From an uncultured Bradyrhizobium sp. (GTDB taxonomy: Bacteria > Pseudomonadota > Alphaproteobacteria > Rhizobiales > Xanthobacteraceae), in NCBI RefSeq assembly GCF_947648125.1, contig NZ_CANSMR010000004.1:62001-126000 (forward strand): a stretch of 64,000 nucleotides of DNA. The letters are read 5' to 3'. The stretch's first letter is position 1; each line of letters begins with the position of its first letter. Below, one piece after another: positions 1 to 64,000 of the stretch. Made by a program: the position numbers and the translations under genes. Below the pieces are notes generated by a model that was not told the origin of the DNA, searched no databases, and worked only from the letters and a program-made list of their open reading frames with translations.

Positions 1-57
1 CTGCCGTCCAGCAGGCGATGGCGGGCTGATGGTGCGACCGTCGCGCAACGCGGCGGT

Positions 58-186
58 CTAGCCGTTCAGCGTGACGCGAGCCGGAGCGCGAATCTTCCCG
101 AAAACAACCTTCGGATCGAACGTCACCGGTATGAAGCAGGCGCTCCTCTCCAGGACGATGGTGGCTTCAAACGTCTTCCTGGTCAT
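58..186 (-). pseudogene. DUF1905-like protein, truncated N-terminal fragment
   Basis: The minus strand reads a 42-residue frame from an ATG at 186 to a TAG at 58-60. It contains FIPVTFDPKVVFGKIRAPAR, which matches the DUF1905 pattern (F.VPFD...VFGK.R.PV...ING) as I know it. The family normally continues for tens of residues after the asparagine-glycine, but here a stop follows at once. After the stop another frame reads CATVAPSARH, which resembles the usual continuation (R.T.AP.G..), so a frameshift is likely. The remainder lies outside the window. No function can be assigned to the fragment. Confidence 0.5.
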
Positions 187-268
187 GCTGCGCGATACCG
201 TGATCGACGATCGCCGAATGAAAAAGGCGGCCCAGCGGGCCGCCCTTCCATTCTAGCATCGCGCCTGT

Positions 269-817
269 CTATCCACCATTGCCGCCAATGACGGCGCGCA
301 CGGTGTTGTCGGGGCCGAAATCCTCGGCGCTGTCGACATAGAGCAGTGCGGAGAGCTTCGATCGCGCGCGGTTGACGCGGCTCTTGATGGTGCCGACCGC
401 GCAGCCGCAGATCGCCGCGGCATCCTCGTAGGAGAAGCCGGAGGCACCAACCAGGATCAACGCTTCGCGCTGGTCCTGCGGCAGCTTTTCGAGCGCCGCG
501 CGGAATTCCTCGAACTCCAGATGCGCTGCCTGCGACGGCTGGCTCTTCAGCGTCTTGGCATAATTGCCTTCGGCGTCTTCCACCTCGCGCCGCCGCTTCC
601 GGTAGTCGGAGCGAAACAGGTTGCGCAGGATGGTGAACAACCACGCGGGCAGGTTCGAGCCGGGCTGGAATGAGTCGATATTGGCGATCGCGCGCAGCAG
701 GGTCTCCTGCACCAGATCGTCGGCGCGATCACCATTACCGGACAGCGAGATCGCGAACGCGCGCAGGCTCGGGACCGACGCCAGGATGTCGTCGCGAAGT
801 TCATTCGTGAGAGGCAT
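269..817 (-). CDS. ecfG: General stress response ECF sigma factor EcfG
   Basis: A 182-residue ECF sigma factor. Region 2 near residues 15-80 holds ADDLVQETLLRA and the WLFTILRN segment; region 4 near residues 105-165 holds SGFSYEDAAAICGCAVGTIK followed by SRVNRAR. This pattern, and its placement directly behind nepR and opposite phyR, identify it as the EcfG-type sigma that directs RNA polymerase to GGAAC-N16/17-CGTT promoters under stress. Its ATG overlaps the nepR stop by one base (TAATG), so the two are translationally coupled and NepR sequesters it when unstressed. No HWE-family sensor kinase is present next to it in this window. Confidence 0.95.
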   Translation of the reverse strand: MPLTNELRDDILASVPSLRAFAISLSGNGDRADDLVQETLLRAIANIDSFQPGSNLPAWLFTILRNLFRSDYRKRRREVEDAEGNYAKTLKSQPSQAAHLEFEEFRAALEKLPQDQREALILVGASGFSYEDAAAICGCAVGTIKSRVNRARSKLSALLYVDSAEDFGPDNTVRAVIGGNGG

Positions 818-1032
818 TAGTCCCCTCCATTGTTCTTGTCAGTATCGCCCCCGGCGACGGCCGCCGCGGCAGCCTCGGGTCCGTCGAGTTTGCGGATCAG
901 CTCCGCAAAGCGGTCGGGCACCCCCTGCCGCACCACGTCGTCGTACATGGCGCGAAGCTGGTGGCCGATTCTCGATTGAATCTCGGCGTTGAGACCGCCC
1001 TGCTTCTTTACTTCCTTCATGATCTGATCCAC
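817..1032 (-). CDS. nepR: Anti-sigma factor NepR
   Basis: A 71-residue protein read from a GTG at 1032, which has a GGGGAA ribosome site; an internal ATG at 1020 (MKEVKKQGG) is the alternative start. The core around residues 18-50 (IGHQLRAMYDDVVRQGVPDR) is the two-helix NepR signature that binds either EcfG or phosphorylated PhyR. The tail is low-complexity, alanine-, aspartate- and asparagine-rich. It is the first gene of the nepR-ecfG operon. The known mechanism is partner switching: phospho-PhyR captures NepR and frees EcfG. The length is normal for the family. Confidence 0.93.
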   Translation of the reverse strand: MDQIMKEVKKQGGLNAEIQSRIGHQLRAMYDDVVRQGVPDRFAELIRKLDGPEAAAAAVAGGDTDKNNGGD

Positions 1033-1116
1033 GCTTCCCCGGGAGTTAAGTCTCTGATTCTCAAGTCGATTCCTCGAAAAAAGAGGCTGGCCGCGTTGCC
1101 TCGTCGGTCAGGAGCT

Positions 1117-1141
1117 AATGCAAAGTTGCGCAGAAAGTTCC
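1117..1141 (-). promoter_or_regulatory. Candidate sigma-EcfG promoter of nepR-ecfG
   Basis: On the minus strand GGAAC at 1141-1137 is followed, after 16 nt, by CATT at 1120-1117. The consensus -10 is CGTT, so there is one mismatch. It lies about 85-100 nt upstream of nepR. Autoregulation of nepR-ecfG by EcfG is known in related bacteria; the assignment here is by motif only. Confidence 0.5.
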
Positions 1142-1162
1142 GGAACGCTGGAACTATTTCGT

Positions 1163-1187
1163 GGAACTTTTCCGGCGCTCGCGCGTA
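1163..1187 (+). promoter_or_regulatory. Candidate sigma-EcfG promoter of phyR
   Basis: GGAAC at 1163-1167 is followed after 16 nt by CGTA at 1184-1187 (one mismatch to CGTT). Two further GGAAC boxes lie just upstream at 1142-1146 and 1150-1154, but without a correctly spaced -10. The site is about 100 nt upstream of the phyR ATG, in the nepR/phyR divergent spacer. Confidence 0.5.
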
Positions 1188-1286
1188 GTCGGGCATGCAG
1201 GGGAACCGGGGTTGCCCCAAAAAATGGTACGCCGCCCCAGAGTACGGGTTTCAGGCCGGTTGGCCTAAGAACAGGATGGAGTGGGA

Positions 1287-2099
1287 ATGTCCCGATCGCA
1301 GATCGTTGCCGAACACCTTCCGCTGCTGCGCCGTTATGCGCGCGCACTGACCGGAAACCAGGCGTCCGGGGACGCCTATGTCGGGGCCATGCTCGAGGCC
1401 CTGTTGCAGGACGGATCGTTGCTGGACCAGACGCACGGCCCGCGCGCCGGCCTGTTTCGGCTGTTCACCCAGATCTGGAATTCGGTATCGGTGAACAACA
1501 ACGACAATGCCGACGTGGCGACGCTCTCGCTGCCGCCGGAGCGCCGGCTCTCCAACATCACGCCGCTGCCTCGGCAGGCTTTCCTGCTGCTGTCGTTGGA
1601 AGGCTTCTCGGAGGAGGAGGTCGGCTACATTCTCGGCACCGACATTGCCGAGACGCGCAAGCTGACCGATGCCGCCGGTCGCGAGATGGCCGCCGAGATC
1701 GCCACCGATGTCCTGATCATCGAGGACGAGACCTTCATCGCCATGGACCTCGAGAGCTTGGTGAAGAATCTCGGCCACAACGTCATCGGCGTTGCGCGCA
1801 CGCATTCCGATGCGGTGGCGCTCGCCAAGAACAAGAAGCCCGGCCTGATCCTCGCCGACATCCAGCTCGCCGACGGCTCGTCCGGCCTCGATGCGGTGAA
1901 TGAGCTGCTGCGCACCTTCGAGGTGCCGGTGGTGTTCATCACGGCCTATCCCGAGCGCTTCCTGACCGGCGAGCGGCCGGAGCCGGCGTTCCTGATCTCG
2001 AAGCCGTTCCAGCCGGCGATGGTGTCGGCGGTGGCGAGCCAGGCGCTGTTTTTCCAGCGCAACTCGCGCAACCGCACGCCGCGTGCGGCATCGGCATGA
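1287..2099 (+). CDS. phyR: Response regulator PhyR (sigma-like plus receiver domains)
   Basis: A 270-residue protein. The N-terminal half (about 1-135) is a sigma-factor mimic with a region-4-like segment LSLEGFSEEEVGYILGTDI. The C-terminal half (about 140-260) is a receiver domain with acidic residues in VLIIEDE, the phosphoacceptor Asp191 in LILADIQLADG, and the conserved lysine in FLISKPF. When phosphorylated it binds NepR through the sigma-like domain and releases EcfG. I chose ATG 1287; a GTG at 1281 in the same frame would add two residues. It is divergent from nepR-ecfG and ends in a strong terminator. Confidence 0.95.
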   Translation: MSRSQIVAEHLPLLRRYARALTGNQASGDAYVGAMLEALLQDGSLLDQTHGPRAGLFRLFTQIWNSVSVNNNDNADVATLSLPPERRLSNITPLPRQAFLLLSLEGFSEEEVGYILGTDIAETRKLTDAAGREMAAEIATDVLIIEDETFIAMDLESLVKNLGHNVIGVARTHSDAVALAKNKKPGLILADIQLADGSSGLDAVNELLRTFEVPVVFITAYPERFLTGERPEPAFLISKPFQPAMVSAVASQALFFQRNSRNRTPRAASA

Positions 2100-2130
2100 G
2101 CTGAGTTTACGCAAGAGGGCAAAATGCAAG

Positions 2131-2160
2131 CCGGCGTACCGAGAGGTACGCCGGTTTTTT
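2131..2160 (+). terminator. Intrinsic terminator of phyR
   Basis: A perfect 10-bp stem (CCGGCGTACC with GGTACGCCGG) around a GAGA loop is followed directly by six T residues. It starts 31 nt after the phyR stop. Confidence 0.93.
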
Positions 2161-2192
2161 GTGAGGAAGGCTCCCGAGCGTGGTGCGCCAAG

Positions 2193-2340
2193 CTACTTGC
2201 TGACGACGCGGACCGGCATCGTGCTGAGCGCCCGCAGGCCCGAGCTGTCGCGGAAGGCAAAGGGGCCCGCAATGTCGAACTGCTTCACGCGGCTGGCGAG
2301 CGCTGCGATCACGGCCTCCGCCTCCAGCCGCGCTGATGCG
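2193..2340 (-). pseudogene. Cytochrome P450, C-terminal remnant
   Basis: The minus strand has an open segment of about 50 codons ending in TAG at 2193-2195. It reads ARLEAEAVIAALASRV and further on SSGLRALSTMPVRVV. This is the familiar C-terminus of bacterial P450s (LARLEAEVVI...LRGLASLPVR). Upstream residues resemble a decayed form of the heme-loop sequence (H.CLGA.LARLE), but the heme cysteine is not visible in place. No start codon or upstream part is present, and the EamA gene begins 50 nt further on. I read it as a gene relic. Confidence 0.6.
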
Positions 2341-2392
2341 GCATGCGCGCTGCGAAGTGGAATCGGCTGCCTCCGCCTGCTAAGCGCGCCCC

Positions 2393-3274
2393 ATGGATAC
2401 GACGCAACGCGACCGAACGATCGGCTTTCGCTGCCTGGTGGTGACGGCCTTCGGCTGGGCCCTGAACTGGCCGCTGATGAAGCTGCTGCTGCAGCAATGG
2501 CCGCCGCTGTTCGCCCGCGGGTTGGCTGGGACCTGCGCGGCGGTGATCCTGGGCACGCTGGCGCTGGCCCGCGGCCAGTCGCTTGCGGTGCCGCGCGAGG
2601 CGGTCCCGCGGCTGTTGTTCGCTTCGTTCACCAATGTCTTCGCCTGGATGGGCTTCGGCACCATCGCGATGAAATTCGTCACGGTCGGCGAGGGCGCGCT
2701 CCTCGCCTACACCATGCCGATCTGGGCGATGCTGTTCGCCTGGCCGGTGCTGCACAGCCGCCCGACGCTGCGGGATCTGGCGGCGCTGGTGCTCGGCGTC
2801 GCCGGTGTCGCGCTCCTGCTCGGCGGCAACGGCTTTGCGTTCAGCGCCGACAAGCTCACTGGTATAGCGCTGGCGCTCGCCTGCGCCATCCTGTTCGCGC
2901 TCGGCAACGTGCTGAACCGCAAGCCGCTGCCGATGCCGCCGCTCGCGGTGGTCGCCTGGCAGGTCGGCATCGGCTGTCTCGTGATGCTGCTGCTCGGCGT
3001 TCTGTTCGAGCACCCGAATTATGCCGCGATCACGCCGTTCGGCCTCGGCTGCTTCGCCTATATGACGCTGATGCCGATGGGCATCTGCTATCTCACCTGG
3101 TTCGAGACGCTGCGCCGCCTGCCGCCGACATCGGCGTCGACCGGCATGCTGCTGGTGCCGGTCATCGGCGTGATTTCGGCCGCGATCATTCTCGGCGAGC
3201 CCCTGGGCCTGCGTGAGATCGGCGCGATGGCGCTGACGCTCGGCGGCGTGACGCTGGCGCTGCAGCGGGCATGA
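2393..3274 (+). CDS. EamA-family (DMT) transporter
   Basis: A 293-residue inner-membrane protein with about ten hydrophobic segments in two repeated halves (roughly 10-135 and 150-290), the usual EamA architecture and length. Characteristic features are the EamA-type turn after helix 1 (FGWALNWPLMK) and the ILGEPLGLREIGA segment in the second half. These proteins export metabolites or amino acids, but the substrate cannot be told from sequence. It stands alone between the phyR terminator and a small stress gene. A second EamA gene lies at 6226. Confidence 0.85.
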   Translation: MDTTQRDRTIGFRCLVVTAFGWALNWPLMKLLLQQWPPLFARGLAGTCAAVILGTLALARGQSLAVPREAVPRLLFASFTNVFAWMGFGTIAMKFVTVGEGALLAYTMPIWAMLFAWPVLHSRPTLRDLAALVLGVAGVALLLGGNGFAFSADKLTGIALALACAILFALGNVLNRKPLPMPPLAVVAWQVGIGCLVMLLLGVLFEHPNYAAITPFGLGCFAYMTLMPMGICYLTWFETLRRLPPTSASTGMLLVPVIGVISAAIILGEPLGLREIGAMALTLGGVTLALQRA

Positions 3275-3287
3275 GTTGCCGGTCGAG

Positions 3288-3312
3288 GGAACCGACGTGC
3301 ACGAGCCGCGTT
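3288..3312 (+). promoter_or_regulatory. Sigma-EcfG promoter of the 46-aa protein gene
   Basis: GGAAC at 3288-3292, 16 nt, CGTT at 3309-3312: an exact consensus match. The ATG at 3335 lies 22 nt after the -10 box, with a GGGAG ribosome site between them. Confidence 0.78.
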
Positions 3313-3334
3313 CTCCTGAAAAGGGAGCTTAGCC

Positions 3335-3475
3335 ATGCGCAAGGCGATCGCGCGGCTTGATGCGGAGCAGAAGGCGCAACTGCTTTATCTCGCAGATCTC
3401 GGAACGGCGATGTTTACCTCGGCGCTCGTGGTCTGCACGCTGAAAGCGGTCGTGGACCTGTTCGTCGCCGGCTGA
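3335..3475 (+). CDS. Small stress-linked membrane protein (46 aa)
   Basis: A 46-residue frame starting MRKAIARLDAEQK and ending in one hydrophobic helix (MFTSALVVCTLKAVVDLFV). AAGGGAGC lies at good distance before the ATG. An exact EcfG-type promoter stands directly upstream, which is the main argument that this short frame is a gene. I do not recognise a family. The layout (short charged amphipathic N-terminus, C-terminal membrane helix) suggests a small inner-membrane protein induced in the general stress response; that role is inference. Confidence 0.65.
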   Translation: MRKAIARLDAEQKAQLLYLADLGTAMFTSALVVCTLKAVVDLFVAG

Positions 3476-3501
3476 ACCGCCGCACCAGCGCCAACGCGCC
3501 G

Positions 3502-3744
3502 TCACTCCTCCTGCGGCGCGTCGCCTTGGGTGTGGCCATCCGGCCCCCGGTTAAACACCCCATACTCGCTCGACTTCACCCCCGCGCCTCCATCGACGCC
3601 GTTGCCGGCCAGACCGAGCCTGAGCAGCTCGCGGACCGCCGCGGCACGGGTCGGCATGCGGTGCTTGAAGCGGAAATCGTCGAGAGCCGATAATTCTTCA
3701 GGAGAGAGCATGACTTGAAGACGTTCAGCGCGAAGCTCATTCAT
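3502..3744 (-). CDS. Ribbon-helix-helix (CopG-like) protein
   Basis: An 80-residue protein. Residues 5-45 (ERLQVMLSPEELSALDDFRF followed by KHRMPTRAAAVRELLRLGL) have the strand-helix-helix pattern of CopG/Arc-type DNA-binding domains. The C-terminal 35 residues are polar and probably disordered. No toxin partner is adjacent, so a plain regulator is more likely than an antitoxin. It is transcribed from an exact EcfG-type promoter at 3784-3808, which would make it a second-tier stress regulator. Confidence 0.8.
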   Translation of the reverse strand: MNELRAERLQVMLSPEELSALDDFRFKHRMPTRAAAVRELLRLGLAGNGVDGGAGVKSSEYGVFNRGPDGHTQGDAPQEE

Positions 3745-3783
3745 CGCAAATCGCCCAGAATTAGTTAGTTGAGTATTTTGCTA

Positions 3784-3808
3784 AACGAGCCAAGTCGCGG
3801 CGGGTTCC
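3784..3808 (-). promoter_or_regulatory. Sigma-EcfG promoter of the RHH gene
   Basis: On the minus strand GGAAC at 3808-3804, 16 nt, CGTT at 3787-3784: exact consensus, 39 nt before the start codon. Confidence 0.78.
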
Positions 3809-3879
3809 ACAGATTGAGACAAAAACACCGATTGAGCAAGTTTATCAAATTATATCAATGACTTACTAGAAAAATTAGA

Positions 3880-3905
3880 GGAACGGTCCGGCTGCCTTTC
3901 GCGTT
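3880..3905 (+). promoter_or_regulatory. Sigma-EcfG promoter of the 58-aa protein gene
   Basis: GGAAC at 3880-3884, 17 nt, CGTT at 3902-3905: exact consensus with the longer allowed spacer. The ATG at 3925 follows a GGGAG site at 3913-3917. The preceding 100 nt (3780-3880) are markedly AT-rich compared with the rest of the window. Confidence 0.78.
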
Positions 3906-3924
3906 ATGTTGCGGGAGTGACGCC

Positions 3925-4101
3925 ATGACCAACCACGTCAAGCTGCCCCGCAAGCTATCCGAGGAGCCGGAAGCGCCGGAACCGCGGCGCCCGAGCCACG
4001 CACGGGTGATCGATCAACTGGACCGCTGGGCCAACAGTCCCGGTCTTCAACCGCCAAGGGTGAGTGATGCAGAAGACGATTCAGAAGCGGAAGCGATCTG
4101 A
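3925..4101 (+). CDS. Small acidic protein (58 aa), unknown function
   Basis: A 58-residue frame, MTNHVKLPRKLSEEPEAPEP at the start, very rich in Glu, Asp, Pro and Arg, with no membrane helix. It is supported by an exact EcfG-type promoter and a GGGAG ribosome site. The 3' end overlaps the next small gene by 35 nt in another frame, suggesting a two-gene unit. I recognise no family; it is likely disordered. Confidence 0.6.
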   Translation: MTNHVKLPRKLSEEPEAPEPRRPSHARVIDQLDRWANSPGLQPPRVSDAEDDSEAEAI

Positions 4102-4261
4102 GCCCCACACGTTCGAGCAGCGGCTCGACGAACACCGGGCGCGGCTCGAGCGCCAGCTCGCGGAATTGCCGCGCGGCGTCAAGCGCCAACAGATTGCCGC
4201 GCGGATCGAACAGCTGCGGACCGCCGTCGAGCTGAACGCGATGCTGTCGATGAGCGAATGA
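4067..4261 (+). CDS. Small coiled-coil protein (64 aa)
   Basis: From ATG 4067 the frame gives 64 residues (a GTG at 4064 would add one). The composition is highly charged with heptad-like leucines (FEQRLDEHRARLERQLAEL, then IAARIEQLRTAVELNAML), so a helical coiled coil is likely. It overlaps the upstream 58-aa gene and is probably co-transcribed from the same EcfG-type promoter. Function is unknown. Confidence 0.6.
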   Translation: MQKTIQKRKRSEPHTFEQRLDEHRARLERQLAELPRGVKRQQIAARIEQLRTAVELNAMLSMSE

Positions 4262-4318
4262 GCCAACACCGGCGCGGGATGCCCACTTGCTCCCGCCGCT
4301 GGGCGCGCCTACCATCCC

Positions 4319-4375
4319 TGCGTTGATGGGGATGGAGTCCCCCGATAACCGCCGCAAGGCTGATGACTCCTACCG
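4319..4375 (+). promoter_or_regulatory. Fluoride riboswitch (crcB motif)
   Basis: The sequence carries the conserved elements of the crcB RNA in order: GATGG followed by GAGTCCCCC, then GATAACCGCC, then GCTGATGACTCCTACC. These are the invariant parts of the fluoride aptamer. It lies 75 nt before a small membrane-protein gene and 245 nt before crcB, the fluoride exporter, so it should switch this operon on when fluoride enters the cell. Confidence 0.92.
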
Positions 4376-4397
4376 GGCGCGACAGCGTCGGTAGGAG
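4367..4397 (+). promoter_or_regulatory. Hairpin overlapping the riboswitch 3' end
   Basis: CTCCTACC (4367-4374) is perfectly complementary to GGTAGGAG (4390-4397) with a 15-nt loop. The left arm is the conserved 3' end of the fluoride aptamer, so hairpin and aptamer should exclude each other. There is no U-tract and the next ATG is 52 nt on, so the output mechanism is unclear. Confidence 0.55.
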
Positions 4398-4449
4398 CAT
4401 GCGCCACCGCCGATCCGCAGCGTGCCCCGCGAATGAGAAGGGGCAGAGC

Positions 4450-4623
4450 ATGACGGGTCTTCCTGGGTCACTCTCAATCGCATTGTCGCTGGTCGGGTCG
4501 ATCTGGCTCGTCGGTGTCGTCGCCTTGCTGGTCGGCGCCCCGGGCGAGCTGGTCGCCGCGACCTTCGTTGTTGGGTTGCTGGCGGGTTTTGCCGAGTGGC
4601 GAGCCGGAAAGGTGGAGCATTGA
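4450..4623 (+). CDS. Small membrane protein in the fluoride operon (57 aa)
   Basis: A 57-residue protein from ATG 4450, preceded by GAAGGGGC. It has two hydrophobic segments, LSIALSLVGSIWLVGVVALL and LVAATFVVGLLAGFA. It sits between the fluoride riboswitch and crcB, and its stop overlaps the crcB start (TTGA), so translation is probably coupled. I know no named family. The position suggests a role in fluoride resistance or in CrcB assembly, which is inference. Confidence 0.7.
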   Translation: MTGLPGSLSIALSLVGSIWLVGVVALLVGAPGELVAATFVVGLLAGFAEWRAGKVEH

Positions 4624-5006
4624 ACGTTCAATTGTTGGCGGCGGTCGCAATCGGCGGTTCGCTGGGATCGGTCGCGCGCTATCTGGTGGCGATCGGCGCA
4701 GGGCGCCTGGTCGGCACCGAATTTCCCTGGGGCACGCTAGTGATCAATATCGTGGGCTCGTTCCTGATCGGCGTCTTCGCGGAGTCCTTCGCGCTGAGCT
4801 GGAATGTCAGCCAGGCGGTGCGGGTGTTTCTCACCGTGGGCATCTGCGGCGGCTTCACCACCTTCTCGACCTTTTCGCTTGATGCGATCGTGCTGATGCA
4901 GCGGGGCGAGCTATGGTCGGCCGGCGCCTACATCGCAGCCTCCGTTGCGCTGTCGATCCTCGCGCTGTTCGGCGGCCTGCTGCTGGTGCGGGCGTTCGCG
5001 GCCTAG
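4620..5006 (+). CDS. crcB: Fluoride ion channel CrcB/Fluc
   Basis: A 128-residue protein with four membrane helices, the usual length of CrcB/Fluc. Diagnostic motifs are GGSLGSVARY near residue 10, FPWGTLVINIVGSF near 38-52, and GICGGFTTFSTFS near 75-87, which holds the phenylalanine-box and the TFSTF ion-path residues. It forms dimeric fluoride channels that expel fluoride. I chose the TTG at 4620 because it overlaps the upstream stop and has GGTGGAG just before it; a GTG at 4596 would give 8 extra residues. The gene is under the riboswitch at 4319. Confidence 0.93.
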   Translation: MNVQLLAAVAIGGSLGSVARYLVAIGAGRLVGTEFPWGTLVINIVGSFLIGVFAESFALSWNVSQAVRVFLTVGICGGFTTFSTFSLDAIVLMQRGELWSAGAYIAASVALSILALFGGLLLVRAFAA

Positions 5007-5176
5007 CCGGTGGAATCGCGGCCGGTGTGCGGGTTCGCGTCCGGTCCGCGCGGGCGCCGTTCCAAAAAAGTGAAGGGCTGGAGGTATCGCCTGCCGCCGG
5101 AATCCTTGGCGCGCCCGGGACCAGCCGGTAGGATGGAACCCGGATCGAGGTCAGGGACCAAGGGAGAGACTGGGGA

Positions 5177-5398
5177 ATGAAGCATGTCGACGTCGCGGTG
5201 ATTGCTGCCACGTTGTGGCTGCTGGCGTCGATGGTGCTGGACATCCTGACGCCGAAGTCGATCACCGCGCTGATGATCGCCGCCGCGCTCGCCCCGCCGT
5301 TCCTGATCGGGATCGGCATCCATTTCGCACGCGAATATTTCAAGGCGAAGCGGCGCAGCTACCCGCCGCCGCGGTTGGACGAACACTTCGAGAACTAA
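5177..5398 (+). CDS. Small membrane protein (73 aa), unknown
   Basis: A 73-residue protein with two hydrophobic helices (VAVIAATLWLLASMVLDIL and ITALMIAAALAPPFLIGIGI) and a basic, proline-rich C-terminus (KAKRRSYPPPRLDEHFEN). An AGGGAGAGA site lies before the ATG. It stands alone between crcB and the transglutaminase-like gene. I recognise no family. Confidence 0.7.
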   Translation: MKHVDVAVIAATLWLLASMVLDILTPKSITALMIAAALAPPFLIGIGIHFAREYFKAKRRSYPPPRLDEHFEN

Positions 5399-5469
5399 GC
5401 GCAGCAGGTCTGCAAGACGGGTTGCACTTGCTGCATTGAACTGCGTCGATGGCTTGTTAAGCTCGTGCC

Positions 5470-6150
5470 ATGACCGAGCATCTCCCCGATACGATCAGCC
5501 GCCTCTACACCGACCCCGGCGAATATGTCGACAGCGACCATCCCGCCGTCGAGGCCTTCGCCCGCGCTGCTGTCCCACCCGACGCCAGCGCACGCGACAA
5601 AGCGAGCCGGCTCTACACCGCGGTACGCGACGGCATCCGCTACAACCCCTATGTCAGCATGCGTTCGCCCGAGAGCTACCGGGCCTCCAGCGTGCTCGCC
5701 GCCGGCAATGGCTACTGCGTCGGCAAGGCGGCGCTCTACGCCGCGGCCTGCCGGGTCCACGGCATCCCGGCCCGGGTCGGCTTCGCCGATGTCCGCAATC
5801 ATCTCACCACCGAGAAGCTGCGCCAGAGCATGGGGTCGGACCTGTTCACCTGGCACGGCTTCACCGAAGTGTTCGTCGACGGCGCCTGGCGCAAGGCGAC
5901 CCCGACCTTCAACGACACGCTGTGCGCCAAGCTCGGCGTCAAGCCACTCGATTTCGACGGCCATTCGGATGCGCTGCTGCACCCGTTCGACGGCGCGGGG
6001 CGCGCCTACATGCAGTATGTCAACGACCACGGCACCTATCACGACGTCCCCGCCAAATTCCTGATGCGCGAGATGGCGCGCGAATACACCAACATGCAGG
6101 GCGAGGACATGTCCGGCCGCGACATGGAGCGCGAGGCGGCGGAGCAATAG
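5470..6150 (+). CDS. Transglutaminase-like protein
   Basis: A 226-residue cytoplasmic protein with the transglutaminase-like core: catalytic cysteine in GNGYCVGKAALYAAACR (near residue 82), the histidine in WHGFTEVFVDG, and an aspartate or asparagine further on in ATPTFND. The early segment AVRDGIRYNPY is also typical. Proteins of this group are papain-fold peptidases or cross-linking enzymes; the bacterial substrate is unknown. There is no signal peptide. No operon partner is evident. Confidence 0.85.
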   Translation: MTEHLPDTISRLYTDPGEYVDSDHPAVEAFARAAVPPDASARDKASRLYTAVRDGIRYNPYVSMRSPESYRASSVLAAGNGYCVGKAALYAAACRVHGIPARVGFADVRNHLTTEKLRQSMGSDLFTWHGFTEVFVDGAWRKATPTFNDTLCAKLGVKPLDFDGHSDALLHPFDGAGRAYMQYVNDHGTYHDVPAKFLMREMAREYTNMQGEDMSGRDMEREAAEQ

Positions 6151-6225
6151 CGCGGGCGCGCTGCGAACGCGGTGCGCTCACGGAAGCCATCCTGGCTGTA
6201 GGTGCGCCGGCTGAGGGGCGGTGTC

Positions 6226-7152
6226 ATGGATGCGGAGCTGCCGAAAGCTCAGGTGAGCCGCCCGGCCCCGGGCTGGGAGGACGCGGTCGCGCTGACCGGC
6301 TTCATCCTGGTCGCGGTCGGCCAGGCCTCCAACCAGGTGCTGGCGCGCGGCCTTGCCGGTTCGGTGCCGCCGTTCTCGCTGGCTTTCTTCCGCTGGAGCA
6401 TCATCGCCATCGGCCTCGCGCCGTTCGCGATCGCGGCGATCCGGGACGGCAAGATCCCGCTGGCGCAGAATTTCTGGCCGATCCTCGCCGCGGGCTTTCT
6501 CGGCATGTTCCTGTGCGGCGGCCCGGTCTACATCGCGGGTATCACCACCACCGCGATCCATATCGCGCTGATCTTCGCGCTGTCGCCGATCATGGTGCTG
6601 CTGATCTCGGCCGGGCTCGGCATCGAGCATATCGGTCCACTGCAATGGCTCGGCACGGCGCTGGCGCTCGCCGGTGCACTCTTGATCGTCTCGGGCGGCC
6701 ATCTGGAAACGCTGACGCAATCGAGCGCGGCCTGGGGCGATCTGCTGGTGGTGTGCGCGATGCTCGGCTGGTCCGGCTACACGCTGGTGCAATCGCGCGT
6801 CGCGCCGCGTGCTTCGCTGCTGGCGCGGGTCAGCCTGTTCTCGGCGGCCGGCGCGCTTTGCTCGCTGCCGCCGGCGCTCCAGGAGATGTGGGCGACGCCG
6901 GCTGCGGTGTTCAACGCCCGGGCGTTCGAGGCCTATGTCTTCGCCGGTCTCGTCCCGGGCCTGATCGCCTATGCCGGCTTCGCCTGGCTCGGCGCAAGGT
7001 TCGGCTCGGTGCGGACGTCGCTCGTGCTCTATGTCGCGCCAATCGCGAGCGCGCTGCTGTCCTGGATCATCCTTGGCGAGCCGCCGACGGTGATCCACCT
7101 GGTTGGCGGCTTGCTGATCCTCGGCGGCGTCTGGGCGAGCCTGCGCAAATAG
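6226..7152 (+). CDS. EamA-family (DMT) transporter
   Basis: A 308-residue membrane protein with ten predicted helices in two EamA repeats (about 20-150 and 165-305). It carries AVGQASNQVLARGLAG in helix 1 and IILGEPPTVIHLVGG in the last pair of helices. ATG 6226 is preferred over the upstream GTG at 6202 because GAGGGGCG precedes it. The substrate is unknown. It is only distantly similar to the EamA protein at 2393. Confidence 0.85.
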   Translation: MDAELPKAQVSRPAPGWEDAVALTGFILVAVGQASNQVLARGLAGSVPPFSLAFFRWSIIAIGLAPFAIAAIRDGKIPLAQNFWPILAAGFLGMFLCGGPVYIAGITTTAIHIALIFALSPIMVLLISAGLGIEHIGPLQWLGTALALAGALLIVSGGHLETLTQSSAAWGDLLVVCAMLGWSGYTLVQSRVAPRASLLARVSLFSAAGALCSLPPALQEMWATPAAVFNARAFEAYVFAGLVPGLIAYAGFAWLGARFGSVRTSLVLYVAPIASALLSWIILGEPPTVIHLVGGLLILGGVWASLRK

Positions 7153-7171
7153 ATCCAGCTCCTTCCGGGGT

Positions 7172-7196
7172 GGAACCTTTTCCGGCCTCGTGCGTT
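7172..7196 (+). promoter_or_regulatory. Sigma-EcfG promoter of the 59-aa protein gene
   Basis: GGAAC at 7172-7176, 16 nt, CGTT at 7193-7196: exact consensus, 38 nt before the ATG at 7235. Confidence 0.78.
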
Positions 7197-7234
7197 GAAT
7201 CCAACGTTGATTCAAGAGCTTAGTTGGAGGTCGT

Positions 7235-7414
7235 ATGAATCTTACTCCCGAGCAGCGCAAGGTCCGTAACGAGCAGCGTCAGCAAGACGCGTCGCAGGCG
7301 ATGAAGGAGCACCTCGCCCACGAGAAGGCGTTCTACGACAACTTCCACCGCCTCAAAGCCGAGCGGCAGGCGCGTGAAGCCGCGGAATCACGGAAGAAAT
7401 CCGCTGCGAAATAG
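7235..7414 (+). CDS. Small charged helical protein (59 aa), stress-linked
   Basis: A 59-residue protein beginning MNLTPEQRKVRNEQRQQDAS, composed almost wholly of Glu, Gln, Lys, Arg and Ala. It is probably one long helix and ends in KSAAK. GGAGG at 7227-7231 is a strong ribosome site, and an exact EcfG-type promoter stands upstream. I recognise no family. Soluble, hydrophilic and stress-induced are the only supportable descriptors. Confidence 0.72.
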   Translation: MNLTPEQRKVRNEQRQQDASQAMKEHLAHEKAFYDNFHRLKAERQAREAAESRKKSAAK

Positions 7415-7553
7415 GCGCCGGGAGCCACTCCCATCGTCCGGATTGCCCGGATCTGACAGACCGAGAAGGAGCGGAAGCGAGGGGGGCGAGCACGGCGCAA
7501 GTGAGTTCGCCCGAATGACGCGACGAAATCTCCAGGCTTATGGAGGACGTCAG

Positions 7554-7727
7554 ATGTATTTTGCCGATACGAAACCGGTCACTTGCAAATGCGGCGAACC
7601 CCTGAGCGAACTGATGCTCGTCGACGACCAGACGACCGAAATCACGTTTCATATCGGTCGTTGCCCGTCATGCCGTGAAGTGACGGTCGTTCGATCCCAG
7701 GACATGCCATCAAACGACAATGCCTGA
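7554..7727 (+). CDS. Small zinc-ribbon protein (57 aa)
   Basis: A 57-residue protein with two cysteine pairs, CKCGEP (C-x-C) near residue 11 and CPSCRE (C-x2-C) near residue 40, which fits a zinc ribbon. TGGAGGA precedes the ATG at 7554; an upstream in-frame ATG at 7515 lacks a ribosome site. No EcfG box was found before it, so it may be expressed independently of its neighbours. The role is unknown. Confidence 0.72.
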   Translation: MYFADTKPVTCKCGEPLSELMLVDDQTTEITFHIGRCPSCREVTVVRSQDMPSNDNA

Positions 7728-7832
7728 AGCGGGCGATCCTCTCGTTTGGCGGAAGGACCAGTCCTTTGTGTGTGACTTCCAATGCGCGAGATGAGTGACA
7801 GGCCGGCTGACGCATCGTTCACGGCAGGGCCG

Positions 7833-7875
7833 AAAAAAGAGCAGGGCGCGACCGGCATCACCACGGTCGCGCCCT
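7833..7875 (-). terminator. Intrinsic terminator facing left with no gene feeding it
   Basis: An 11-bp perfect stem (7843-7853 with 7865-7875, AGGGCGCGACC and its complement) has an 11-nt loop. On the minus strand it is followed by a run of six T (7838-7833). On the plus strand there is no T-run. No minus-strand coding sequence lies to the right before 8600, so it may end a small RNA. The rest of the 7728-8068 gap shows only the candidate promoter at 7995. Confidence 0.6.
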
Positions 7876-7994
7876 ACGTCGCCGGTCAATGGGGCAGGGG
7901 GAATAACCGGCTCTTCCAATGACTCGCAGACCCCCGGACTCGTTCCGCGCGAATCAAAATTTTTTCGTACACGGTTAAGTGATGGCTGGACGCG

Positions 7995-8020
7995 AGAACC
8001 CCACAGGTTTCGTTCGCGTT
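7995..8020 (+). promoter_or_regulatory. Possible sigma-EcfG promoter (one mismatch)
   Basis: AGAAC at 7995-7999, 17 nt, CGTT at 8017-8020. The first base of the -35 deviates from GGAAC. It is 48 nt upstream of the ATG at 8069. Confidence 0.35.
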
Positions 8021-8068
8021 GTGTCCGTGATCGCCAAAGGGAATTTCCATGGGGCGAGGGACATCACC

Positions 8069-8461
8069 ATGTCAAATATTCAAAAGGGAATTTTCGCTGC
8101 GTTGGCGGCTGGGCTGACGCTGGGCGCGGTCCAGCTGGCGTCCGGCCACGATCTCATTGGCGGGCAGCAGGTCACCACCGCTTTGGCGCCGGAGAGCGCG
8201 GTCAATCGGGCCGCCAAGACCGATCGTGCCGCGGTTCCGATTGCCGCCCTGCCGAGCCGGACCGTCGCGCTGAAGCTTGATCGGCTTCCCGATACGTCGG
8301 TCCTGGTCCGCGTTCCCGTGGCGCGGGAAGAAGCTCGCAATCACCCTGCGGCGCCCGCCCGGGCGCGGCCCGGCGACACCCGCAAAGTGGCTTGCGAGCC
8401 CGTGGTCAGCGTCCTGACCGAAGTGGCCAAGCTGCTGCAGCCCGGCCGCTGCGTGACCTGA
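8069..8461 (+). CDS. Exported protein (130 aa), unknown function
   Basis: From ATG 8069 the frame gives 130 residues with a likely signal peptide (KGIFAALAAGLTLGAVQLAS). The mature part is basic and alanine/proline-rich and has two cysteines near the C-terminus (VACEPVVSVLTEVAKLL, GRCVT) that could form a disulfide in the periplasm. GCGAGGGAC precedes the start. The in-frame ATGs further upstream (7982, 8049) lack the signal-peptide arrangement. The fold is unknown. It may be stress-controlled through the imperfect box at 7995. Confidence 0.65.
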   Translation: MSNIQKGIFAALAAGLTLGAVQLASGHDLIGGQQVTTALAPESAVNRAAKTDRAAVPIAALPSRTVALKLDRLPDTSVLVRVPVAREEARNHPAAPARARPGDTRKVACEPVVSVLTEVAKLLQPGRCVT

Positions 8462-8477
8462 GCACCCCTTGAACGGT

Positions 8478-8580
8478 GTCATCGCCCGGCTTGACCGGGC
8501 GATCCAGTACGCCGCGGCCCATCGGCTCAACAATGACTGTCTCTGGAATACTGGATCGCCCGGTCAAGCCGGGCGATGAC
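8478..8580. repeat. Palindromic repeat family A, copy 1
   Basis: Two terminal hairpins (GCCCGG-loop-CCGGGC on each side) flank a core with GATCCAGTACGCCGCGG and TCTCTGGAATACTGGATC, which are themselves complementary. It fills the gap between convergent genes. Other copies are at 12882, 18129 and 46225. Confidence 0.85.
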
Positions 8581-8599
8581 AGCAGTGCTTGTTGGTGGG

Positions 8600-9049
8600 C
8601 TATTCCTCTTCGTCCGGCTTGCTGCTGCCGGCGGCGCTGCGGCTTGCCATCAGGCCGAGTGCGAGGCCGCCGACCGCCAGAATCGGGATCAGCCGCTTCA
8701 CGCCGATGGCGCGCACGATCTGCAGGCCGGTCGCGATCAATGCAGGGTCGGTGAGCATTGTTGCCGCGGCGGATTTCGCGGCCTTTGCCGCTTTCTCGGC
8801 ACGCCTCTGCATCTCGCGCTTGCGCACCATGTAAACGGCAATGGCGATCAGCGTGACGACCAGGAACACCGCGGCGCCGGACAAGCACGCCTCCACCGGA
8901 CCGTAGTGCTGCAGCACATAGACGAAGGCCGCCGCGCACAGGAAGGCGATGGTGACGAACAGCGCCATCGCGGCGGCAGCCGCAAGCGATGTCAGCCGCA
9001 GCGCGCTGCCGGTGGATTGCTTGACGTCATCGATCAGCCGCTGAAGCAT
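8600..9049 (-). CDS. Holin-X-like (YqjE-type) membrane protein
   Basis: A 149-residue protein from ATG 9049 (MLQRLIDDVKQS). It has an amphipathic N-terminus, two hydrophobic helices (about 20-45 and 55-80), a charged segment (RKREMQRRAEKAAKAAK), a third hydrophobic stretch (LIPILAVGGLALGLMAS) and an acidic end. This layout matches the phage-holin-3_6/YqjE group that accompanies DUF883 proteins. It follows the DUF883 gene in the same direction, and no promoter was seen in between, so both probably share the EcfG promoter at 9575. A role in envelope stress is inferred. Confidence 0.75.
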   Translation of the reverse strand: MLQRLIDDVKQSTGSALRLTSLAAAAAMALFVTIAFLCAAAFVYVLQHYGPVEACLSGAAVFLVVTLIAIAVYMVRKREMQRRAEKAAKAAKSAAATMLTDPALIATGLQIVRAIGVKRLIPILAVGGLALGLMASRSAAGSSKPDEEE

Positions 9050-9167
9050 TGACCAACCTTGTCCTGAAAAGCTCTGCTTTGAATCTTGCCTTGAAGAGCG
9101 CATCGACAAACGAGGTGGCGGCGCGCCAGCGCTGCCATCGCGTCCAGAGCGGTGGTTTGCGCATGAC

Positions 9168-9539
9168 CTAGCGCCGCCAGGTGAGGCCGATCAAAAAGCC
9201 GAGGCCGAGCGCAAGGCCGACGGTCGCCAGCGGCCGCTGCGTGATCACCTCTTCCAGCGATTCCTCGATCGAGGATGCCGCATCCTGCGCCGCGCCCATC
9301 ATCGCGCTGCCGCGCTCCGACATGTCGTCGAGGGTCGATTCCGCGTTGGCGCGCGCATCCTTGTAGCGGCGGCGGGCCTGCTTGCCTGCGTTGTTGGCAA
9401 ACGAGTTGAGCGCGTCTGTGATCTGCTCGGTGAGGGCTGCGATATCGTTCTTCACGGCAGTGACATCCTTTTCGAGGCGTTCGTAGGTCGCTTTGTCGGT
9501 CATGTTCTTGATCCCAAATGCGCTGTCCGTGCTCGACAT
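9168..9539 (-). CDS. DUF883/ElaB-YqjD-family stress protein
   Basis: A 123-residue protein from ATG 9539, preceded by GGGAG on the minus strand. The N-terminal 90 residues are a long charged helix (YERLEKDVTAVKNDIAALTE and a second block with RRRYKDARANAESTLDD). The C-terminus has one membrane helix, RPLATVGLALGLGFLIGLTW followed by RR. That is the ElaB/YqjD/DUF883 plan: an inner-membrane C-tail-anchored protein that in E. coli binds ribosomes in stationary phase. It is driven by an exact EcfG-type promoter and precedes the holin-like gene. Confidence 0.85.
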   Translation of the reverse strand: MSSTDSAFGIKNMTDKATYERLEKDVTAVKNDIAALTEQITDALNSFANNAGKQARRRYKDARANAESTLDDMSERGSAMMGAAQDAASSIEESLEEVITQRPLATVGLALGLGFLIGLTWRR

Positions 9540-9574
9540 CGAAAGCTCCCGGAGAACGTGTGTGTCTGGAGAAA

Positions 9575-9599
9575 AACGCTTCGCATCGCGCAAGGTTCC
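9575..9599 (-). promoter_or_regulatory. Sigma-EcfG promoter of the DUF883 operon
   Basis: On the minus strand GGAAC at 9599-9595, 16 nt, CGTT at 9578-9575: exact consensus, 35 nt before the chosen ATG (9539). It overrules the longer start at 9593, which would lie inside the promoter. Confidence 0.8.
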
Positions 9600-9615
9600 A
9601 GATGCGAAACCGAGG

Positions 9616-10752
9616 TTAGCCGTCAGGCAGCTGCGGCGAATTGACCGGCATCAAATGCTCCTTCACGATCAACGCCACGATCAGCAGCGGCGACGACAGG
9701 AAGGCGCCCATCGGGCCCCACAGCCAGGTCCAGAACGCGAGCGCGAGAAAGACCGCGAGCGCATTCAGTGACAGCCTGCGGCCGACGATCGTCGGCGTCA
9801 CGAAATGTCCCTCCATGAAGGTCACGACCGCAAAGCACGCCGGCGCGATCAGCCCCGCGCCGATGGTCGGCGAGGAGATGATGCCGACCGCAACCAGCAC
9901 CACGAACATCGCGACCGGGCCGATGATCGGAATGAAGTTCAGCGTCGCGGCGAGCGCGCCGAGTCCGGCCGCGTTGGGCATGCCCGTCGCCGCGCAGATC
10001 GCACCGGTGACGATGCCGACGCCGGCATTGATCATGGTGACCGTCAGCAGATAGTTGCCGAGGTGGGTTTCGAGCTCGTTGAGGATTCGCAGCGTGCGCA
10101 GCCGCGCCGCGCGTTCGCTGAAGGTCATCACCAGGGCGCGGCGCAGATCCTTCCAGCTCGCGATGAACAGGATCAGGGTGGCAATGAACAGCAGGAATTC
10201 GGCGAAGGTCGGCGACAGGAATTCCAGCGTCGGCTGCACCCATTCGAATTTCGGCATCTGGAATGTCGCCAGCGTATCGGGGCCGCCGACCATGCTCTGC
10301 AGCTCCTGCCACAGTGCGAGCGGCCGGTCGAACACATGCAGCTTCTGCCTCAGGATGGCGCCGAGCTCGGGCAGCCGTGAGCTCCAGTCCATGACAGGCG
10401 AGGCGATCAGTCCGACCATGAAGCTGACCGCGGCGCCGACCGCGATCACGATCAGCACCGCGCCGACCGCGCGCGGGATCCGGTAGCGCTCGAGCAGGCT
10501 CGCCGCCGGCGACAGCATGGTGCCGACGATGAAGGCCATGGTGATTGGAAGGAAGACGGCGCGCGCGAGATAGAGCACTCCGACGATGACAATCACCAGC
10601 AGCGCGACCAGCGCGAAGGCGACGACCTCGGCGCGGCTGATCACCGGCGGCGTTTCAGCTTTGCTGTCGGGGAGGGGCGTGCCTTCGGGCGCGTTGCCAA
10701 GCATACGTTCACCCGGAAAGGCGCGCACCAGACTCCTCCCGAATGGGGACAA
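9616..10752 (-). CDS. AI-2E/PerM-family permease
   Basis: A 378-residue inner-membrane protein of the UPF0118/AI-2E family. It has an N-terminal pair of helices (VVAFALVALLVIVIVGVLYL), a central amphipathic segment, and a C-terminal block of helices with the signature region ATLNFIPIIGPVAMFVVLVA and GHFVTPTIVGRRLSLNALAV. Members export small molecules or act as sodium/proton exchangers; the substrate here is unknown. An exact EcfG-type promoter lies 29 nt upstream, placing it in the general stress regulon. Confidence 0.88.
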   Translation of the reverse strand: MSPFGRSLVRAFPGERMLGNAPEGTPLPDSKAETPPVISRAEVVAFALVALLVIVIVGVLYLARAVFLPITMAFIVGTMLSPAASLLERYRIPRAVGAVLIVIAVGAAVSFMVGLIASPVMDWSSRLPELGAILRQKLHVFDRPLALWQELQSMVGGPDTLATFQMPKFEWVQPTLEFLSPTFAEFLLFIATLILFIASWKDLRRALVMTFSERAARLRTLRILNELETHLGNYLLTVTMINAGVGIVTGAICAATGMPNAAGLGALAATLNFIPIIGPVAMFVVLVAVGIISSPTIGAGLIAPACFAVVTFMEGHFVTPTIVGRRLSLNALAVFLALAFWTWLWGPMGAFLSSPLLIVALIVKEHLMPVNSPQLPDG

Positions 10753-10780
10753 ATGAATTTCGCATCAAATTGCGCGTGAC

Positions 10781-10805
10781 AACGGCATTGCCCGGCAAAG
10801 GTTCC
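10781..10805 (-). promoter_or_regulatory. Sigma-EcfG promoter of the AI-2E-family permease gene
   Basis: On the minus strand GGAAC at 10805-10801, 16 nt, CGTT at 10784-10781: exact consensus. Confidence 0.8.
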
Positions 10806-10863
10806 ATCGCGCTCTCGTGAGACGCGCCGGGTTGACAATCGCGGCTTCACGACGATTCGCAAC

Positions 10864-10889
10864 GGAACTGTCTGATGGTCACGCGCGTT
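10864..10889 (+). promoter_or_regulatory. Sigma-EcfG promoter of the L,D-transpeptidase gene
   Basis: GGAAC at 10864-10868, 17 nt, CGTT at 10886-10889: exact consensus. It is divergent from the promoter at 10781 and only about 60 nt away. A start codon at 10875 would lie inside it, so the ATG at 10938 is the real start. Confidence 0.8.
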
Positions 10890-10937
10890 GGTTGGGCATC
10901 GCATCACCATGATGCGCATCCCGTCCAGGGGCAGCAC

Positions 10938-11768
10938 ATGACACAGCAGTCTCTCTCCAGCCGCCGGCTTGCGTCGCGCGCCGTGCGCACCTTTGCCTTC
11001 GCCAGCGTCCTGCTCGCGACGCCATTCATTATCGCCAATTCGGCCAGCGCCCAAGTCAGCGCTCAAGTCCGCTCGTCTGCGCTCGGCTATGCGTCCACCC
11101 AGCCGGGTGCTTTCCCCTCCGACGAGGTGATGAACGATCCTTCGGCCGGGGCCAGCGAGGACGGCGCGCTGCCGGAGCGGCTGCGCCGCACCACCGTCGC
11201 GCTCAACACAACAGAGGCGCCCGGCACCGTCATCATCGATACCGGCAACACCACGCTCTATTACGTGCTCGGCGGCGGCCGGGCGATCCGCTACGGCGTC
11301 GGCGTCGGCCGCGAAGGATTCACCTGGGCGGGCACCCAGACCATCAGCCGCAAGGCCGAGTGGCCGGACTGGCATCCGCCGGCCGAGATGATCAAGCGCC
11401 AGCCCTATCTGCCGCGCTTCATGGCCGGTGGCCCGGGCAACCCGCTTGGTGCCCGCGCGATGTATCTCGGCTCCAGCGAGTACCGCATCCATGGCACCAA
11501 CGATCCGTCGACGATCGGCAAGTTCGTGTCGTCGGGCTGCATCCGCCTGACCAATGAAGACGTCTCCGACCTGTTCAGCCGGGTCGATGTCGGGACCAGG
11601 GTGGTGGTGCTGCCGAAGAACGCGCCGCATCTTGCCGCACGCGAACTCGGCCCGAGCACGACGCAGATCTCGGTCCGGCCGGCGCCGATGCAGCCGCGCC
11701 CCGCGGTGATGACGCTGCCGTCCGGCCGTCAGGCGATGAACATCCCGGCGACTTCCCCGTTGTACTGA
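10938..11768 (+). CDS. L,D-transpeptidase (YkuD domain)
   Basis: A 276-residue exported protein. Residues 1-40 are a signal peptide (FAFASVLLATPFIIANSASA). The YkuD domain spans about 85-215 and has the histidine in RIHGTNDPSTIG and the catalytic cysteine in SSGCIRLTNEDV. It cross-links peptidoglycan stem peptides (3-3 links) or attaches proteins to them. The start at 10938 (AGGGGCAGC before it) is fixed by the EcfG promoter just upstream. Expression in the stress regulon suggests wall strengthening under stress. A tail of about 55 residues after the domain is proline/arginine-rich. Confidence 0.92.
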   Translation: MTQQSLSSRRLASRAVRTFAFASVLLATPFIIANSASAQVSAQVRSSALGYASTQPGAFPSDEVMNDPSAGASEDGALPERLRRTTVALNTTEAPGTVIIDTGNTTLYYVLGGGRAIRYGVGVGREGFTWAGTQTISRKAEWPDWHPPAEMIKRQPYLPRFMAGGPGNPLGARAMYLGSSEYRIHGTNDPSTIGKFVSSGCIRLTNEDVSDLFSRVDVGTRVVVLPKNAPHLAARELGPSTTQISVRPAPMQPRPAVMTLPSGRQAMNIPATSPLY

Positions 11769-11793
11769 GGAGTGTTGTAGCGAGGGGTCGGTG

Positions 11794-12423
11794 ATGGTGA
11801 AGCGATATTCCAGGCGGTTGGCGTTCGGGACGGCGGCATTGCTTGGCCTGTCCCTTGCGCCCGCTGCGCAAGCTCAGGATTTCTTCTCGCAGCTGTTCGG
11901 CGGCTTCATGCAGGGCCGTCCGCCGGTGATCCGGATGCCGTTCGATGATGGCCCGGCGCCAGTGCCGCGGGCCGAGCGGCGCGCGCGCTATGATGTCGGC
12001 CAGGCCTATTGCGTGCGCACCTGCGACGGCCGTTATTTCCCGCTGGCTGCGACCGGCAACCAGAGCAAGGCGGAGAGCTGCAACAGCTTCTGCCCGGCGA
12101 GTGCGACCGAAGTGGTTTATGGCGGCAACATCGACAACGCCGCGACGGAGGACGGCAAGCCCTATTCCGAGCTGCCGAATGCATTCCGTTATCGCGACGA
12201 GATCGTTTCGGGCTGCACTTGCAACGGCAAGGACCCTGTCGGGCTCGCCGCGGTGAAGATCGAGGACGATCCGACCTTGCGCAAGGGCGACATCGTCGCC
12301 GGCAAGGATGGGTTGATGTCGGTCGGCCGCGCAGACCGGCGCGGCGCATCTCTCAACTTCACGCCGGCGCCGGATCGCATCCGCGCCAAGTATCAGCGCG
12401 CGCCGGTGCTGGCGCGCGAATAG
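11794..12423 (+). CDS. DUF2865 exported protein
   Basis: A 209-residue protein with a signal peptide (LAFGTAALLGLSLAPAAQAQ). The mature part has six cysteines in a set pattern (AYCVRTCDGRYFPL, SCNSFCPAS, SGCTCNGKDP) typical of DUF2865, a family I know mainly from Rhizobiales. The periplasmic function is unknown. It starts 25 nt after the L,D-transpeptidase stop, and GCGAGGGG precedes the ATG, so the two are probably co-transcribed under the EcfG promoter at 10864. A wall-related role is inferred from that pairing. Confidence 0.82.
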   Translation: MVKRYSRRLAFGTAALLGLSLAPAAQAQDFFSQLFGGFMQGRPPVIRMPFDDGPAPVPRAERRARYDVGQAYCVRTCDGRYFPLAATGNQSKAESCNSFCPASATEVVYGGNIDNAATEDGKPYSELPNAFRYRDEIVSGCTCNGKDPVGLAAVKIEDDPTLRKGDIVAGKDGLMSVGRADRRGASLNFTPAPDRIRAKYQRAPVLARE

Positions 12424-12463
12424 CGTCGCTCACGCGAGATCGGCCGCTTCGGTTCCTTGGTCC

Positions 12464-12488
12464 GGAACCGGTCTTGCTCCTGCACGTT
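12464..12488 (+). promoter_or_regulatory. Sigma-EcfG promoter of the 51-aa protein gene
   Basis: GGAAC at 12464-12468, 16 nt, CGTT at 12485-12488: exact consensus, 47 nt before the ATG at 12536. Confidence 0.78.
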
Positions 12489-12535
12489 AGCAACGGGCGA
12501 ACAGCACATTCACCGATGCCATCAGGGGGCCCCGC

Positions 12536-12691
12536 ATGCTCGTCGGCGTACTCGTCACCTTCCTTGTCATTATTCTCGTACTTTATCTCATCAACATGCT
12601 GCCGCTCGACGGCCGCGCCAAGCAGATCGCGCGCGTCGTCGTCATCATCATCGGCATCGTCTCGCTGCTGAAATATTTGGCGGTGTTCTAG
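12536..12691 (+). CDS. Small two-helix membrane protein (51 aa), stress-linked
   Basis: A 51-residue protein made of two hydrophobic helices (MLVGVLVTFLVIILVLYLIN and ARVVVIIIGIVSLLKYL) joined by the loop MLPLDGRAKQI. The hydrophobic hairpin with an LPLDGRAK-type loop recurs in small bacterial membrane proteins annotated as Thivi_2564-like; I recall this only as a family name and am not certain. CAGGGGGC precedes the ATG, and an exact EcfG-type promoter supports expression under stress. Confidence 0.75.
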   Translation: MLVGVLVTFLVIILVLYLINMLPLDGRAKQIARVVVIIIGIVSLLKYLAVF

Positions 12692-12695
12692 ATTC

Positions 12696-12814
12696 GTCAT
12701 TGCGAGCCACCGGGTCGCGCGAACGCGCGCCCGGTGACAGGCTCCGCGAAGCAATCCATCTCACCGCGCGAGTGGAGCAATGGATTGCTTCGTCGCTTCA
12801 CTCCTCGCAACGAC
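12696..12814. repeat. Repeat family B, copy 1 (degenerate)
   Basis: It starts GTCATTGCGAGCC and contains GCGAAGCAATCCAT with its inverted counterpart ATGGATTGCTTCG, ending CTCGCAACGAC. Copies 2 and 3 are at 39569 and 59280. First of three unrelated repeats stacked in this 718-nt gap. Confidence 0.8.
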
Positions 12815-12881
12815 GTCGATGCAGCACCATGAGGATCTACAGTTTAGCCGCGAAACAAGAGGTATACCCTCGTCCACCGAT

Positions 12882-12983
12882 GTCATCGCCCGGCTCGACC
12901 GGGCGATCCAGTACGCCGCGGCTCTTCCGCTCAAGCACTGCGGTCTCTGGAATACTGGATCACCCGCATGCGCGGGTGATGAC
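12882..12983. repeat. Palindromic repeat family A, copy 2
   Basis: Same core as copy 1, but the right hairpin is changed to CACCCGC-loop-GCGGGTG, with both stem strands altered together so the hairpin is kept. Confidence 0.85.
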
Positions 12984-13023
12984 ACTGCGTGGTGTGACAC
13001 CTTGAATCGGGAACCATCCTCAT

Positions 13024-13166
13024 CGTCGTCCCTGCGAAAGCAGGGACCCATAACCACAACTGCCAATTGCTGGGCGATGCTGGAACGACGAGTGCCTTCA
13101 ACAAGGTCCGCCGCGGCGTATGGGTCCCTGCTCCCGTGCGCAATTGCGCACTAGGCAGGGACGACG
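13024..13166. repeat. Repeat family C, copy 1
   Basis: It starts CGTCGTCCCTGCGAAAGCAG (hairpin GTCCCTGC-GAAA-GCAGGGAC), then CCCATAACCAC, GCTGGAACGACGAG and a mirrored end TATGGGTCCCTGC...CAGGGACGACG. Other copies are at 34405, 36239 and 46350. The remainder of the gap to 13355 has no supportable gene. Confidence 0.82.
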
Positions 13167-13355
13167 TGTTGGAGGAGCCGCAGACTCACATCGCGATTTC
13201 TGGATAATAGAATAATGCCGCTGATTTGCCCGACGAGTCAAGTTGTCGTGTCCGCCGGCTACTTTGCATGGGGTTGTTTTCGATATTTTGGCAGTGCGCC
13301 CCTGCGACGGCAGGCTATCGCATCCGGCTATTCTAGCGTCACTCGCGGCGCCAAC

Positions 13356-13386
13356 AAAAAAGCCCCGGCTCATCGCCGGGGCTTTT
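13356..13386 (-). terminator. Terminator of malate synthase gene
   Basis: An 8-bp GC stem (GCCCCGGC with GCCGGGGC) has a 5-nt loop. On the minus strand it is followed by six T; on the plus strand by four T, so it could act in both directions. It lies 24 nt past the glcB stop. Confidence 0.88.
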
Positions 13387-13409
13387 GCTTGTCGTCGCGA
13401 CCCGCGGGA

Positions 13410-15572
13410 TCAACCCGCGGCCTTGGCCTCGCGGCGGCGCGCGGTCAGGATGTACTCGGTGTAGCCATTCGGCTGGGTGCGTCCTTCAAATACGAGGTCG
13501 CAGGCTGCCTTGAAGGCGACGCCGTCGAATGCCGGCGCCATCGGCTTGTAGAGGGCATCGCCGGCGTTCTGCTTGTCGACGACGACGGCCATCCGCTTCA
13601 GCGACTCCATCACCTGATCCCTGGTGATGACGCCCTGATGCAGCCAGTTCGCCAGATGCTGGCTCGAGATGCGCAATGTGGCGCGGTCTTCCATCAGGCC
13701 GACATCGTGGATGTCGGGCACCTTGGAGCAGCCGACGCCCTGGTCGATCCAGCGCACGACATAGCCGAGGATGCCCTGGCAGTTGTTGTCGATCTCCTGC
13801 TTCACATCATCCGGCGCCCAGTTCGACTGCGACACCGGAATGGTGAGGATGTCGGAGAGTTTTGCGCGCGGCCCGCCCTTGGCGAGCGCCTGCTGGCGGG
13901 CGATCACGTTGACCTGGTGATAGTGCAGGGCGTGCAGCGTGGCCGCGGTCGGCGACGGCACCCAGGCGGTGGTGGCGCCGGCCTGCGGGTGGCCGATCTT
14001 CTGCGCCAGCATGTCGGCCATCTTGTCCGGCGCTGCCCACATGCCCTTGCCGATTTGGGCATGGCCGGGCAGGCCGTCGATCAGGCCGTTGTCGACGTTC
14101 CAGTCTTCATAGGCCTTGATCCACGGCTGTGCCTTCATGTCGTTCTTGCGGATCATCGGACCTGCTTCCATCGAGGTGTGGATCTCGTCGCCGGTGCGGT
14201 CGAGGAAGCCGGTGTTGATGAACATGATGCGCTTGGAGGCGCGCTGGATGCAGGCCTTGAGATTGACCGTGGTGCGGCGCTCCTCGTCCATGATGCCGAC
14301 CTTCAGCGTGTTCTCCGGCAGCGAGAGCATCTTCTCGACCTCGGCGAACAGGTCGCAGGTCAGCGTCACCTCGTCGGGGCCGTGCATCTTCGGCTTGACG
14401 ATATAGGCCGAGCCGGTGCGGCTGTTCCTGACCTTGGAATTGCCCTTGAGGTCGTGGATCGCGAGCAGGCCAGCGACCGCGGCGTCCAGCAGGCCCTCGG
14501 GGATCTCTTCGCCCTTGGCGTCGAGCACCGCGTCGGTGAACATGTGGTGGCCGACATTGCGCATCAGCAGCAGGCTGCGGCCGTGCAGCTTCAGCTCGCT
14601 GCCGTCGGGCTTCTTGTAGAGGCGGTCGGCATTGAGCGAACGCGTCAACGTCTTGCCGCCCTTGTCGAAATCGGCCGACAGCGTGCCGTTCATCAGGCCG
14701 AGCGTGTTGCGATAGACCAGCACCTTGTCCTCGGCGTCGACGGCGGCGACCGAGTCTTCCATGTCGAGAATGGTCGAGACCGCCGATTCCAGGATCATGT
14801 CGGCGACGCCGGCCGGATCGTCCTTGCCGATGACGTTGCTGCGATCGATCTTGACCTCGACATGCATGCCGTTGTTGACGAGCAGGATCGCGGTGGGCTG
14901 GGCGGCGTCGCCGAGATAGCCGGCGAACTGGGCGCCGTTCTTCAGCGCGGTCGAATTGCCGCTCTTCAGCTTGACCGAGAGCTGGCCCGCGATCACGCTG
15001 TAGGAGGTCACGTCGGTGTGGCTTCCGGTCGCGAGCGGCACGGCGGCGTCGAGGAACGCCTTTGCCTTCGCGATCACCTTGTCGCCGCGGGCCTTGTTGT
15101 AACCCTTGCCACTCTCGCTCGGATCATGCGGGATCGCATCGGTGCCGTAGAAGGCGTCGTACAGCGAACCCCAGCGCGCGTTGGCGGCGTTCAGCGCGTA
15201 GCGGGCGTTGGTCAGCGGCACCACGAGCTGCGGGCCACAGATCTTGCCGATTTCCTCGTCGACATTTGATGTCTCGACCTTGTGGGTCGCGGGCTCGGGC
15301 AGCAGATAGCCGATGTCCCTGAGGAACACGGTGTAGGCGTTGATGTCGAACGCCTTGCCCTTGTTGGCGCGATGCCAGTCGTCGATCTTGGCCTGCAAGG
15401 TGTCGCGGACCGCGAGCAGCTCGCGATTCTTCGGGCCGAGCTTCTGGATGATGGCGGCGAGTCCTGCCCAGAACGCGTCAGGCGCGATCCCGGTTTTCGG
15501 CGTCGCCTCGTTGGCGATGAAATCGAACAGGACAGGGGCGATCTTCAATCCATGGGCATCGACACGAGTCAT
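13410..15572 (-). CDS. glcB: Malate synthase G
   Basis: A 720-residue enzyme, the normal length of the G isoform (about 720, versus about 530 for isoform A). It condenses glyoxylate and acetyl-CoA to malate in the glyoxylate route. Recognisable blocks are [70 protein letters not shown] and the C-terminal [20 protein letters not shown] start at ATG 15572 ([13 protein letters not shown]), preceded by GAGAAAG; an in-frame ATG at 15587 is less likely. No isocitrate lyase gene is nearby. Confidence 0.96.
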
Positions 15573-15730
15573 GATGGGCTTTCTCAAAGAAATGGGGCGT
15601 TTAGGGGCTGCTTTCGAAAGAAATCAGCAAAAAACGCGCCAAAGGGCGGCGTTCACGGCTCTTTTAGCCTTAAAGCCACGGTTCTGAGAAGGCCCCCTTT
15701 CCCCCGGCGCTGCACCGGCAGAGCGCGCGG

Positions 15731-16978
15731 TCAGGGCGCCCTGGTTCGCACCTTGGTGGCGATCAGCAATGCGGCGAGCAACAAGGGAATTGCGCCTGCC
15801 ACGAACACGGCCGCCGCGCCCATCAAATCAAGCACCAGCCCGCCGCCGGCCGCGCCCATGGTGATGCCGAGGAAGATCGAGGCCACCGTGAGGCCAGTGC
15901 CGCTTTCGGTCTCATCGGGCACCATGCGGGTGATCCAGGTCGTCGTCGCAACCGGTACGTCGCTGAAGGCAAAGCCCCAGAGTGCGACCAGCGCCAGCGC
16001 CGGAATGACGTCCTTGCCATAGACCGAGAGCAACAGACCGAGCACGCTGATCGCGAGCGGCGTCGCGATCAGCGTGAGCTTGAGATTGCGCTCGGCCATC
16101 AGCCCGCTCGCGAAGGAGCCGATATAGTTGGCAACGCCGAAAGCAAGCAGCGTTGCCGCGACGCCGGCAGCGCCAAGCCCGGTCACGCTTTCAAGGAAGG
16201 GACGGATGTAGCCGAAATAGCCGAAATGTCCGGTGAATACCAAGGTTGCCGCGAAGATGCCGGCACCGATCCCCGGCCGTGTCAGGATGTCGATCAGGGT
16301 GCCGAGCCCGGCTTCTCCCTTCGGGACCAAACGCGGCAGAGCGAGTGCCTGGACGACGAACACCGCCGCGCCCAGTGCCGTCGCGAGCAGGAACACGGAG
16401 CGCCAGCTCGCGACCTCACCCAGATAGCTGCCGAGCGGAACGGCAATGATCATCGCGGCGGGAATGCCGCTCATCACGATCGACAAGGCACGTGCAACCA
16501 GTGACGGCGGCACCAGCCTGATCGTCGTGGCTGCCGCCATCGCCCAAAAGCCGCCAATGGCGAGGCCGAGCACGATCCGCGCGGCGAGGAGGAACGTGAT
16601 GTCCGGCGCCAGCGCCACCAGCAGATTGGAGATGACCAGGAGAATCGAGAAACTGAGCAGCACCGGCTTTCGATTGAAGCTGCGGGTCAGTCTCGGCGTG
16701 AACAATGCGCCGACCAGGCCGGCCAGCGAGGTCGCCGTCACCGCCTGACCGGCGAGGCCCGGACTTACACCGAGGTCCTTCGCCATCGGCGTCAACAGGC
16801 CCGACGGCAGGAATTCCGCGGTCAGAAGTGCGGTCACGCCCAGCATCATTGCGACGACGGCGCCCCAGGCGGGCTCTTCCGATGAGACCGGCTTGTCACC
16901 AGCCTTGAGTGCGACTTCGCCGGGCATCAGCGCAACGACATCGGCGTGCGCCAGAGCGGGGTCCACTTCTTGATCCAT
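15731..16978 (-). CDS. MFS exporter, NepI/arabinose-efflux-like
   Basis: A 415-residue, 12-helix MFS protein from ATG 16978 (MDQEVDPALAHADVV). After a 40-residue cytoplasmic N-terminus the first helix begins at VVAMMLGVTALLTAEFLPSG, which with LTPMAKDLGVSPGLAGQAV is typical of DHA1-type exporters such as NepI and sugar efflux pumps. It is divergent from an AraC-type regulator with an 80-nt spacer, so it is probably the regulator's target. The substrate is unknown. The longer reading frame upstream of 16978 overlaps the regulator and was not used. Confidence 0.87.
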   Translation of the reverse strand: MDQEVDPALAHADVVALMPGEVALKAGDKPVSSEEPAWGAVVAMMLGVTALLTAEFLPSGLLTPMAKDLGVSPGLAGQAVTATSLAGLVGALFTPRLTRSFNRKPVLLSFSILLVISNLLVALAPDITFLLAARIVLGLAIGGFWAMAAATTIRLVPPSLVARALSIVMSGIPAAMIIAVPLGSYLGEVASWRSVFLLATALGAAVFVVQALALPRLVPKGEAGLGTLIDILTRPGIGAGIFAATLVFTGHFGYFGYIRPFLESVTGLGAAGVAATLLAFGVANYIGSFASGLMAERNLKLTLIATPLAISVLGLLLSVYGKDVIPALALVALWGFAFSDVPVATTTWITRMVPDETESGTGLTVASIFLGITMGAAGGGLVLDLMGAAAVFVAGAIPLLLAALLIATKVRTRAP

Positions 16979-17058
16979 TGCCCGAAACTTCCATCTTATG
17001 TTGCAGCGCCGCAGACATAGGCTGGAGGTTTTGGACAATCTATGCCATAAACACTCCA

Positions 17059-18060
17059 ATGTTTGATCGTTCGTCCAAATCGCCCGCCGCCTATACGACC
17101 GACGCCGCCGTCGATCTGGTGAGCGAATTGTTGCTCGGGATGCGGCTCGAGGGCGTTCACTACCGTCGGGTCCAGACGCGGGCTCCGTTCGGTTTTCGCT
17201 TCGAGACGCCGTACGGACGCGCGCAATTCCACTTCGTCGCGCATGGCACGGCGCTGCTGCGCTACGCCGATGCGGCGCTGCTTCCCCTCGGGTGCGGTGA
17301 CGCAATCTTCCTGCCGCGCGGCGGCGCGCATGATCTCGTCTCGGCCGCGGACGAGCCGAGCTGTGACGTCGAGCGTTTCGAGACCGAGACGCTGTGCGGC
17401 AATGTCGATGTGACGTCGGCCTGCCCTGAGGGATGCCCGCAGGACGAGTCGGTCCTGGTCTTCAGCGCTTGCATGAATTTCGATCTTGGCGGCATGCGCC
17501 CGCTCATCGCCCTGATGCCCGAGGTGATGCGGGCCGACACGTTGCTTGTGCGCCAGCCGGAGATCGAACCCATGCTGAAGGCGATGGAGCGAGAGACCTG
17601 CACGCCGCGGGCCGGTTCCGTCGGCGTGATGGCGCGGCTCGCCGATGTTCTCGCCGCGTCGATCGTGCGCGGCTGGGTCGAATGCGGCGGCGACAACGCC
17701 ATGGGCTGGTTCGAGGCGTTGCGTGATCCGCGTCTCGGCCGCGCGATCGGAGCGCTGCATCGCGCTCCCGGCCGCAACTGGACTGTTGCTGAACTGGCGG
17801 CGGAGGCGGGTTGCTCGCGCTCGCTGTTCGCCGAGCGCTTCCAGTCGATGACCGGGCAATCGCCGCTGCGTTATCTTGCCGAGCTGCGCATGCGCCTCGC
17901 GACACAGTGGATCGAACATGAACGCCAGCCGATCGATGTGATCGCGCAACGGCTGGGCTATGCGTCACAGGCGGCCTTCAGCCGCGCGTTCAAGCGTGTC
18001 ACCGGGCAATCGCCGGGGATGGTGCGGCACGGGGGCGGAAGCCGCCGCGCGGCGGAGTAG
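17059..18060 (+). CDS. AraC-family regulator with cupin sensor domain
   Basis: A 333-residue regulator from ATG 17059. The N-terminal two thirds (about 15-210) match the AraC-associated cupin-6 domain, with YRRVQTRAPFGFRFE and LPRGGAHDL. The C-terminal 100 residues hold two helix-turn-helix units: WTVAELAAEAGCSRSLFAER and IDVIAQRLGYASQAAFSRAF. It probably senses a small molecule and controls the divergent MFS exporter. The 80-nt spacer (16979-17058) must hold both promoters. Confidence 0.9.
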   Translation: MFDRSSKSPAAYTTDAAVDLVSELLLGMRLEGVHYRRVQTRAPFGFRFETPYGRAQFHFVAHGTALLRYADAALLPLGCGDAIFLPRGGAHDLVSAADEPSCDVERFETETLCGNVDVTSACPEGCPQDESVLVFSACMNFDLGGMRPLIALMPEVMRADTLLVRQPEIEPMLKAMERETCTPRAGSVGVMARLADVLAASIVRGWVECGGDNAMGWFEALRDPRLGRAIGALHRAPGRNWTVAELAAEAGCSRSLFAERFQSMTGQSPLRYLAELRMRLATQWIEHERQPIDVIAQRLGYASQAAFSRAFKRVTGQSPGMVRHGGGSRRAAE

Positions 18061-18128
18061 GTGTCGGGCGAAGGGCTCTAGAAGTCGGCGTCAATCGTGA
18101 GACCGGACCCGCGCTGTCTCACACCGCC

Positions 18129-18231
18129 GTCATGCCCCGCCTTGAGCGGGGCATCCAGTACGCCGCGGCTTCTCGATTCAAGCGCCGGCGTCTCTGGAAT
18201 ACTGGATCGCCCGGTCGAGCCGGGCGATGAC
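18129..18231. repeat. Palindromic repeat family A, copy 3
   Basis: The core CGCGGCTTCTCGATTCAAGC and GGAATACTGGATCGCCCGG agree with copy 4 at 46225, but the left hairpin is GCCCCGC-CTTGA-GCGGGGC, different from every other copy and still fully paired. Confidence 0.85.
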
Positions 18232-18265
18232 AGCGGAGTTAGACGGCGACGGATGACAATGCAGG

Positions 18266-20197
18266 CTAGATATTCGCCGCGAGGTCGGTCAGCTCGTCGA
18301 ACAGGATGCCGGTGCTGGCCAGCATCCGCTCGATCTCGTCGGTGGCATCGCTGACCGAGCGGTTCGAGGTGTCGATGGTCAGTTCGTTGCCGGTCGGCGG
18401 CTGGTAGTCATTGGTGATGCCGGTAAAGGAGGGTAATCCGCCGGAGCGCGCCTTGGCGTAGTGGCCCTTGGGGTCGCGGGTCTCGCAGACCTCGGCAGGC
18501 GTCGCGACATAGATTTCGCGGAACGCGCTGTCGGCGATGCGGCGGGCGGCCGCGCGGTCGGCGGTCGACGGCGAGACCGCGGCGACGATGGCGATATGGC
18601 CGTTGCGCGCCAGATGGGTCGCGACCTCGGCAAGGCGGCGGATGTTCTCGGATCGATCCTGCGGCGAGAAGCCGAGGTCGCTGTTCAGCCCGGCGCGGAA
18701 GGTGTCGCCATCGAGCAGGATCGGCGAGCCGCCATTGCCGAACAGGCGCCGCTCCAGCGCCCGCGCCAAGGTCGACTTGCCCGAACCGGGCAGGCCGGTC
18801 AGCCAGATCACCGCGCCATTGTGATGATAGCGCGCCGAGCGCTCGTCCGGCCGCAGCGCGGATTCCACCGGCACGATGTCGATCGGCACCGCAGGCCGGC
18901 CGGCATCGACCGACAGCACGAGGCCGCCGCCGGCGATGCGCCCGTTGACCTCGATCACGAGGCGGCCGGTGCGCGGATTCTCGGTGTAGGGATCGGTCGC
19001 AACCGGCTGCGCCAGCGAGATGTCGATCTCGCCGACATGGTTGCGCGCGATCGCGGTGTTCTCTTCGTTGGACAGCGCGCCGGGATCGATCGCCTTTTCG
19101 ATCGCGACCACGGTGGCGCGGCTTTCCCTGGTGCCGAGCCGGATCAGGATCTGCTCGCCCTTGGTCAGCGGCTTGTCGTGCAGCCAGAAGATCCGGGCGC
19201 GGATGCGGCGGGTATCGCGCGGGCTCTGCCCGCTATGTCCGATGATGTCGCCGCGCTCGAGGAACAGCTCGCGGTCGAGGGTGATGCCGACCGAGCGCCC
19301 GGCGCCCTGCGGGCCGTGCACCGGTGTCACCGGCCAGCTCTCGACCGTCTTGATCTTCGCGATCTTGCCCGCGGGCATGATGACGATCTCGTCGCCAGCC
19401 TTCAGGCTGCCGGACTCGATACGGCCCGCAACGATGCGGCGGTCGTCGAACTTGTAGATCGCCTGCACCGGCAGCCGCAGCGGCAGCTCCGCCAGCTGTG
19501 GTGCCGGCTCGAGCGCATCGAGCGCCTCGACCACGGTCGGTCCCTCGTACCATCCGATCCGCGGCGTGTGTTCGGCAACGCCGTCGCCGTCGCGCGCGGA
19601 GATCGGGACCACGGCGGTCGGCGTCACGCCGAGACCGATCAGATGCGCCGAAATTTCGTCGCTGATCTCCTTGAAGCGATCGGCACTGAAATCGACCCGG
19701 TCCATCTTGTTGACGACGACCGCGACCTGCTTCACGCCGAGCAGATGCAGGAGATAGCCGTGCCGCCGCGTCTGCGAGCGGACGCCTTCGAGCGCGTCGA
19801 TGATCAACACCGCGCCGTCGGCCTGCGAGGCGCCGGTGATCATATTGCGCAAAAACTCTGCGTGGCCGGGCGCGTCGATCAGCACGACGTCGCGCGAGCG
19901 GGTGCGGAAGCGGATCTGGGTGGTGTCGATGGTGATGCCCTGGTCGCGCTCGGTCTGCAGCGCGTCGAGCAGGAACGACCATTCGAACGGCATGCCGCGC
20001 CGCGCGCTGACCGCCTTCAGCATCTCCAGCTTGCCGTCCGGCAGGCTGCCGGTCTCATGCAGCAGGCGGCCCACCAGGGTGGACTTGCCGTGGTCGACAT
20101 GGCCGACGATGACGATGCGCACCTGGGGACGCGTGGTGCCGTTGGGGGTCGCCGAGATCGAGGCGGTGGGAAGGATCATGTTCATCAGAGCACTCAC
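18266..20197 (-). CDS. cysNC: Sulfate adenylyltransferase subunit 1 / APS kinase fusion (CysNC)
   Basis: A 643-residue fusion. Residues 25-440 are the CysN GTPase, with the P-loop GHVDHGKST, the [12 protein letters not shown] motif and NKMD. Residues 455-640 are the CysC APS kinase, with a P-loop [21 protein letters not shown] and FREIYVATP. CysN GTP hydrolysis drives APS formation by CysD; the kinase domain then makes PAPS. The start is a GTG at 20197, 12 nt after the cysD stop; ATG 20185 is the alternative. It is the second gene of the cysD-cysNC operon. Confidence 0.96.
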
Positions 20198-20209
20198 GCC
20201 AAACTGGGA

Positions 20210-21109
20210 TCAGAGATAGCCGGCGACACGCAGTCGCTCGAACGCATCCTCGGTTTCGTGATCGAGTGCGCGGCCGGCGCGCTCCGGGATCTTGGTGTTC
20301 TCGAGCTCATCCAGGATTTCATCGATGCTGGATGCGGTCGAAGCCACCGGGTTGGTGATGTCCTGATCCCCCAGCGAGCGATAGCGCTTGCCGTCCTTGG
20401 CGAGATAGAGCGGGATGATCGGAATTCCTTCGCGCTTGGTGTAGGCCCAGATGTCGGCTTCGGTCCAATGCAGGATCGGATGGATGCGCAGGTGCGCGCC
20501 TTGCGGCGGCGAGGCGTTGAAGTGATCCCAGAATTCCGGCGGCTGGTCGCGGACGTCCCATTCGCCTTCGAGGCCGCGCGGCGAGAACACGCGCTCCTTG
20601 GCGCGCGTTGCTTCCTCGTCGCGGCGGATGCCGGCGATCAGTCCGTCAAAGCCGTATTTGTTGAGCGCGAGCTTCAACCCCTCGGTCTTGCGCGCGGCGG
20701 AACGCGCGGCCGGCGGCAGTGTCGGGTCGACGCTGTCGATCGGCGGGCAGGGGTCGACGCGCAGGTCGAGATCCCATTCCTTCCCGAAGCGATCGCGGAA
20801 CGCATACATCTCCGGAAACTTCTTGCCGGTGTCGACATGCAGCGCCGGGAACGGGACGCGGCCGAAGAACGCCTTGCGCGCCAGCCAGATCATCACGTTG
20901 GAGTCTTTGCCGAGCGACCACAGCAGCGCGAGCTTCTTCAGCCGGGCGAACGCCTCGCGCAAAATGTAGATGCTCTGGGCCTCCAGCTCATCGAGATGAT
21001 CCATGGACGGGGGAGCCTGATTGGCAGGAATCCCCGGCACGGAAGATGCATTGCGAAGGGCTGCGGACCGTGTTCCGGCAGCGGCGGATTCGTTGTCGAG
21101 AAGATGCAT
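20210..21109 (-). CDS. cysD: Sulfate adenylyltransferase subunit 2 (CysD)
   Basis: A 299-residue PAPS-reductase-fold enzyme that joins sulfate and ATP to APS. It has the PP-loop-like LLWSLGKDSNVMIWLARKAF, HVDTGKKFPEMY, GIRRDEEATRAKERVFSPR and PLYLAKDGKRYRSLGDQDI, all standard for CysD. From ATG 21109 there is a 35-residue extension before the usual family start (MDHLDELEAQSIYILREAFA at 21003). The operon is divergent from cysG with an AT-rich spacer between. Confidence 0.95.
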   Translation of the reverse strand: MHLLDNESAAAGTRSAALRNASSVPGIPANQAPPSMDHLDELEAQSIYILREAFARLKKLALLWSLGKDSNVMIWLARKAFFGRVPFPALHVDTGKKFPEMYAFRDRFGKEWDLDLRVDPCPPIDSVDPTLPPAARSAARKTEGLKLALNKYGFDGLIAGIRRDEEATRAKERVFSPRGLEGEWDVRDQPPEFWDHFNASPPQGAHLRIHPILHWTEADIWAYTKREGIPIIPLYLAKDGKRYRSLGDQDITNPVASTASSIDEILDELENTKIPERAGRALDHETEDAFERLRVAGYL

Positions 21110-21158
21110 CTCTTGGCCTTGGCCTGTGGAGTTGAAAATTCTAAAGTTGCGCTGCAAT

Positions 21159-21179
21159 AGAGAAGAAATAATTTTCTCT
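21159..21179. promoter_or_regulatory. Inverted repeat in the cysD/cysG divergent spacer
   Basis: AGAGAA at 21159-21164 and TTCTCT at 21174-21179 form a dyad with a 9-nt AT-rich centre. The surrounding 21110-21251 spacer is unusually AT-rich and also holds the related GAAAATAATTTC at 21207-21218. A CysB-like LysR regulator could bind here. No such regulator is encoded in the window. Confidence 0.45.
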
Positions 21180-21251
21180 TTGCTGGGCTTGATCGAGAGA
21201 TAAATAGAAAATAATTTCAGTCAACCCCCAAATTGGGGAAGCGAGTGTCTG

Positions 21252-22703
21252 ATGCGATATCTGCCGGTGTTTCTGGATCTGCAAAGCGGCAAGGTGCTGC
21301 TCGTTGGAGCGGGCGATCTCGTGCGCGCCAAGTTGCGGCTGCTCGCAGCTGCCGGCGCCGCGGTTCGCTGGTACGCGACCGACGGCAATCATGAGCTTGC
21401 CGGCCTCGCGGCGGAGGACGCTGCGCGCATCGAGCGCGCCGAGGGCGATCCGCTCGCAGCCGATCTCTCCGATGTCATCGCCGTGTTCTGCGCCGGTGCA
21501 GGTGACATTGGTGTCGCGATGTCGGTGCGCGCCAAGGCGATTGGCCTGCCGGTCAACGTGATGGACGACCTCGTGCATTCCACCTTCATCATGCCTGCGA
21601 TCGTCGATCGCGGCGATGTCGTGGTCGCAGTTGGAACCGGCGGCACGTCGCCGGTCGTGGCGCGTCGCATCCGCGAGAAGATCGAGGCGGTGCTGCCGGC
21701 GCGGATCGGCGATCTCGCCGGCTTCATTGGCCGCTTCCGCAAACCGATGCATGCGCGGATCGAAGAATTTCCGCTGCGCCGCCGCTTCTGGGAGCGCATC
21801 GTCGACGGTCCGATCGGCGCGCTTGTGCTGGCCGGCCGCAAGGACGAGGCCGAGCAGGCGCTGAACGCGATCGGCGATCCCGCCGCATTCGCCGGCGCTG
21901 ATACCGAAGGCAAGGCTGTCGGTCATGTGACGCTGGTCGGCGCCGGTCCCGGCGATCCGGATCTGCTCACCGTGAAGGCGCTGCGCGCACTGCAGGATGC
22001 CGACGTCGTGTTCTATGACGAATTGGTGTCACCAGAAATTCTCGACCGTATCCGGCGCGATGCCGCGCGGATTCCGGTCGGCCGTCGCATCGGCAAGCCC
22101 GGTATCGGCCAAGACGCCATCAACCGCCTGATGATCGAGGCGGCGCAGTCGGGCCAGCGCGCGGTGCGGCTGAAGGGCGGCGATCCCTTTGTGTTCGGCC
22201 GCGGCGGCGAGGAAATCGAGACGCTGCGCGACGCCGGCGTCGCCTACTCCATCATCCCCGGCATCTCCGCCGGTCTCGGCGCGGCGGCGCAATTCGAGGT
22301 GCCGCTGACCTTCCGGCACGAGGCGCTGCGCATCACCTTCCTCACCGCGCACAAGGCGCGCGATGCCGAGGTCGTCGACTGGTCGGTGCTCACCGACACC
22401 AAGATGACCGTCGTCGTCTACATGGGCATGACCGCGGCGCCCGCGATCCGCGAAGGCCTGCTCGCCGCGGGCCGCTCGCCGGAGACGCCGGTCGGCGTGT
22501 TCGCGCGCGTGACGCGGCCCGACGCCAAGGCTGCGGTCGGCACGCTGGCGCGGCTGCCCGAGCTGGTCAAACAAGTCGATGGCGGTCCTGCTGTCCTCAT
22601 CATCGGCGACGTGGTCGCGCATTCCGCGCCGTGGAGCCGATCCAACGTCACCCAACTGTTCTCCAACCAGATGTTCTCCGAACTGCTGAAAGCTGCCGAA
22701 TGA
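21252..22703 (+). CDS. cysG: Siroheme synthase CysG
   Basis: A 483-residue multifunctional enzyme. The N-terminal Rossmann part (about 1-210; LLVGAGDLVRAKLRLLAAAG, VGTGGTSPVVARRIREKIE) is the precorrin-2 dehydrogenase/ferrochelatase. The C-terminal part (about 222-470; VTLVGAGPGDPDLLTVKALR, VRLKGGDPFVFGRGGEE, TFLTAHK) is uroporphyrinogen-III methyltransferase. It makes siroheme for the sulfite reductase encoded 340 nt downstream. It leads the cysG-DUF2849-cysI-DUF934-cysH operon, and its stop overlaps the next start (ATGA). Confidence 0.95.
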   Translation: MRYLPVFLDLQSGKVLLVGAGDLVRAKLRLLAAAGAAVRWYATDGNHELAGLAAEDAARIERAEGDPLAADLSDVIAVFCAGAGDIGVAMSVRAKAIGLPVNVMDDLVHSTFIMPAIVDRGDVVVAVGTGGTSPVVARRIREKIEAVLPARIGDLAGFIGRFRKPMHARIEEFPLRRRFWERIVDGPIGALVLAGRKDEAEQALNAIGDPAAFAGADTEGKAVGHVTLVGAGPGDPDLLTVKALRALQDADVVFYDELVSPEILDRIRRDAARIPVGRRIGKPGIGQDAINRLMIEAAQSGQRAVRLKGGDPFVFGRGGEEIETLRDAGVAYSIIPGISAGLGAAAQFEVPLTFRHEALRITFLTAHKARDAEVVDWSVLTDTKMTVVVYMGMTAAPAIREGLLAAGRSPETPVGVFARVTRPDAKAAVGTLARLPELVKQVDGGPAVLIIGDVVAHSAPWSRSNVTQLFSNQMFSELLKAAE

Positions 22704-23017
22704 CCTCTCCGCTCGAACAGAAGAAAATCAGGATCACCGGCCCCTCGGTGGTGACAGCCAACCGCACCTGGGATGGCGCCGTCGTGTACCGGACTGCCAA
22801 ACAGGGCTGGTCCACCGAACTTTCCGATTCCGCCGTCGTCAGCACCTCCGACGACGCCCGCGCGCTGCTGGCTGAAGCCACCGCCGACGATGTCGGCGCG
22901 GTCGGCCCCTATATCGCGCCGGTCGAACTCAAGGATGGCGGCAAGGTCAAGCCGGGCAATCTCCGCGAACATATCCGCGCCAAGGGCGTCACCATCGATC
23001 TCCAGGTCCCCGCGTAA
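22700..23017 (+). CDS. DUF2849 protein in the cys operon
   Basis: A 105-residue cytoplasmic protein (MTSPLEQKKIRITGPSVVTA at the start, RTWDGAVVYRTAKQGWST in the middle). It matches DUF2849, which I know as a small protein set between cysG and cysI in alphaproteobacteria. Its ATG overlaps the cysG stop, and the sulfite reductase gene starts 27 nt after it, so it is translated as part of the sulfite-reduction unit. No catalytic motif or metal site is visible. A helper role for siroheme transfer or sulfite reductase is inference from position only. Confidence 0.85.
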   Translation: MTSPLEQKKIRITGPSVVTANRTWDGAVVYRTAKQGWSTELSDSAVVSTSDDARALLAEATADDVGAVGPYIAPVELKDGGKVKPGNLREHIRAKGVTIDLQVPA

Positions 23018-23044
23018 GGCGCTCCGGCGTAAGGCTTATCGAAC

Positions 23045-24700
23045 ATGTATGCTTATGACGAACTCGACCGCACGCTGATCAACGAGCGTGTTTCGGAATT
23101 CCGCGACCAGGTGAAGCGCCGCCTCTCCGGCGAGCTCACCGAGGACGAATTCAAGATCCTGCGCCTGCAGAACGGCGTGTACCTGCAGCTGCACGCCTAC
23201 ATGTTCCGCGTCGCGATCCCCTACGGCACGCTGTCGTCGAAGCAGCTGCGCCGGCTCGCCCATGTCGCGCGCCGCTACGACCGCGGCTACGGCCACTTCA
23301 CTACGCGGCAGAACATCCAGTTCAACTGGATCAAGCTCGCCGAGCTGCCCGACGCGCTATCCGATCTCGCCGAGGTCGGCATCCATGCGATGCAGACCTC
23401 CGGCAACAACATGCGCAACGTCACCTCGGACCAGTGGGCCGGCGTCGCGCCGGGCGAGATCGAGGATCCGCGCATCTGGTCGGAGCTGATCCGCCAGCAC
23501 ACCACGCTGCATCCGGAATTCTCGTTCCTGCCGCGCAAGTTCAAGATAGCGATCACCGCCGCCGAGCACGACCGCGCCGCGATCAAGATCCACGACATCG
23601 GGTTGCGTCTGCACAAGAACGCCGACGGCGAGACCGGATTCGAGGTGCTGGTCGGCGGCGGCCTCGGCCGCACGCCGTTCATCGCCAAGACCATCAAGCC
23701 GTTCGTTCCCGGCCGCGATATCCTGAGCTACATCGAGGCAGTCCTGCGCGTCTACAACCAGTACGGCCGCCGCGACAACATCTACAAGGCGCGCATCAAG
23801 ATCCTGGTGCACGAGCTCGGCATCGAGAAGTTCGCCAAGGAAGTCGACGAGGAGTGGAAGGCGATGGGCGATGTCGGGCTGACGCTCGATCACACCGCCA
23901 TCGAGGAGGTCCGCTCGCGCTTCTCCTACCCGGCCTACGAAAAGCTGCCGCACATGCCGGACGAGCTGAAGCAGGCCGCGCATGACAAGCTGTTCGAGCG
24001 CTGGCGCAAGAACTCGGTGTCGGCGCACAAGGTGCAGGGCTATTCGATCGTGACGCTGTCGCTGAAGCCGATCGGTGGCCCGCCCGGCGACGCGACCGCT
24101 GAGCAGATGGACGCGGTCGCCGACCTCGCCGACAAATATTCGTTCGGCGAGATCCGCGTCGGCCACGAGCAGAACCTGGCGCTGCCGCACGTCGCCAAGC
24201 GCGATCTGCCGCAGCTGTTCAAGGCGCTCGACCGCCTCGGCCTCGCGACGCCGAACGTCAATTTGGTGACCGACATCATCGCCTGCCCGGGGCTGGACTA
24301 TTGCTCGCTGGCCAATGCGCGCTCGATCCCGATCGCGCAGGAGCTGACGCGCCGTTTCGCCAACCATGACACCGCCGACTTGATCGGCCGGTTGCACATC
24401 AACATCTCCGGCTGCATCAATGCCTGCGGCCATCACCATGTCGGCCACATCGGCATTCTCGGCGTCGAGAAGAACGGTGAGGAGTTTTATCAGATCACGA
24501 TCGGCGGCCGCGCCGACGAGAACGCGCAGTTGGGCACCTTGATCGGCCCGGCCGTTCCCTATGCGGAAGTCGCCGACGTGATCGAAGACATTGTCGAAGC
24601 CTACCTCGCGCTGCGCGACCGTCCCGAGGAATTGTTCGTCGATACGGTGAAGCGTCTGGGCGTCGAGCCTATCAGGGAGCGCGTCTATGCCACTCGTTAA
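23045..24700 (+). CDS. cysI: Sulfite reductase hemoprotein (siroheme, [4Fe-4S])
   Basis: A 551-residue member of the nitrite/sulfite reductase family. Two ferredoxin-like halves are visible, with GHFTTRQNIQFNWIKLAELP and RNVTSDQWAGV in the first. The cofactor cysteines are in CPGLDYCSLA and SGCINACGHHHVGH (C-x5-C and C-x3-C). It reduces sulfite to sulfide by six electrons. No CysJ flavoprotein is encoded here, so electrons probably come from ferredoxin or another donor. Context (cysG, cysH) makes sulfite a better substrate than nitrite. Confidence 0.94.
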   Translation: MYAYDELDRTLINERVSEFRDQVKRRLSGELTEDEFKILRLQNGVYLQLHAYMFRVAIPYGTLSSKQLRRLAHVARRYDRGYGHFTTRQNIQFNWIKLAELPDALSDLAEVGIHAMQTSGNNMRNVTSDQWAGVAPGEIEDPRIWSELIRQHTTLHPEFSFLPRKFKIAITAAEHDRAAIKIHDIGLRLHKNADGETGFEVLVGGGLGRTPFIAKTIKPFVPGRDILSYIEAVLRVYNQYGRRDNIYKARIKILVHELGIEKFAKEVDEEWKAMGDVGLTLDHTAIEEVRSRFSYPAYEKLPHMPDELKQAAHDKLFERWRKNSVSAHKVQGYSIVTLSLKPIGGPPGDATAEQMDAVADLADKYSFGEIRVGHEQNLALPHVAKRDLPQLFKALDRLGLATPNVNLVTDIIACPGLDYCSLANARSIPIAQELTRRFANHDTADLIGRLHINISGCINACGHHHVGHIGILGVEKNGEEFYQITIGGRADENAQLGTLIGPAVPYAEVADVIEDIVEAYLALRDRPEELFVDTVKRLGVEPIRERVYATR

Positions 24701-25202
24701 GCAAGGAAGAATCACGACCGATCTGTTCGTTCATGTCGCCGACGGCGCCGAGCTGCCGGGCGACGGCGCAGTGCTGGTGACGGCCGAGCGCTTTCTTGCC
24801 GATCCGCAGGCGCTGCTGCGCCGCCCCGGCAAGCTCGGGGTGATCTGGCCGAACAACCGCAACCTCGACGAACTGGTGCCGCATCTCGATCGGCTGGCCT
24901 CGGTCGCGCTGGTGTTCCCGACCTTCCGCGACGGCCGTGCCTACAGCCAGGCCCGCCTGCTGCGCGAGCGCTACGGCTATGGCGGCGAGCTGCGCGCCAC
25001 CGGGCAGATCCTGCGCGACCAGTTCGTGTTCATGACCCGCGCCGGCTTCGACGCCTTCGAGGTGAAGAAGGACGCCGACGCCGACGCGTTCGCCCAGACC
25101 ATGAAGCGCTATTCGGTGTTCTATCAGCCGACCGGCGACGGCCGCGTCACCGCGCTCAACCGCCGCATGCAGCTGCGTCACTCGGAGAGCGCCGGCCAGT
25201 GA
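24687..25202 (+). CDS. DUF934 protein (sulfite-reduction accessory)
   Basis: A 171-residue protein with the DUF934 hallmarks GKLGVIWPNNRNLDELVPHL, FPTFRDGRAYSQARLLRERY and LRATGQILRDQFVFMTRAGF. The start overlaps the end of cysI by 14 nt and the stop overlaps the cysH start (GTGA), so all three are coupled. The family accompanies CysI in bacteria lacking CysJ. A role in electron supply or assembly of sulfite reductase is often suspected but not established to my knowledge. Confidence 0.9.
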   Translation: MPLVKQGRITTDLFVHVADGAELPGDGAVLVTAERFLADPQALLRRPGKLGVIWPNNRNLDELVPHLDRLASVALVFPTFRDGRAYSQARLLRERYGYGGELRATGQILRDQFVFMTRAGFDAFEVKKDADADAFAQTMKRYSVFYQPTGDGRVTALNRRMQLRHSESAGQ

Positions 25203-25927
25203 GCATGCTTGCACCAGAGCTCGCAGTGGCATCAGCCGCGTTGCCTCAGGCCGACGCGCTCGATCGCGCGCTGCGCAAAGCGTCGCCCGCCGAGGTGATC
25301 GCTGCCGCATTGCAGACGGTCGGCCGCGAGAGACTGGCGCTGGTGTCGTCGTTCGGCACCGAGTCCGCCGCGCTGCTCAAGGTGATGGCGGACGTCGATC
25401 CGGCAATTCCGGTGGTCTTCCTCGACACCGGCTGGCTGTTCGAGGAGACGCTGGCTTATCGCGACACGCTGATCAAAACCCTCGGCCTCACCGATGTGCG
25501 CTCGATCAAGCCCGACGAGCAGGCGCTGTCGCGCCAGGACCCGGACCGCGAATTGTGGTTCAGTGATCCCGACGCCTGCTGCCGCATCCGCAAGGTGGAG
25601 CCGTTGGCGCGCGCGCTGAAGCCGTTCGCCGGCTGGATCAACGGCCGCAAGCGTTTCCAGGGCGGTGCCCGCACCGATATCCCTGTTGTCGAGGACGACG
25701 GCGTCAGGTTGAAATTCAATCCGTTCGCCAACGTCTCGCGCGAGGAGATCGAAGCGATCTACACGCTCGGCAGACTGCCGCCGCATCCACTTGTCGCATC
25801 GGGATATCAGTCGGTCGGGTGTATGCCTTGCAGCAGTCGGGCTGCAGCCGGCGAGGATGCGCGCGACGGCCGCTGGCGCGGCCGGGCGAAGACGGAATGC
25901 GGCATCCACACAACGAAGATGTCGTAG
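25199..25927 (+). CDS. cysH: Assimilatory APS/PAPS reductase CysH
   Basis: A 242-residue thioredoxin-dependent reductase. It has SSFGTESAALLKVMADV, FLDTGWLFEET, and the cysteine pairs DACCRIRKVEPL and GCMPCSS, which bind a [4Fe-4S] cluster. The catalytic cysteine is in KTECGIHTTKM near the C-terminus. The CC...CxxC pattern marks the APS-using (plant-type) branch, although the upstream CysC domain means PAPS is also made. The start is GTG 25199; ATG 25205 is possible. It is the last gene of the operon. Confidence 0.93.
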   Translation: MSMLAPELAVASAALPQADALDRALRKASPAEVIAAALQTVGRERLALVSSFGTESAALLKVMADVDPAIPVVFLDTGWLFEETLAYRDTLIKTLGLTDVRSIKPDEQALSRQDPDRELWFSDPDACCRIRKVEPLARALKPFAGWINGRKRFQGGARTDIPVVEDDGVRLKFNPFANVSREEIEAIYTLGRLPPHPLVASGYQSVGCMPCSSRAAAGEDARDGRWRGRAKTECGIHTTKMS

Positions 25928-25951
25928 GGCGAAATTGTCGTAGAGCGCTGC

Positions 25952-25985
25952 GCCAGATCGCGATGACACTTCATCGCGATTTGGC
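25952..25985 (+). repeat. Strong hairpin after cysH
   Basis: A 15-bp stem (25952-25966 with 25971-25985, one G-U pair) has a CACT loop, 24 nt after the cysH stop. It lacks a U-tract, so it is either a processing/3'-end stabilising structure or a weak terminator. Confidence 0.6.
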
Positions 25986-26139
25986 GACGTGACAAAGCCT
26001 TCGCAGTGCGGCGGCTTCGTAGCACAAGCGCGCTGCGCCGCTGAAAACAAAGAAAACCGGTTTCGTTGACTTCAGGCCACTTCACCGTGAGTTATGTCTT
26101 GCGTGTTCCCTGACATTCTCAGGTTGAATGGAGACAGAA

Positions 26140-27129
26140 ATGATCCGTCGTATGCTGCCGCTGGTCGCGGGATTGTTGTGGGCGAGCTCGGCCTTCGCGG
26201 CCGACTATTCGTTGCTCAACGTGTCCTACGATCCGACACGCGAGCTCTATGTCGATTTCAACAAGGCGTTTGCTGCAGCCTATCAGAAGGAAACTGGCAA
26301 GAGCGTCGAGATCAAGCAGTCGCATGGCGGCTCGGGCTCGCAGGCGCGCTCGGTGATCGACGGATTGCAGGCCGACATCGTCACGCTGGCGCTGGCCTAT
26401 GACATCGATGCGATCGCCGGCAAGGGCCTCATCGCAGCGGACTGGCAGAAGCGGCTGCCGCTCAATGCGTCGCCCTATACCTCGACCATCGTGTTCCTGG
26501 TCCGCAAGGGCAATCCCAAGGGCATCAAGGATTGGGACGATTTGATCAAGCCCGGCGTTGCCGTGATCACGCCAAACCCGAAGACCTCGGGCGGTGCGCG
26601 CTGGAACTATCTCGCCGCCTGGGGTTATGCGCAGAAGAAGTTCGGATCAGTCGACAAGGCGAAGAAGTTCGTCGCCGACCTCTATCAGAACGTGCCGGTG
26701 CTCGACACCGGCGCGCGCGGCTCGACCGTGACCTTCGTCGAGCGCGGTGTCGGCGACGTGCTGCTCGCGTGGGAGAACGAAGCCTTCCTGGCGCTGCGCG
26801 AATTCGGTCCGGACAAGTTCGAGATCGTGGCGCCGGCGCAGTCGATCCTCGCTGAGCCGCCGGTCGCCGTCGTCGATACGGTTGCCGACAAGAAGGGCAC
26901 CCGTGCGGTCGCGGAAGCCTATCTGAAGTACTGGTACACCAAGGAAGGCCAGGAGATCGCCGCGCGCAACTCCTACCGGCCGCGCGATCCCGAGATCGCC
27001 AAGGAGTACGAAAAATCCTTCGCCAAGGTTGAACTTTTCACCATCGACGACGTTTTCGGTGGTTGGACCAAGGCGCAGAAGGAGCACTTCGCCGAGGGCG
27101 GCATCTTCGATCAGATCTACAAGAACTGA
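26140..27129 (+). CDS. sbp: Sulfate-binding periplasmic protein
   Basis: A 329-residue binding protein from ATG 26140 (GGAGACAG before it; ATG 26128 is also in frame). The signal peptide is [16 protein letters not shown]. Family motifs are [37 protein letters not shown] and [20 protein letters not shown], which form the sulfate site of Sbp/CysP. It delivers sulfate to the CysTWA transporter encoded directly downstream. About 200 nt separate it from cysH, so it may have its own promoter. Confidence 0.95.
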
Positions 27130-27149
27130 TCGAAGCATTAGGGGGACAT

Positions 27150-27986
27150 GTGAGCACAGCGGTTGCAAGGCGCAGTACCCTGCCGGGGTTCGGTCTCACC
27201 ATGGGACTGACCCTGACATGGCTCTCCGTTATCATCCTGATTCCGCTGGCCGCGCTGTTCCTCAAGACGTTCGAGCTCAGCCTCGATCAGTTCTGGAGCA
27301 TCGTCACCAGCCGCCGCACCCTGAATGCGCTGAAGATTTCGTTCGGGCTTTCGTTTGCGGCCGCCTGCGTCAATCTGGTGATGGGCACCATCATCGTCTG
27401 GGCGCTGGTGCGCTACCGTTTTCCGGGCCGGCGGCTGTTCGACGCCATCGTCGATATTCCGTTTGCCCTGCCGACCGCGGTCGCAGGCGTCGCGCTGACG
27501 CAGCTGTTCGCCCAGAAGGGCTGGCTCGGCGCGCCGCTCGCCGAACTCGGCATCAAGGTCGCGTTCACGCCGATCGGCATCTTCATCGCGATGATCTTCA
27601 TCGGCATTCCCTTCGTGGTGCGCACGGTGCAGCCCGTGCTGATCGATCTCGATCCCGAGATCGAGGAAGCCGCTGCGAGTTTAGGGGCCAATCGCTGGCA
27701 CACCGTGTTTCGCGTCATCCTGCCGAGTTTGATCCCAGCGCTGCTCACTGGCTTTGCGCTCGCCTTTGCCCGCGCCATCGGTGAATACGGCTCGGTGATC
27801 TTCATCGCCGGCAACCTGCCCAACGTCTCCGAGATCGCGCCGCTGTTGATCGTGATCCGGCTGTCCGAGTTCCGCTACGCCGATGCCACCGCGATCGCGG
27901 TGGTGATGCTGGTGGCTTCGTTCTTGATCATCTTCCTGATCAACCGGCTGCAGCGCTGGGCGCAAGCCCGCATTCCCGTGCATTGA
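27150..27986 (+). CDS. cysT: Sulfate ABC transporter permease CysT
   Basis: A 278-residue permease with six helices, beginning at GTG 27150 with AGGGGGA before it. The long upstream frame from 27063 overlaps sbp and is not used. The ABC-permease loop contact is [20 protein letters not shown], and [16 protein letters not shown] is typical of CysT/CysU. It pairs with CysW in the inner membrane. Confidence 0.94.
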
Positions 27987-27994
27987 GGTTCGAG

Positions 27995-28957
27995 ATGTCG
28001 ATGCAGACGGGACTGGCGACCTCGACCACGCAACTGCGGACCTATGCGCCCGCGACCGATGTCAGTGTAGCGGCGCCGGCGCCGCGGCTCGAGATCGCGC
28101 GCACGGAGCCGGTCGCGGCGCGGCGCAACCCGCGCACTGAGCCGGGCCCGGTCCGCCTCATCATCATCGCGCTCGCGATCGCCTTCCTCAGCATCTTTGT
28201 CGTGCTGCCGCTTGTCGTCGTGTTCGCCTCGGCCTTCTCGAAAGGCATCGTCGCCTATTTCACGGCGCTGGCCGAGCCTGAGGCGCTCGCTGCGATCAAG
28301 CTGACGCTGCTGATTGCCGCGATCTCGGTCACGCTCAACCTCGTGTTCGGCGTGGTCGCGGCCTGGGCGATCTCGAAATTCGAATTCACCGGCAAGACCT
28401 TCCTGATCACGCTGATCGACCTGCCGTTCTCGGTCTCGCCCGTGATCTCGGGCCTGGTCTTCGTGCTGCTGTTCGGCGCGCAGGGCTATTTCGGAACATG
28501 GCTGCAGGCCCACAACGTCCACATCCTGTTCGCGGTGCCCGGCATCGCGCTGGCGACGATCTTCGTCACCTTCCCCTTCGTGGCGCGCGCGCTGATCCCG
28601 CTGATGCAGGAGCAGGGCACCCAGGAAGAGGAAGCGGCGATCTCGCTCGGCGCCTCCGGCCTGCAGACCTTCTTCCGCGTCACGCTGCCCAACATCAAAT
28701 GGGGCCTGCTCTACGGCGTCCTGCTCTGCAACGCGCGCGCGATGGGCGAGTTCGGCGCAGTGTCCGTCGTCTCCGGCCATATCCGCGGCGAGACCAACAC
28801 GATGCCGCTGCTGGTCGAGATTCTCTACAACGAATATCAGTTCGTCGCCTCGTTCGCGATCGCATCGCTGCTGGCGATGCTGGCGCTGATCACGCTGGTG
28901 GCGAAAACCGTTCTCGAGCGGCGGCTCGACGAGGCAGAGGTGCCCGATGGCGATTGA
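27995..28957 (+). CDS. cysW: Sulfate ABC transporter permease CysW
   Basis: A 320-residue permease. The first 50 residues are a polar, proline/alanine-rich cytoplasmic extension, longer than in enteric CysW (about 290 residues in total). Six helices follow. The loop [20 protein letters not shown] and [20 protein letters not shown] are diagnostic. ATG 27995 follows GAGGTTCGAG and lies 8 nt after the cysT stop; its own stop overlaps cysA. Confidence 0.94.
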
Positions 28958-29996
28958 AGTCACGAATATCGTAAAGAAGTTCGGCAGCTTTGCCGCGCTC
29001 GACAACGTCGATCTCAAGGTCGCCGACGGCGAACTGCTGGCGTTGCTCGGCCCGTCCGGCTCCGGTAAGACGACGCTGCTGCGGATCATCGCAGGGCTGG
29101 ACTGGCCTGACTCGGGCGAGGTCGCGATCGACGGCGAGAACGCGCTCTCGCGCGGCGCCAGCGAGCGTCAGGTCGGCTTCGTGTTCCAGCACTACGCGCT
29201 GTTCCGCCACATGACGGTGTTCGAGAACGTCGCCTTCGGCCTGCGCGTGCAGCCGCGCGCGATCCGCAAGGACGAGGCGACGATCCGCGCCCGCGTCAAG
29301 AACCTGCTCGATCTGGTGCAGCTCGACTGGCTCGCCAATCGCTATCCGAGCCAGTTGTCCGGCGGCCAGCGTCAGCGCATCGCGCTGGCGCGCGCGCTTG
29401 CGATCGAACCGCGGATCCTGCTGCTTGACGAGCCGTTCGGCGCGCTCGATGCCAAGGTCCGCAAGGAGCTCCGGCAGTGGCTGCGCTCGCTGCACAACGA
29501 GATCCACGTCACCTCGATCTTCGTCACCCACGACCAGGAGGAGGCGCTCGAGGTCGCCAACCGTGTGGTTGTGATGGACAAAGGCAAGATCGAGCAGATC
29601 GGCTCGCCCGGCGAGGTCTATGACAATCCGGCGACCGCCTTCGTGCACGGTTTCATCGGTGAATCCATCGTGCTGCCGGTCGATGTCGCCGGCGATGCCG
29701 TCCGGCTCGACGGCCGTCCCCTGAACATTCCAGCCCTGGGTGCGGCGTCCGGCGCGGCAAAGCTGTTCGTCCGCCGTCACGACATGGCGGTCGGCCCGGC
29801 GGGAACCGGCGCCTTGGAAGGCGCGATCCGGCATGTCCGTTCGTTCGGTCCGATCCAGCGCGCCGAGGTGGCCCTGTCGGGGAGCGAGGGCAAGACCGTG
29901 ATCGAGATCGACGCCCCCCGCGACCGCGAGCTGCAAGCCGGCGAAATCGTCTCGCTGCAGCCCCGCCGCTACCGGATCTTTGCCACGCAAGGGTAG
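28947..29996 (+). CDS. cysA: Sulfate/thiosulfate ABC transporter ATPase CysA
   Basis: A 349-residue ATPase. Walker A is [17 protein letters not shown], the signature is [16 protein letters not shown], Walker B is [19 protein letters not shown], and the switch histidine is in FVTHDQEEA. The C-terminal 110 residues form the regulatory TOBE-like domain seen in CysA. It overlaps cysW by 11 nt and ends the transporter operon. Confidence 0.96.
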
Positions 29997-30036
29997 GGCT
30001 CCAACCGCCCGCTGAAAACCTCCCTTGAAAAGTCTC

Positions 30037-30121
30037 GTAGCCCGGATGGAGCGCAGCGAAATCCGGGACCTTGCTCCGCGGTCAGGCTGTCCCGGATTGC
30101 GCTTCGCTCCATCCGGGCTAC
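30037..30121. repeat. Repeat family D, copy 1
   Basis: GTAGCCCGGATGGAGCGCAG at one end and the inverted CGCTCCATCCGGGCTAC at the other enclose a centre with a second short repeat (AATCCGGGA / TCCCGGATT). Copy 2 is at 61923. Confidence 0.85.
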
Positions 30122-30228
30122 GGCCCCCGGAGATCGGTGGCTATTGATGGCCAAAAGTTAGCCCCTGTTCACCATTCAGCCACGGTTGGTATGCAACAAC
30201 GGCGGGCCAACCTTGGGGGTTTTCACTA

Positions 30229-30726
30229 GTGAAACGGACGACGGTCGCCCTGTTCGGGCTTCTGGTGCTTGCCGGCTGCGGCACAGAGACCAAAATCCCG
30301 GAAGAACCGGCCATGTATCTCAACATGGCGCAGCCCGGCGCCGTGCTGGACAGCCAGGCCGCCGCGATCATGTTCTCGCAGTACCGCCAGAACAATGGTC
30401 TCGGTACCGTCGTGGTCGATCCGGACCTGACCAGGCTCGCCGAGCAGCAGTCGCAGGCGATGGCCGCCCGCAACAAGATGGACCATGACGTGAAGGCCCC
30501 GCTCGGCAAGCGGCTGGAGGCCGGCGGCTACCCGGCAACCGTGGCGGTCGAAAACATCTCGGCCGGCTATCACACGCTCGCGGAGGCGTTTTCGGGCTGG
30601 CGCGATTCACCGCCGCACAAGGCCAACATGCTCAAAAGCGGCGTCACAAAAATGGGCATCGCGGCTGTCTATGCTCCGAATACAAAATACAAGGTGTTTT
30701 GGACGCTCATTTTGGCGGCAACCTGA
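30229..30726 (+). CDS. CAP/SCP-domain lipoprotein
   Basis: A 165-residue protein from a GTG start. The N-terminus is a lipoprotein signal with lipobox LAGC (Cys near residue 17). The CAP/SCP domain covers about 45-160: MAARNKMDHDVKAPLGKRLE, VENISAGYHTLAEAFSGWRD and SPPHKANMLKSGVTKMGIAA, with the conserved histidines and glutamate. Bacterial CAP proteins are envelope-attached and their biochemical role is mostly unknown. It stands alone between cysA and the patatin gene. Confidence 0.88.
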   Translation: MKRTTVALFGLLVLAGCGTETKIPEEPAMYLNMAQPGAVLDSQAAAIMFSQYRQNNGLGTVVVDPDLTRLAEQQSQAMAARNKMDHDVKAPLGKRLEAGGYPATVAVENISAGYHTLAEAFSGWRDSPPHKANMLKSGVTKMGIAAVYAPNTKYKVFWTLILAAT

Positions 30727-30831
30727 TCTCGATAAATTCCGCGTGAACTCCCCTCCGTATCTCGCTGATTGACGCGGCTGCGAACAGCCGCCACGGTGCG
30801 CCTTCGAGTCATTTGAACCGAACGGTTACGA

Positions 30832-32001
30832 ATGGATACTTCGGATTCCGCGCCGGCCTCGACGCCGGCGCAAGCGCAGCGGGTGCTGGTTCTCCAGGGC
30901 GGCGGCGCGCTCGGCTCCTATCAGGCCGGTGCCTTTCAGGCGCTCTGCCACGCGGGCTTCGAGCCGGAATGGATCGCCGGTATCTCGATTGGCGCCATCA
31001 ATGCCGCGATCATCGCCGGCAACGAGCCGGACAAGCGGGTGCCGCGGCTGAAGGAATTCTGGGAGATGGTGTCGGCGCCGGTGCCGTGGAATCCGGTCTC
31101 GAAACATGAGCGCGCCCGCTCGCTGTTCAACGAGACCAGCGCCGCCATCATCGCGACCTTCGGCGTGCCCGGCTTCTTCACGCCGCGGATTCCGCCGGCG
31201 CCGTTGTGGCCTCCCGGCAGCTCGCAATCGCTGAGCTACTACGACACCGCGCCGCTGAAGAAGACGCTGGAGCGGCTGGTTGACTTCGATCGCATCAACG
31301 ATCTGAAGACGCGGCTGTCGGTCGGCGCGGTCGGCGTCACCTCGGGCAACTTCCGCTATTTCGACAATTACGAGTTCAAGAAGCTCGGCAAGAAGATCGG
31401 TCCCGAGCACATCATGGCCTCGGGCGCGTTGCCGCCGGGCTTTCCCGCCGTCGTGATCGAGGGCGAGCATTACTGGGACGGCGGCATCGCCTCCAACACG
31501 CCGCTCGACTTCGTACTCGATGAGGAGACCAGCCGCGATCTCCTGATCTTCCAGGTCGACCTGTTCAGCGCGCGCGGGCCGTTGCCGGAGACGCTGCTGG
31601 AGGCCGCCGAGCGCGAAAAGGACATCCGCTATTCCAGCCGGACGCGGATGAACACCGATAAGAACAGGCAGATCCACAACGCCCGCATGGCGGTGCGCGA
31701 CCTGATCGGCAAGCTGCCGGATTACCTGAAGAACGATCCGTCGGTCGAACTGTTGCGCAAGGCGTCGAAGGAGAACACCGTCACGGTGGTTCACTTGATT
31801 TACAAGAGCAAGAATTACGAAACCTCGTCGAAGGACTACGACTTCTCCCATGTTGCGATGGTCGAGCACTGGGGCGCGGGCGTCCGCGACGTGCATTTGT
31901 CGATGCGTCACAAAGAATGGCTAGAACGGCCGCAGTCCGGGGAAACCATGGTGACTTACGACCTCACGGGGGATGAACCCACATCCCCTGCAAGCAAATA
32001 G
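30832..32001 (+). CDS. Patatin-like phospholipase/esterase (with DUF3734-type C-terminus)
   Basis: A 389-residue protein. The patatin catalytic core (about 18-215) has the oxyanion loop GGGALGSYQAG, the nucleophile serine in AGISIGAINAA and the aspartate in WDGGIASNTPL. The C-terminal part (about 265-380) resembles DUF3734, which often follows patatin domains in proteobacteria. There is no signal peptide. It is followed 12 nt later by 3-hydroxybutyrate dehydrogenase, suggesting it hydrolyses polyhydroxybutyrate granules or lipids; that link is inferred. Confidence 0.9.
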   Translation: MDTSDSAPASTPAQAQRVLVLQGGGALGSYQAGAFQALCHAGFEPEWIAGISIGAINAAIIAGNEPDKRVPRLKEFWEMVSAPVPWNPVSKHERARSLFNETSAAIIATFGVPGFFTPRIPPAPLWPPGSSQSLSYYDTAPLKKTLERLVDFDRINDLKTRLSVGAVGVTSGNFRYFDNYEFKKLGKKIGPEHIMASGALPPGFPAVVIEGEHYWDGGIASNTPLDFVLDEETSRDLLIFQVDLFSARGPLPETLLEAAEREKDIRYSSRTRMNTDKNRQIHNARMAVRDLIGKLPDYLKNDPSVELLRKASKENTVTVVHLIYKSKNYETSSKDYDFSHVAMVEHWGAGVRDVHLSMRHKEWLERPQSGETMVTYDLTGDEPTSPASK

Positions 32002-32013
32002 GAGCGAAGAACA

Positions 32014-32802
32014 ATGGGTACGTTGACAGGCAAGACCGCCGTTGTGACCGGCTCGACCAGCGGTATCGGATTGGCTTATGCGCGCGCCTTCGCCGGCGCT
32101 GGCGCCAATATCGTGCTCAACGGCATGGGTGTGCCGGCGGACATCGAGAAGGAGCGTTCCGGCATCGAGACCGACTTCAAGGTCAAGGCGGCCTATTCGC
32201 CGGCCGACATGACCAAGCCGGCCGAGATCGCCGACATGATCGCGCTCGGCGAAAAGACCTTCGGCTCGGTCGATATCCTCGTCAACAATGCCGGCATCCA
32301 GTTCGTGTCGCCGATCGAGGAATTCCCGCCGGAGAAGTGGGAAGCGATCATCGCGATCAATTTGTCGTCGGCGTTCTACGGCATCCGCGCCGCGGTGCCC
32401 GGCATGAAGAAGCGCGGCTGGGGCCGCATCATCAACACGGCTTCCGCGCACTCGCTGGTCGCCTCGCCGTTCAAGTCGGCCTACGTCTCGGCCAAGCACG
32501 GCATCGCCGGCCTCACCAAGACCGCGGCGCTGGAGCTCGCGCAGTTCAAGATCACCTGCAACTGCATCAGCCCGGGCTATGTCTGGACGCCGCTGGTCGA
32601 GCACCAGATTCCGGAGACCATGAAGGCGCGCAACATGACCAAGGAGCAGGTCATCAAGGACGTGCTGCTCGCCGCGCAGCCGACCAAGGAGTTCGTCACC
32701 TCCGAGCAGGTCGCAGCCCTGGCGCTGTTCCTGTGCGGCGACGATGCCGCGCAGATCACCGGCGCCAATCTCTCGATCGACGGCGGCTGGACCGCGGAGT
32801 AA
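32014..32802 (+). CDS. bdhA: D-3-hydroxybutyrate dehydrogenase
   Basis: A 262-residue short-chain dehydrogenase. The NAD site is VTGSTSGIGLAYARAFAGAG, the catalytic serine is in NTASAHSLVASPFKSAYVSA, and the Tyr-x3-Lys pair is in the end of that segment (YVSAK). The tail QITGANLSIDGGWTAE and the segment ISPGYVWTPLVEHQIPE are typical of BdhA. It oxidises D-3-hydroxybutyrate to acetoacetate in polyhydroxybutyrate use. It is co-transcribed with the patatin-like gene, and a strong terminator follows. Confidence 0.92.
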   Translation: MGTLTGKTAVVTGSTSGIGLAYARAFAGAGANIVLNGMGVPADIEKERSGIETDFKVKAAYSPADMTKPAEIADMIALGEKTFGSVDILVNNAGIQFVSPIEEFPPEKWEAIIAINLSSAFYGIRAAVPGMKKRGWGRIINTASAHSLVASPFKSAYVSAKHGIAGLTKTAALELAQFKITCNCISPGYVWTPLVEHQIPETMKARNMTKEQVIKDVLLAAQPTKEFVTSEQVAALALFLCGDDAAQITGANLSIDGGWTAE

Positions 32803-32831
32803 CCTTCCGGCAGGATTTTCGCCGAAGAATG

Positions 32832-32870
32832 AGCCGGCCCTGATCCGATCAGGGCCGGCTTTTTCTTTCG
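32832..32870 (+). terminator. Intrinsic terminator of patatin-bdhA operon
   Basis: A 13-bp perfect stem (AGCCGGCCCTGAT with ATCAGGGCCGGCT) has a CCG loop followed by TTTTCTTT. It lies 30 nt past the bdhA stop. Confidence 0.93.
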
Positions 32871-32910
32871 ATCTGATGATCGCCGCCGGCGGTCAGGCAT
32901 CCGGCCCGCC

Positions 32911-34299
32911 TCAATGCTGCGGCGCCGACTGCCGCTTCCCGAACGCCAGCACGTGCAGGCCGAGCCGCGAGCGCACCACGACGAACAGCAGGATCGTCTC
33001 GAAGGTCAGCGACAGCGAGGTCGAGGCGGCCGCGCCCATGCCGCCGTAGCGCGGGACGAGTGCGATGCAGAGCCCGACATTCATGAAGAACGACACAGCG
33101 TAGGCGGTGGCGCAGATCTTCTGGTGGCCCAGCATGTTCAACAGCCGCTCCACCGGCCCGATCGCCGAGCGCACCACAAGCCCGATCGCGGCGACGAACA
33201 TGATGCCGTAGCCGTCGACGAATTTCGGTCCGAACAGCCATAGCAGCGGCTTGCCGAACGCGAGCAGCGCGATGGTCGCGAGCAGCGAAGGCCAGAACGT
33301 CCAGCTGATCGCGTGTGCGACATAAGCCGACAGCCGCTCCTTGTCGCCGAGTGCATTGTACTCGGCGAAGCGATGCGCCGTCGTTGCCGACATCGCGTAG
33401 TGCACGAACGACACCAGCGCCAGCGTCTTCACCACGGCGAAATAGATGCCGACCTCCTCCGAGGAGCGGAATTGTTGCAGCATCAGCACGTCGGTGTAGC
33501 CGAGCAGCAGATAGAAGCTCTCGACCAGCATGATCGGCAGCGAGATCGCGAACCAGCCTCTGACGTCGTAGGTCTGCTCGCCCGGCCCGAGATGGGCTTT
33601 GAGGCGGCGGTTCAGCACGATCATCTGGCCGATCGCCGCGATGTACACGGCCGCGGCACTCGCGATCATCGCAGCCGTCGCACCGAGATTGAGGCCGAGC
33701 GCCAGCGCGCCGGCGGTCAGCGCGATGATCAGTCCTTGGCGCACGATGAACTGCGGCATCAGGCCGAGCTGCATCCAGTCATGCGCGCGCGAGATGCCGT
33801 CCTGGGTGTTGGCGACCACGAAGGGCGGCAATGTCAGGCAGCCGATGTAAAGCGGCACCACCGCATTGGGGTCGATCCAGGGCGAGGCGAGGTGGATCAC
33901 GCCGGCGAGCAGCAGCGCCACCGTGCTTGACGCGGCAAGCACCACCCAGCGGCCGCCGGAGAGGAAGCCGCGCAGCGCGGCGAGGTCGCCGCGCGCGCGA
34001 TATTCGGGGATGATCTTCTGCGAGGACGGCGCGATGCCGAAATCCATCGTGCTGCCGAGCAGCAGCACCCAGGTCCAGACATAGACATAGATGCCGTAGT
34101 CCGAGCCGCTCATCCAGCGCGCCAGCAGGATCTGGGCGAGATAGGCGATCGCGGCGCTGATGACGCGGATGACGAAGATCATGCCGGCGAGGCGCTTGGT
34201 GACCGACGCCTCCTTGGTGCCGCCGAGCAGGCGCGCAGCGAGGCCGCGCAGGCGTGCCGCCGGGCCCGATGGCGCAGAGGTTGCGGATTGTGTCTCCAT
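32911..34299 (-). CDS. Polysaccharide/lipopolysaccharide flippase-like membrane protein
   Basis: A 462-residue protein with about 12-14 hydrophobic helices, from ATG 34299 (METQSATSAPSG). The first helix is FVIRVISAAIAYLAQILLAR, and the MSGSDYGIYVYVWTWVLLLG segment is the usual Wzx/RfbX-type signature (ASD.G.Y...). It probably flips lipid-linked sugars across the inner membrane. No glycosyltransferases are adjacent, so the substrate polymer is unknown. It converges on the bdhA operon. Confidence 0.85.
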   Translation of the reverse strand: METQSATSAPSGPAARLRGLAARLLGGTKEASVTKRLAGMIFVIRVISAAIAYLAQILLARWMSGSDYGIYVYVWTWVLLLGSTMDFGIAPSSQKIIPEYRARGDLAALRGFLSGGRWVVLAASSTVALLLAGVIHLASPWIDPNAVVPLYIGCLTLPPFVVANTQDGISRAHDWMQLGLMPQFIVRQGLIIALTAGALALGLNLGATAAMIASAAAVYIAAIGQMIVLNRRLKAHLGPGEQTYDVRGWFAISLPIMLVESFYLLLGYTDVLMLQQFRSSEEVGIYFAVVKTLALVSFVHYAMSATTAHRFAEYNALGDKERLSAYVAHAISWTFWPSLLATIALLAFGKPLLWLFGPKFVDGYGIMFVAAIGLVVRSAIGPVERLLNMLGHQKICATAYAVSFFMNVGLCIALVPRYGGMGAAASTSLSLTFETILLFVVVRSRLGLHVLAFGKRQSAPQH

Positions 34300-34404
34300 C
34301 ACAGCCAAGGCGGAAAAATTCCTAAAGCGCCGCAAGGCGGCAATGGCCCCCGATCTATCAACGAAACGTTAAGATTGGGTTGGGTGACGGATGTTCCCAT
34401 CTTG

Positions 34405-34544
34405 CATCATCCCGGCCTAGTGCGCGATTGCGCACGGGAGCCGGGATCCAAAACCACAGGGAACAGTTGGTGCGCACACCTTGAACCCCAGCGTGCCTCA
34501 GACTGCAGCCGCGGAGTATGGGTCCCGGCTTTCGCCGGAACGAC
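34405..34544. repeat. Repeat family C, copy 2 (diverged)
   Basis: It starts CATCATCCCGGCCTAGTGCG with the arms CCCGGC...GCCGGG, then a middle part, and the conserved end GCCGCGGAGTATGGGTCCC GGCTTTCGCCGGAACGAC. The left arm carries an inserted TGCGCGATTGCGCA palindrome. Confidence 0.72.
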
Positions 34545-34566
34545 CTATTGGAACGACGCTGCGCCG

Positions 34567-35403
34567 TCAGTTCAAATTGATATTGAATTCGTAGCTTTTG
34601 TCGCCGCCGACCAGCGTCAGCTTCAGCGCGGCACCGTCCGCTTTCGCGCCCGGCGGCAAGCCGTCGAGCTCGAACGAGAAGCGCTTCACGCCCGGCGGCG
34701 CATGCTCGACGAGCTTCGGCACAGGCAGCGCCCAGTCGGGCGTCGGTCCCTCGACGAACAGGCTGAGGTCCTTTGACTCCGGCGCGGCGACATCGACCAG
34801 CACGTTGTTGCCGTCGCGCTTGACGTCGCGGATCGTGAACGGGGTGGGATCACCGATATTGGCAGGCTTCGGCACCGCGTTGAGCGCTTCAGACAGCGCG
34901 GCGTCCTCGGTCGAGGCGACGCTGGCGAATGCGAGCTCGGCCTTCGCCTCTACCGGCACGCACAGCTTCTCGCACACCGCGTAGTTGATGTCGGCGCGCA
35001 GCACCAGCGGCTTGTCGGGATTCTTCGCGACGATGCGCAGCGGCAGCACCACCTGGTGCTTGTAGCCGAGCGAGGTACCTCCGGCGCCGTCGTCGAACTG
35101 GCGCGGCGCCGGCCACATCACCGTGACCGCATCGACATTGTCCGACTTGGAGAAATCGAACCGCGGCGGCACACCGGAATCGCCCGGCGTGCGCCAGTAG
35201 GTTTTCCAGCCGTCCTGCAACTGGAACGCGATGCCGCCGAGCAGCACTGCGCCGCTGCGCGATCCGGCCAGCAGCCTGACCGCCGAATGCGTGTCCTGCT
35301 GCCACGGCGAGGCGTCGTCGGCGCGAACCTCCGTTGCCACGGATGCGACGGAAATTATGGCGGCGACGGCAAATGCGGCACGCATGGGAACTGTGACGAT
35401 CAT
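34567..35403 (-). CDS. Exported DsbD-N-terminal-domain protein
   Basis: A 278-residue exported protein with a signal peptide (AAFAVAAIISVASVATEVRA). The mature domain resembles the DsbD/ScsB periplasmic alpha domain: LQDGWKTYWRTPGDSGVPP, then the cysteine pair CEKLCVPVEAKAEL. In ScsB/DsbD this domain passes electrons to periplasmic thiol proteins. There is no membrane electron carrier or thioredoxin domain in this protein, so it is a stand-alone partner. It is divergent from the YqgE gene. Confidence 0.85.
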   Translation of the reverse strand: MIVTVPMRAAFAVAAIISVASVATEVRADDASPWQQDTHSAVRLLAGSRSGAVLLGGIAFQLQDGWKTYWRTPGDSGVPPRFDFSKSDNVDAVTVMWPAPRQFDDGAGGTSLGYKHQVVLPLRIVAKNPDKPLVLRADINYAVCEKLCVPVEAKAELAFASVASTEDAALSEALNAVPKPANIGDPTPFTIRDVKRDGNNVLVDVAAPESKDLSLFVEGPTPDWALPVPKLVEHAPPGVKRFSFELDGLPPGAKADGAALKLTLVGGDKSYEFNINLN

Positions 35404-35509
35404 GAGACGTCTTTACCCGCAACTTTCGTCGCAAACCATTGAATTGCTTGTGATGCATCGCCGCACTGCGGCCGAAGGTTGATTGACAGAACGGCGACCC
35501 AATATCAGG

Positions 35510-36199
35510 ATGCCAAATCAGCAGGAAAGGCCTTTGTGGATGCGCCCTGAAGGCAAAACAGGCAAGACTCGCAAGACCGCCGCCGGCGGAAACCCGGCCG
35601 TCGGTCCCCATGCCACCGAAGATGGCTATCTCGATGGCCAGATGCTGATCGCGATGCCTGTCATGAACGACCCGCGCTTCGAACGCTCCGTGATCTACAT
35701 GTGCGCGCATTCCTCCGAGGGGGCGATGGGCATCATCGTCAATCGCCCGGCCGGCAGCATCGATTTCCCCGGCCTGCTGGTGCAGCTCGACATCATCGAG
35801 AAGTCGGACCAGATCAAGCTGCCGGAAAATGCCGAGATGATGAAGGTGATGAAGGGCGGCCCGGTCGACACCGGCCGCGGCTTCGTGCTGCATTCCAGCG
35901 ATTTCTACATCCAGGACGCGACGCTCAACATCGACGACGGCATCTCGCTCACCGCGACGGTGGACATCCTCAAGGCGATCGCCAAGGGCTCCGGCCCCAA
36001 GCACGCGATCCTCGCGCTCGGCTATGCCGGCTGGGCGCCGGGCCAGCTCGAGAACGAGATCCAGCACAATGGCTGGCTGCATTGCGACGCCGATCCGGAA
36101 CTGATTTTCGGCACCGACGTCGACGAGAAATACGCGCGCGCCCTGCGCAAGATCGGCATCGAGGCCGGCATGCTGTCGAACGACGCGGGCCACGCGTAG
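35510..36199 (+). CDS. YqgE/AlgH family protein
   Basis: A 229-residue cytoplasmic protein of UPF0301. Conserved segments are [53 protein letters not shown] and [16 protein letters not shown]. Function is unsettled; AlgH was linked to alginate regulation in Pseudomonas. The N-terminal 40 residues are a Lys/Thr-rich extension. The start is uncertain: ATG 35510, ATG 35540 (better spaced AGGAAAGG) and TTG 35483 are all in frame. Confidence 0.9.
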
Positions 36200-36238
36200 G
36201 CTGTGTTGACGTAGCAGGCGCTCGCGCCTCGGCCCGGT

Positions 36239-36370
36239 GTCGTCCCTGCGAAAGCAGGGACCCATAACCACAGGATATGGTGTGACGCCGCGCTGCGGCC
36301 ACAGCGTCGCGCCACAACGGCGCCCTGTGGTTATGGGTCCCGGGTCGCGCTTCGCTTGCCCCAGGACGAC
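36239..36370. repeat. Repeat family C, copy 3
   Basis: The left hairpin GTCCCTGC-GAAA-GCAGGGAC and CCCATAACCAC have an inverted copy GTGGTTATGGGTCCC before GGACGAC at the right end, so the element as a whole is a long imperfect palindrome. Confidence 0.85.
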
Positions 36371-36401
36371 GGCAGTGATTTTGGCTGCGACAGCGGAGTA
36401 C

Positions 36402-37289
36402 CTACTCCGCCGCCTCCTGCGCCACCGTCGGCTGGGTGCCGGCCACCGTGGCGCGGCGCATGTCGCGGGGCTGCGACTGATCGTAGCGGCGGACGCGGTG
36501 CACGGTCTGGCGGTTGTCCCACATCACGAGGTCATGCACCGTCCATTTGTGCACATAGACGAATTCCGGCTGCGTGGCGTGCTCGGTGAGATCGCGCAAC
36601 AACAGGCGCGCCTCCGGCATGCTCATGCCCCTGATGGCGCCGGCATGCGAGGACAGATACAGCGACTTGCGGCCGTGCACCGGATGGGTGCGCACCAGGC
36701 GCTGCAGCACCGGCCTGAACATCTCTTTCTCCTCGTCGGTGTAGTCGAGGAAGCCGAGCGAGCCGCGCGAATACATCAGCGAGTGCTCGCAGATCATGTC
36801 GTCGATCTCGGCCTTGGTCTCGTCGTCGAGCGCGTCATAGGCCGCACGCATGTCGGCGAACTCGGTGTTGCCGCCCTTCGGATTGACCACGCGCGCCGAC
36901 AGCAGCGAGAACTTCGCCGGGATCGGCCGGAACGAGCTGTCGGAGTGCCACAGGCAGTTGCCGAGATTGAACAGATGGGTGCGGTGATCCTTCGGCAGCG
37001 GCTTGCCGTCCTTGCCGAGATTGGAGACATCGTTGAGCCCGGAGGAGAGGCGGTAGTCCTCCTTCTTGGTCACCGTGCCGCCGCGCGCGTTCTCGCGCTC
37101 GCCGAAGTTCAGCGCGAACGCCATCTGCTGCTCGTCTGATATGTCCTGGCCGTGGAAGACAAGCACGGCGTATTTGTCCATGCCGGCCTCGATGTCGATC
37201 GCTTCCTGCTTCGTCAGCGGCTTGCGCAGATCGACGCCGGAGACCTCGCCGACGAAATGCTTGTGAAGCTGCCGGATCAGGACCGTCAT
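36402..37289 (-). CDS. TauD/TfdA-family 2-oxoglutarate-dependent dioxygenase
   Basis: A 295-residue non-heme Fe(II) oxygenase. The metal ligands are His and Asp in CLWHSDSSFRPIPAKFS and the distal His in WDNRQTVHRVRRYD, with the 2-oxoglutarate arginine shortly after. It resembles TfdA-alpha-type enzymes of bradyrhizobia, known for aryloxyacetate cleavage, but the native substrate is unknown. It shares a strand with the SDR at 37401, 111 nt upstream. No transporter is adjacent. Confidence 0.9.
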   Translation of the reverse strand: MTVLIRQLHKHFVGEVSGVDLRKPLTKQEAIDIEAGMDKYAVLVFHGQDISDEQQMAFALNFGERENARGGTVTKKEDYRLSSGLNDVSNLGKDGKPLPKDHRTHLFNLGNCLWHSDSSFRPIPAKFSLLSARVVNPKGGNTEFADMRAAYDALDDETKAEIDDMICEHSLMYSRGSLGFLDYTDEEKEMFRPVLQRLVRTHPVHGRKSLYLSSHAGAIRGMSMPEARLLLRDLTEHATQPEFVYVHKWTVHDLVMWDNRQTVHRVRRYDQSQPRDMRRATVAGTQPTVAQEAAE

Positions 37290-37400
37290 TGGCTTATCTC
37301 CCCGGATCTCGCGGGCGGTTGTCCCGCTTCGTTTGACGAGAAGGCTACTCCCGACGCACGCGCTGTCAACGCTTCGCGGCAGGATACGGCGATGCGCGGG

Positions 37401-38180
37401 TCAGGCATTCCGCGCCATCAACCCGCCGTCGACGGGAATCACCGCGCCGGTCAGGAACGATGCTGCGGGCAGGCACAGGCTCAGCGTCATGTGCGCGACC
37501 TCCTCCGGATCGCCGTAACGCGCGAGCGCGGTGCGGCGCTTGGCGTAGATCGTCTTGTGCTCTTCGGAGATGCGGTCGGTGATTCCTGTGCGGATCGGGC
37601 CCGGGCAGATGCAGTTCACGGTGATGCCTTCGCGTCCCAGTTCCACCGCGAGCGAGCGGGTCAGGCTGGTGACGCCGCCCTTCGCCGCGGAGTAGGGGCT
37701 GTGCATCCCGGTCGCGCCGAGTGCTTCGGTCGAGGCGATGTTGACGATGCGCGGCGATCGCGACTTGCGCAGGTATGGCAGTGCGGCGCGGATGATGCGC
37801 GGATGCGCTGTCAGCATCACCGCGATGCCCTTGGCCCAGGCGTCCTCATACCCGGGATCGTCGATCGCCACGCGCACCGAGATGCCGGCATTATTGACGA
37901 TGATGTCGAGCCCGCCGAAATGCGCGGCGACATCGTTGACGACCCTTGTAATCGCATCGCGATCGCTGACGTCGAGCGTCCACGCCTTTGCCGAGCCGCC
38001 GCTTGCTGCGATCTCCTTCGCCACCGCTTGCGTGCCCTCTTCGGTCAGGTCAGTGACCGCGACATTGGCGCCTTCATCGGCGAACACGCGTGCAGTGGCG
38101 CGGCCCATGCCGCTGGCGGCACCGGTGACGAGAACGGTAAGGCCCTTCACCGAGCGGCTGAGCTGTTTGAATTCGGACAT
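37401..38180 (-). CDS. SDR-family oxidoreductase
   Basis: A 259-residue classical SDR from ATG 38180. The cofactor motif is VTGAASGMGRATARVFADEG, an acidic residue after strand 2 (VAVTDLTEE) suggests NAD preference, NNAG follows, and the catalytic Ser and Tyr-x3-Lys are in NIASTEALGATGMHSPYSAA and K. The C-terminus is PVDGGLMARNA. The substrate is unknown. It may form a catabolic unit with the dioxygenase downstream and is divergent from another SDR at 38375. Confidence 0.88.
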   Translation of the reverse strand: MSEFKQLSRSVKGLTVLVTGAASGMGRATARVFADEGANVAVTDLTEEGTQAVAKEIAASGGSAKAWTLDVSDRDAITRVVNDVAAHFGGLDIIVNNAGISVRVAIDDPGYEDAWAKGIAVMLTAHPRIIRAALPYLRKSRSPRIVNIASTEALGATGMHSPYSAAKGGVTSLTRSLAVELGREGITVNCICPGPIRTGITDRISEEHKTIYAKRRTALARYGDPEEVAHMTLSLCLPAASFLTGAVIPVDGGLMARNA

Positions 38181-38374
38181 GACGGATTCTCGCGGGATGA
38201 AATTTGGCGCGTTGTGAGAGTGACGAGGCTGGCACCGATCCGCAGAGACGTCAAACCACTGATCCGCTATCGCCACGCGCGCAGCGCGTTAACGCAAGTT
38301 CTGCGTCGGCTTTTGCGTTGGCTTTTCGAAAAGGATCATGCTCAATCAAGAAAACAACACGGGAGAGGAACGCG

Positions 38375-39109
38375 ATGAACGAGCTCGATTTCGGCGGCAA
38401 GCAGGTACTGGTGGTCGGCGGCTCCAGCGGCATCGGCAACGGCATCGCGCAGGCCTTCCGCGCCAAGGGCGCGCGCGTTGCCGTGTACGGCACCCGCGCG
38501 CAGGCGAGCGACTATTCGGCTGAGGAAGGCTCGCATCTCGACGGCCTCGCCTATGCGCAGCTCGACGTCAGCAATCCGCAAGCGATCGAGGACCTCACAC
38601 CGGCATTCGATCGGCTCGACGTGCTGGTGCTGGCGCAGGGCGCGGTGATTTACCGCCGCGGGGAATTCCAGATGGAAGGTTTCCGCAAGGTGATGGAAGT
38701 CAATCTGATGAGCTTGATGGCCTGCGCCACCAAATTCCACGCGATGCTGAGCGCGAGCAAAGGCTCGCTGATCATCGTGAGCTCGACCGCGGCCTATCAT
38801 TCCACCATGGGCAATCCGGCCTACAACGCCTCGAAGACCGGAGCGGTCGGTCTGACCCGCACGCTCGGCGAGGCCTGGGCGGAGAACGGCATCCGCGTCA
38901 ACGGCATCGCGCCGGGCCTCGTCGACACCAAGATGACCAAGGCGACGACCGCGAATCCAAAGCGGCTCGAAGGCGCGCTCGAGCGCATTCCGCTGAAGCG
39001 TCTCGGCACGCCCGCCGACATGGCCGGCGCCGCGCTGTTCCTGGCCTCGCCGCTCGCTTCCTACGTCGTCGGCCAGACCATCATTGTCGATGGCGGGCTC
39101 ATTCTCTAG
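38375..39109 (+). CDS. SDR-family oxidoreductase
   Basis: A 244-residue SDR from ATG 38375 (GGGAGAGG before it). The cofactor site is VVGGSSGIGNGIAQAFRAKG with YGTRAQ after strand 2, which suggests NADP. The usual NNAG is replaced by LAQGAV. The catalytic residues are in VSSTAAYHSTMGNPAYNASK. The end is VVGQTIIVDGGLIL. The substrate is unknown. It is divergent from the SDR at 37401 with a 194-nt spacer in which I see no clear operator. Confidence 0.86.
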   Translation: MNELDFGGKQVLVVGGSSGIGNGIAQAFRAKGARVAVYGTRAQASDYSAEEGSHLDGLAYAQLDVSNPQAIEDLTPAFDRLDVLVLAQGAVIYRRGEFQMEGFRKVMEVNLMSLMACATKFHAMLSASKGSLIIVSSTAAYHSTMGNPAYNASKTGAVGLTRTLGEAWAENGIRVNGIAPGLVDTKMTKATTANPKRLEGALERIPLKRLGTPADMAGAALFLASPLASYVVGQTIIVDGGLIL

Positions 39110-39113
39110 CTTA

Positions 39114-39138
39114 GGAACTTGGGCGAGGTTCCGCGGTT
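39114..39138 (+). promoter_or_regulatory. Sigma-EcfG-like promoter of the CsbD-like gene
   Basis: GGAAC at 39114-39118, 16 nt, GGTT at 39135-39138 (one mismatch to CGTT). It lies 28 nt before the start codon of a CsbD/DUF883-type gene, a class commonly in this regulon. Confidence 0.55.
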
Positions 39139-39166
39139 GGCTCCCTGACAGTTTCAGGGAGCAGTC

Positions 39167-39556
39167 ATGATGGACAAGGATCGGATTTTCGGAACGGCGA
39201 AGGAATTCGCGGGCAAGGCCGAAGGCGCCCTGGGCGATGCGACCGGCGACGCGCAGACCCAGGCCTCGGGCCGCGCGCGCGAAGCCGCAGGCGCAGTGCA
39301 GGATCTCTACGGCCAGGCCAAGGATGCCGCGCGCGACGCCGCCGACACTGCGGTCAACTACGCCAAGGATACGTTCAAGGATGCCTATGAGAATCGCGGC
39401 GAGACGATCCGCGACGGGCAGAAGGCGATGGCGAGATCAGTGCAGGACAATCCGCTCGGCGCCCTTCTGATCGCCGGCGGTATCGGCTTTGCGCTCGCGC
39501 TCCTGATGACGCGCCAGCCGCGCCGTCCGCCGTCACGCTGGCGGTACTACGGTTGA
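39167..39556 (+). CDS. CsbD-like / DUF883-type stress protein
   Basis: A 129-residue protein. The N-terminus (MMDKDRIFGTAKEFAGKAEG followed by ALGDATGD) is CsbD-like. The middle is an Ala/Asp/Lys-rich helix (QDLYGQAKDAARDAADTA), and the C-terminus has one membrane helix (LGALLIAGGIGFALALLMT) and an Arg-rich end. The plan is similar to the DUF883 protein at 9168. With an EcfG-like box upstream it is probably part of the general stress response. The biochemical role is unknown. Confidence 0.85.
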   Translation: MMDKDRIFGTAKEFAGKAEGALGDATGDAQTQASGRAREAAGAVQDLYGQAKDAARDAADTAVNYAKDTFKDAYENRGETIRDGQKAMARSVQDNPLGALLIAGGIGFALALLMTRQPRRPPSRWRYYG

Positions 39557-39568
39557 GCCTCACTCACC

Positions 39569-39692
39569 GTCATTGCGAGGAGCGAAGCGACGAAGCAATC
39601 CATCCATCCGTCCGCGTCTGCGGATCGATGGATTGCTTCGCGGAGCCTGTCGTCCGGCGGCGCTTCGCGCCGACCGGATGGCTCGCACTGAC
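39569..39692. repeat. Repeat family B, copy 2
   Basis: GTCATTGCGAGGAGCGAAGC and GACGAAGCAATCCATC are followed by the inverted ATGGATTGCTTCGCGGAGCC and an extra hairpin (GTCCGGCGGCGCTTCGCGCCGACCGG region), ending GCTCGCACTGAC. Confidence 0.88.
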
Positions 39693-39729
39693 GTGGATGT
39701 AGCTTCAATTCGACGAGAAGGCGCGCCGC

Positions 39730-41466
39730 CTACTGCCAGGGATTCCCCGGCCCAGCGGCCCGCTGTCCGACATTGCGCGGCGGCCGCGGCGGCGGGGCGA
39801 CCAGCGGGCGCTGCTGCGGCGCGCCGAAACCGAAGAAGTCACGCAGCCAGGGCTGAGTCTGCTGTTGTGGCTGCTGCTGGGTTTGGGCCGGACGGAACAC
39901 GCGCTTTGCCGGCTTCGGCGCGGTGATGATCGAGCCGTCGGGCGCGATCGCTGTGGTCGAGGGCGGCGGATTCGCAGGGCCCCCCGTCGGGGCGGCCGGC
40001 ATGGTCGCGGCAACCGGCACGTCACCCTTGGCCTGCTCGCGCCCCATTTCGCGGCGCGGCCAGGCGAAATCATCGGCGCGGCCGGCCGGCGGCGCCAGCG
40101 CCTCGCCCTTCACCAGCGTGCGCGCGGCGAGTGCATCGACCGCGGCGGGCCGCGAGCCGGGGCCGCCGAGCAACTGATCGGTGCCGACCGTGGAGGCGAC
40201 CAACGGCAGCACGGGGCCTGCCAGCGGCCGCGGCGCGGGCTTGCCGGGCTCGGTGCTGGTCTCGGGCGTCGCCGGTTCGCTCGGCAGCGCGATCGGACCG
40301 GTGCGCACCGCGAGCAGGCGGGTCACCTCGCGCTCGACATAGTGCGCGAGCTTGCGCGCGCCGGCCTTGGTGAAGAACACGCCGTCATCGGAGCGCAGCT
40401 TGCGCGGCTGGCCTTCGAAGTCCGGGCCCTTCTGCATGAAGCGGCCGGCCTCGTCGACAAAGCCGTCCCAGACGTCGACATAGGTGATGCCGGCCTTGCC
40501 GGCGCCGTCGCGATAGAGCGCGTCGAGGAACAGCATGTCCGACGTGCCCTTCTGGCCGCGGATCGCGGGCAGGCCGACCCACAGCACCGGCACGCCCTTG
40601 CTCTTCAGCACGTTGATCAGCTCCTCGATCTTCTTGCCGTAGAGCTCGACCCAGCGGTCGTCGCGGAAATCATAGAGGCCGTTGGGCGAGCGCGCGGTCT
40701 TTTCCGGCGCGGCCTGCGAGTCGGTGTCGGCGTCGTCGGCCGGCAGCTCGGCGTCGGCCGGCTTGTTGTCGGCCTTGGTATCAGCCTTGGCATCGGTCTT
40801 GCCGTCAGTCTTGGCAGCGGCATCGGGTTTGTCGCCGGGCTTGGCGTCCGGCTTGGCGCGCGCGTCCTTTTTCTCGTCCTTCTTGTCGACCTTCTTCTCC
40901 GCGACCGGCTCGCGGATCGCGGTGCGGTCGTTGAGGCCGAGCATCACGACGATCGCGTCGGGGTTTTCGGTGGCGAGAATGCCCTTGGCGGCCGCAGCCC
41001 AGTCCGCCGGGTCGCCCTTGGGCTGATAGCGGATCAGGCCGGAGACCGTCTTGTGCTTGCGGATCACGCCCATGTCGGGCTGGTCGGAATAGGCATCTTC
41101 CAGGCCGTAGGCGAGCCAGTCGGCCATCGCGTCGCCGATCACCAGCACGTTGCGCTCGGCCGCGGCTTCGCGCTTGGCCGGCGGCGGCGCCCGCGAGAAA
41201 TCCTCGCGCGGCCGCTGCGGCTGTGATTGCGGCTGCTGCTGCTGGAACGGCGCGAAGAAATCGCCCCCGAACCAGCCGCCACCGCCGCCGTGCTGCGGCG
41301 GAGCGCGGCGCTGCGGTTGCGGCGGTCCGCCACCGAAGCCGGGGAAGCCGAAGAACTGCGCCGAGGCGGGCTGCGCGATGCCGATCAACAGCGCAAGCGC
41401 CACCGTCAGCGCGACCAGCGGGCCGGCTTCGGTGAATAGGCGCAGGAAGGATTTCGGCTTCGCCAT
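39730..41466 (-). CDS. DUF459 SGNH-hydrolase-like exported protein
   Basis: A 578-residue protein from ATG 41466 (MAKPKSFLRLF). A signal anchor (LVALTVALALLIGIAQPASA) is followed by a Pro/Gln-rich stretch, then the DUF459 SGNH domain (about 110-390): block I LVIGDAMADWLAYGLEDAY has Asp-Ala where GDS is usual, block III is VMLGLNDRTAI, and DGVFFTKAGARKLAHYVE holds the last His. A 75-residue Lys/Asp/Ala insert splits the domain, and the C-terminal 190 residues are Pro/Gln-rich. It is probably a periplasmic or surface polysaccharide-modifying protein. The block I serine appears replaced by Ala. Confidence 0.85.
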   Translation of the reverse strand: MAKPKSFLRLFTEAGPLVALTVALALLIGIAQPASAQFFGFPGFGGGPPQPQRRAPPQHGGGGGWFGGDFFAPFQQQQPQSQPQRPREDFSRAPPPAKREAAAERNVLVIGDAMADWLAYGLEDAYSDQPDMGVIRKHKTVSGLIRYQPKGDPADWAAAAKGILATENPDAIVVMLGLNDRTAIREPVAEKKVDKKDEKKDARAKPDAKPGDKPDAAAKTDGKTDAKADTKADNKPADAELPADDADTDSQAAPEKTARSPNGLYDFRDDRWVELYGKKIEELINVLKSKGVPVLWVGLPAIRGQKGTSDMLFLDALYRDGAGKAGITYVDVWDGFVDEAGRFMQKGPDFEGQPRKLRSDDGVFFTKAGARKLAHYVEREVTRLLAVRTGPIALPSEPATPETSTEPGKPAPRPLAGPVLPLVASTVGTDQLLGGPGSRPAAVDALAARTLVKGEALAPPAGRADDFAWPRREMGREQAKGDVPVAATMPAAPTGGPANPPPSTTAIAPDGSIITAPKPAKRVFRPAQTQQQPQQQTQPWLRDFFGFGAPQQRPLVAPPPRPPRNVGQRAAGPGNPWQ

Positions 41467-41638
41467 CGAGTTCGTCGCAATGATCAGGAAGTACGTGAGC
41501 ATATTAGCGGAATCGGGCCGCAAGCGGGCAGCTTTTCCACCATAAATCGGGTGCCTCCGGCCGCCGTCAAGGCACCGGGCAAATATCGGATTTCACGGTT
41601 ACTTTCGGGGGAGGACCTCTCAGGTCGCCACGCGGGAA

Positions 41639-41780
41639 CTGCGCTCCCTCTCCCGCTTGCGGGGGAGGGTTGGGGTGGGGGTGTTGCCGCGATGGGGCTG
41701 GTCATTGTGCGGAGAGAGCCCCCACCCGGATTGCATCTCCGATGCAATCCGACCTCCCCCGCAAGCGGGAGAGGTGGACG
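41639..41780. repeat. Long imperfect palindrome (family E, single copy here)
   Basis: CTCCCTCTCCCGCTTGCGGG GGAGG at the left is mirrored by CCTCCCCCGCAAGCGGGAGAG G at the right, with GGGGTGGGGG and CCCCCACCC, and TGCATCTCCGATGCA inside. It sits between convergent-free genes at 41466 and 41798. The rest of the 330-nt gap shows no gene. Confidence 0.8.
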
Positions 41781-41797
41781 AGGTCGTGGCCTCAGCC

Positions 41798-43177
41798 CTA
41801 CCGTCCCCGCAGCCGCTCCAGCACCTCGGCGGTGGCAAAACCGTCGGCGGGTGCGCCAATCGAGACCTGGAAGCCGCGCAGCGCCTCGCGGGTCTGGCCG
41901 CCGAACTGGCCGTCGGGCGTGCCCTTGTAAAAACCGCGCTGGGCGAGCAGCTGCTGCAGTTCCAGCCGCTCGGCGCGTGACAGCACCCGTTCCTGGCGCG
42001 GCCAGGGCTGCACGAAGGGCTGGCCGCCGCGCAGGCGATCGGCGAAATGGCCGATGGCGAGCGCATAGGCCTCGGCCGGGTTGTACTTCATGATCACCCG
42101 GAAATTCTGCAGCATCAGGAAGCCCGGACCTTCGGCACCGGCGGGCGCCAGCAGATAGGCCTTGTCGGATGGCCGCGGGAACGCCTGGCCGTTCGGCCGC
42201 TTGACGCCGAGTTGCTCCCACTGTGACAGCGGCATCGCCTTGGCGCGGTCGGCCAGCATGTAGTTCAGGCCCTGCGGCAGCACGACCTCGTAACCCCAGC
42301 TCGCGCCGGTCTGCCAGCCGTCCTTCTTCAGATTGTTGGCGGTGGACGCGATCAGGTCGCTTGGATCGTCGACGACGTCGCGGCGGCCGTCGCCATCGCC
42401 GTCGACCGCGTAGCGCTTGAACGCGGTCGGCATGAACTGGGTCGGGCCGAACGCGCCGGCCCAGGAGCCGCGCATCTGCTCGGGCCTGAGATCGCCGCGG
42501 TTGAGAATCTCCAGCGCCGACAGGAATTCGTCCTTGAAATAGGCTTGGCGGCGACCGATGCAGGCGAGCGTCGCGGTCGACTGCACCACGCTGCGATCGC
42601 CCATTTGGGTCGAATAGTTCGACTCGATGCCCCAGATCGCCGCGATGATGTAGCGATCGACGCCATACGCCTTCTCGGTCGCGTCGAACTGCGGCTTGTA
42701 TTTCGCAAGGATCTCGCGGCCCTTGGCGAGCCTGGCGTCGCTGACGAGGATGTCGAGATAGTCCCAGATCGCCTTGGTGAATTCCGGCTGCGAATCCAGC
42801 AGATCCATGATGCGCAGGTCGGGCTGCAGGCCCGCGGTGAAGCGCTCGAAATTCTGCTGGGTGATGTTGCGCCGCGCGGCATCCGGCCACATCGCCGCGA
42901 CGCAATTGGGGAAGTCGGATGCGGCCTGGCGGATTGCGGCTGCCGTCATCAGCGGATGGCCGGAGGCGCCGTCTTCCCCGCTCCAGGGCGGCGCTGCGCC
43001 GTCCTGTCCGGTCGCGGCCTGCGGCGGCGTCGCGGCGTTCGGGGAGAAGATGCTGTCGATCAGGTTGGTCAGGCCGTTGCCGGCCGATTGAGCCGGCGTG
43101 GCGCCTGGCAGCAGCAGGGCCAGCGCGATCAGGCTCGCGCTGAAAAGCCTGGTCCTTGGTGTTCCGGTCGCGCGCAT
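41798..43177 (-). CDS. Lytic murein transglycosylase (MltB type) with peptidoglycan-binding domain
   Basis: A 459-residue exported enzyme from ATG 43177 (MRATGTPRTRLF); a TTG at 43195 is less likely. The signal peptide is SLIALALLLPGATPAQSA. The SLT-2 domain (about 75-370) has the catalytic Glu in IAAIWGIESNYSTQMGDRSV, then SWAGAFGPTQFMPTAFKRYA. The C-terminal PG-binding-1 domain (about 400-455) has LAQRGFYKGTPDGQFGGQTR. It cleaves peptidoglycan with 1,6-anhydro ends in the periplasm. Confidence 0.93.
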   Translation of the reverse strand: MRATGTPRTRLFSASLIALALLLPGATPAQSAGNGLTNLIDSIFSPNAATPPQAATGQDGAAPPWSGEDGASGHPLMTAAAIRQAASDFPNCVAAMWPDAARRNITQQNFERFTAGLQPDLRIMDLLDSQPEFTKAIWDYLDILVSDARLAKGREILAKYKPQFDATEKAYGVDRYIIAAIWGIESNYSTQMGDRSVVQSTATLACIGRRQAYFKDEFLSALEILNRGDLRPEQMRGSWAGAFGPTQFMPTAFKRYAVDGDGDGRRDVVDDPSDLIASTANNLKKDGWQTGASWGYEVVLPQGLNYMLADRAKAMPLSQWEQLGVKRPNGQAFPRPSDKAYLLAPAGAEGPGFLMLQNFRVIMKYNPAEAYALAIGHFADRLRGGQPFVQPWPRQERVLSRAERLELQQLLAQRGFYKGTPDGQFGGQTREALRGFQVSIGAPADGFATAEVLERLRGR

Positions 43178-43311
43178 TCGTCGTGTGCCTGTCAAAATCG
43201 TGCCGCCTCAGAAGGCCCCGTCACGGTTTCCAATAGCTTAACAAAGCGCAGCATTTGGGGCGTGACGAAATCGCGCGCGATGGTTTGACCGGCACAAATT
43301 GTCCGCCGTCG

Positions 43312-43731
43312 TCAATCCGCCTTGGACTGTTCCCTGAGACCGGCCAAGACAGCTTCGGCGTTCTCAAAACAGTCGCCGCCCGGCGGCGTGGCTTCGATCC
43401 GGGCGATCACGGCTTCCAGCCCGGCCTGGGTTTCAGCCAGTCGATGCCGCAGGGCTGCGACCTCGACCACCTTGGCCTTGAGCGCGGCCACCAGCGTGTC
43501 GCGGCTCCAGTCTCCCTTGCCGTGTGGCGGCAGCAGGTTCCGGATCTCGTCGAGCGAAAATCCGGCCTGCTGGGCCATCACGATGATCTCGAGGACCTGC
43601 CTGGTTCCGCGCGAATACTGCCGGTAGCCATTCAAGCCGCGATCGATCGACCCGATCAGGCCCTCGCGCTCATAGAAGCGGATGCGCGATGGCGCCAGGC
43701 CAGACTCCCGAGCCAGTTCCCCGATCTTCAT
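43312..43731 (-). CDS. MerR-family regulator
   Basis: A 139-residue regulator. The winged helix is at the N-terminus (MKIGELARESGLAPSRIRFY, then EREGLIGSIDRGLNGYRQY). A long dimerisation helix covers residues 75-115, and a short C-terminal tail has a single Cys in PPGGDCFENAE. It is divergent from an old yellow enzyme gene whose promoter has a perfect MerR operator, so it is most likely the activator of that gene. The effector could be an electrophile or quinone; this is inferred from the target. Confidence 0.9.
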   Translation of the reverse strand: MKIGELARESGLAPSRIRFYEREGLIGSIDRGLNGYRQYSRGTRQVLEIIVMAQQAGFSLDEIRNLLPPHGKGDWSRDTLVAALKAKVVEVAALRHRLAETQAGLEAVIARIEATPPGGDCFENAEAVLAGLREQSKAD

Positions 43732-43752
43732 TGCGGCGCTCCTTCGGGCTGC

Positions 43753-43783
43753 TTGACCTTAAAGTTTACTTTAAGGTTAGGGT
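43753..43783 (+). promoter_or_regulatory. MerR-type promoter and operator of the OYE gene
   Basis: A -35 TTGACC (43753-43758) and -10 TAGGGT (43778-43783) are 19 nt apart, the stretched spacing of MerR-activated promoters. A perfect 9-bp dyad, ACCTTAAAG-TTTA-CTTTAAGGT (43756-43777), fills the spacer. Confidence 0.85.
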
Positions 43784-43824
43784 GCCCGCAGATCAACACG
43801 GAACTCGATAAGGAAGCTTGGCTC

Positions 43825-45126
43825 ATGTCGCCGTTCGAATCCCTCAACCTGCCCAACGGAAGCAGCGTTCCCAACCGCGTCGCCAAGGCGGCGATGGAGG
43901 AGAACATGGCCGACGCCGGGCACCTCCCGTCGGCCGAGCTGCTGCGCCTTTATCAGGCCTGGGCCGACGGCGGCGCCGGCCTCATCATCACCGGCAATGT
44001 CATGATCGATCGCCGCGCGATGACCAGTCCGGGCGGCGTCGTGCTGGAGGACGGCACGCCGCTTGAATCCTTCCGCAACTGGGCGCGGATTGGCCGGGCC
44101 AAGGGCGCGCAAATCTGGCTGCAGCTCAGTCATCCGGGGCGGCAGATGATGAAAAACATGGGCCAGCCAACCCTGGCGCCATCGGCGGTGGCGCTCGATC
44201 TCGGCAAGCATTCGAACCTGTTCGCGATGCCCAAGGCAATGACCAAGCACGACATCGACGAGGTGATCGCGCGCTTCGTCACGGCCACGAAGCTCGCAGA
44301 GCAGGCCGGCTTCTCCGGCGTGCAGATCCATGCCGCGCACGGTTACCTGATCAGCCAGTTCCTGTCGCCCTTGAGCAACCGGCGCACCGACCGCTGGGGC
44401 GGCTCGCTGCAAAATCGGGCGCGTCTTTTGATCGAAACCGTCAAGGCCGTCCGCGCCGCGGTGTCGCCGGGCTTCTCCGTTGCGGTCAAACTGAACTCGG
44501 CTGATTTCCAGCGCGGCGGCTTCGATGCAACCGACGCGAAGACGGTCGTCGAGATGCTGAATGAATTGCCGGTGGATCTGGTGGAACTGTCGGGTGGCAG
44601 CTACGAGGCGCCGGCGATGCAAGGCGATGCGCGCGATGGCCGCACGCTGGCGCGCGAGGCCTATTTCCTCGATTTCGCGCGCGACATCGCCGGGGTCGCA
44701 AGGATGCCGGTCATGGTCACCGGCGGCATTCGCCGCATCGGCATCGTGCAACAGGTGCTCGACAGCGGCGTCGCCATTGCAGGTATCGCCACCGCGCTTG
44801 CCGTCAGGCCGGATTTGCCAAATGCGTGGCGCGGCGGCGAGGATCTGCGGCCAGAAGTCGCGCCCATCAGCTGGAAGAGCAAGCCGATGGCCTCGCTTGC
44901 CGCCATGGCCGTCGTGAAATTCCAGCTGCGGCGGTTGAGCCGAGGCCGCGCGGCCAATCCGAACGTTTCGCCGCTGAAGGCATTGGTTCTCGCGCAATTG
45001 CGCACGGCGTCGCTCACTCGCAAATATCGCCGCTGGATCGCGTCATCTGCCAACGCGACGGCCGCGTCTCACGGCACGTCAGCGCGGTCGCGCGCCAATG
45101 TGCGGGCCGTCGGGATGCCTCGGTAA
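43825..45126 (+). CDS. Old yellow enzyme (NADH:flavin oxidoreductase)
   Basis: A 433-residue FMN enzyme from ATG 43825. TIM-barrel blocks are IWLQLSHPGRQMMKNMGQPT, GVQIHAAHGYLISQFLSPLS, NRRTDRWGGSLQNRARLLIE and VTGGIRRIGIVQQVLDSGVA; there is no C-terminal 4Fe-4S/NADH domain. The C-terminus is longer than usual, with about 60 extra basic residues. It reduces activated alkenes, quinones or nitro compounds. It is controlled by the divergent MerR regulator. Confidence 0.92.
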   Translation: MSPFESLNLPNGSSVPNRVAKAAMEENMADAGHLPSAELLRLYQAWADGGAGLIITGNVMIDRRAMTSPGGVVLEDGTPLESFRNWARIGRAKGAQIWLQLSHPGRQMMKNMGQPTLAPSAVALDLGKHSNLFAMPKAMTKHDIDEVIARFVTATKLAEQAGFSGVQIHAAHGYLISQFLSPLSNRRTDRWGGSLQNRARLLIETVKAVRAAVSPGFSVAVKLNSADFQRGGFDATDAKTVVEMLNELPVDLVELSGGSYEAPAMQGDARDGRTLAREAYFLDFARDIAGVARMPVMVTGGIRRIGIVQQVLDSGVAIAGIATALAVRPDLPNAWRGGEDLRPEVAPISWKSKPMASLAAMAVVKFQLRRLSRGRAANPNVSPLKALVLAQLRTASLTRKYRRWIASSANATAASHGTSARSRANVRAVGMPR

Positions 45127-45259
45127 ACCATACGCATGGGCGGAAAAGGACGGATCCGTGCGCATCACACATCCGCCTTTGTTCTCGGCTGCAAAACGGG
45201 TACCAAGGAGCGATTGCATTTCGCGCCGTCCCACCCGTTTCAAGGCTCCCGATAATCCC

Positions 45260-46135
45260 ATGAAGATCCGCAAAGCCGTATTTCCCGTCGCCGGTCTCGG
45301 CACCCGCGTGCTGCCCGCCACCAAGGCGATGCCGAAGGAGATGCTGACGATCGTCGACAAGCCCCTGATCCAGTACGTGGTCGATGAGGCCCGTGAAGCC
45401 GGCATCGAGCACTTCGTGTTCGTCACCGGCCGCAACAAGGGCGTCATCGAGGATCATTTCGACCGCATGTTCGAGCTCGACACCACGCTCGCGCAACGTG
45501 GCAAGAAGACCGAGCAGGAGATCCTGGCGCAGAACCAGCCGGAAGCCGGCGCGATGAGCTTCACCCGGCAGCAATCGCCGCTCGGGCTCGGCCACGCGGT
45601 GTGGTGCGCGCGCGACATCGTCGGCAACGAGCCGTTCGCGGTGGTGCTGCCGGACGAGCTGGTGCTGAATACGCCGGGCTGCCTGAAGCAGATGATCGAC
45701 GCCGCCAACAAGCTTGGTGAGAAGTCGAACGTGATCGCGGTCGAAGCCGTGCCGGACGAACTCACCCATCAATACGGCATTTGCGGCGTTGGAAAACGCA
45801 CCGGCAACATCTTCGAGGTCGACGGCATGGTCGAGAAGCCGCCGAAGGGCACCGCTCCGTCGAACCTGTCGATCACCGGCCGCTATATCCTGCAGCCGGA
45901 GATCTTCAACATCCTGGCCACGCAGGAGCGCGGCGCCGGCGGCGAGATTCAGCTGACCGACGCCATGATCGGGCTTGCCAAGACGCAGAAGTTCTACGGC
46001 GTCGAGTTCGAGGGCGAGCGCCACGATTGCGGCTCCAAACCCGGCTTCCTCCGCGCCAACATCGCCTTCGGCCTCAAGCGCCCCGAACTGCGCGACGGCC
46101 TGATCGCCGAGATGAAGAAGTATCTGGAGAAATAG
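45260..46135 (+). CDS. galU: UTP-glucose-1-phosphate uridylyltransferase
   Basis: A 291-residue nucleotidyltransferase that makes UDP-glucose for polysaccharides and trehalose. The motifs are VFPVAGLGTRVLPATKAMPK EM at the nucleotide site, PLGLGHAVWCARDIVG, VVLPDELV and VEKPPKG, all typical of GalU. The length is normal. It stands alone and is followed by two repeats. Confidence 0.95.
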   Translation: MKIRKAVFPVAGLGTRVLPATKAMPKEMLTIVDKPLIQYVVDEAREAGIEHFVFVTGRNKGVIEDHFDRMFELDTTLAQRGKKTEQEILAQNQPEAGAMSFTRQQSPLGLGHAVWCARDIVGNEPFAVVLPDELVLNTPGCLKQMIDAANKLGEKSNVIAVEAVPDELTHQYGICGVGKRTGNIFEVDGMVEKPPKGTAPSNLSITGRYILQPEIFNILATQERGAGGEIQLTDAMIGLAKTQKFYGVEFEGERHDCGSKPGFLRANIAFGLKRPELRDGLIAEMKKYLEK

Positions 46136-46224
46136 GGGGCTCCAGTTCGCGCTACGCGCGGCGAGAAGCAAGACTCGGACGGTTCATGTCGCGGGAATGC
46201 GAAGCTACGTCCCCACGCACGTCT

Positions 46225-46326
46225 GTCATCGCCCGCGAAAGCGGGCGATCCAGTACGCCGCGGCTTCTCGATTCAAGCGCCGGCGTCTCTGGAATACTGG
46301 ATCGCCCGGTCGAGCCGGGCGATGAC
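46225..46326. repeat. Palindromic repeat family A, copy 4
   Basis: The left hairpin is GCCCGC-GAAA-GCGGGC; the core matches copy 3 over about 70 nt; the right hairpin is GCCCGG-TCGAG-CCGGGC. It is followed 23 nt later by a family C element. Confidence 0.87.
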
Positions 46327-46349
46327 ATTGCGCCAGAACCATCCACGAT

Positions 46350-46471
46350 GTCGTCCCGGCGAAGGCCGGGACCCATAACCACCGAAGTTCATTGTTGCGC
46401 GACGCTGGAACGACGAGTCCCATTCACGACACCCGCCGCGGAGTATGGGTCCCTGCTTTCGCGGGGACGAC
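46350..46471. repeat. Repeat family C, copy 4
   Basis: GTCGTCCCGGCGAAGGCCGG GACCCATAACCAC at the left, GCTGGAACGACGAG and CCGCGGAGTATGGGTCCC in the middle, and CTTTCGCGGGGACGAC at the right. With family A copy 4 it fills the 400-nt gap between galU and oxyR; no gene is seen in it. Confidence 0.85.
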
Positions 46472-46537
46472 AGCTGTAAGCGTGGCGCTCCTGGTGCATC
46501 AAACACGGACGGCATTGTCTCCACTGCACAGTCGAGA

Positions 46538-47494
46538 TCACGCCACCTTGCGCCGTCCCGCACGCTTCGTGTCCTTGGCACCATCCTGCTTCGGCGCACG
46601 CAATTCCCGGGCGGCGAGGCTCACCACTTCGGCGATCTGCTGCAGCTGCGCGGCGAGCGGGCTGGTTTTGCGCCAGACCATGCCGATGGTGCGCGACGGC
46701 TGCGGGTTCTTGAAGCGCGAGACCGTGACGGGTGCAGAGCGCGTCTCGACCGTCACAGCCATCTCGGGGATCAGGGTGACGCCGATGCCGGCGCCGACCA
46801 TCTGCACCAATGTCGACAGCGAGCTCGCATCCAGCACCTCGCGCGGCGGCGACGACGATTGCATGTTGCAGAACGAAAGCGCCTGGTCGCGGAAGCAATG
46901 GCCTTCCTCGAGCAGCAACAGCCGCATCTCGCGCAGCATCTCGGCGCTCGGTACCGGTGTCTTGGCGTCCTCGCCGGGCCGCACCAGTAGGAAATTCTCG
47001 GAGAACAGCACGACCTCGGTCAGCGACGGTTCATGCACCGGCAGCGCCACGATCGCGGTGTCGAGCCGGCCCTCGGCGACTGCCTTGATCAGCTTCGGCG
47101 TCAGCGTCTCGCGGACATGGATGTCGAGCTCGGGATGCAGCCGCGCCAGGGTCTCGATCACCCGCGGCAGCAGATATGGCGCAATGGTCGGGATCATTCC
47201 GACGCGTAGCCGGCCGGCGAGCTTGTCGCGCGAGGCGCGCGCGAAGTCGCCGAGCTCGTCGACCGAGCGCAGGATGTCGCGCACGCGATGCAGCAGGTCC
47301 TCGCCGAAGGTCGTCAGGGTGACCTGCCGGGCATTGCGTTCGATCAGCACGCCGCCGACCGCTCGTTCCAACTCGCGGATCTGCATCGACAGCGCCGGCT
47401 GCGACACCGCGCAGGCATCCGCGGCGCGCCCGAAATGCCCGTGCTGGGCCAGCGCATCGAAATACCTCAGTTGCCGGAGTGTGACATTTATCAT
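46538..47494 (-). CDS. oxyR: Hydrogen peroxide-sensing regulator OxyR (LysR family)
   Basis: A 318-residue LysR-type regulator. The N-terminal helix-turn-helix is LRQLRYFDALAQHGHFGRAA followed by DACAVSQPALSMQIRELER. The sensor domain contains LLLEEGHCFRDQALSFC, whose two cysteines match the redox pair of OxyR (C199/C208 in E. coli). It is divergent from katG, the classical target, with a 118-nt spacer. The C-terminus is Lys/Arg-rich. Confidence 0.93.
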   Translation of the reverse strand: MINVTLRQLRYFDALAQHGHFGRAADACAVSQPALSMQIRELERAVGGVLIERNARQVTLTTFGEDLLHRVRDILRSVDELGDFARASRDKLAGRLRVGMIPTIAPYLLPRVIETLARLHPELDIHVRETLTPKLIKAVAEGRLDTAIVALPVHEPSLTEVVLFSENFLLVRPGEDAKTPVPSAEMLREMRLLLLEEGHCFRDQALSFCNMQSSSPPREVLDASSLSTLVQMVGAGIGVTLIPEMAVTVETRSAPVTVSRFKNPQPSRTIGMVWRKTSPLAAQLQQIAEVVSLAARELRAPKQDGAKDTKRAGRRKVA

Positions 47495-47555
47495 CAGATT
47501 ATCTTATCGGCGCGATCACTAAAGTCAATTTCACCTGATGGATTGGGACGCGTAG

Positions 47556-49778
<2,223 letters not shown>

Positions 49779-49805
49779 GCGGCCGGTACGTCACGGCAAT
49801 CAGGG

Positions 49806-49838
49806 CAGGGCGGCGCTTCGGCGCCGCCCTGTTTCATT
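49806..49838 (+). terminator. Terminator of katG
   Basis: An 11-bp stem (CAGGGCGGCGC with GCGCCGCCCTG) has a TTCG tetraloop followed by TTTCATTT. It starts 28 nt after the katG stop. Confidence 0.88.
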
Positions 49839-49880
49839 TGGGGGATGCCATTGGAAGAGATAAGGCTTTCCGCGTCTTGC

Positions 49881-50081
49881 TTAGTCGTGCAGCTTCATGT
49901 CCCGGATCATCTCCTCGAACTCCGCCTGCGTCGGAATCGCCTCTGGCGATGGCGCCGCGCTGCTCGTCACGATGGGCGCATCGCACTGTGAGGCCCCGCG
50001 CGAAGGCCCGAAGATCGCGGTCAGGCTCGCCCCGCACACCAACAGAGCCACGATCCAGTCCAGTACATTGGATGCCGTCAT
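49881..50081 (-). CDS. Small membrane-anchored protein (66 aa), uncertain
   Basis: A 66-residue frame with one N-terminal hydrophobic helix (VLDWIVALLVCGASLTAIF) and a polar tail with TQAEFEEMIRDMKLHD at the end. The composition looks protein-like, but I see no clear ribosome site or promoter and recognise no family. Confidence 0.45.
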   Translation of the reverse strand: MTASNVLDWIVALLVCGASLTAIFGPSRGASQCDAPIVTSSAAPSPEAIPTQAEFEEMIRDMKLHD

Positions 50082-50200
50082 TGCAGCACCAGCATCAGCA
50101 TTTCCATGCGCCGATGGTGCAGCCGACGCGACGCTTGCGCAATTCGGAAGCTACGAAACGTGACTTCGGCGTAGCCGAGCGGAGTGCCGAAGGCTGGACG

Positions 50201-51211
50201 CTATCCGGTCCGCGCGCGGCGCCCCTCGATCGGATAGGCCGGATCGTTGAAGCCCGGCGTCGAGGGATGGCCGGCGACGACGAGGCGGTCGATCAGGGCT
50301 TCGTCCTCGGCGGTGAAGCGGTAATCGAGCGCGCGGATGTAATCGTCCCACTGCGCTTCGGTGCGCGGGCCAGCAATGACCGCGCTGACGAACGAGGAGT
50401 TCAACACCCAGGACACAGCGAACTGCCCGGCGGTGATGCCGCGGCTCTCGGCATGGTGCTTGATCTGCTGCGCGAGCCGCAGCGATTCCGGCCGCCACTC
50501 GGTCTGCATCATGCGCTTGTCGTTGCGGCCGGCGCGAGTGTCGGCGGGCGGCGCGGCATCGGGCGCGTATTTGCCGGTCAGCACGCCGCGCGCCAACGGG
50601 CTATAGGGCACGATGCCGAGGCCGTAATAGGCGCAGGCCGGGAAATGCTCGACCTCCGGCATCCGGTTCATCGCATTGTAATAGGGCTGACTCGCGACCG
50701 GACGGTCGATGCCGAGCCGGTCGCAGATGTTGCAGATCTCGGCGACGCGCCAGGCGCGGTAGTTGGAGACGCCGAAATAGCGCACCTTGCCGGCGCGGAT
50801 CAGGTCGCCCATCGCGCGCACGGTCTCGTCGAGCGGCGTTGTGTGGTCTTCCTTGTGCAGATAGTAAACGTCGATGTAGTCGGTGCCGAGCCGCCTCAAA
50901 CTTTCGTCGGCGGCCTGGAACACCCATCGCCGCGACAGCCCGCCATGGTTCGGATCGTCGCCGATCGGGTTGGCGAGCTTGGTCGCGAGCACCCAGTTCG
51001 ACCGGCTGTTGGAGATCGCGCGTCCGACGACCTCCTCGGACTTGCCGCCATTATAGGCGTCGGCACTGTCAATGAAATTGATGCCGGCCTCGCGCGCCTT
51101 CGCCACGATCCGCGACGAGGTCGCCTCATCGGTCGGCCCGCCGAACATCATGGTGCCGAGGCAGATCGGCGAGACCTTCAGGCCGCTGCGGCCGAGCTGG
51201 CGGTATTGCAT
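50201..51211 (-). CDS. Aldo/keto reductase
   Basis: A 336-residue NADPH-dependent AKR from ATG 51211 (GGAGGA before it on the minus strand). The open frame continues far upstream, but across the neighbouring thioesterase gene, so that part is not coding. The catalytic set is visible: Asp and Tyr in FIDSADAYNGGKSEEVVGRA, Lys in WVLATKLANP, His in DVYYLHKEDHTTPLDE. It resembles YajO/AKR11-type enzymes that reduce aldehydes. The thioesterase gene lies 26 nt upstream in the same direction. Confidence 0.9.
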   Translation of the reverse strand: MQYRQLGRSGLKVSPICLGTMMFGGPTDEATSSRIVAKAREAGINFIDSADAYNGGKSEEVVGRAISNSRSNWVLATKLANPIGDDPNHGGLSRRWVFQAADESLRRLGTDYIDVYYLHKEDHTTPLDETVRAMGDLIRAGKVRYFGVSNYRAWRVAEICNICDRLGIDRPVASQPYYNAMNRMPEVEHFPACAYYGLGIVPYSPLARGVLTGKYAPDAAPPADTRAGRNDKRMMQTEWRPESLRLAQQIKHHAESRGITAGQFAVSWVLNSSFVSAVIAGPRTEAQWDDYIRALDYRFTAEDEALIDRLVVAGHPSTPGFNDPAYPIEGRRARTG

Positions 51212-51237
51212 CGATCGTTCCTCCGGAATGACGGGGA

Positions 51238-51663
51238 TCAGCTCTCGTTCTTCAAGATCTTGAACACGCCGTTGGCCATCGCGACACAGCGCTTGTCGAC
51301 GGTCACCTCGGCCGTGATGAAGATCAGGCTGCGGGTCGAGCGCACCACCCGCGGCCGCGTGGTCAGGATCTCGCCGATCTTGCCGGCCTCGACGAAATGG
51401 GTGTCGAGCTGCACCGTCGCAAGCGTCGGCCTGCCCGAGACGAAGCGCGCGGCCATGCCGCAGGCGCGGTCGGCGAAGGTCATGATCACGCCGCCCTGCA
51501 CGAGGCCGCGGCGATTGTGGTGCTTGTCCTCGGTGATCAGCGCGAGCTCGAGCGCGCCGTCCTTCAACCGCTCCCACAACGGGCCGATCAGCGTCAGGAA
51601 ACCCGTGGTGTCGGCGATCTTCCAGCCGTCGGATTTGAGTTTGTCCGCGGCCTTGGCCGTCAT
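51238..51663 (-). CDS. PaaI-type hotdog thioesterase
   Basis: A 141-residue hotdog protein. NRRGLVQGGVIMTFADRACG carries the helix and the acidic residue typical of the PaaI/YbgC group, and VQLDTHFVEAGKIGEILTTR is the following strand block. It hydrolyses acyl-CoA thioesters; the acyl group is unknown. It is co-directional with the aldo/keto reductase and probably co-transcribed. It is divergent from the NUDIX gene with a 92-nt spacer. Confidence 0.85.
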   Translation of the reverse strand: MTAKAADKLKSDGWKIADTTGFLTLIGPLWERLKDGALELALITEDKHHNRRGLVQGGVIMTFADRACGMAARFVSGRPTLATVQLDTHFVEAGKIGEILTTRPRVVRSTRSLIFITAEVTVDKRCVAMANGVFKILKNES

Positions 51664-51755
51664 GAGGAGGGATCCCTTGCTTGCAGATGATTGATCGCAG
51701 GAGGCATGTCGTTCCGCTCATTTCATCAATCGCTGTTGTGTTGTAGTCAAGCTCA

Positions 51756-52385
51756 ATGGCCCGCACATTTGACGATGCCACCCGGCGGAATATCGCAGAG
51801 CTCTGTGCCGCGTTCGCGCGCCTGGCGCCAGTGGACGCGGCGCCGACGCTGAAGCGCGCGGCGGTCGCGATCGCGCTGACCGAAGGCGAAGACAACAGCA
51901 GCACGGCCTTCCTGCTGACCCGCCGCAGCGCGCGCCTGCGCGCCCACAGCGCGCAATGGGCGCTGCCGGGCGGGCGCTGCGATGCCGGCGAGACCCAGCC
52001 GCAAGCCGCGCTGCGCGAACTGCACGAGGAGCTGGGGCTCGCGCTATCCGAACGCGACGTGCTCGGCATGCTCGACGATTATCCGACGCGGTCCGGCTAT
52101 CTGATCACGCCGGTCGTGGTCTGGGCCGGTGCGCATGCGGCGCTCGCGCCGAATCCGGACGAGGTTGCTTCCGTCCATCGCATCGGTCTCGATGCGGTCG
52201 AGCCCGACAATGCATTCACCTTCGTCACGATCCCGGAGAGCTCGCGGCGCGTGATCCGCTTCCGGCTCGGCGGCCAGCAAATCCATGCGCCGACGGCCGC
52301 GCTGATCTATCAGTTCCGTGAGGTGCTCGCCGGTCGCAACACCCGCGTCGCCGATCTCGAGCAGCCGGTGTTCGCATGGAAGTAG
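51756..52385 (+). CDS. NUDIX hydrolase, CoA-pyrophosphatase-like
   Basis: A 209-residue protein with a full NUDIX box, GGRCDAGETQPQAALRELHE followed by ELGL. RRSARLRAHSAQWALPGG before it and the GYLITPVVVWAG segment after it resemble the CoA pyrophosphatase (NudL) group. It would cleave CoA or related nucleotides. The exact substrate cannot be read from sequence. Confidence 0.87.
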   Translation: MARTFDDATRRNIAELCAAFARLAPVDAAPTLKRAAVAIALTEGEDNSSTAFLLTRRSARLRAHSAQWALPGGRCDAGETQPQAALRELHEELGLALSERDVLGMLDDYPTRSGYLITPVVVWAGAHAALAPNPDEVASVHRIGLDAVEPDNAFTFVTIPESSRRVIRFRLGGQQIHAPTAALIYQFREVLAGRNTRVADLEQPVFAWK

Positions 52386-52400
52386 GCCGCAACGATGCGG

Positions 52401-52622
52401 CTATTTGTGTCGGCGTTTGCGGGCGTTCATCTTCATGACCTTGCCTTGCGCAGCGGGCGGATGCGTTATGCTCTCGGGTTCCGGCGGCGCCCGCGACACA
52501 TTCTCGTGACAAGAGAACCGTGAACGCGTGTCCGGAAACGATCCGCAATCCGGACGCCCGGCGCGCGCAGGTGCGGCGAGCGTTAACGCGCCGGCGGCGG
52601 CGAGCCAGAGTGCCATCCTCAT
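52401..52622 (-). CDS. Small exported protein (73 aa), unknown
   Basis: From ATG 52622, which has GGAG 6 nt before it on the minus strand, the frame gives a signal peptide (MALWLAAAGALTLAAPARA) and a short mature part with two cysteines (RPDCGSFPD, RFSCHENVS) and a basic end (KMNARKRRHK). I recognise no family. It converges with the NUDIX gene with only 15 nt between stops. Confidence 0.55.
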   Translation of the reverse strand: MRMALWLAAAGALTLAAPARAGRPDCGSFPDTRSRFSCHENVSRAPPEPESITHPPAAQGKVMKMNARKRRHK

Positions 52623-52770
52623 CGCGATCTCCAAGGCCTTCCTCGCGAAAGGTTTTCATCGGAGAACACCGCATTGTGGCGAAAATTCTGGAGCTGATCG
52701 CGGCATCCGGCCGCTTGCGCTCCGGACATTTCCGGGCTGACTTCGCGGCAGCGCTTGCTACAACGAGGCC

Positions 52771-53967
52771 ATGCGCCCGCAATTGATTCGCCTCGTTCCT
52801 GGATTTGTCGCGCTCGCGCTCGCCGCCAGCGCGCCATCGGTATTGGCCGGCGAGGCCGATGCGTTGCCGCCGTCCGTCGCCAATGCGATGGCGCAGGCCT
52901 CGCCGCAGGCGATCATGGAATATCGCCGCAAGCTGCAGGAATATCAGGAGGCGCGCGACGCCTTCGAGCAGGACGCCAGCGCCTATTGGAGCGCGATCGC
53001 CGACAAGCGGCGTGGCCGCAACGCCAAGCGCCGCGACCGCGTGCAGATATCGCTGGACGATTACGTGCTGCAGCAGCCGCCGGTCTATGAGGGCCCGAAG
53101 CGGCCGGTCAACCCGGCGCCGGAAGAAGAGGGCGGCAAGCCGCCGCGTCCGCCCAAAACGATCCCCGTGGTCTCGGATCTCGTCAGGGCGGCGGCCGAAC
53201 AATTCCAGTTCACGCCGCAGCGCCCGGCGAGCGAGGTGGAGTTCAAGCGCGCCTATGCCCGCTACGCGCGCGCCGCAGGGCTGACGCCGGAGCAGGCGGT
53301 GCGGGTCTATTCGTTCGAGACCGGCGGCACCGGCAATTACGACGTGCAGGCGGGCATCGAGCATGGCGGCAAGCGCGCCATCTCCACCGCGATGGGCTAC
53401 AACCAGCTGCTCACCACCAACACCGTCGAGCTCCTGGCCGAGCAGGGCCATGAATTCGTGCGGGATCTGACCGCGCGGGTGGCCGCGACGCAGGGTCCGG
53501 CGCGCAAGGCCATGGAGCACAAGCTCGCGGTGCTGAAGAAGATGGTCGCGTTCACGCTGACCGTGCCCGACGACTGGTCGGCGCATCAGCGCCTGGCCGA
53601 CACGCCGCAGGGCTGGGCGTGTCACGCCATGGTGCTCGATGTCGATATTGGCCCGATGCTGCAGACCCACAAGCTGCTGACCTCGGTGATCTTCGCCCGC
53701 AACAAGGGCTACACGAGACCGCTGACCGCGGCCGAACTCGAGATGATGAACCTGACCGGCGACGGCACCGGGCTCGACATGGTGACCATGCCGCAGGCGA
53801 TGCGCGAGCAGGTGCCGACCTCGAACTTCTTCCAGCGCTCGGGCTATGAGCGCAATCCGGTCGCGATCCGTCACAACACCGTGGCCAAGCTGCTCGCTGT
53901 CACCAACGAGCGGATGGATTCCAACAGCAACAAGCCCGGCGCGAGGGAATTGGCCGCGGCGTTCTGA
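52771..53967 (+). CDS. Exported protein with possible lysozyme-like fold
   Basis: A 398-residue protein with a signal peptide (PGFVALALAASAPSVLAG). Residues 45-110 form a charged, helical and then Pro-rich region. From about 140 a domain includes AYARYARAAGLTPEQAVRVY, SFETGGTGNYDVQAGIE and ISTAMGYNQLLTTNTVELLA. The Glu-Thr-Gly-Gly followed by a GYNQLL segment is reminiscent of transglycosylase signatures (E...G..Q), but I cannot confirm it. No named family recognised. A periplasmic, possibly wall-active protein is the best guess. Confidence 0.75.
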   Translation: MRPQLIRLVPGFVALALAASAPSVLAGEADALPPSVANAMAQASPQAIMEYRRKLQEYQEARDAFEQDASAYWSAIADKRRGRNAKRRDRVQISLDDYVLQQPPVYEGPKRPVNPAPEEEGGKPPRPPKTIPVVSDLVRAAAEQFQFTPQRPASEVEFKRAYARYARAAGLTPEQAVRVYSFETGGTGNYDVQAGIEHGGKRAISTAMGYNQLLTTNTVELLAEQGHEFVRDLTARVAATQGPARKAMEHKLAVLKKMVAFTLTVPDDWSAHQRLADTPQGWACHAMVLDVDIGPMLQTHKLLTSVIFARNKGYTRPLTAAELEMMNLTGDGTGLDMVTMPQAMREQVPTSNFFQRSGYERNPVAIRHNTVAKLLAVTNERMDSNSNKPGARELAAAF

Positions 53968-54044
53968 GGTCTGCCGAAGCTCTCGACCCTTCTCTTGACG
54001 CGGTTTCTTCACGCGAACCGGCGTCCACGTCGCTCGAAAACGCT

Positions 54045-54344
54045 CTAATTCGAGCCGAACATGAACTTGCCGTCGCCCTCGAGATAGGGCCCGGAGCGCA
54101 TGTAGAGCTGGCCGTTGTGGCCGATGAAGAACAGCGTCCCCTTCGGCACCTTCTTGGCGCCCTTCAGCAGCGTGTTGGCATTGTTGGTCCCCATCTTGTA
54201 GGCCCAGGTCTTGCCGTCCTTGTCATAGGCGTAGCCCATGTCGGTCTTCAGCTCCCAGGGCGCAGCCTCTTGCGCGAATGCACAAGTGGTCAGTGCAGCA
54301 AGGGTCGCGGTCGCGATAAAAGTCTTGGTCAAAAAATGCGTCAT
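54045..54344 (-). CDS. Small exported protein (99 aa), unknown
   Basis: From ATG 54344 (GGAGGTGGATC before it) the frame gives a signal peptide (FIATATLAALTTCAFAQ) and a 75-residue mature part, WELKTDMGYAYDKDGKTWAY onward, ending in LEGDGKFMFGSN. The mature part is aromatic- and glycine-rich, likely a small beta protein. I recognise no family. A strong Shine-Dalgarno fixes the start; the frame continues upstream without support. Confidence 0.72.
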   Translation of the reverse strand: MTHFLTKTFIATATLAALTTCAFAQEAAPWELKTDMGYAYDKDGKTWAYKMGTNNANTLLKGAKKVPKGTLFFIGHNGQLYMRSGPYLEGDGKFMFGSN

Positions 54345-54552
54345 GATCCACCTCCGGCCGAAAAAAAACGGCGTCGTCCCCACGTTTTTTGAACAAATCA
54401 CGAACGGCATTCGCGCGTCAATACGACAATCGGCGCGACCGCCCACACGCGCCAGCGACTTTGTGATTTCCTGCATCAAGCTTGGCGACTATTTTCGCGT
54501 TACCGTTTACAAACGCTTCGATTGCCGGAAACACTACCTGGGGATGATCGGG

Positions 54553-55032
54553 ATGAGCCACGTCATGAAGATCGGTATCGGTGTCGCTCTGTCGTTCATG
54601 GCGCTGGCGTCAGTCGCGCAGGCTGACGAGTTCAAGCTCTCCAACAACCAGCGGATCTCCTGCAGCCGAGGCCTGTCGGCCGGCAAGCTCAACACGGCGA
54701 CATGCAAGTCCTACGCCTATCTGTTCAACGCCAAGACCTCTGAATACTTCCGCTGTCAGGTCTCGCTGGCGCTGACGCGGGACAACAAGGAGGTCATCAA
54801 CGTCCAGGCCGACGGTGGCTGCACCAAGAAGCCGCGCATCTTCGAGACCGACGGCAATTACACCTTCGACGCCACCGAGACCGAGCCGCCGAACACCAAT
54901 TCGTTCTTTGGAACGGGCGGCTATGCGATCTGGGCCAGTGATACCAACACCCAGAAGATCCGCGGCTGCATCACCATCTCGTCCGGTCTCGGCTCCGACA
55001 TCTCGAAATGCCTCGACATGACGTTTCAGTGA
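54553..55032 (+). CDS. Exported protein (159 aa), unknown
   Basis: A 159-residue protein with a signal peptide (KIGIGVALSFMALASVAQA) and six cysteines in the mature part (RISCSRG, TATCKSY, YFRCQV, GGCTKK, RGCITI, SKCLDM), which could give three disulfides in the periplasm. I know no family name. ATG 54553 is preferred; ATG 54544 is in frame and also possible. Confidence 0.72.
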   Translation: MSHVMKIGIGVALSFMALASVAQADEFKLSNNQRISCSRGLSAGKLNTATCKSYAYLFNAKTSEYFRCQVSLALTRDNKEVINVQADGGCTKKPRIFETDGNYTFDATETEPPNTNSFFGTGGYAIWASDTNTQKIRGCITISSGLGSDISKCLDMTFQ

Positions 55033-55051
55033 CGGCTGTGCGGGCGGCGTG

Positions 55052-55954
55052 ATGCGCAAGCTGCGCCCGGCCCCGCTGTGCCGCTCCTGGCTGTTTCTCG
55101 AAGGCGCCAACGAGGCGGTCCTGCAGAGCGCAGCCGCCAGCGGCGCCGACGTGCTGATCCACGAGCTCGAGGACTTCACCCCGCCGCCGCTGCGCCCGAA
55201 GGCGCGGGCGCTGGCGGTCGAGCTCTACGCGGCCTGGCGCGACCAGGGCGGGGTGGTCGCGGTCCGCGTCAATCCGCTGGAGCAGGACGGCATGGACGAT
55301 CTTGCCGCGGTGATGCGCGGCCATCCTGATATCGTCGCGCTGCCGAAGGTCGCCGAGCCGCACCATGTCGTCAAGCTCGACGAGGCGGTGACACGGTTCG
55401 AGCGCGACTACGGCATCGCCGAGGGATCGACGTCGCTGTTGCCGAACATCGAGTTCGCGCGCGGCCTGGTGCAGACCGGCGCGATCGCTGTGGCGAGCCG
55501 GCGCACCGTCGGCTGCCTGATGGCTTCCGAAGATCTCGCCGCCGATCTTGGCGCCGAGCGCGGCAGCGATGGCCTGGAGCTCGCTTACGCGCGGCAGCGC
55601 TTCATCGTCGAATGTCGCGCCGCCAATGTCGTCGCGGTCGACTGTCCCTACACCTGGAGCGACGCTGCAGGCGTCGAACGCGATACGATCTGGGCGCGAC
55701 GGCTGGGTTACACCGCAAAGAGCCTGGTCGATCCCGCGCATGCCGCCATCGTCAACGGCGTGCTCACGCCGAGCGAGGACGAGTTGTGTCAGGCGGGCAG
55801 GATCGTAGCTGCCTTCGAAGCGGCGCGGGCACAGGGCCTTGGGCGCGTCGAACTTGACGGCGCGCTGCTGGAAGTCCCGACCTATTCCAACGCAAAGCGC
55901 CTGATCGCGCGCGGCGAAGCGCTACGCGCGATCGATCACAACGCTCGAGCCTGA
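55052..55954 (+). CDS. HpcH/HpaI aldolase / citrate-lyase beta (CitE-like) protein
   Basis: A 300-residue TIM-barrel protein. SWLFLEGANEAVLQSAAASG, ADVLIHELEDFTPPPLRPKA (the acidic pair binding Mg) and LLPNIEFARGLVQTGAIAVA match CitE-like lyases. The family cleaves citryl-CoA, malyl-CoA or related thioesters. The usual LDLEDAV is HELEDFT here, so the substrate may differ. No citrate lyase alpha or acyl-carrier subunit is nearby. Function is only known at family level. Confidence 0.85.
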   Translation: MRKLRPAPLCRSWLFLEGANEAVLQSAAASGADVLIHELEDFTPPPLRPKARALAVELYAAWRDQGGVVAVRVNPLEQDGMDDLAAVMRGHPDIVALPKVAEPHHVVKLDEAVTRFERDYGIAEGSTSLLPNIEFARGLVQTGAIAVASRRTVGCLMASEDLAADLGAERGSDGLELAYARQRFIVECRAANVVAVDCPYTWSDAAGVERDTIWARRLGYTAKSLVDPAHAAIVNGVLTPSEDELCQAGRIVAAFEAARAQGLGRVELDGALLEVPTYSNAKRLIARGEALRAIDHNARA

Positions 55955-55968
55955 CCGAAGGCCATGCC

Positions 55969-57183
55969 TTAGGACGCCGGCTGTTTCTCCGAGAAGTGCA
56001 TGCGCGAGCGGGCGAACTTCTTGACGCCCATCGGCTTGCCGAACAGGTAGCCCTGGACCTGATCGAAATCCATCTCGTGCGCGGCGAGAAAGTCCGCGCG
56101 CGTCTCGACTCCCTGCGCAATAACCTGCGCGCCGGCGTCGTGCGCGAGCTCGACGATACGCCGGCACACCGTCTGCTTCAGGCGCTGATCCGCACAACCG
56201 GTGACGTATTGATGGTCGACCTTCAGCTGGACGAACGGAAAGTTCGGCAATCCCAGCAGGGATGGCCAGTTCGCGCCGACATTGTCGATCGAGATGCCGA
56301 TATTATGCAGGCGAACGCGCCGGGCGACATCGATAGCCAAATCGAGATTGTCGACCAGCTCGGCGCTGTCGATCTCGATCAGCAGGCCGGCGAAGGCGGC
56401 ATGATCCGGAATCCGGTAGCAAAGCTCGCGCACTGCGTGATCGTCGGCGAGAAACGAGATCGGCAGGTTGATCGAGAGATCGACCGGTCCGATCTGTTCG
56501 AGGAGATAGCGCCAGTCTTCGATCGCGCGCTCGATCACGAACTCGGACAGCGCATGAAAATGCGGATCGCTTTCGTCGGGGATGAAGTAGGCTGGCGGCA
56601 CGACGCCCCATGCGGGATGGCGCATCCGGATCAGCGCCTCGGCACCGCTCGGAACCAATGTCCGGAGATGAATTTTCTGCTGATACCACAGCTCAAGCCA
56701 GCCGGCCTTCAGCGCTTCGGGCACATCCACTGCCGGGCTCGGTGCGGGCTCGAGCGGCATCAGTGACGCAAGACTGTCACGAAGCGTTCCGGCGCTGAAC
56801 GGGGTGGTGAGGGCCGGCAGCATGGCGATGCCGTACTCATCGCCGATCTGCCGGACCGCCTTGACGATGATCGAGTCCGGCTGGCCGATGACGAGGACCT
56901 TGCCGCCGTAGTCCTTTCTCACCAAAGTCTCGAGAATTTTACTGACTTCGATGCCGTCCACGGACACGCCGAGCACCAGAAGATCGGGCCGTTCCGCGTC
57001 GAGGACGGTGTCGAGTTCCAAAGCCTGGCTGCATTCACTGGTGATGAAGCCGAGATCTTCCAGCGCCTCTGCGAGGAAGGTCCGAAGGTGCTTTTTGCTG
57101 TCCGCAATGCATGCGCGTGGGGTCAGCTTGCGATGTCCGAACCAGCCGGCTCGCGTTTGTCCGATGTGACTGATGTGGTTCAT
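55969..57183 (-). CDS. Degenerate receiver-EAL domain protein
   Basis: A 404-residue protein. Residues 20-145 look like a receiver domain, but the phosphoacceptor position reads LLVLGVSVDG, with Gly in place of Asp. Residues 155-395 form an EAL domain: the EAL motif is kept (GAEALIRM), as are a catalytic Asn (LSINLP), the Lys (QLKVDHQYV) and a late Glu (IAQGVETRADF). The DDFG segment is SIDNVGANWPSLL, lacking the second Asp. It may bind cyclic di-GMP without efficient hydrolysis. No partner gene is next to it. Confidence 0.85.
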   Translation of the reverse strand: MNHISHIGQTRAGWFGHRKLTPRACIADSKKHLRTFLAEALEDLGFITSECSQALELDTVLDAERPDLLVLGVSVDGIEVSKILETLVRKDYGGKVLVIGQPDSIIVKAVRQIGDEYGIAMLPALTTPFSAGTLRDSLASLMPLEPAPSPAVDVPEALKAGWLELWYQQKIHLRTLVPSGAEALIRMRHPAWGVVPPAYFIPDESDPHFHALSEFVIERAIEDWRYLLEQIGPVDLSINLPISFLADDHAVRELCYRIPDHAAFAGLLIEIDSAELVDNLDLAIDVARRVRLHNIGISIDNVGANWPSLLGLPNFPFVQLKVDHQYVTGCADQRLKQTVCRRIVELAHDAGAQVIAQGVETRADFLAAHEMDFDQVQGYLFGKPMGVKKFARSRMHFSEKQPAS

Positions 57184-57533
57184 GCCCCGCCTTACCCGTA
57201 ATTACCCCGGCTTGACTCGTACATCCAAGAGCGGCGGCAATCATGGAAATTTCTGGTTCATACATTGATTGGCTCGATAACCTTAAAGGACTCAATTCGA
57301 ATCAAATTACGCTGGAATCGCTGCGTCTCACCGCCGTTACACGCGCAACAAATGCGTCATCTGACGTTCATGAGGGCAATCGTGTCGGAGTTTGCAGGGC
57401 GCCGGAAACGTTGCGCGCGTGTGTCATCGCGAGACGATGTTAATGACTGTGGTGTCGGGTCGATGCAGAAGCGGAACTGCACCATTGTCGGACATCGGAT
57501 CGGGTTGCCGCCGAGCACCAGCGGCGAATCAGA
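57184..57533. other. Gap without recognisable gene
   Basis: The 350 nt between the EAL gene start and the MFS relic contain only short frames with no ribosome site or family match. The left part (57190-57310) is relatively AT-rich and should hold the EAL gene promoter; I see no repeat or terminator. Confidence 0.5.
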
Positions 57534-58160
57534 TCATCCGTTCTGCGGCGCCAATGCGGTCGTGTGTGCTGTCGTCGTTGCCGTTCGCAGTGTCTCCGGC
57601 ATCAACGCGCAGTAGCCGATCAGCCCGGCACAAGCGACGGCCGCGAGGAACAGAAATGCGGCGCTGTAACCGGCGTGGACGATGATGAAGCCGCCACAAC
57701 AAAGATCGGCTTGCGGTCCCAGACGTCGGCCTTGCGTCCGACCAGCATCGCGACCGGCACCATCACCAGTTGCGCCGCGATGATGCAGACCGACATCAGC
57801 GACGTCCCGAGGTTGCGATTGACGAACGCGAGCTTCTGCCCGACCGGTGGCAGCATCGCCACATCGCAAAATGACAGATCACGGTCGCGACCGCGAAGAC
57901 CTGCAGCGGCTTACAGGTCAGCAGCTCGCGAAAGCCGGATGGCCGGTCATGTAACGTGCCATGCTCCCGGCGATGGCGGCGATCGACATCACCGACCCGA
58001 TCGAGGCCTCGTCCCACCTCCGTTCGGTCAGGAGGTAGATCGCAAGATAAGGGCCGAGCCCGTCCCGCACGTCGGCGAGGAAGAAGTTCAACGCATCAAG
58101 CGCGCGCTCAACGGGCTTCCCGGACGGCTGCAAGTGATACCTCGCGGCGAGATTGCGCAC
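57534..58160 (-). pseudogene. MFS transporter pseudogene
   Basis: Three minus-strand segments in different frames line up as one decayed MFS protein. The N-terminal part (58160-57945) has LDALNFFLADVRDGLGPYLA and IYLLTERRWDEASIG. A middle part (57862-57690) has GQKLAFVNRNLGTSLMSVCI and the inter-domain VGRKADVWDRKPIF. The C-terminal part (about 57690-57534) has AAFLFLAAVACAGLIGYCAL and MPETL. Intact relatives have over 400 residues; only about 205 codons remain, so there are deletions as well as frameshifts. Confidence 0.85.
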
Positions 58161-58308
58161 CTCAACCCGCTCGCCGGCACAGGGTTCCTGCGCAGGTAAA
58201 GTGGTGCTGCCATCGGGGGTTTCGGCCCTGCATGCGTCATTTGGATGGGTTGACCCGGCAGGGGCTGTGCGGCCAATTTCCGGCCCGGCTTAGGGGAGAA
58301 TAATACTC

Positions 58309-59256
58309 ATGAATTCAAGGTTGATGGCTGCCGCGATCGTGGCCGCCAGTGTTTTGTCCGCGCCTGTCGCACAGGCCCAGCAGTTCATTAACGTGCTCAC
58401 CGGCGGCACCTCGGGCGTCTACTATCCGCTCGGCGTCGCGATCGGGAAGATCTACGGCGACAAGATCCCTGATGTGAAGACCCAGGTGCAGGCGACCAAG
58501 GCCTCGGTCGAGAACCTGGTGCTGCTGCAGCAGGGCCGCGGCGAGATCGCCTTCACGCTCGGCGATTCGCTGAAGGCCGCCTGGGAAGGTGACGCCGAGG
58601 CCGGCTTCAAGAACAAGCTCGACAAGCTGCGCACCATCGGCGCGATCTATCCGAACTACATCCAGATCGTCGCCACCGCCGAAAGCGGCATCAAGACGCT
58701 CGCCGATCTCAAGGGCAAGAGCCTGTCGGTCGGTGCGCCGAAGTCCGGCACCGAGCTCAACTCGCGCGCGATCCTTGCGGCCGCCGGCATGAGCTACAAG
58801 GATCTCGGCAAGGTCGAGTATCTGCCGTTCGCCGAATCGGTCGACCTGATGAAGAACCGCCAGCTCAACGCCACGCTGCAGTCCGCCGGCCTCGGCGTCG
58901 CCTCGCTGAAGGACCTCTCGACCTCCAGCGAGATCACGGTGGTCGCCGTGCCGAAGGAGACCGTCGACAAGATCGGCCCGCCGTTCGTCTCCGTGATCAT
59001 TCCGGCCAATACCTATACCGGTCAGGACAAGGATGTGCCGACCGCTGCGGTCGTGAACTACCTCGTCACCTCGAGCGCGGTGTCGGACGATCTCGCCTAT
59101 CAGATGACCAAGCTGGTCTACGAATCGCTGCCGGAACTCGCCAATGCCCACGCCGCGGGCAAGGAGATCAAGCTTGCGACCGCCGCGACCGGCAGCCCGG
59201 TGCCGCTGCATCCCGGCGCGATCCGCTATTACAAAGAAAAGGGCCTCATCAAGTAG
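58309..59256 (+). CDS. TAXI-family TRAP transporter substrate-binding protein
   Basis: A 315-residue periplasmic protein with a signal peptide (LMAAAIVAASVLSAPVAQAQ). NVLTGGTSGVYYPLGVAIGK near the mature start, YIQIVATAESGIKTLADLKG and KSLSVGAPKSGTELNSRAIL are the TAXI signature regions. It binds the solute for the fused TRAP permease encoded 190 nt downstream. TAXI systems take up dicarboxylates or amino acids; the ligand here is unknown. It lies directly beside the MFS relic. Confidence 0.93.
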   Translation: MNSRLMAAAIVAASVLSAPVAQAQQFINVLTGGTSGVYYPLGVAIGKIYGDKIPDVKTQVQATKASVENLVLLQQGRGEIAFTLGDSLKAAWEGDAEAGFKNKLDKLRTIGAIYPNYIQIVATAESGIKTLADLKGKSLSVGAPKSGTELNSRAILAAAGMSYKDLGKVEYLPFAESVDLMKNRQLNATLQSAGLGVASLKDLSTSSEITVVAVPKETVDKIGPPFVSVIIPANTYTGQDKDVPTAAVVNYLVTSSAVSDDLAYQMTKLVYESLPELANAHAAGKEIKLATAATGSPVPLHPGAIRYYKEKGLIK

Positions 59257-59279
59257 GGCCGGAACGTCCGCTCCTTGCG

Positions 59280-59361
59280 GTCATTGCGAGGAGCGAGGCG
59301 ACGAAGCAATCCATTCCTCCGCTTGCGGCGTGATGGATTGCTTCGCTTCGCTCGCAATGAC
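59280..59361. repeat. Repeat family B, copy 3
   Basis: GTCATTGCGAGGAGCGAGGC and GACGAAGCAATCCATT are followed by the inverted ATGGATTGCTTCGCTTCGC and CTCGCAATGAC. It is the shortest and most symmetric copy in the window and lies between the binding-protein and permease genes of one transporter. Confidence 0.9.
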
Positions 59362-59444
59362 GGGAAGCGTTGTTCCTGACGCGGCTTTCGGCGGGCGGAC
59401 TCAGTGGATATAAGCGTCGCGGGCACGGCGGGGGGACTAATCAA

Positions 59445-61553
59445 ATGCAGCAGCAGGTGGCGGGCGAAGAGCCCATCAAGGTTGAATTCGACAATTTCGA
59501 GCATGGCTTTCCCGAAGGTTTTGGCCCGGGCGCCTGGGGGCATCTGGCCTATGCCATCGGTCTCGCCTTCGCGGTGTTCCAGCTCTATGTCGCGGCCTTC
59601 AATTATCTGCCGAGCCAGGTGGTGCGCGGCGTCCATGTCGGCTTCCTGATCCTGCTGACCTTCGGCCTGATCGGCAATTTCACCGCCAAGACCGATTTCG
59701 GCCGTGCGGTGAGCTGGATCGTCGGCGCCGCCGGCTTCCTCTGCGGGCTCTATCAGTGGATCTTCTATGCCGACCTGATCGCCCGCGACGGCGATCCGAC
59801 CAACATGGACCTTGCGGTCGGTACGCTGCTCGCGATCCTGATCTTCGAGGGCACGCGGCGGCTGATGGGCGCGGCGCTGCCGCTGATGTGCGGCGCCTGT
59901 CTGCTCTACTGGTTCTTCGGACAATATCTGCCGTCGCCGTTCAACCATCGCGGCTATGATTTCGACCAGATCGTCACCCATCTCTCGTTCGGCACCGAAG
60001 GCTTCTACGGCGTGCCGATCTACGTCTCGGCGACCTACATCTTCCTGTTCATCCTGTTCGGCTCGTTCCTGGAACGCGCCGGGATGATCCAGCTGTTCAC
60101 CGACGTCTCGCTCGGCCTGTTCGGCCGCACCCGCGGCGGCCCGGCCAAGGTCGCGGTGTTCGCCTCGGGCATGATGGGCACGATCTCCGGCTCCGGCGTC
60201 GCCAACGTCGTCACCGTCGGCCAGTTCACGATCCCGCTCATGATCAGGTTCGGCTATCGCCGCGCGTTCGCCGCCGGTGTCGAGGCCACCGCCTCGATGG
60301 GCGGCCAGATCATGCCGCCGGTGATGGGCGCGGTCGCCTTCATCATGGCCGAGACGCTTGGCGTTCCCTATTCGGAGATCGTCAAGGCCGCCGTAATTCC
60401 GGCGATCCTGTATTTCGCCTCGGCGTTCTGGATGGTGCATCTGGAAGCCGGCAAGCATGGCCTCGTCGGCATGAAGCGCTCGGAGATCCCGAGCGCCTGG
60501 AAGGCGCTGGTCACCCGCTGGTATCTCGTCTTGCCGCTCGCGGCGCTGGTCTACATGCTGTTCGAAGGCTTCACGCCGCTCTACGCCGGCAGCATGGGGC
60601 TCGCGCTGACGGTTGCGCTGATCCTCGGCGCCAGCATCACGCTCGGCTTCTCCAACACCGTCGTGCGCTACATCTTCTGGATCGGCCTTGCGCTTGTGGT
60701 CGCCGCGGTGTCGCGCCACGGGCTCGAGATCGTTCCGGTCGCCGGCGTCGTCGTTGGTCTGATGGTCATCGCTGCGATCACACGCGGTGGCCGCGCCACG
60801 CTCCGAGCCTGCCGTGACTCGCTCGCCGATAGCGCCAAGTCGGCGCTGACCGTCGGCATGGCCTGCGCCATCGTCGGCACCATCATCGGCATGATGACGC
60901 AGACCGGCGTCGGCACCATCTTCGGCAGCTGGATCATCGGGCTCGGCGCCAAGAGCCTGTTCCTCGCGCTGATCATGACCATGCTGCTGTCGATCCTGCT
61001 CGGCACCGGCATCCCGACGATCCCGACCTACATCATCACCGCGGCGCTCGCCGCGCCTGCGCTCGCCAAGCTCGGCGTGCCGCTGATCGCAAGCCACATG
61101 TTTGCGTTCTACTACGGCATCATGGCCGATCTCTCGCCGCCGGTCGCGCTCGCGGCATTGGCGGCGGCGCCGATCGCCAAGGAGAATCCGGACAAGATCG
61201 GCTGGGAAGCGATGCGGATCGCGCTTGCCGGCTACGTCATTCCCTTCATCTTCGTCTATTCGCCGGCGTTGATGCTGCAAGGCAATGATCCGATGGTCGC
61301 CCAACTCGGCTTCTACGGCGCGGTGTCGCTGGCGACCTTCAAGGCGCTGGTGGCGATCGCCCTGTTCGGCATCGTCGCGATCGGCTTCCTGTTCACGCGA
61401 CTGACCCTGATCGAAATCGCGGTCGCCTTCGGCGCCGCGCTCTGCCTGCTCGGTGACTTCCAGTTCTCGGATACGGCGGGCTTCACGCTCGCTGCCGCGG
61501 TCGTGCTGTGGCAGTGGCGGCAGCGTCCGCGCAACGCGGTGGCGGCGGCTTGA
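59445..61553 (+). CDS. TRAP transporter fused permease (4TM-12TM)
   Basis: A 702-residue membrane protein joining the small (4 TM, about 30-180) and large (12 TM, about 185-690) TRAP subunits, the rule for TAXI systems. The large-subunit motifs are SGMMGTISGSGVANVVTVGQ, ATASMGGQIMPPVMGAVAFI, and LGTGIPTIPTYIITAALAAP. It uses an ion gradient to import the solute brought by the protein encoded at 58309. ATG 59445 has GGGGGGAC before it. The stop overlaps the next start. Confidence 0.94.
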   Translation: MQQQVAGEEPIKVEFDNFEHGFPEGFGPGAWGHLAYAIGLAFAVFQLYVAAFNYLPSQVVRGVHVGFLILLTFGLIGNFTAKTDFGRAVSWIVGAAGFLCGLYQWIFYADLIARDGDPTNMDLAVGTLLAILIFEGTRRLMGAALPLMCGACLLYWFFGQYLPSPFNHRGYDFDQIVTHLSFGTEGFYGVPIYVSATYIFLFILFGSFLERAGMIQLFTDVSLGLFGRTRGGPAKVAVFASGMMGTISGSGVANVVTVGQFTIPLMIRFGYRRAFAAGVEATASMGGQIMPPVMGAVAFIMAETLGVPYSEIVKAAVIPAILYFASAFWMVHLEAGKHGLVGMKRSEIPSAWKALVTRWYLVLPLAALVYMLFEGFTPLYAGSMGLALTVALILGASITLGFSNTVVRYIFWIGLALVVAAVSRHGLEIVPVAGVVVGLMVIAAITRGGRATLRACRDSLADSAKSALTVGMACAIVGTIIGMMTQTGVGTIFGSWIIGLGAKSLFLALIMTMLLSILLGTGIPTIPTYIITAALAAPALAKLGVPLIASHMFAFYYGIMADLSPPVALAALAAAPIAKENPDKIGWEAMRIALAGYVIPFIFVYSPALMLQGNDPMVAQLGFYGAVSLATFKALVAIALFGIVAIGFLFTRLTLIEIAVAFGAALCLLGDFQFSDTAGFTLAAAVVLWQWRQRPRNAVAAA

Positions 61554-61927
61554 GCCTATGCCTCGCATCCGCCGGTGTCGTGAAGGCGCTGTCGATCGCG
61601 GCCTTCACACTCGCCTGGACGCATTCGATCGAGAAGATCGCCTGGCAGGAAGACTGGCTGGTCACGCCGGCCGGGCTGACGCTGCAGCAGGCGCGCATCA
61701 AGGGCACCGGCGCCGGCATGGAGCCGCCGCCGGAGGCGCACCTCATTGGCGGCTGGTTTCAATGGTCGCCGCCGCCCACGCCAAGGCCCGAGGTCGTGCT
61801 CGGCAATTCCGGCGCGGCGGGCGAATGGCACCTGTGCCATGCGGGACGCTGCCAGACGCTATCGGAGATTTTCGGGCATCCGATCGGTGCTAATGTCACG
61901 ACGATGAGTGTGTGTAAAAGTCCGTAG
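61550..61927 (+). CDS. DUF1850 protein of the TAXI-TRAP locus
   Basis: A 125-residue protein read from a TTG at 61550 that overlaps the permease stop (TTGA); a GTG at 61580 is an alternative. It has a hydrophobic N-terminus and the DUF1850 core: FTLAWTHSIEKIAWQEDWLV, LTLQQARIKGTGAGMEPPPE and a Trp-rich segment, IGGWFQWSPPP. DUF1850 genes commonly sit beside TAXI-TRAP permeases. Probably exported or membrane-anchored; the function is unknown. Its stop codon lies inside a family D repeat. Confidence 0.82.
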   Translation: MSLCLASAGVVKALSIAAFTLAWTHSIEKIAWQEDWLVTPAGLTLQQARIKGTGAGMEPPPEAHLIGGWFQWSPPPTPRPEVVLGNSGAAGEWHLCHAGRCQTLSEIFGHPIGANVTTMSVCKSP

Positions 61928-61995
61928 CCCGGATGGAGCGCCAGCGTAATCCGGGGCCAGTGTTCCCGGATTGCGCTTCGCTTCATCCGGGCTAC
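61923..61995. repeat. Repeat family D, copy 2
   Basis: GTAGCCCGGATGGAGCGCCA at the left and CGCTTCATCCGGGCTAC at the right, with AATCCGGGG / TCCCGGATT inside. The first TAG of the element is the stop codon of the DUF1850 gene. Confidence 0.88.
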
Positions 61996-62036
61996 GGGTT
62001 ACGTCAGACTGCAAGAACAACAAGGGAGAACAGGTG

Positions 62037-62843
62037 ATGGATCGGCTCAAGGGCAAGGTTGCGATGGTGGTCGGCGCGGGCTCGATCGGGCCCGGCTCGG
62101 GCAATGGCAAGGCGACCGCCGTGACCTTCGCGCGCGAGGGCGCCAGCGTGTTCTGCGTCGATCGCAACGGCGCGGCGGCCGAGGAGACGGTCAAGATCAT
62201 CACCGGCGAGGGCGGCAAGGCCGCCGCATTCACCGCTGATGTCTCGCGCGCCAGCGAGGTCGAGGCGATGGTTGCGGCCTGCCTGAAGACCTATGGCCGT
62301 ATCGACGTGCTCGACAACAATGTCGGCATCGCCGAGGTCGGCAGCGTGGTGGAAGTCGCGGAAGCCGAGTGGGACCGCGTCTTCGCGGTCAACCTCAAGA
62401 GCGCCTATCTGTCGATGAAGCACGTCATTCCGGTCATGATCAAGCAGGGCGGCGGCTCGATCATCAACATCTCCTCGATCGCCTCGATCCGCCATGTCGG
62501 CATTTCCTATGTCAGCTACAATGCGAGCAAGGCCGCGATGAACCAGATGACGCGCTCGTCCGCGGTCGAGTTCGCCTCCAAGCATGTGCGCGTCAACGCG
62601 ATCCTGCCGGGATTGATGAAGACGCCGATGGTCGAACATTCCGCGGGTCTGGCGCAGAGCTACGCCAAGGGCGATGTGGAGGCGATGTGGCGCGCCCGCG
62701 ACGCGCAGGTGCCGATGGGGCACATGGGCGACGCCTGGGACGTTGCCAATGCCGCGCTGTTCCTGGCATCGGACGAATCGAAATATGTCACCGGCATCGA
62801 GCTGGTGGTCGACGGCGGCATCACCTCGAAGTCGGGTGCCTGA
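62037..62843 (+). CDS. SDR-family oxidoreductase
   Basis: A 268-residue SDR. The cofactor loop is longer than usual (VVGAGSIGPGSGNGKATAVT), Asp after strand 2 (FCVDRNGAA) suggests NAD, and NNVG replaces NNAG. The catalytic set is in NISSIASIRHVGISYVSYNA and SK. The ending is VTGIELVVDGGITSKSGA. CAAGGGAGAACAGGTG precedes the ATG. The substrate is unknown; the gene is separated from the TRAP genes by a repeat. Confidence 0.88.
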   Translation: MDRLKGKVAMVVGAGSIGPGSGNGKATAVTFAREGASVFCVDRNGAAAEETVKIITGEGGKAAAFTADVSRASEVEAMVAACLKTYGRIDVLDNNVGIAEVGSVVEVAEAEWDRVFAVNLKSAYLSMKHVIPVMIKQGGGSIINISSIASIRHVGISYVSYNASKAAMNQMTRSSAVEFASKHVRVNAILPGLMKTPMVEHSAGLAQSYAKGDVEAMWRARDAQVPMGHMGDAWDVANAALFLASDESKYVTGIELVVDGGITSKSGA

Positions 62844-62855
62844 GGAGCTAGGGTA

Positions 62856-64000
62856 TCACGCCTCGACGCTGAGCTCGGCGCGGTCGAGCTCTTCCTCGAC
62901 CAGATGGAATGCGTCGTCGCCGATGGTCTCGGTGCGACGCAGATTGAGCAGCGCCTGACGCGCAGCCGCGATGGCGCGGCGGCGGATCGGATCCGACGGC
63001 AGCTCGCGTGAGGTCAGGCCGCCGTCCGGGTCGTTCTCGGCGCGCAGCAGCACGGCGCGGTATTCGAGCCGGAGGATCTCGGCCTCTTCCGACGGGTCCG
63101 CGTCGATCTCCTCGAGCGCGGCGCGAAAGACCACGCCGCGGGCATGGGCCGCCTCGCGTCCGACCGGATCGTCGTCATCGAAATTGAGCGCCAGGATCAG
63201 CGGCCGCAAGGTCAGGCCCTGGATCACGAGCGAGCCCAGCACCACGGCAAAACGCCGTCAGCAGGATCAGGTCTCGGTACGGAAACCATTCAGGCAGTGC
63301 AAACGCGGCGGCGAGCGTCACGATACCGCGCATGCCGCACCACGACACGATGAAGCCGCGCTTCAAGGTCGGCACGGCCTCCACCACATGGGCGGGCAGC
63401 CAATGGCGCGCCTTCAGCAGGCGCAGCAGGGCGCCGTAGGGCATCACCCAGAGGATGCGGGCGAGGATCACGACGGCGAGGATCGCGGCGGCAAAGCTGC
63501 AATATTTCCACCGCACCTCGTCGTCGAGCTCCGACCAGATCGGGCGCAATTGCAGGCCGATCAGCATGAAGGCGAGCACGTTGAGCACGAACACGACGGT
63601 CTCCCACACCGCATAGGACGACACGCGCAGCCGTGCCGAGGTGCGGGCCGGCGCGGTGCGGGCGATGGTGATGGCATAGGCGATGATGGTGAGGATGCCG
63701 GACAGGCCGAGATGCTCGGCGACGATCCACACCATGAAGGTGCCGCCGAATTGCGTGATGATCGCGCTCGGCGCCTCGGTGATGCGGCGCGTGATCATCA
63801 TCCAGACCCGCGCGAACAGGTAGCCGGCGGCGAGGCTGCCGACCAGCGCGACCGTGATCGACGGCACGAATTCGCGGATCTTCATGTGCTCGGCGGCGAC
63901 GAGGCCGACCGCGACGCGATAGATCAACAGCGAAGTGGCATCGTTGAGCAGGCTTTCGCCTTCGAGGATTTTCTGGATCCGGTAGGGCAGGTTGACCTGG
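62856..64000 (-). pseudogene. CPA1-type Na+/H+ antiporter, frameshifted, cut by window edge
   Basis: Reading leftward from the window edge, one frame gives the membrane domain of a CPA1/NhaP-type antiporter: KILEGESLLNDATSLLIYRV, ITQFGGTFMVWIVAEHLG and IVSWCGMRGIVTLAAAFALP. At 63249-63252 a run of four T (minus strand) shifts the frame. With three T the protein would continue LLTAFAVVLGSLVIQGLTLR into the second frame, which supplies the last helix and the cytoplasmic C-terminus (to 62856). So either a one-base insertion broke the gene or the assembly has a homopolymer error. The N-terminus is outside the window. Confidence 0.85.

Follow-up and report, generated by a model that had tools for sequence, protein, structure and literature searches.

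Regulators and predicted EcfG targets at the locus

The window, the whole 64-kb stretch of Bradyrhizobium DNA analyzed here, opens with the regulators of the general stress response. On the minus strand, ecfG (269..817) encodes the ECF sigma factor of this response (Sigma70_r2, 60.0 bits; Sigma70_r4_2, 60.8 bits) and nepR (817..1032) an anti-sigma factor (PF18557, 58.3 bits); the two reading frames meet at 817 and form an apparent operon. The ecfG product, which also resembles PhyR_sigma2 (47.6 bits), was scored against generic sigma-70 families, and its probable membership of the EcfG (ECF15) group is supported by the adjoining nepR. Divergently, phyR (1281..2099, plus strand, with the ATG at 1287 as the likely start) encodes a protein with sigma-like and receiver domains (PhyR_sigma2, 83.7 bits; PhyR_sigma-like, 69.2 bits; Response_reg, 47.2 bits). 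The three genes occur together in 80/80 named loci, and G006 was found to lack a PhyR ortholog among the congener genomes searched.

A preliminary description of this DNA listed eight exact matches to GGAAC-N16/17-CGTT. All were recovered, within 3288-12488, and the 64-kb window holds no other; the spacer has 16 bases in six and 17 in two. A possible start codon on the matching strand follows the end of each site at a distance of 20 to 49 nt (3335, 3744, 3925, 7235, 9539, 10752, 10938, and 12536). The claim that all eight lie less than 60 nt upstream of a start in the correct orientation therefore stands for the strand; for the distance it holds in 8/8 only if the permease starts at the TTG at 10752, since the first ATG (10704) is 77 nt away. 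The gene caller favors later starts for the 80-aa ORF (127 nt from its site) and the YkuD gene (94 nt); with first possible starts, each exact site lies no more than about 100 nt upstream of its predicted target. All eight sites fall outside called genes. Both the gene caller and the criterion for promoter-like sites were home-made, which counts against our interpretation.

Four of the sites precede small ORFs. The site at 3288..3312 (plus) leads into a 46-aa ORF (3335..3475, plus) that matches no Pfam or NCBIfam family and is present in 20/80 named loci, 18 of which keep the exact site. The site at 3784..3808 (minus) precedes an 80-aa ORF (3502..3744, minus), ribbon-helix-helix-like by eye and again without a family match; it is exact in 11/20 named loci with the ORF. 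A third site, 3880..3905 (plus), is shared by a 58-aa ORF (3925-4101), which the gene caller missed, and an overlapping 65-aa ORF (4064-4261), both on the plus strand (3925..4261) and without family matches; it is exact in 16/20 named loci with the 58-aa ORF. The site at 7172..7196 (plus) precedes a 59-aa ORF (7235..7414, plus) with no family match over cut-off. It is exact in the window and shows one mismatch in 4/4 congeners tested, but is exact in only 2/11 named loci with the ORF, which weakens the case for this target.

The remaining four sites precede recognizable families. A DUF883 protein (9168..9539, minus; PF05957, 33.3 bits, over cut-off) follows the site at 9575..9599 (minus), and downstream of its gene lies a membrane-like protein (8600..9049, minus) with a weak Phage_holin_3_6 match (17.7 bits, under the cut-off of 28.4). 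An AI-2E family permease (9616..10752, minus; PF01594, 119 bits) follows the site at 10781..10805 (minus). The site at 10864..10889 (plus) precedes a YkuD L,D-transpeptidase (10938..11768, plus; PF03734, 88.8 bits), with which a DUF2865 protein (11791..12423, plus; PF11064, 118 bits) is probably co-read, and the site at 12464..12488 (plus) precedes a 51-aa Thivi_2564 family membrane protein (12536..12691, plus; NF041949, 58.3 bits, cut-off 33). The description of most targets as tiny or unannotated thus fits about half of the eight, but not the DUF883, AI-2E permease, YkuD, and Thivi_2564 genes.

The three one-mismatch sites proposed earlier were likewise found. One (1117..1141, minus; -10 CATT) is a candidate nepR-ecfG promoter, another (1163..1187, plus; -10 CGTA) a candidate phyR promoter, and the third (7995..8020, plus) precedes a 130-aa ORF (8069..8461, plus), a probable target without a Pfam family; in relatives this ORF sits between phyR and DUF883. 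As a class, one-mismatch sites show no numerical enrichment: 8 fall in the first 12.5 kb and 36 in the remaining 51.5 kb. Their density being about equal inside and outside the cluster, they were dropped as additional evidence. These three carry weight only because they are conserved in relatives. The nepR-ecfG candidate has one mismatch in 33/54 and two in 21/54 congeners, the phyR candidate has one in 41/54, and each is exact in 6/20 other-genus genomes; nevertheless, both depart from the consensus in their -10 box, in the window as in congeners, which counts against our reading. The 130-aa ORF site is exact or has one mismatch in 32/48 congeners and 11/12 other-genus genomes.

Site density against the genome background

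A genome scan for the EcfG consensus, the check suggested in the preliminary description, placed the density here far above background. The 8.57-Mb genome contains 122 exact sites, from which about 0.13 would be expected in 9.2 kb; eight were observed, a density about 65 times that of the remaining genome. The densest other 9.2-kb stretch (contig C2) has three and the densest other 16-kb stretch (C20) four. Matches that arose by chance or through protein-coding sequence might be suspected given that the genome-wide total falls below that of a reversed-pattern control (160), a result that tells against our reading. Yet no 9.2-kb stretch in 20,000 random placements held more than six sites (a maximum reached in 2 runs), all eight lie outside called genes, and the sites are conserved at targets and mostly not at controls. 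The whole-genome counts and the simulation led us to reject chance clustering, and coincidence as an account of the sites themselves is extremely improbable.

The physical clustering of the stress regulator with several predicted targets, far over background, is confirmed. The further proposal that a good part of the regulon is clustered needs narrowing: several predicted targets do adjoin the regulator, but the cluster does not hold most of the regulon. With the same gene caller, 7/8 exact sites in the cluster and 38/114 elsewhere are promoter-like, so that the cluster accounts for 7/45 (about one sixth), or about 18% after removal of the 5.8 expected by chance.

Conservation of sites and gene order

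The congener comparison covered, in one step, 55/60 genomes (leaving out G000, G006, G016, G035, and G045). Regions around phyR were fetched from 54 congeners (G006, G016, G035, G045, and G058 left out) and from 20 of 61 other-genus genomes, and target regions away from phyR from 20 of 27 genomes. The DUF883 site is exact in 25/25 congener phyR regions, 20/20 regions away from phyR, and 8/10 other-genus genomes. Corresponding counts are 21/22, 16/20, and 8/9 for the YkuD site and 19/19, 18/19, and 6/9 for the Thivi_2564 site. The permease site is exact in 16/23 congener phyR regions and 15/20 regions away from phyR; in other genera it is exact in 0/8 and has one mismatch in 5/8, which counts against the interpretation. 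DUF2865 has its own exact upstream site in only 2/22 congeners. Among control genes in congeners, no exact upstream site was found for malate synthase (0/15), the holin-like gene (0/25), EamA2 (0/5), or ecfG (0/54).

Summed over all 54 congeners, phyR regions contain 141 exact sites versus 19.4 expected from genome-wide density, a total free of the partial circularity that affects group ratios, the regions having been sorted by core presence. The nearer genera (12 genomes) gave 34 versus 4.1 and the more distant genera (8 genomes) 34 versus 3.6. Against our reading, enrichment was no more than mild in the 24 congener regions without the core (23 versus 8.6) and absent in four further regions (L037, L040, L043, and L044; 1 versus 1.3, with L040 ending 2.5 kb past phyR).

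In 10/12 nearer-genus genomes and 20/54 congeners, ecfG-nepR/phyR is flanked by the kinase and target genes. For this count the kinase was sought within the fetched stretch alone (3 kb upstream for congeners); the window's group was consequently scored as lacking it although it lies 7.5 kb away. The core order, with ureG and malate synthase flanks, is common to other genera of the family, and the linked state is spread across outgroups and several Bradyrhizobium branches. Nineteen congeners have their regulators on another contig or at least 0.9 Mb off on the same contig, while no more than 10 kb separates the kinase and YkuD genes; among the 16 regions of this type that were fetched, all 16 keep an exact DUF883 site and 13 an exact YkuD site. 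The tree has a midpoint root, 28 weakly supported forks, and three linked genomes nested in the clade with moved regulators. It therefore fixes no count of relocations, and the linked order is "ancestral" in our reading only. Since target sites persist where the regulators moved away, proximity looks inherited rather than required.

The label "island" used earlier suggests acquisition, and does not suit a core that is a conserved gene order common to other genera. Horizontal acquisition of a stress island could account for the small-ORF block (3335-4261), found in 20/80 named loci, and for the three genes between kinase and ecfG, found in 17/80. The small-ORF block alone has a restricted distribution; the core shows neither restricted distribution nor different flanks, and its order rejects a mobile island. 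As an account of the locus, acquisition is very unlikely. The core neighborhood is probably old and was since broken apart in some species, and the extra small ORFs occur in only part of the genus.

For CsbD, another stress family, the distance to the Thivi_2564 gene is 0.2 to 0.4 kb in 26/26 regions with both, and likewise in four phyR regions from distant genera. In 23/95 regions CsbD is preceded by an exact site, whereas the window yielded no CsbD relative in its first 20 kb. Superoxide dismutase was rejected as a neighbor of relocated phyR, the distance being 14 to 16 kb in 9/9 regions measured.

A neighboring HWE-family kinase

That the preliminary description found no cognate sensor kinase results from where the window was cut. 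At G000:C4:54133-55809, 6.2 kb ahead of the window start and 7.5 kb upstream of phyR, the genome encodes an HWE-family kinase that carries a CHASE domain (PF07536, 82.9 bits; motif HRVKN). An HRXXN (HWE/HisKA_2) kinase gene is therefore near PhyR-NepR-EcfG, outside the window. Its ortholog adjoins ecfG in 31/80 named PhyR loci and lies about 9 kb from phyR in 17. By domains and position it is the probable cognate kinase acting on PhyR, though the genome has six HWE_HK matches, so it need not be the sole or main one. In wider stretches, no EcfG-like site was found upstream of the kinase in the window's group (best 2 to 3 mismatches). In other genera, 11/11 kinase genes are preceded by a complete GGAAC box, 76 to 163 nt from the extrapolated start, with a -10 of 0 to 2 mismatches. 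A one-mismatch site in the clade with moved regulators, 35 nt from the extrapolated start, may be coding and was not used. Counts for HWE (2/19 exact) and GGDEF (2/2 exact) from the narrower stretches were removed, as gene starts may lie beyond the fetched DNA, which makes the upstream slice wrong, and shuffles were abnormal.

Discussion

The PhyR-NepR-EcfG partner switch is established (PMC8103513), and the B. diazoefficiens regulon is put at more than 100 genes (PMC8092242). Site density, site conservation, gene order in other genera, and the domains and position of the kinase make it highly probable that this is the Bradyrhizobium general stress response locus with a conserved neighborhood of predicted EcfG targets, read through that mechanism. 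Under stress, PhyR would be phosphorylated by a histidine kinase of the HRXXN type (HWE), most likely the neighboring one, and would then capture NepR and free EcfG. EcfG would then take RNA polymerase to the GGAAC-N16/17-CGTT promoters. The eight exact sites would drive the 46-, 80-, 58/65-, and 59-aa ORFs, DUF883 with its membrane-like partner, the permease, YkuD with DUF2865, and Thivi_2564, and the variant sites upstream of phyR and nepR-ecfG would probably provide positive feedback. The core would comprise the kinase, the regulators, DUF883, the permease, YkuD, and the small membrane protein, flanked by the non-target malate synthase gene.

The presence, placement, and conservation of the sites are observed directly, as is the gene order; from them we infer that the sites are in use and that they are read by EcfG. 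Some of these promoters could instead belong to a paralogous ECF sigma factor, as EcfG paralogs with shared or separate targets are described for other Alphaproteobacteria (PMC8103513). This is quite unlikely, as the motif agrees with the boxes canonical for EcfG (PMC8103513 and PMC6599016) and this EcfG is encoded within the cluster.

Closeness itself could also have been selected, with targets near the sigma factor gene induced faster or more strongly through local EcfG concentration, shared gene dosage, or a shared domain. The flanking arrangement in nearer genera and congeners and the CsbD genes close to Thivi_2564 agree with this, but the 19 congeners with moved regulators, the target sites that persist away from phyR, and a distance from phyR ranging from 3 to more than 14 kb do not, and we consider it unlikely. 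A related and similarly doubtful possibility is that the neighborhood is a long-lived accretion site, where EcfG-controlled genes gather and stay since closeness helps induction, with moved lineages compensated elsewhere. If so, the stress genes collected would differ between lineages, with small ORFs in the window's group and CsbD next to Thivi_2564 in others.

On the preferred reading, that of a conserved neighborhood of predicted targets, EcfG would depart from the usual picture of a global stress sigma factor whose regulon is dispersed: across part of a bacterial family, the switch would share one conserved neighborhood with its likely kinase and a fixed group of predicted targets. DUF883, YkuD, the AI-2E permease, and Thivi_2564 become candidates for the core of the response, and the neighboring kinase a clear candidate for an input of the Bradyrhizobium stress response. 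The two natural break-ups, regulators moved and targets moved, offer ready comparisons for the effect of closeness on expression. Clustering with targets is not described in the partial literature searched, which includes neither Gourion 2009, the key paper on the regulon, nor the review of Fiebig 2015.

The locus shares with the PhyR-NepR-EcfG loci of Bradyrhizobium diazoefficiens and Methylobacterium the divergent phyR and nepR-ecfG arrangement, the domains, GGAAC/CGTT-type promoter sequences, and a nearby HRXXN kinase (PMC8103513). It differs in that a conserved block of predicted targets prolongs it on the phyR side, and in that the window's group has three genes between kinase and ecfG. 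For ECF sigma factors with a local regulon, targets adjoin the sigma factor gene, as they do here; EcfG, in contrast, is global, with 38 more promoter-like exact sites elsewhere, of which about 6 are to be expected by chance. YqjD/ElaB and YjbJ/CsbD are general stress proteins controlled by RpoS and SigB. The DUF883 protein scores 27.8 bits against NCBIfam ElaB, under the cut-off of 139. While the sigma factor and cascade here are different, the families overlap, with DUF883 in the window and CsbD adjoining the same block in other lineages.

Concentration of EcfG-type sites at the general stress locus

The whole 64-kb window contains eight exact GGAAC-N16/17-CGTT sites, and every one lies within positions 3288-12488, beside ecfG, nepR and phyR, whose identities are backed by Pfam matches. 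The source genome (8.57 Mb in 71 contigs), in which the window occupies C4:62001-126000, was scanned with the same pattern and yielded 122 exact sites; the spacer is 16 bases long in 76 of them and 17 bases long in 46. Ranked solely on PhyR identity, the closest named strains belong to Bradyrhizobium, B. macuxiense BR 10355 among them. Exact-site density is 0.87 per kb inside the cluster versus approximately 0.013 per kb outside it. No other 9.2-kb stretch in the genome holds more than three exact sites, and when 122 sites were placed at random, the maximum per 9.2 kb was six in 20,000 trials. The clustering against genome background proposed in the preliminary description is thus borne out. 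The reversed pattern, used as a control, outnumbers the pattern itself genome-wide (160 versus 122), so a single scattered match is weak evidence on its own.

The preliminary description had also proposed that a good part of the regulon is gathered here. The surroundings of all 114 exact sites outside the cluster were analyzed with a gene caller, a codon model whose training set was 14 genes of the locus, and a site was termed promoter-like if it lay outside genes with a called start on the same strand at most 150 nt away. Among these sites, 64 lie outside called genes and 38 are promoter-like; random window positions give rates of 15.4% and 5.1%, so that chance would account for approximately 17.5 and 5.8. 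The same gene caller scored seven of the eight cluster sites as promoter-like, having missed the 58-aa ORF at 3925, and the cluster therefore supplies 7 of 45 promoter-like exact sites. The concentration is striking, yet it is a minority of such sites.

Predicted targets and their conservation

The predicted targets comprise genes for a DUF883 protein (PF05957), an AI-2E family permease (PF01594), a YkuD transpeptidase (PF03734), behind which lies a DUF2865 gene, and a Thivi_2564 family membrane protein. Searches of Pfam and NCBIfam gave no family match above cut-off for the 46-, 58-, 59-, 65- and 80-aa ORFs. Interspersed among the targets are two EamA transporters, a transglutaminase-like protein and a few small genes, for which the congeners examined showed no exact site. 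Palindromic intergenic repeats resembling each other, REP-like by eye, occur at approximately 8475-8580 and 12880-12985 of the window.

Site conservation was assessed in the phyR regions of 54 other Bradyrhizobium genomes, leaving the window out of the counts. An exact site precedes the DUF883 gene in 25/25 cases, YkuD in 21/22, Thivi_2564 in 19/19 and the permease in 16/23, compared with control values of 0/25 for a holin-like gene, 0/15 for malate synthase, 0/5 for EamA2, 0/54 for ecfG and 2/22 for DUF2865. Across all 54 regions, 141 exact sites were observed against 19.4 expected. The six closest regions contribute 34 (1.7 expected), 20 others with the core genes (kinase, regulators and the four named targets) nearby contribute 83 (7.8 expected), 24 without the core 23 (8.6 expected) and four more a single site (1.3 expected). 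The 46-, 58- and 80-aa ORFs are restricted to 20 of 80 PhyR loci of named strains, where their sites are exact in 18, 16 and 11 loci, respectively; for the 59-aa ORF, two of 11 named loci show an exact site.

Unbiased clustering of the genes downstream of sites was applied to 95 regions, 20 genomes contributing two each, in which 243 of 299 sites were promoter-like. The site-preceded families recovered were DUF883 (50 regions), Thivi_2564 (44), YkuD (41), the permease (29), CsbD (23), superoxide dismutase (11) and the 46-aa ORF (6), the CsbD and dismutase identities being confirmed. CsbD, which is absent from the window, is separated from the Thivi_2564 gene by 0.2 to 0.4 kb in all 26 regions holding both.

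A second, larger cluster of EcfG-type sites was seen far from phyR in another Bradyrhizobium genome (G002:C1:990985-1125813, stretches L085-L089), with 24 exact sites in 135 kb versus approximately three expected. In the 100 of these 135 kb that were inspected, genes under the sites resemble by eye those for a dehydrogenase, a manganese catalase, two DUF892/YciF-like proteins and a DNA ligase.

Sensor kinase and regulator promoters

The absence of a sensor kinase noted in the preliminary description holds for the window but is misleading for the genome. Six HWE_HK matches were found genome-wide. One belongs to an HWE-family kinase encoded at C4:54133-55809, which leaves 6.2 kb to the start of the window and 7.5 kb to phyR; this protein combines a CHASE domain with an HWE_HK domain (82.9 bits, sequence HRVKN). 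Its ortholog occupies the upstream side in 48 of the 80 named loci: in 31 it is directly beside ecfG, starting 2.7 to 3.2 kb before phyR, and in 17 it is approximately 9 kb off, separated by MauG-like, membrane and GGDEF/EAL genes. In the source genome, these intervening genes span C4:55958-62029 (5958-12029 of extracted stretch L090). All 11 kinase genes from other genera (stretches L201-L212) carry a GGAAC box, accompanied by a -10 element that varies, at 76 to 163 nt upstream of the extrapolated start, and no such box was seen upstream of the kinase in the window's group. This pattern suggests possible past control of the kinase gene by EcfG.

The divergent candidate promoters of nepR and phyR (window 1117-1187) retain GGAAC in Bradyrhizobium, with mostly variant -10 boxes (CGTA or CGTC for phyR, CATT or AATT for nepR). 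More distant genera often have an exact CGTT, in 5/8 cases for nepR and 6/8 for phyR. The variant boxes may reflect weaker or tuned feedback.

Gene order among relatives and proposed relocations

Ten nearer genera, whose PhyR is at least 81% identical, contributed 12 genomes, and these share the gene order, often in compact form (at most 9 kb). In 10 of the 12, phyR is flanked by both the kinase and a target gene (DUF883 or YkuD); within the stretches taken, L204 lacks the kinase and L210 the targets. Seven more distant genera, with PhyR identity below 75%, are represented by eight genomes. The kinase is absent in these and clear target orthologs in the vicinity are mostly missing, but EcfG-type sites remain enriched around phyR (34 versus 3.6 expected, n = 8).

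Of the 54 congeners, 20 have both kinase and targets next to phyR. In 19 congeners, phyR is apart from both, and the kinase and YkuD genes remain at most 10 kb from each other in every case. In the B. diazoefficiens group, the orthologs of the DUF883, permease, YkuD, Thivi_2564 and CsbD genes are likewise distant from phyR. Among the 16 with regions taken, phyR lies at least 0.9 Mb away on the same contig in ten and on another contig in six; the DUF883 site is exact in 16/16 and the YkuD site in 13/16. Superoxide dismutase was rejected as a close neighbor of the relocated phyR because it is 14 to 16 kb away in all nine regions measured. In six genomes (G017, G047, G007, G012, G024 and G001), the kinase is still beside phyR and the targets are distant or on another contig; in G048 and G041, phyR and the targets share a contig at a distance of 28 to 32 kb. 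In a midpoint-rooted PhyR+EcfG tree with many weak forks, the linked state occurs across outgroups and several Bradyrhizobium branches, and 19 unlinked congeners fall in one 25-row set that also holds three linked genomes.

Relation to known systems

We infer from these data that the sites have a regulatory use, which sigma factor reads them and what part the kinase plays. A conserved block of predicted targets at the general stress locus was not met in the literature searched, although a description may be in print. The PhyR-NepR-EcfG pathway itself is already known, and for B. diazoefficiens, a regulon of more than 100 genes has been given (PMC8092242) and 72 target sequences have been used (PMC6599016).
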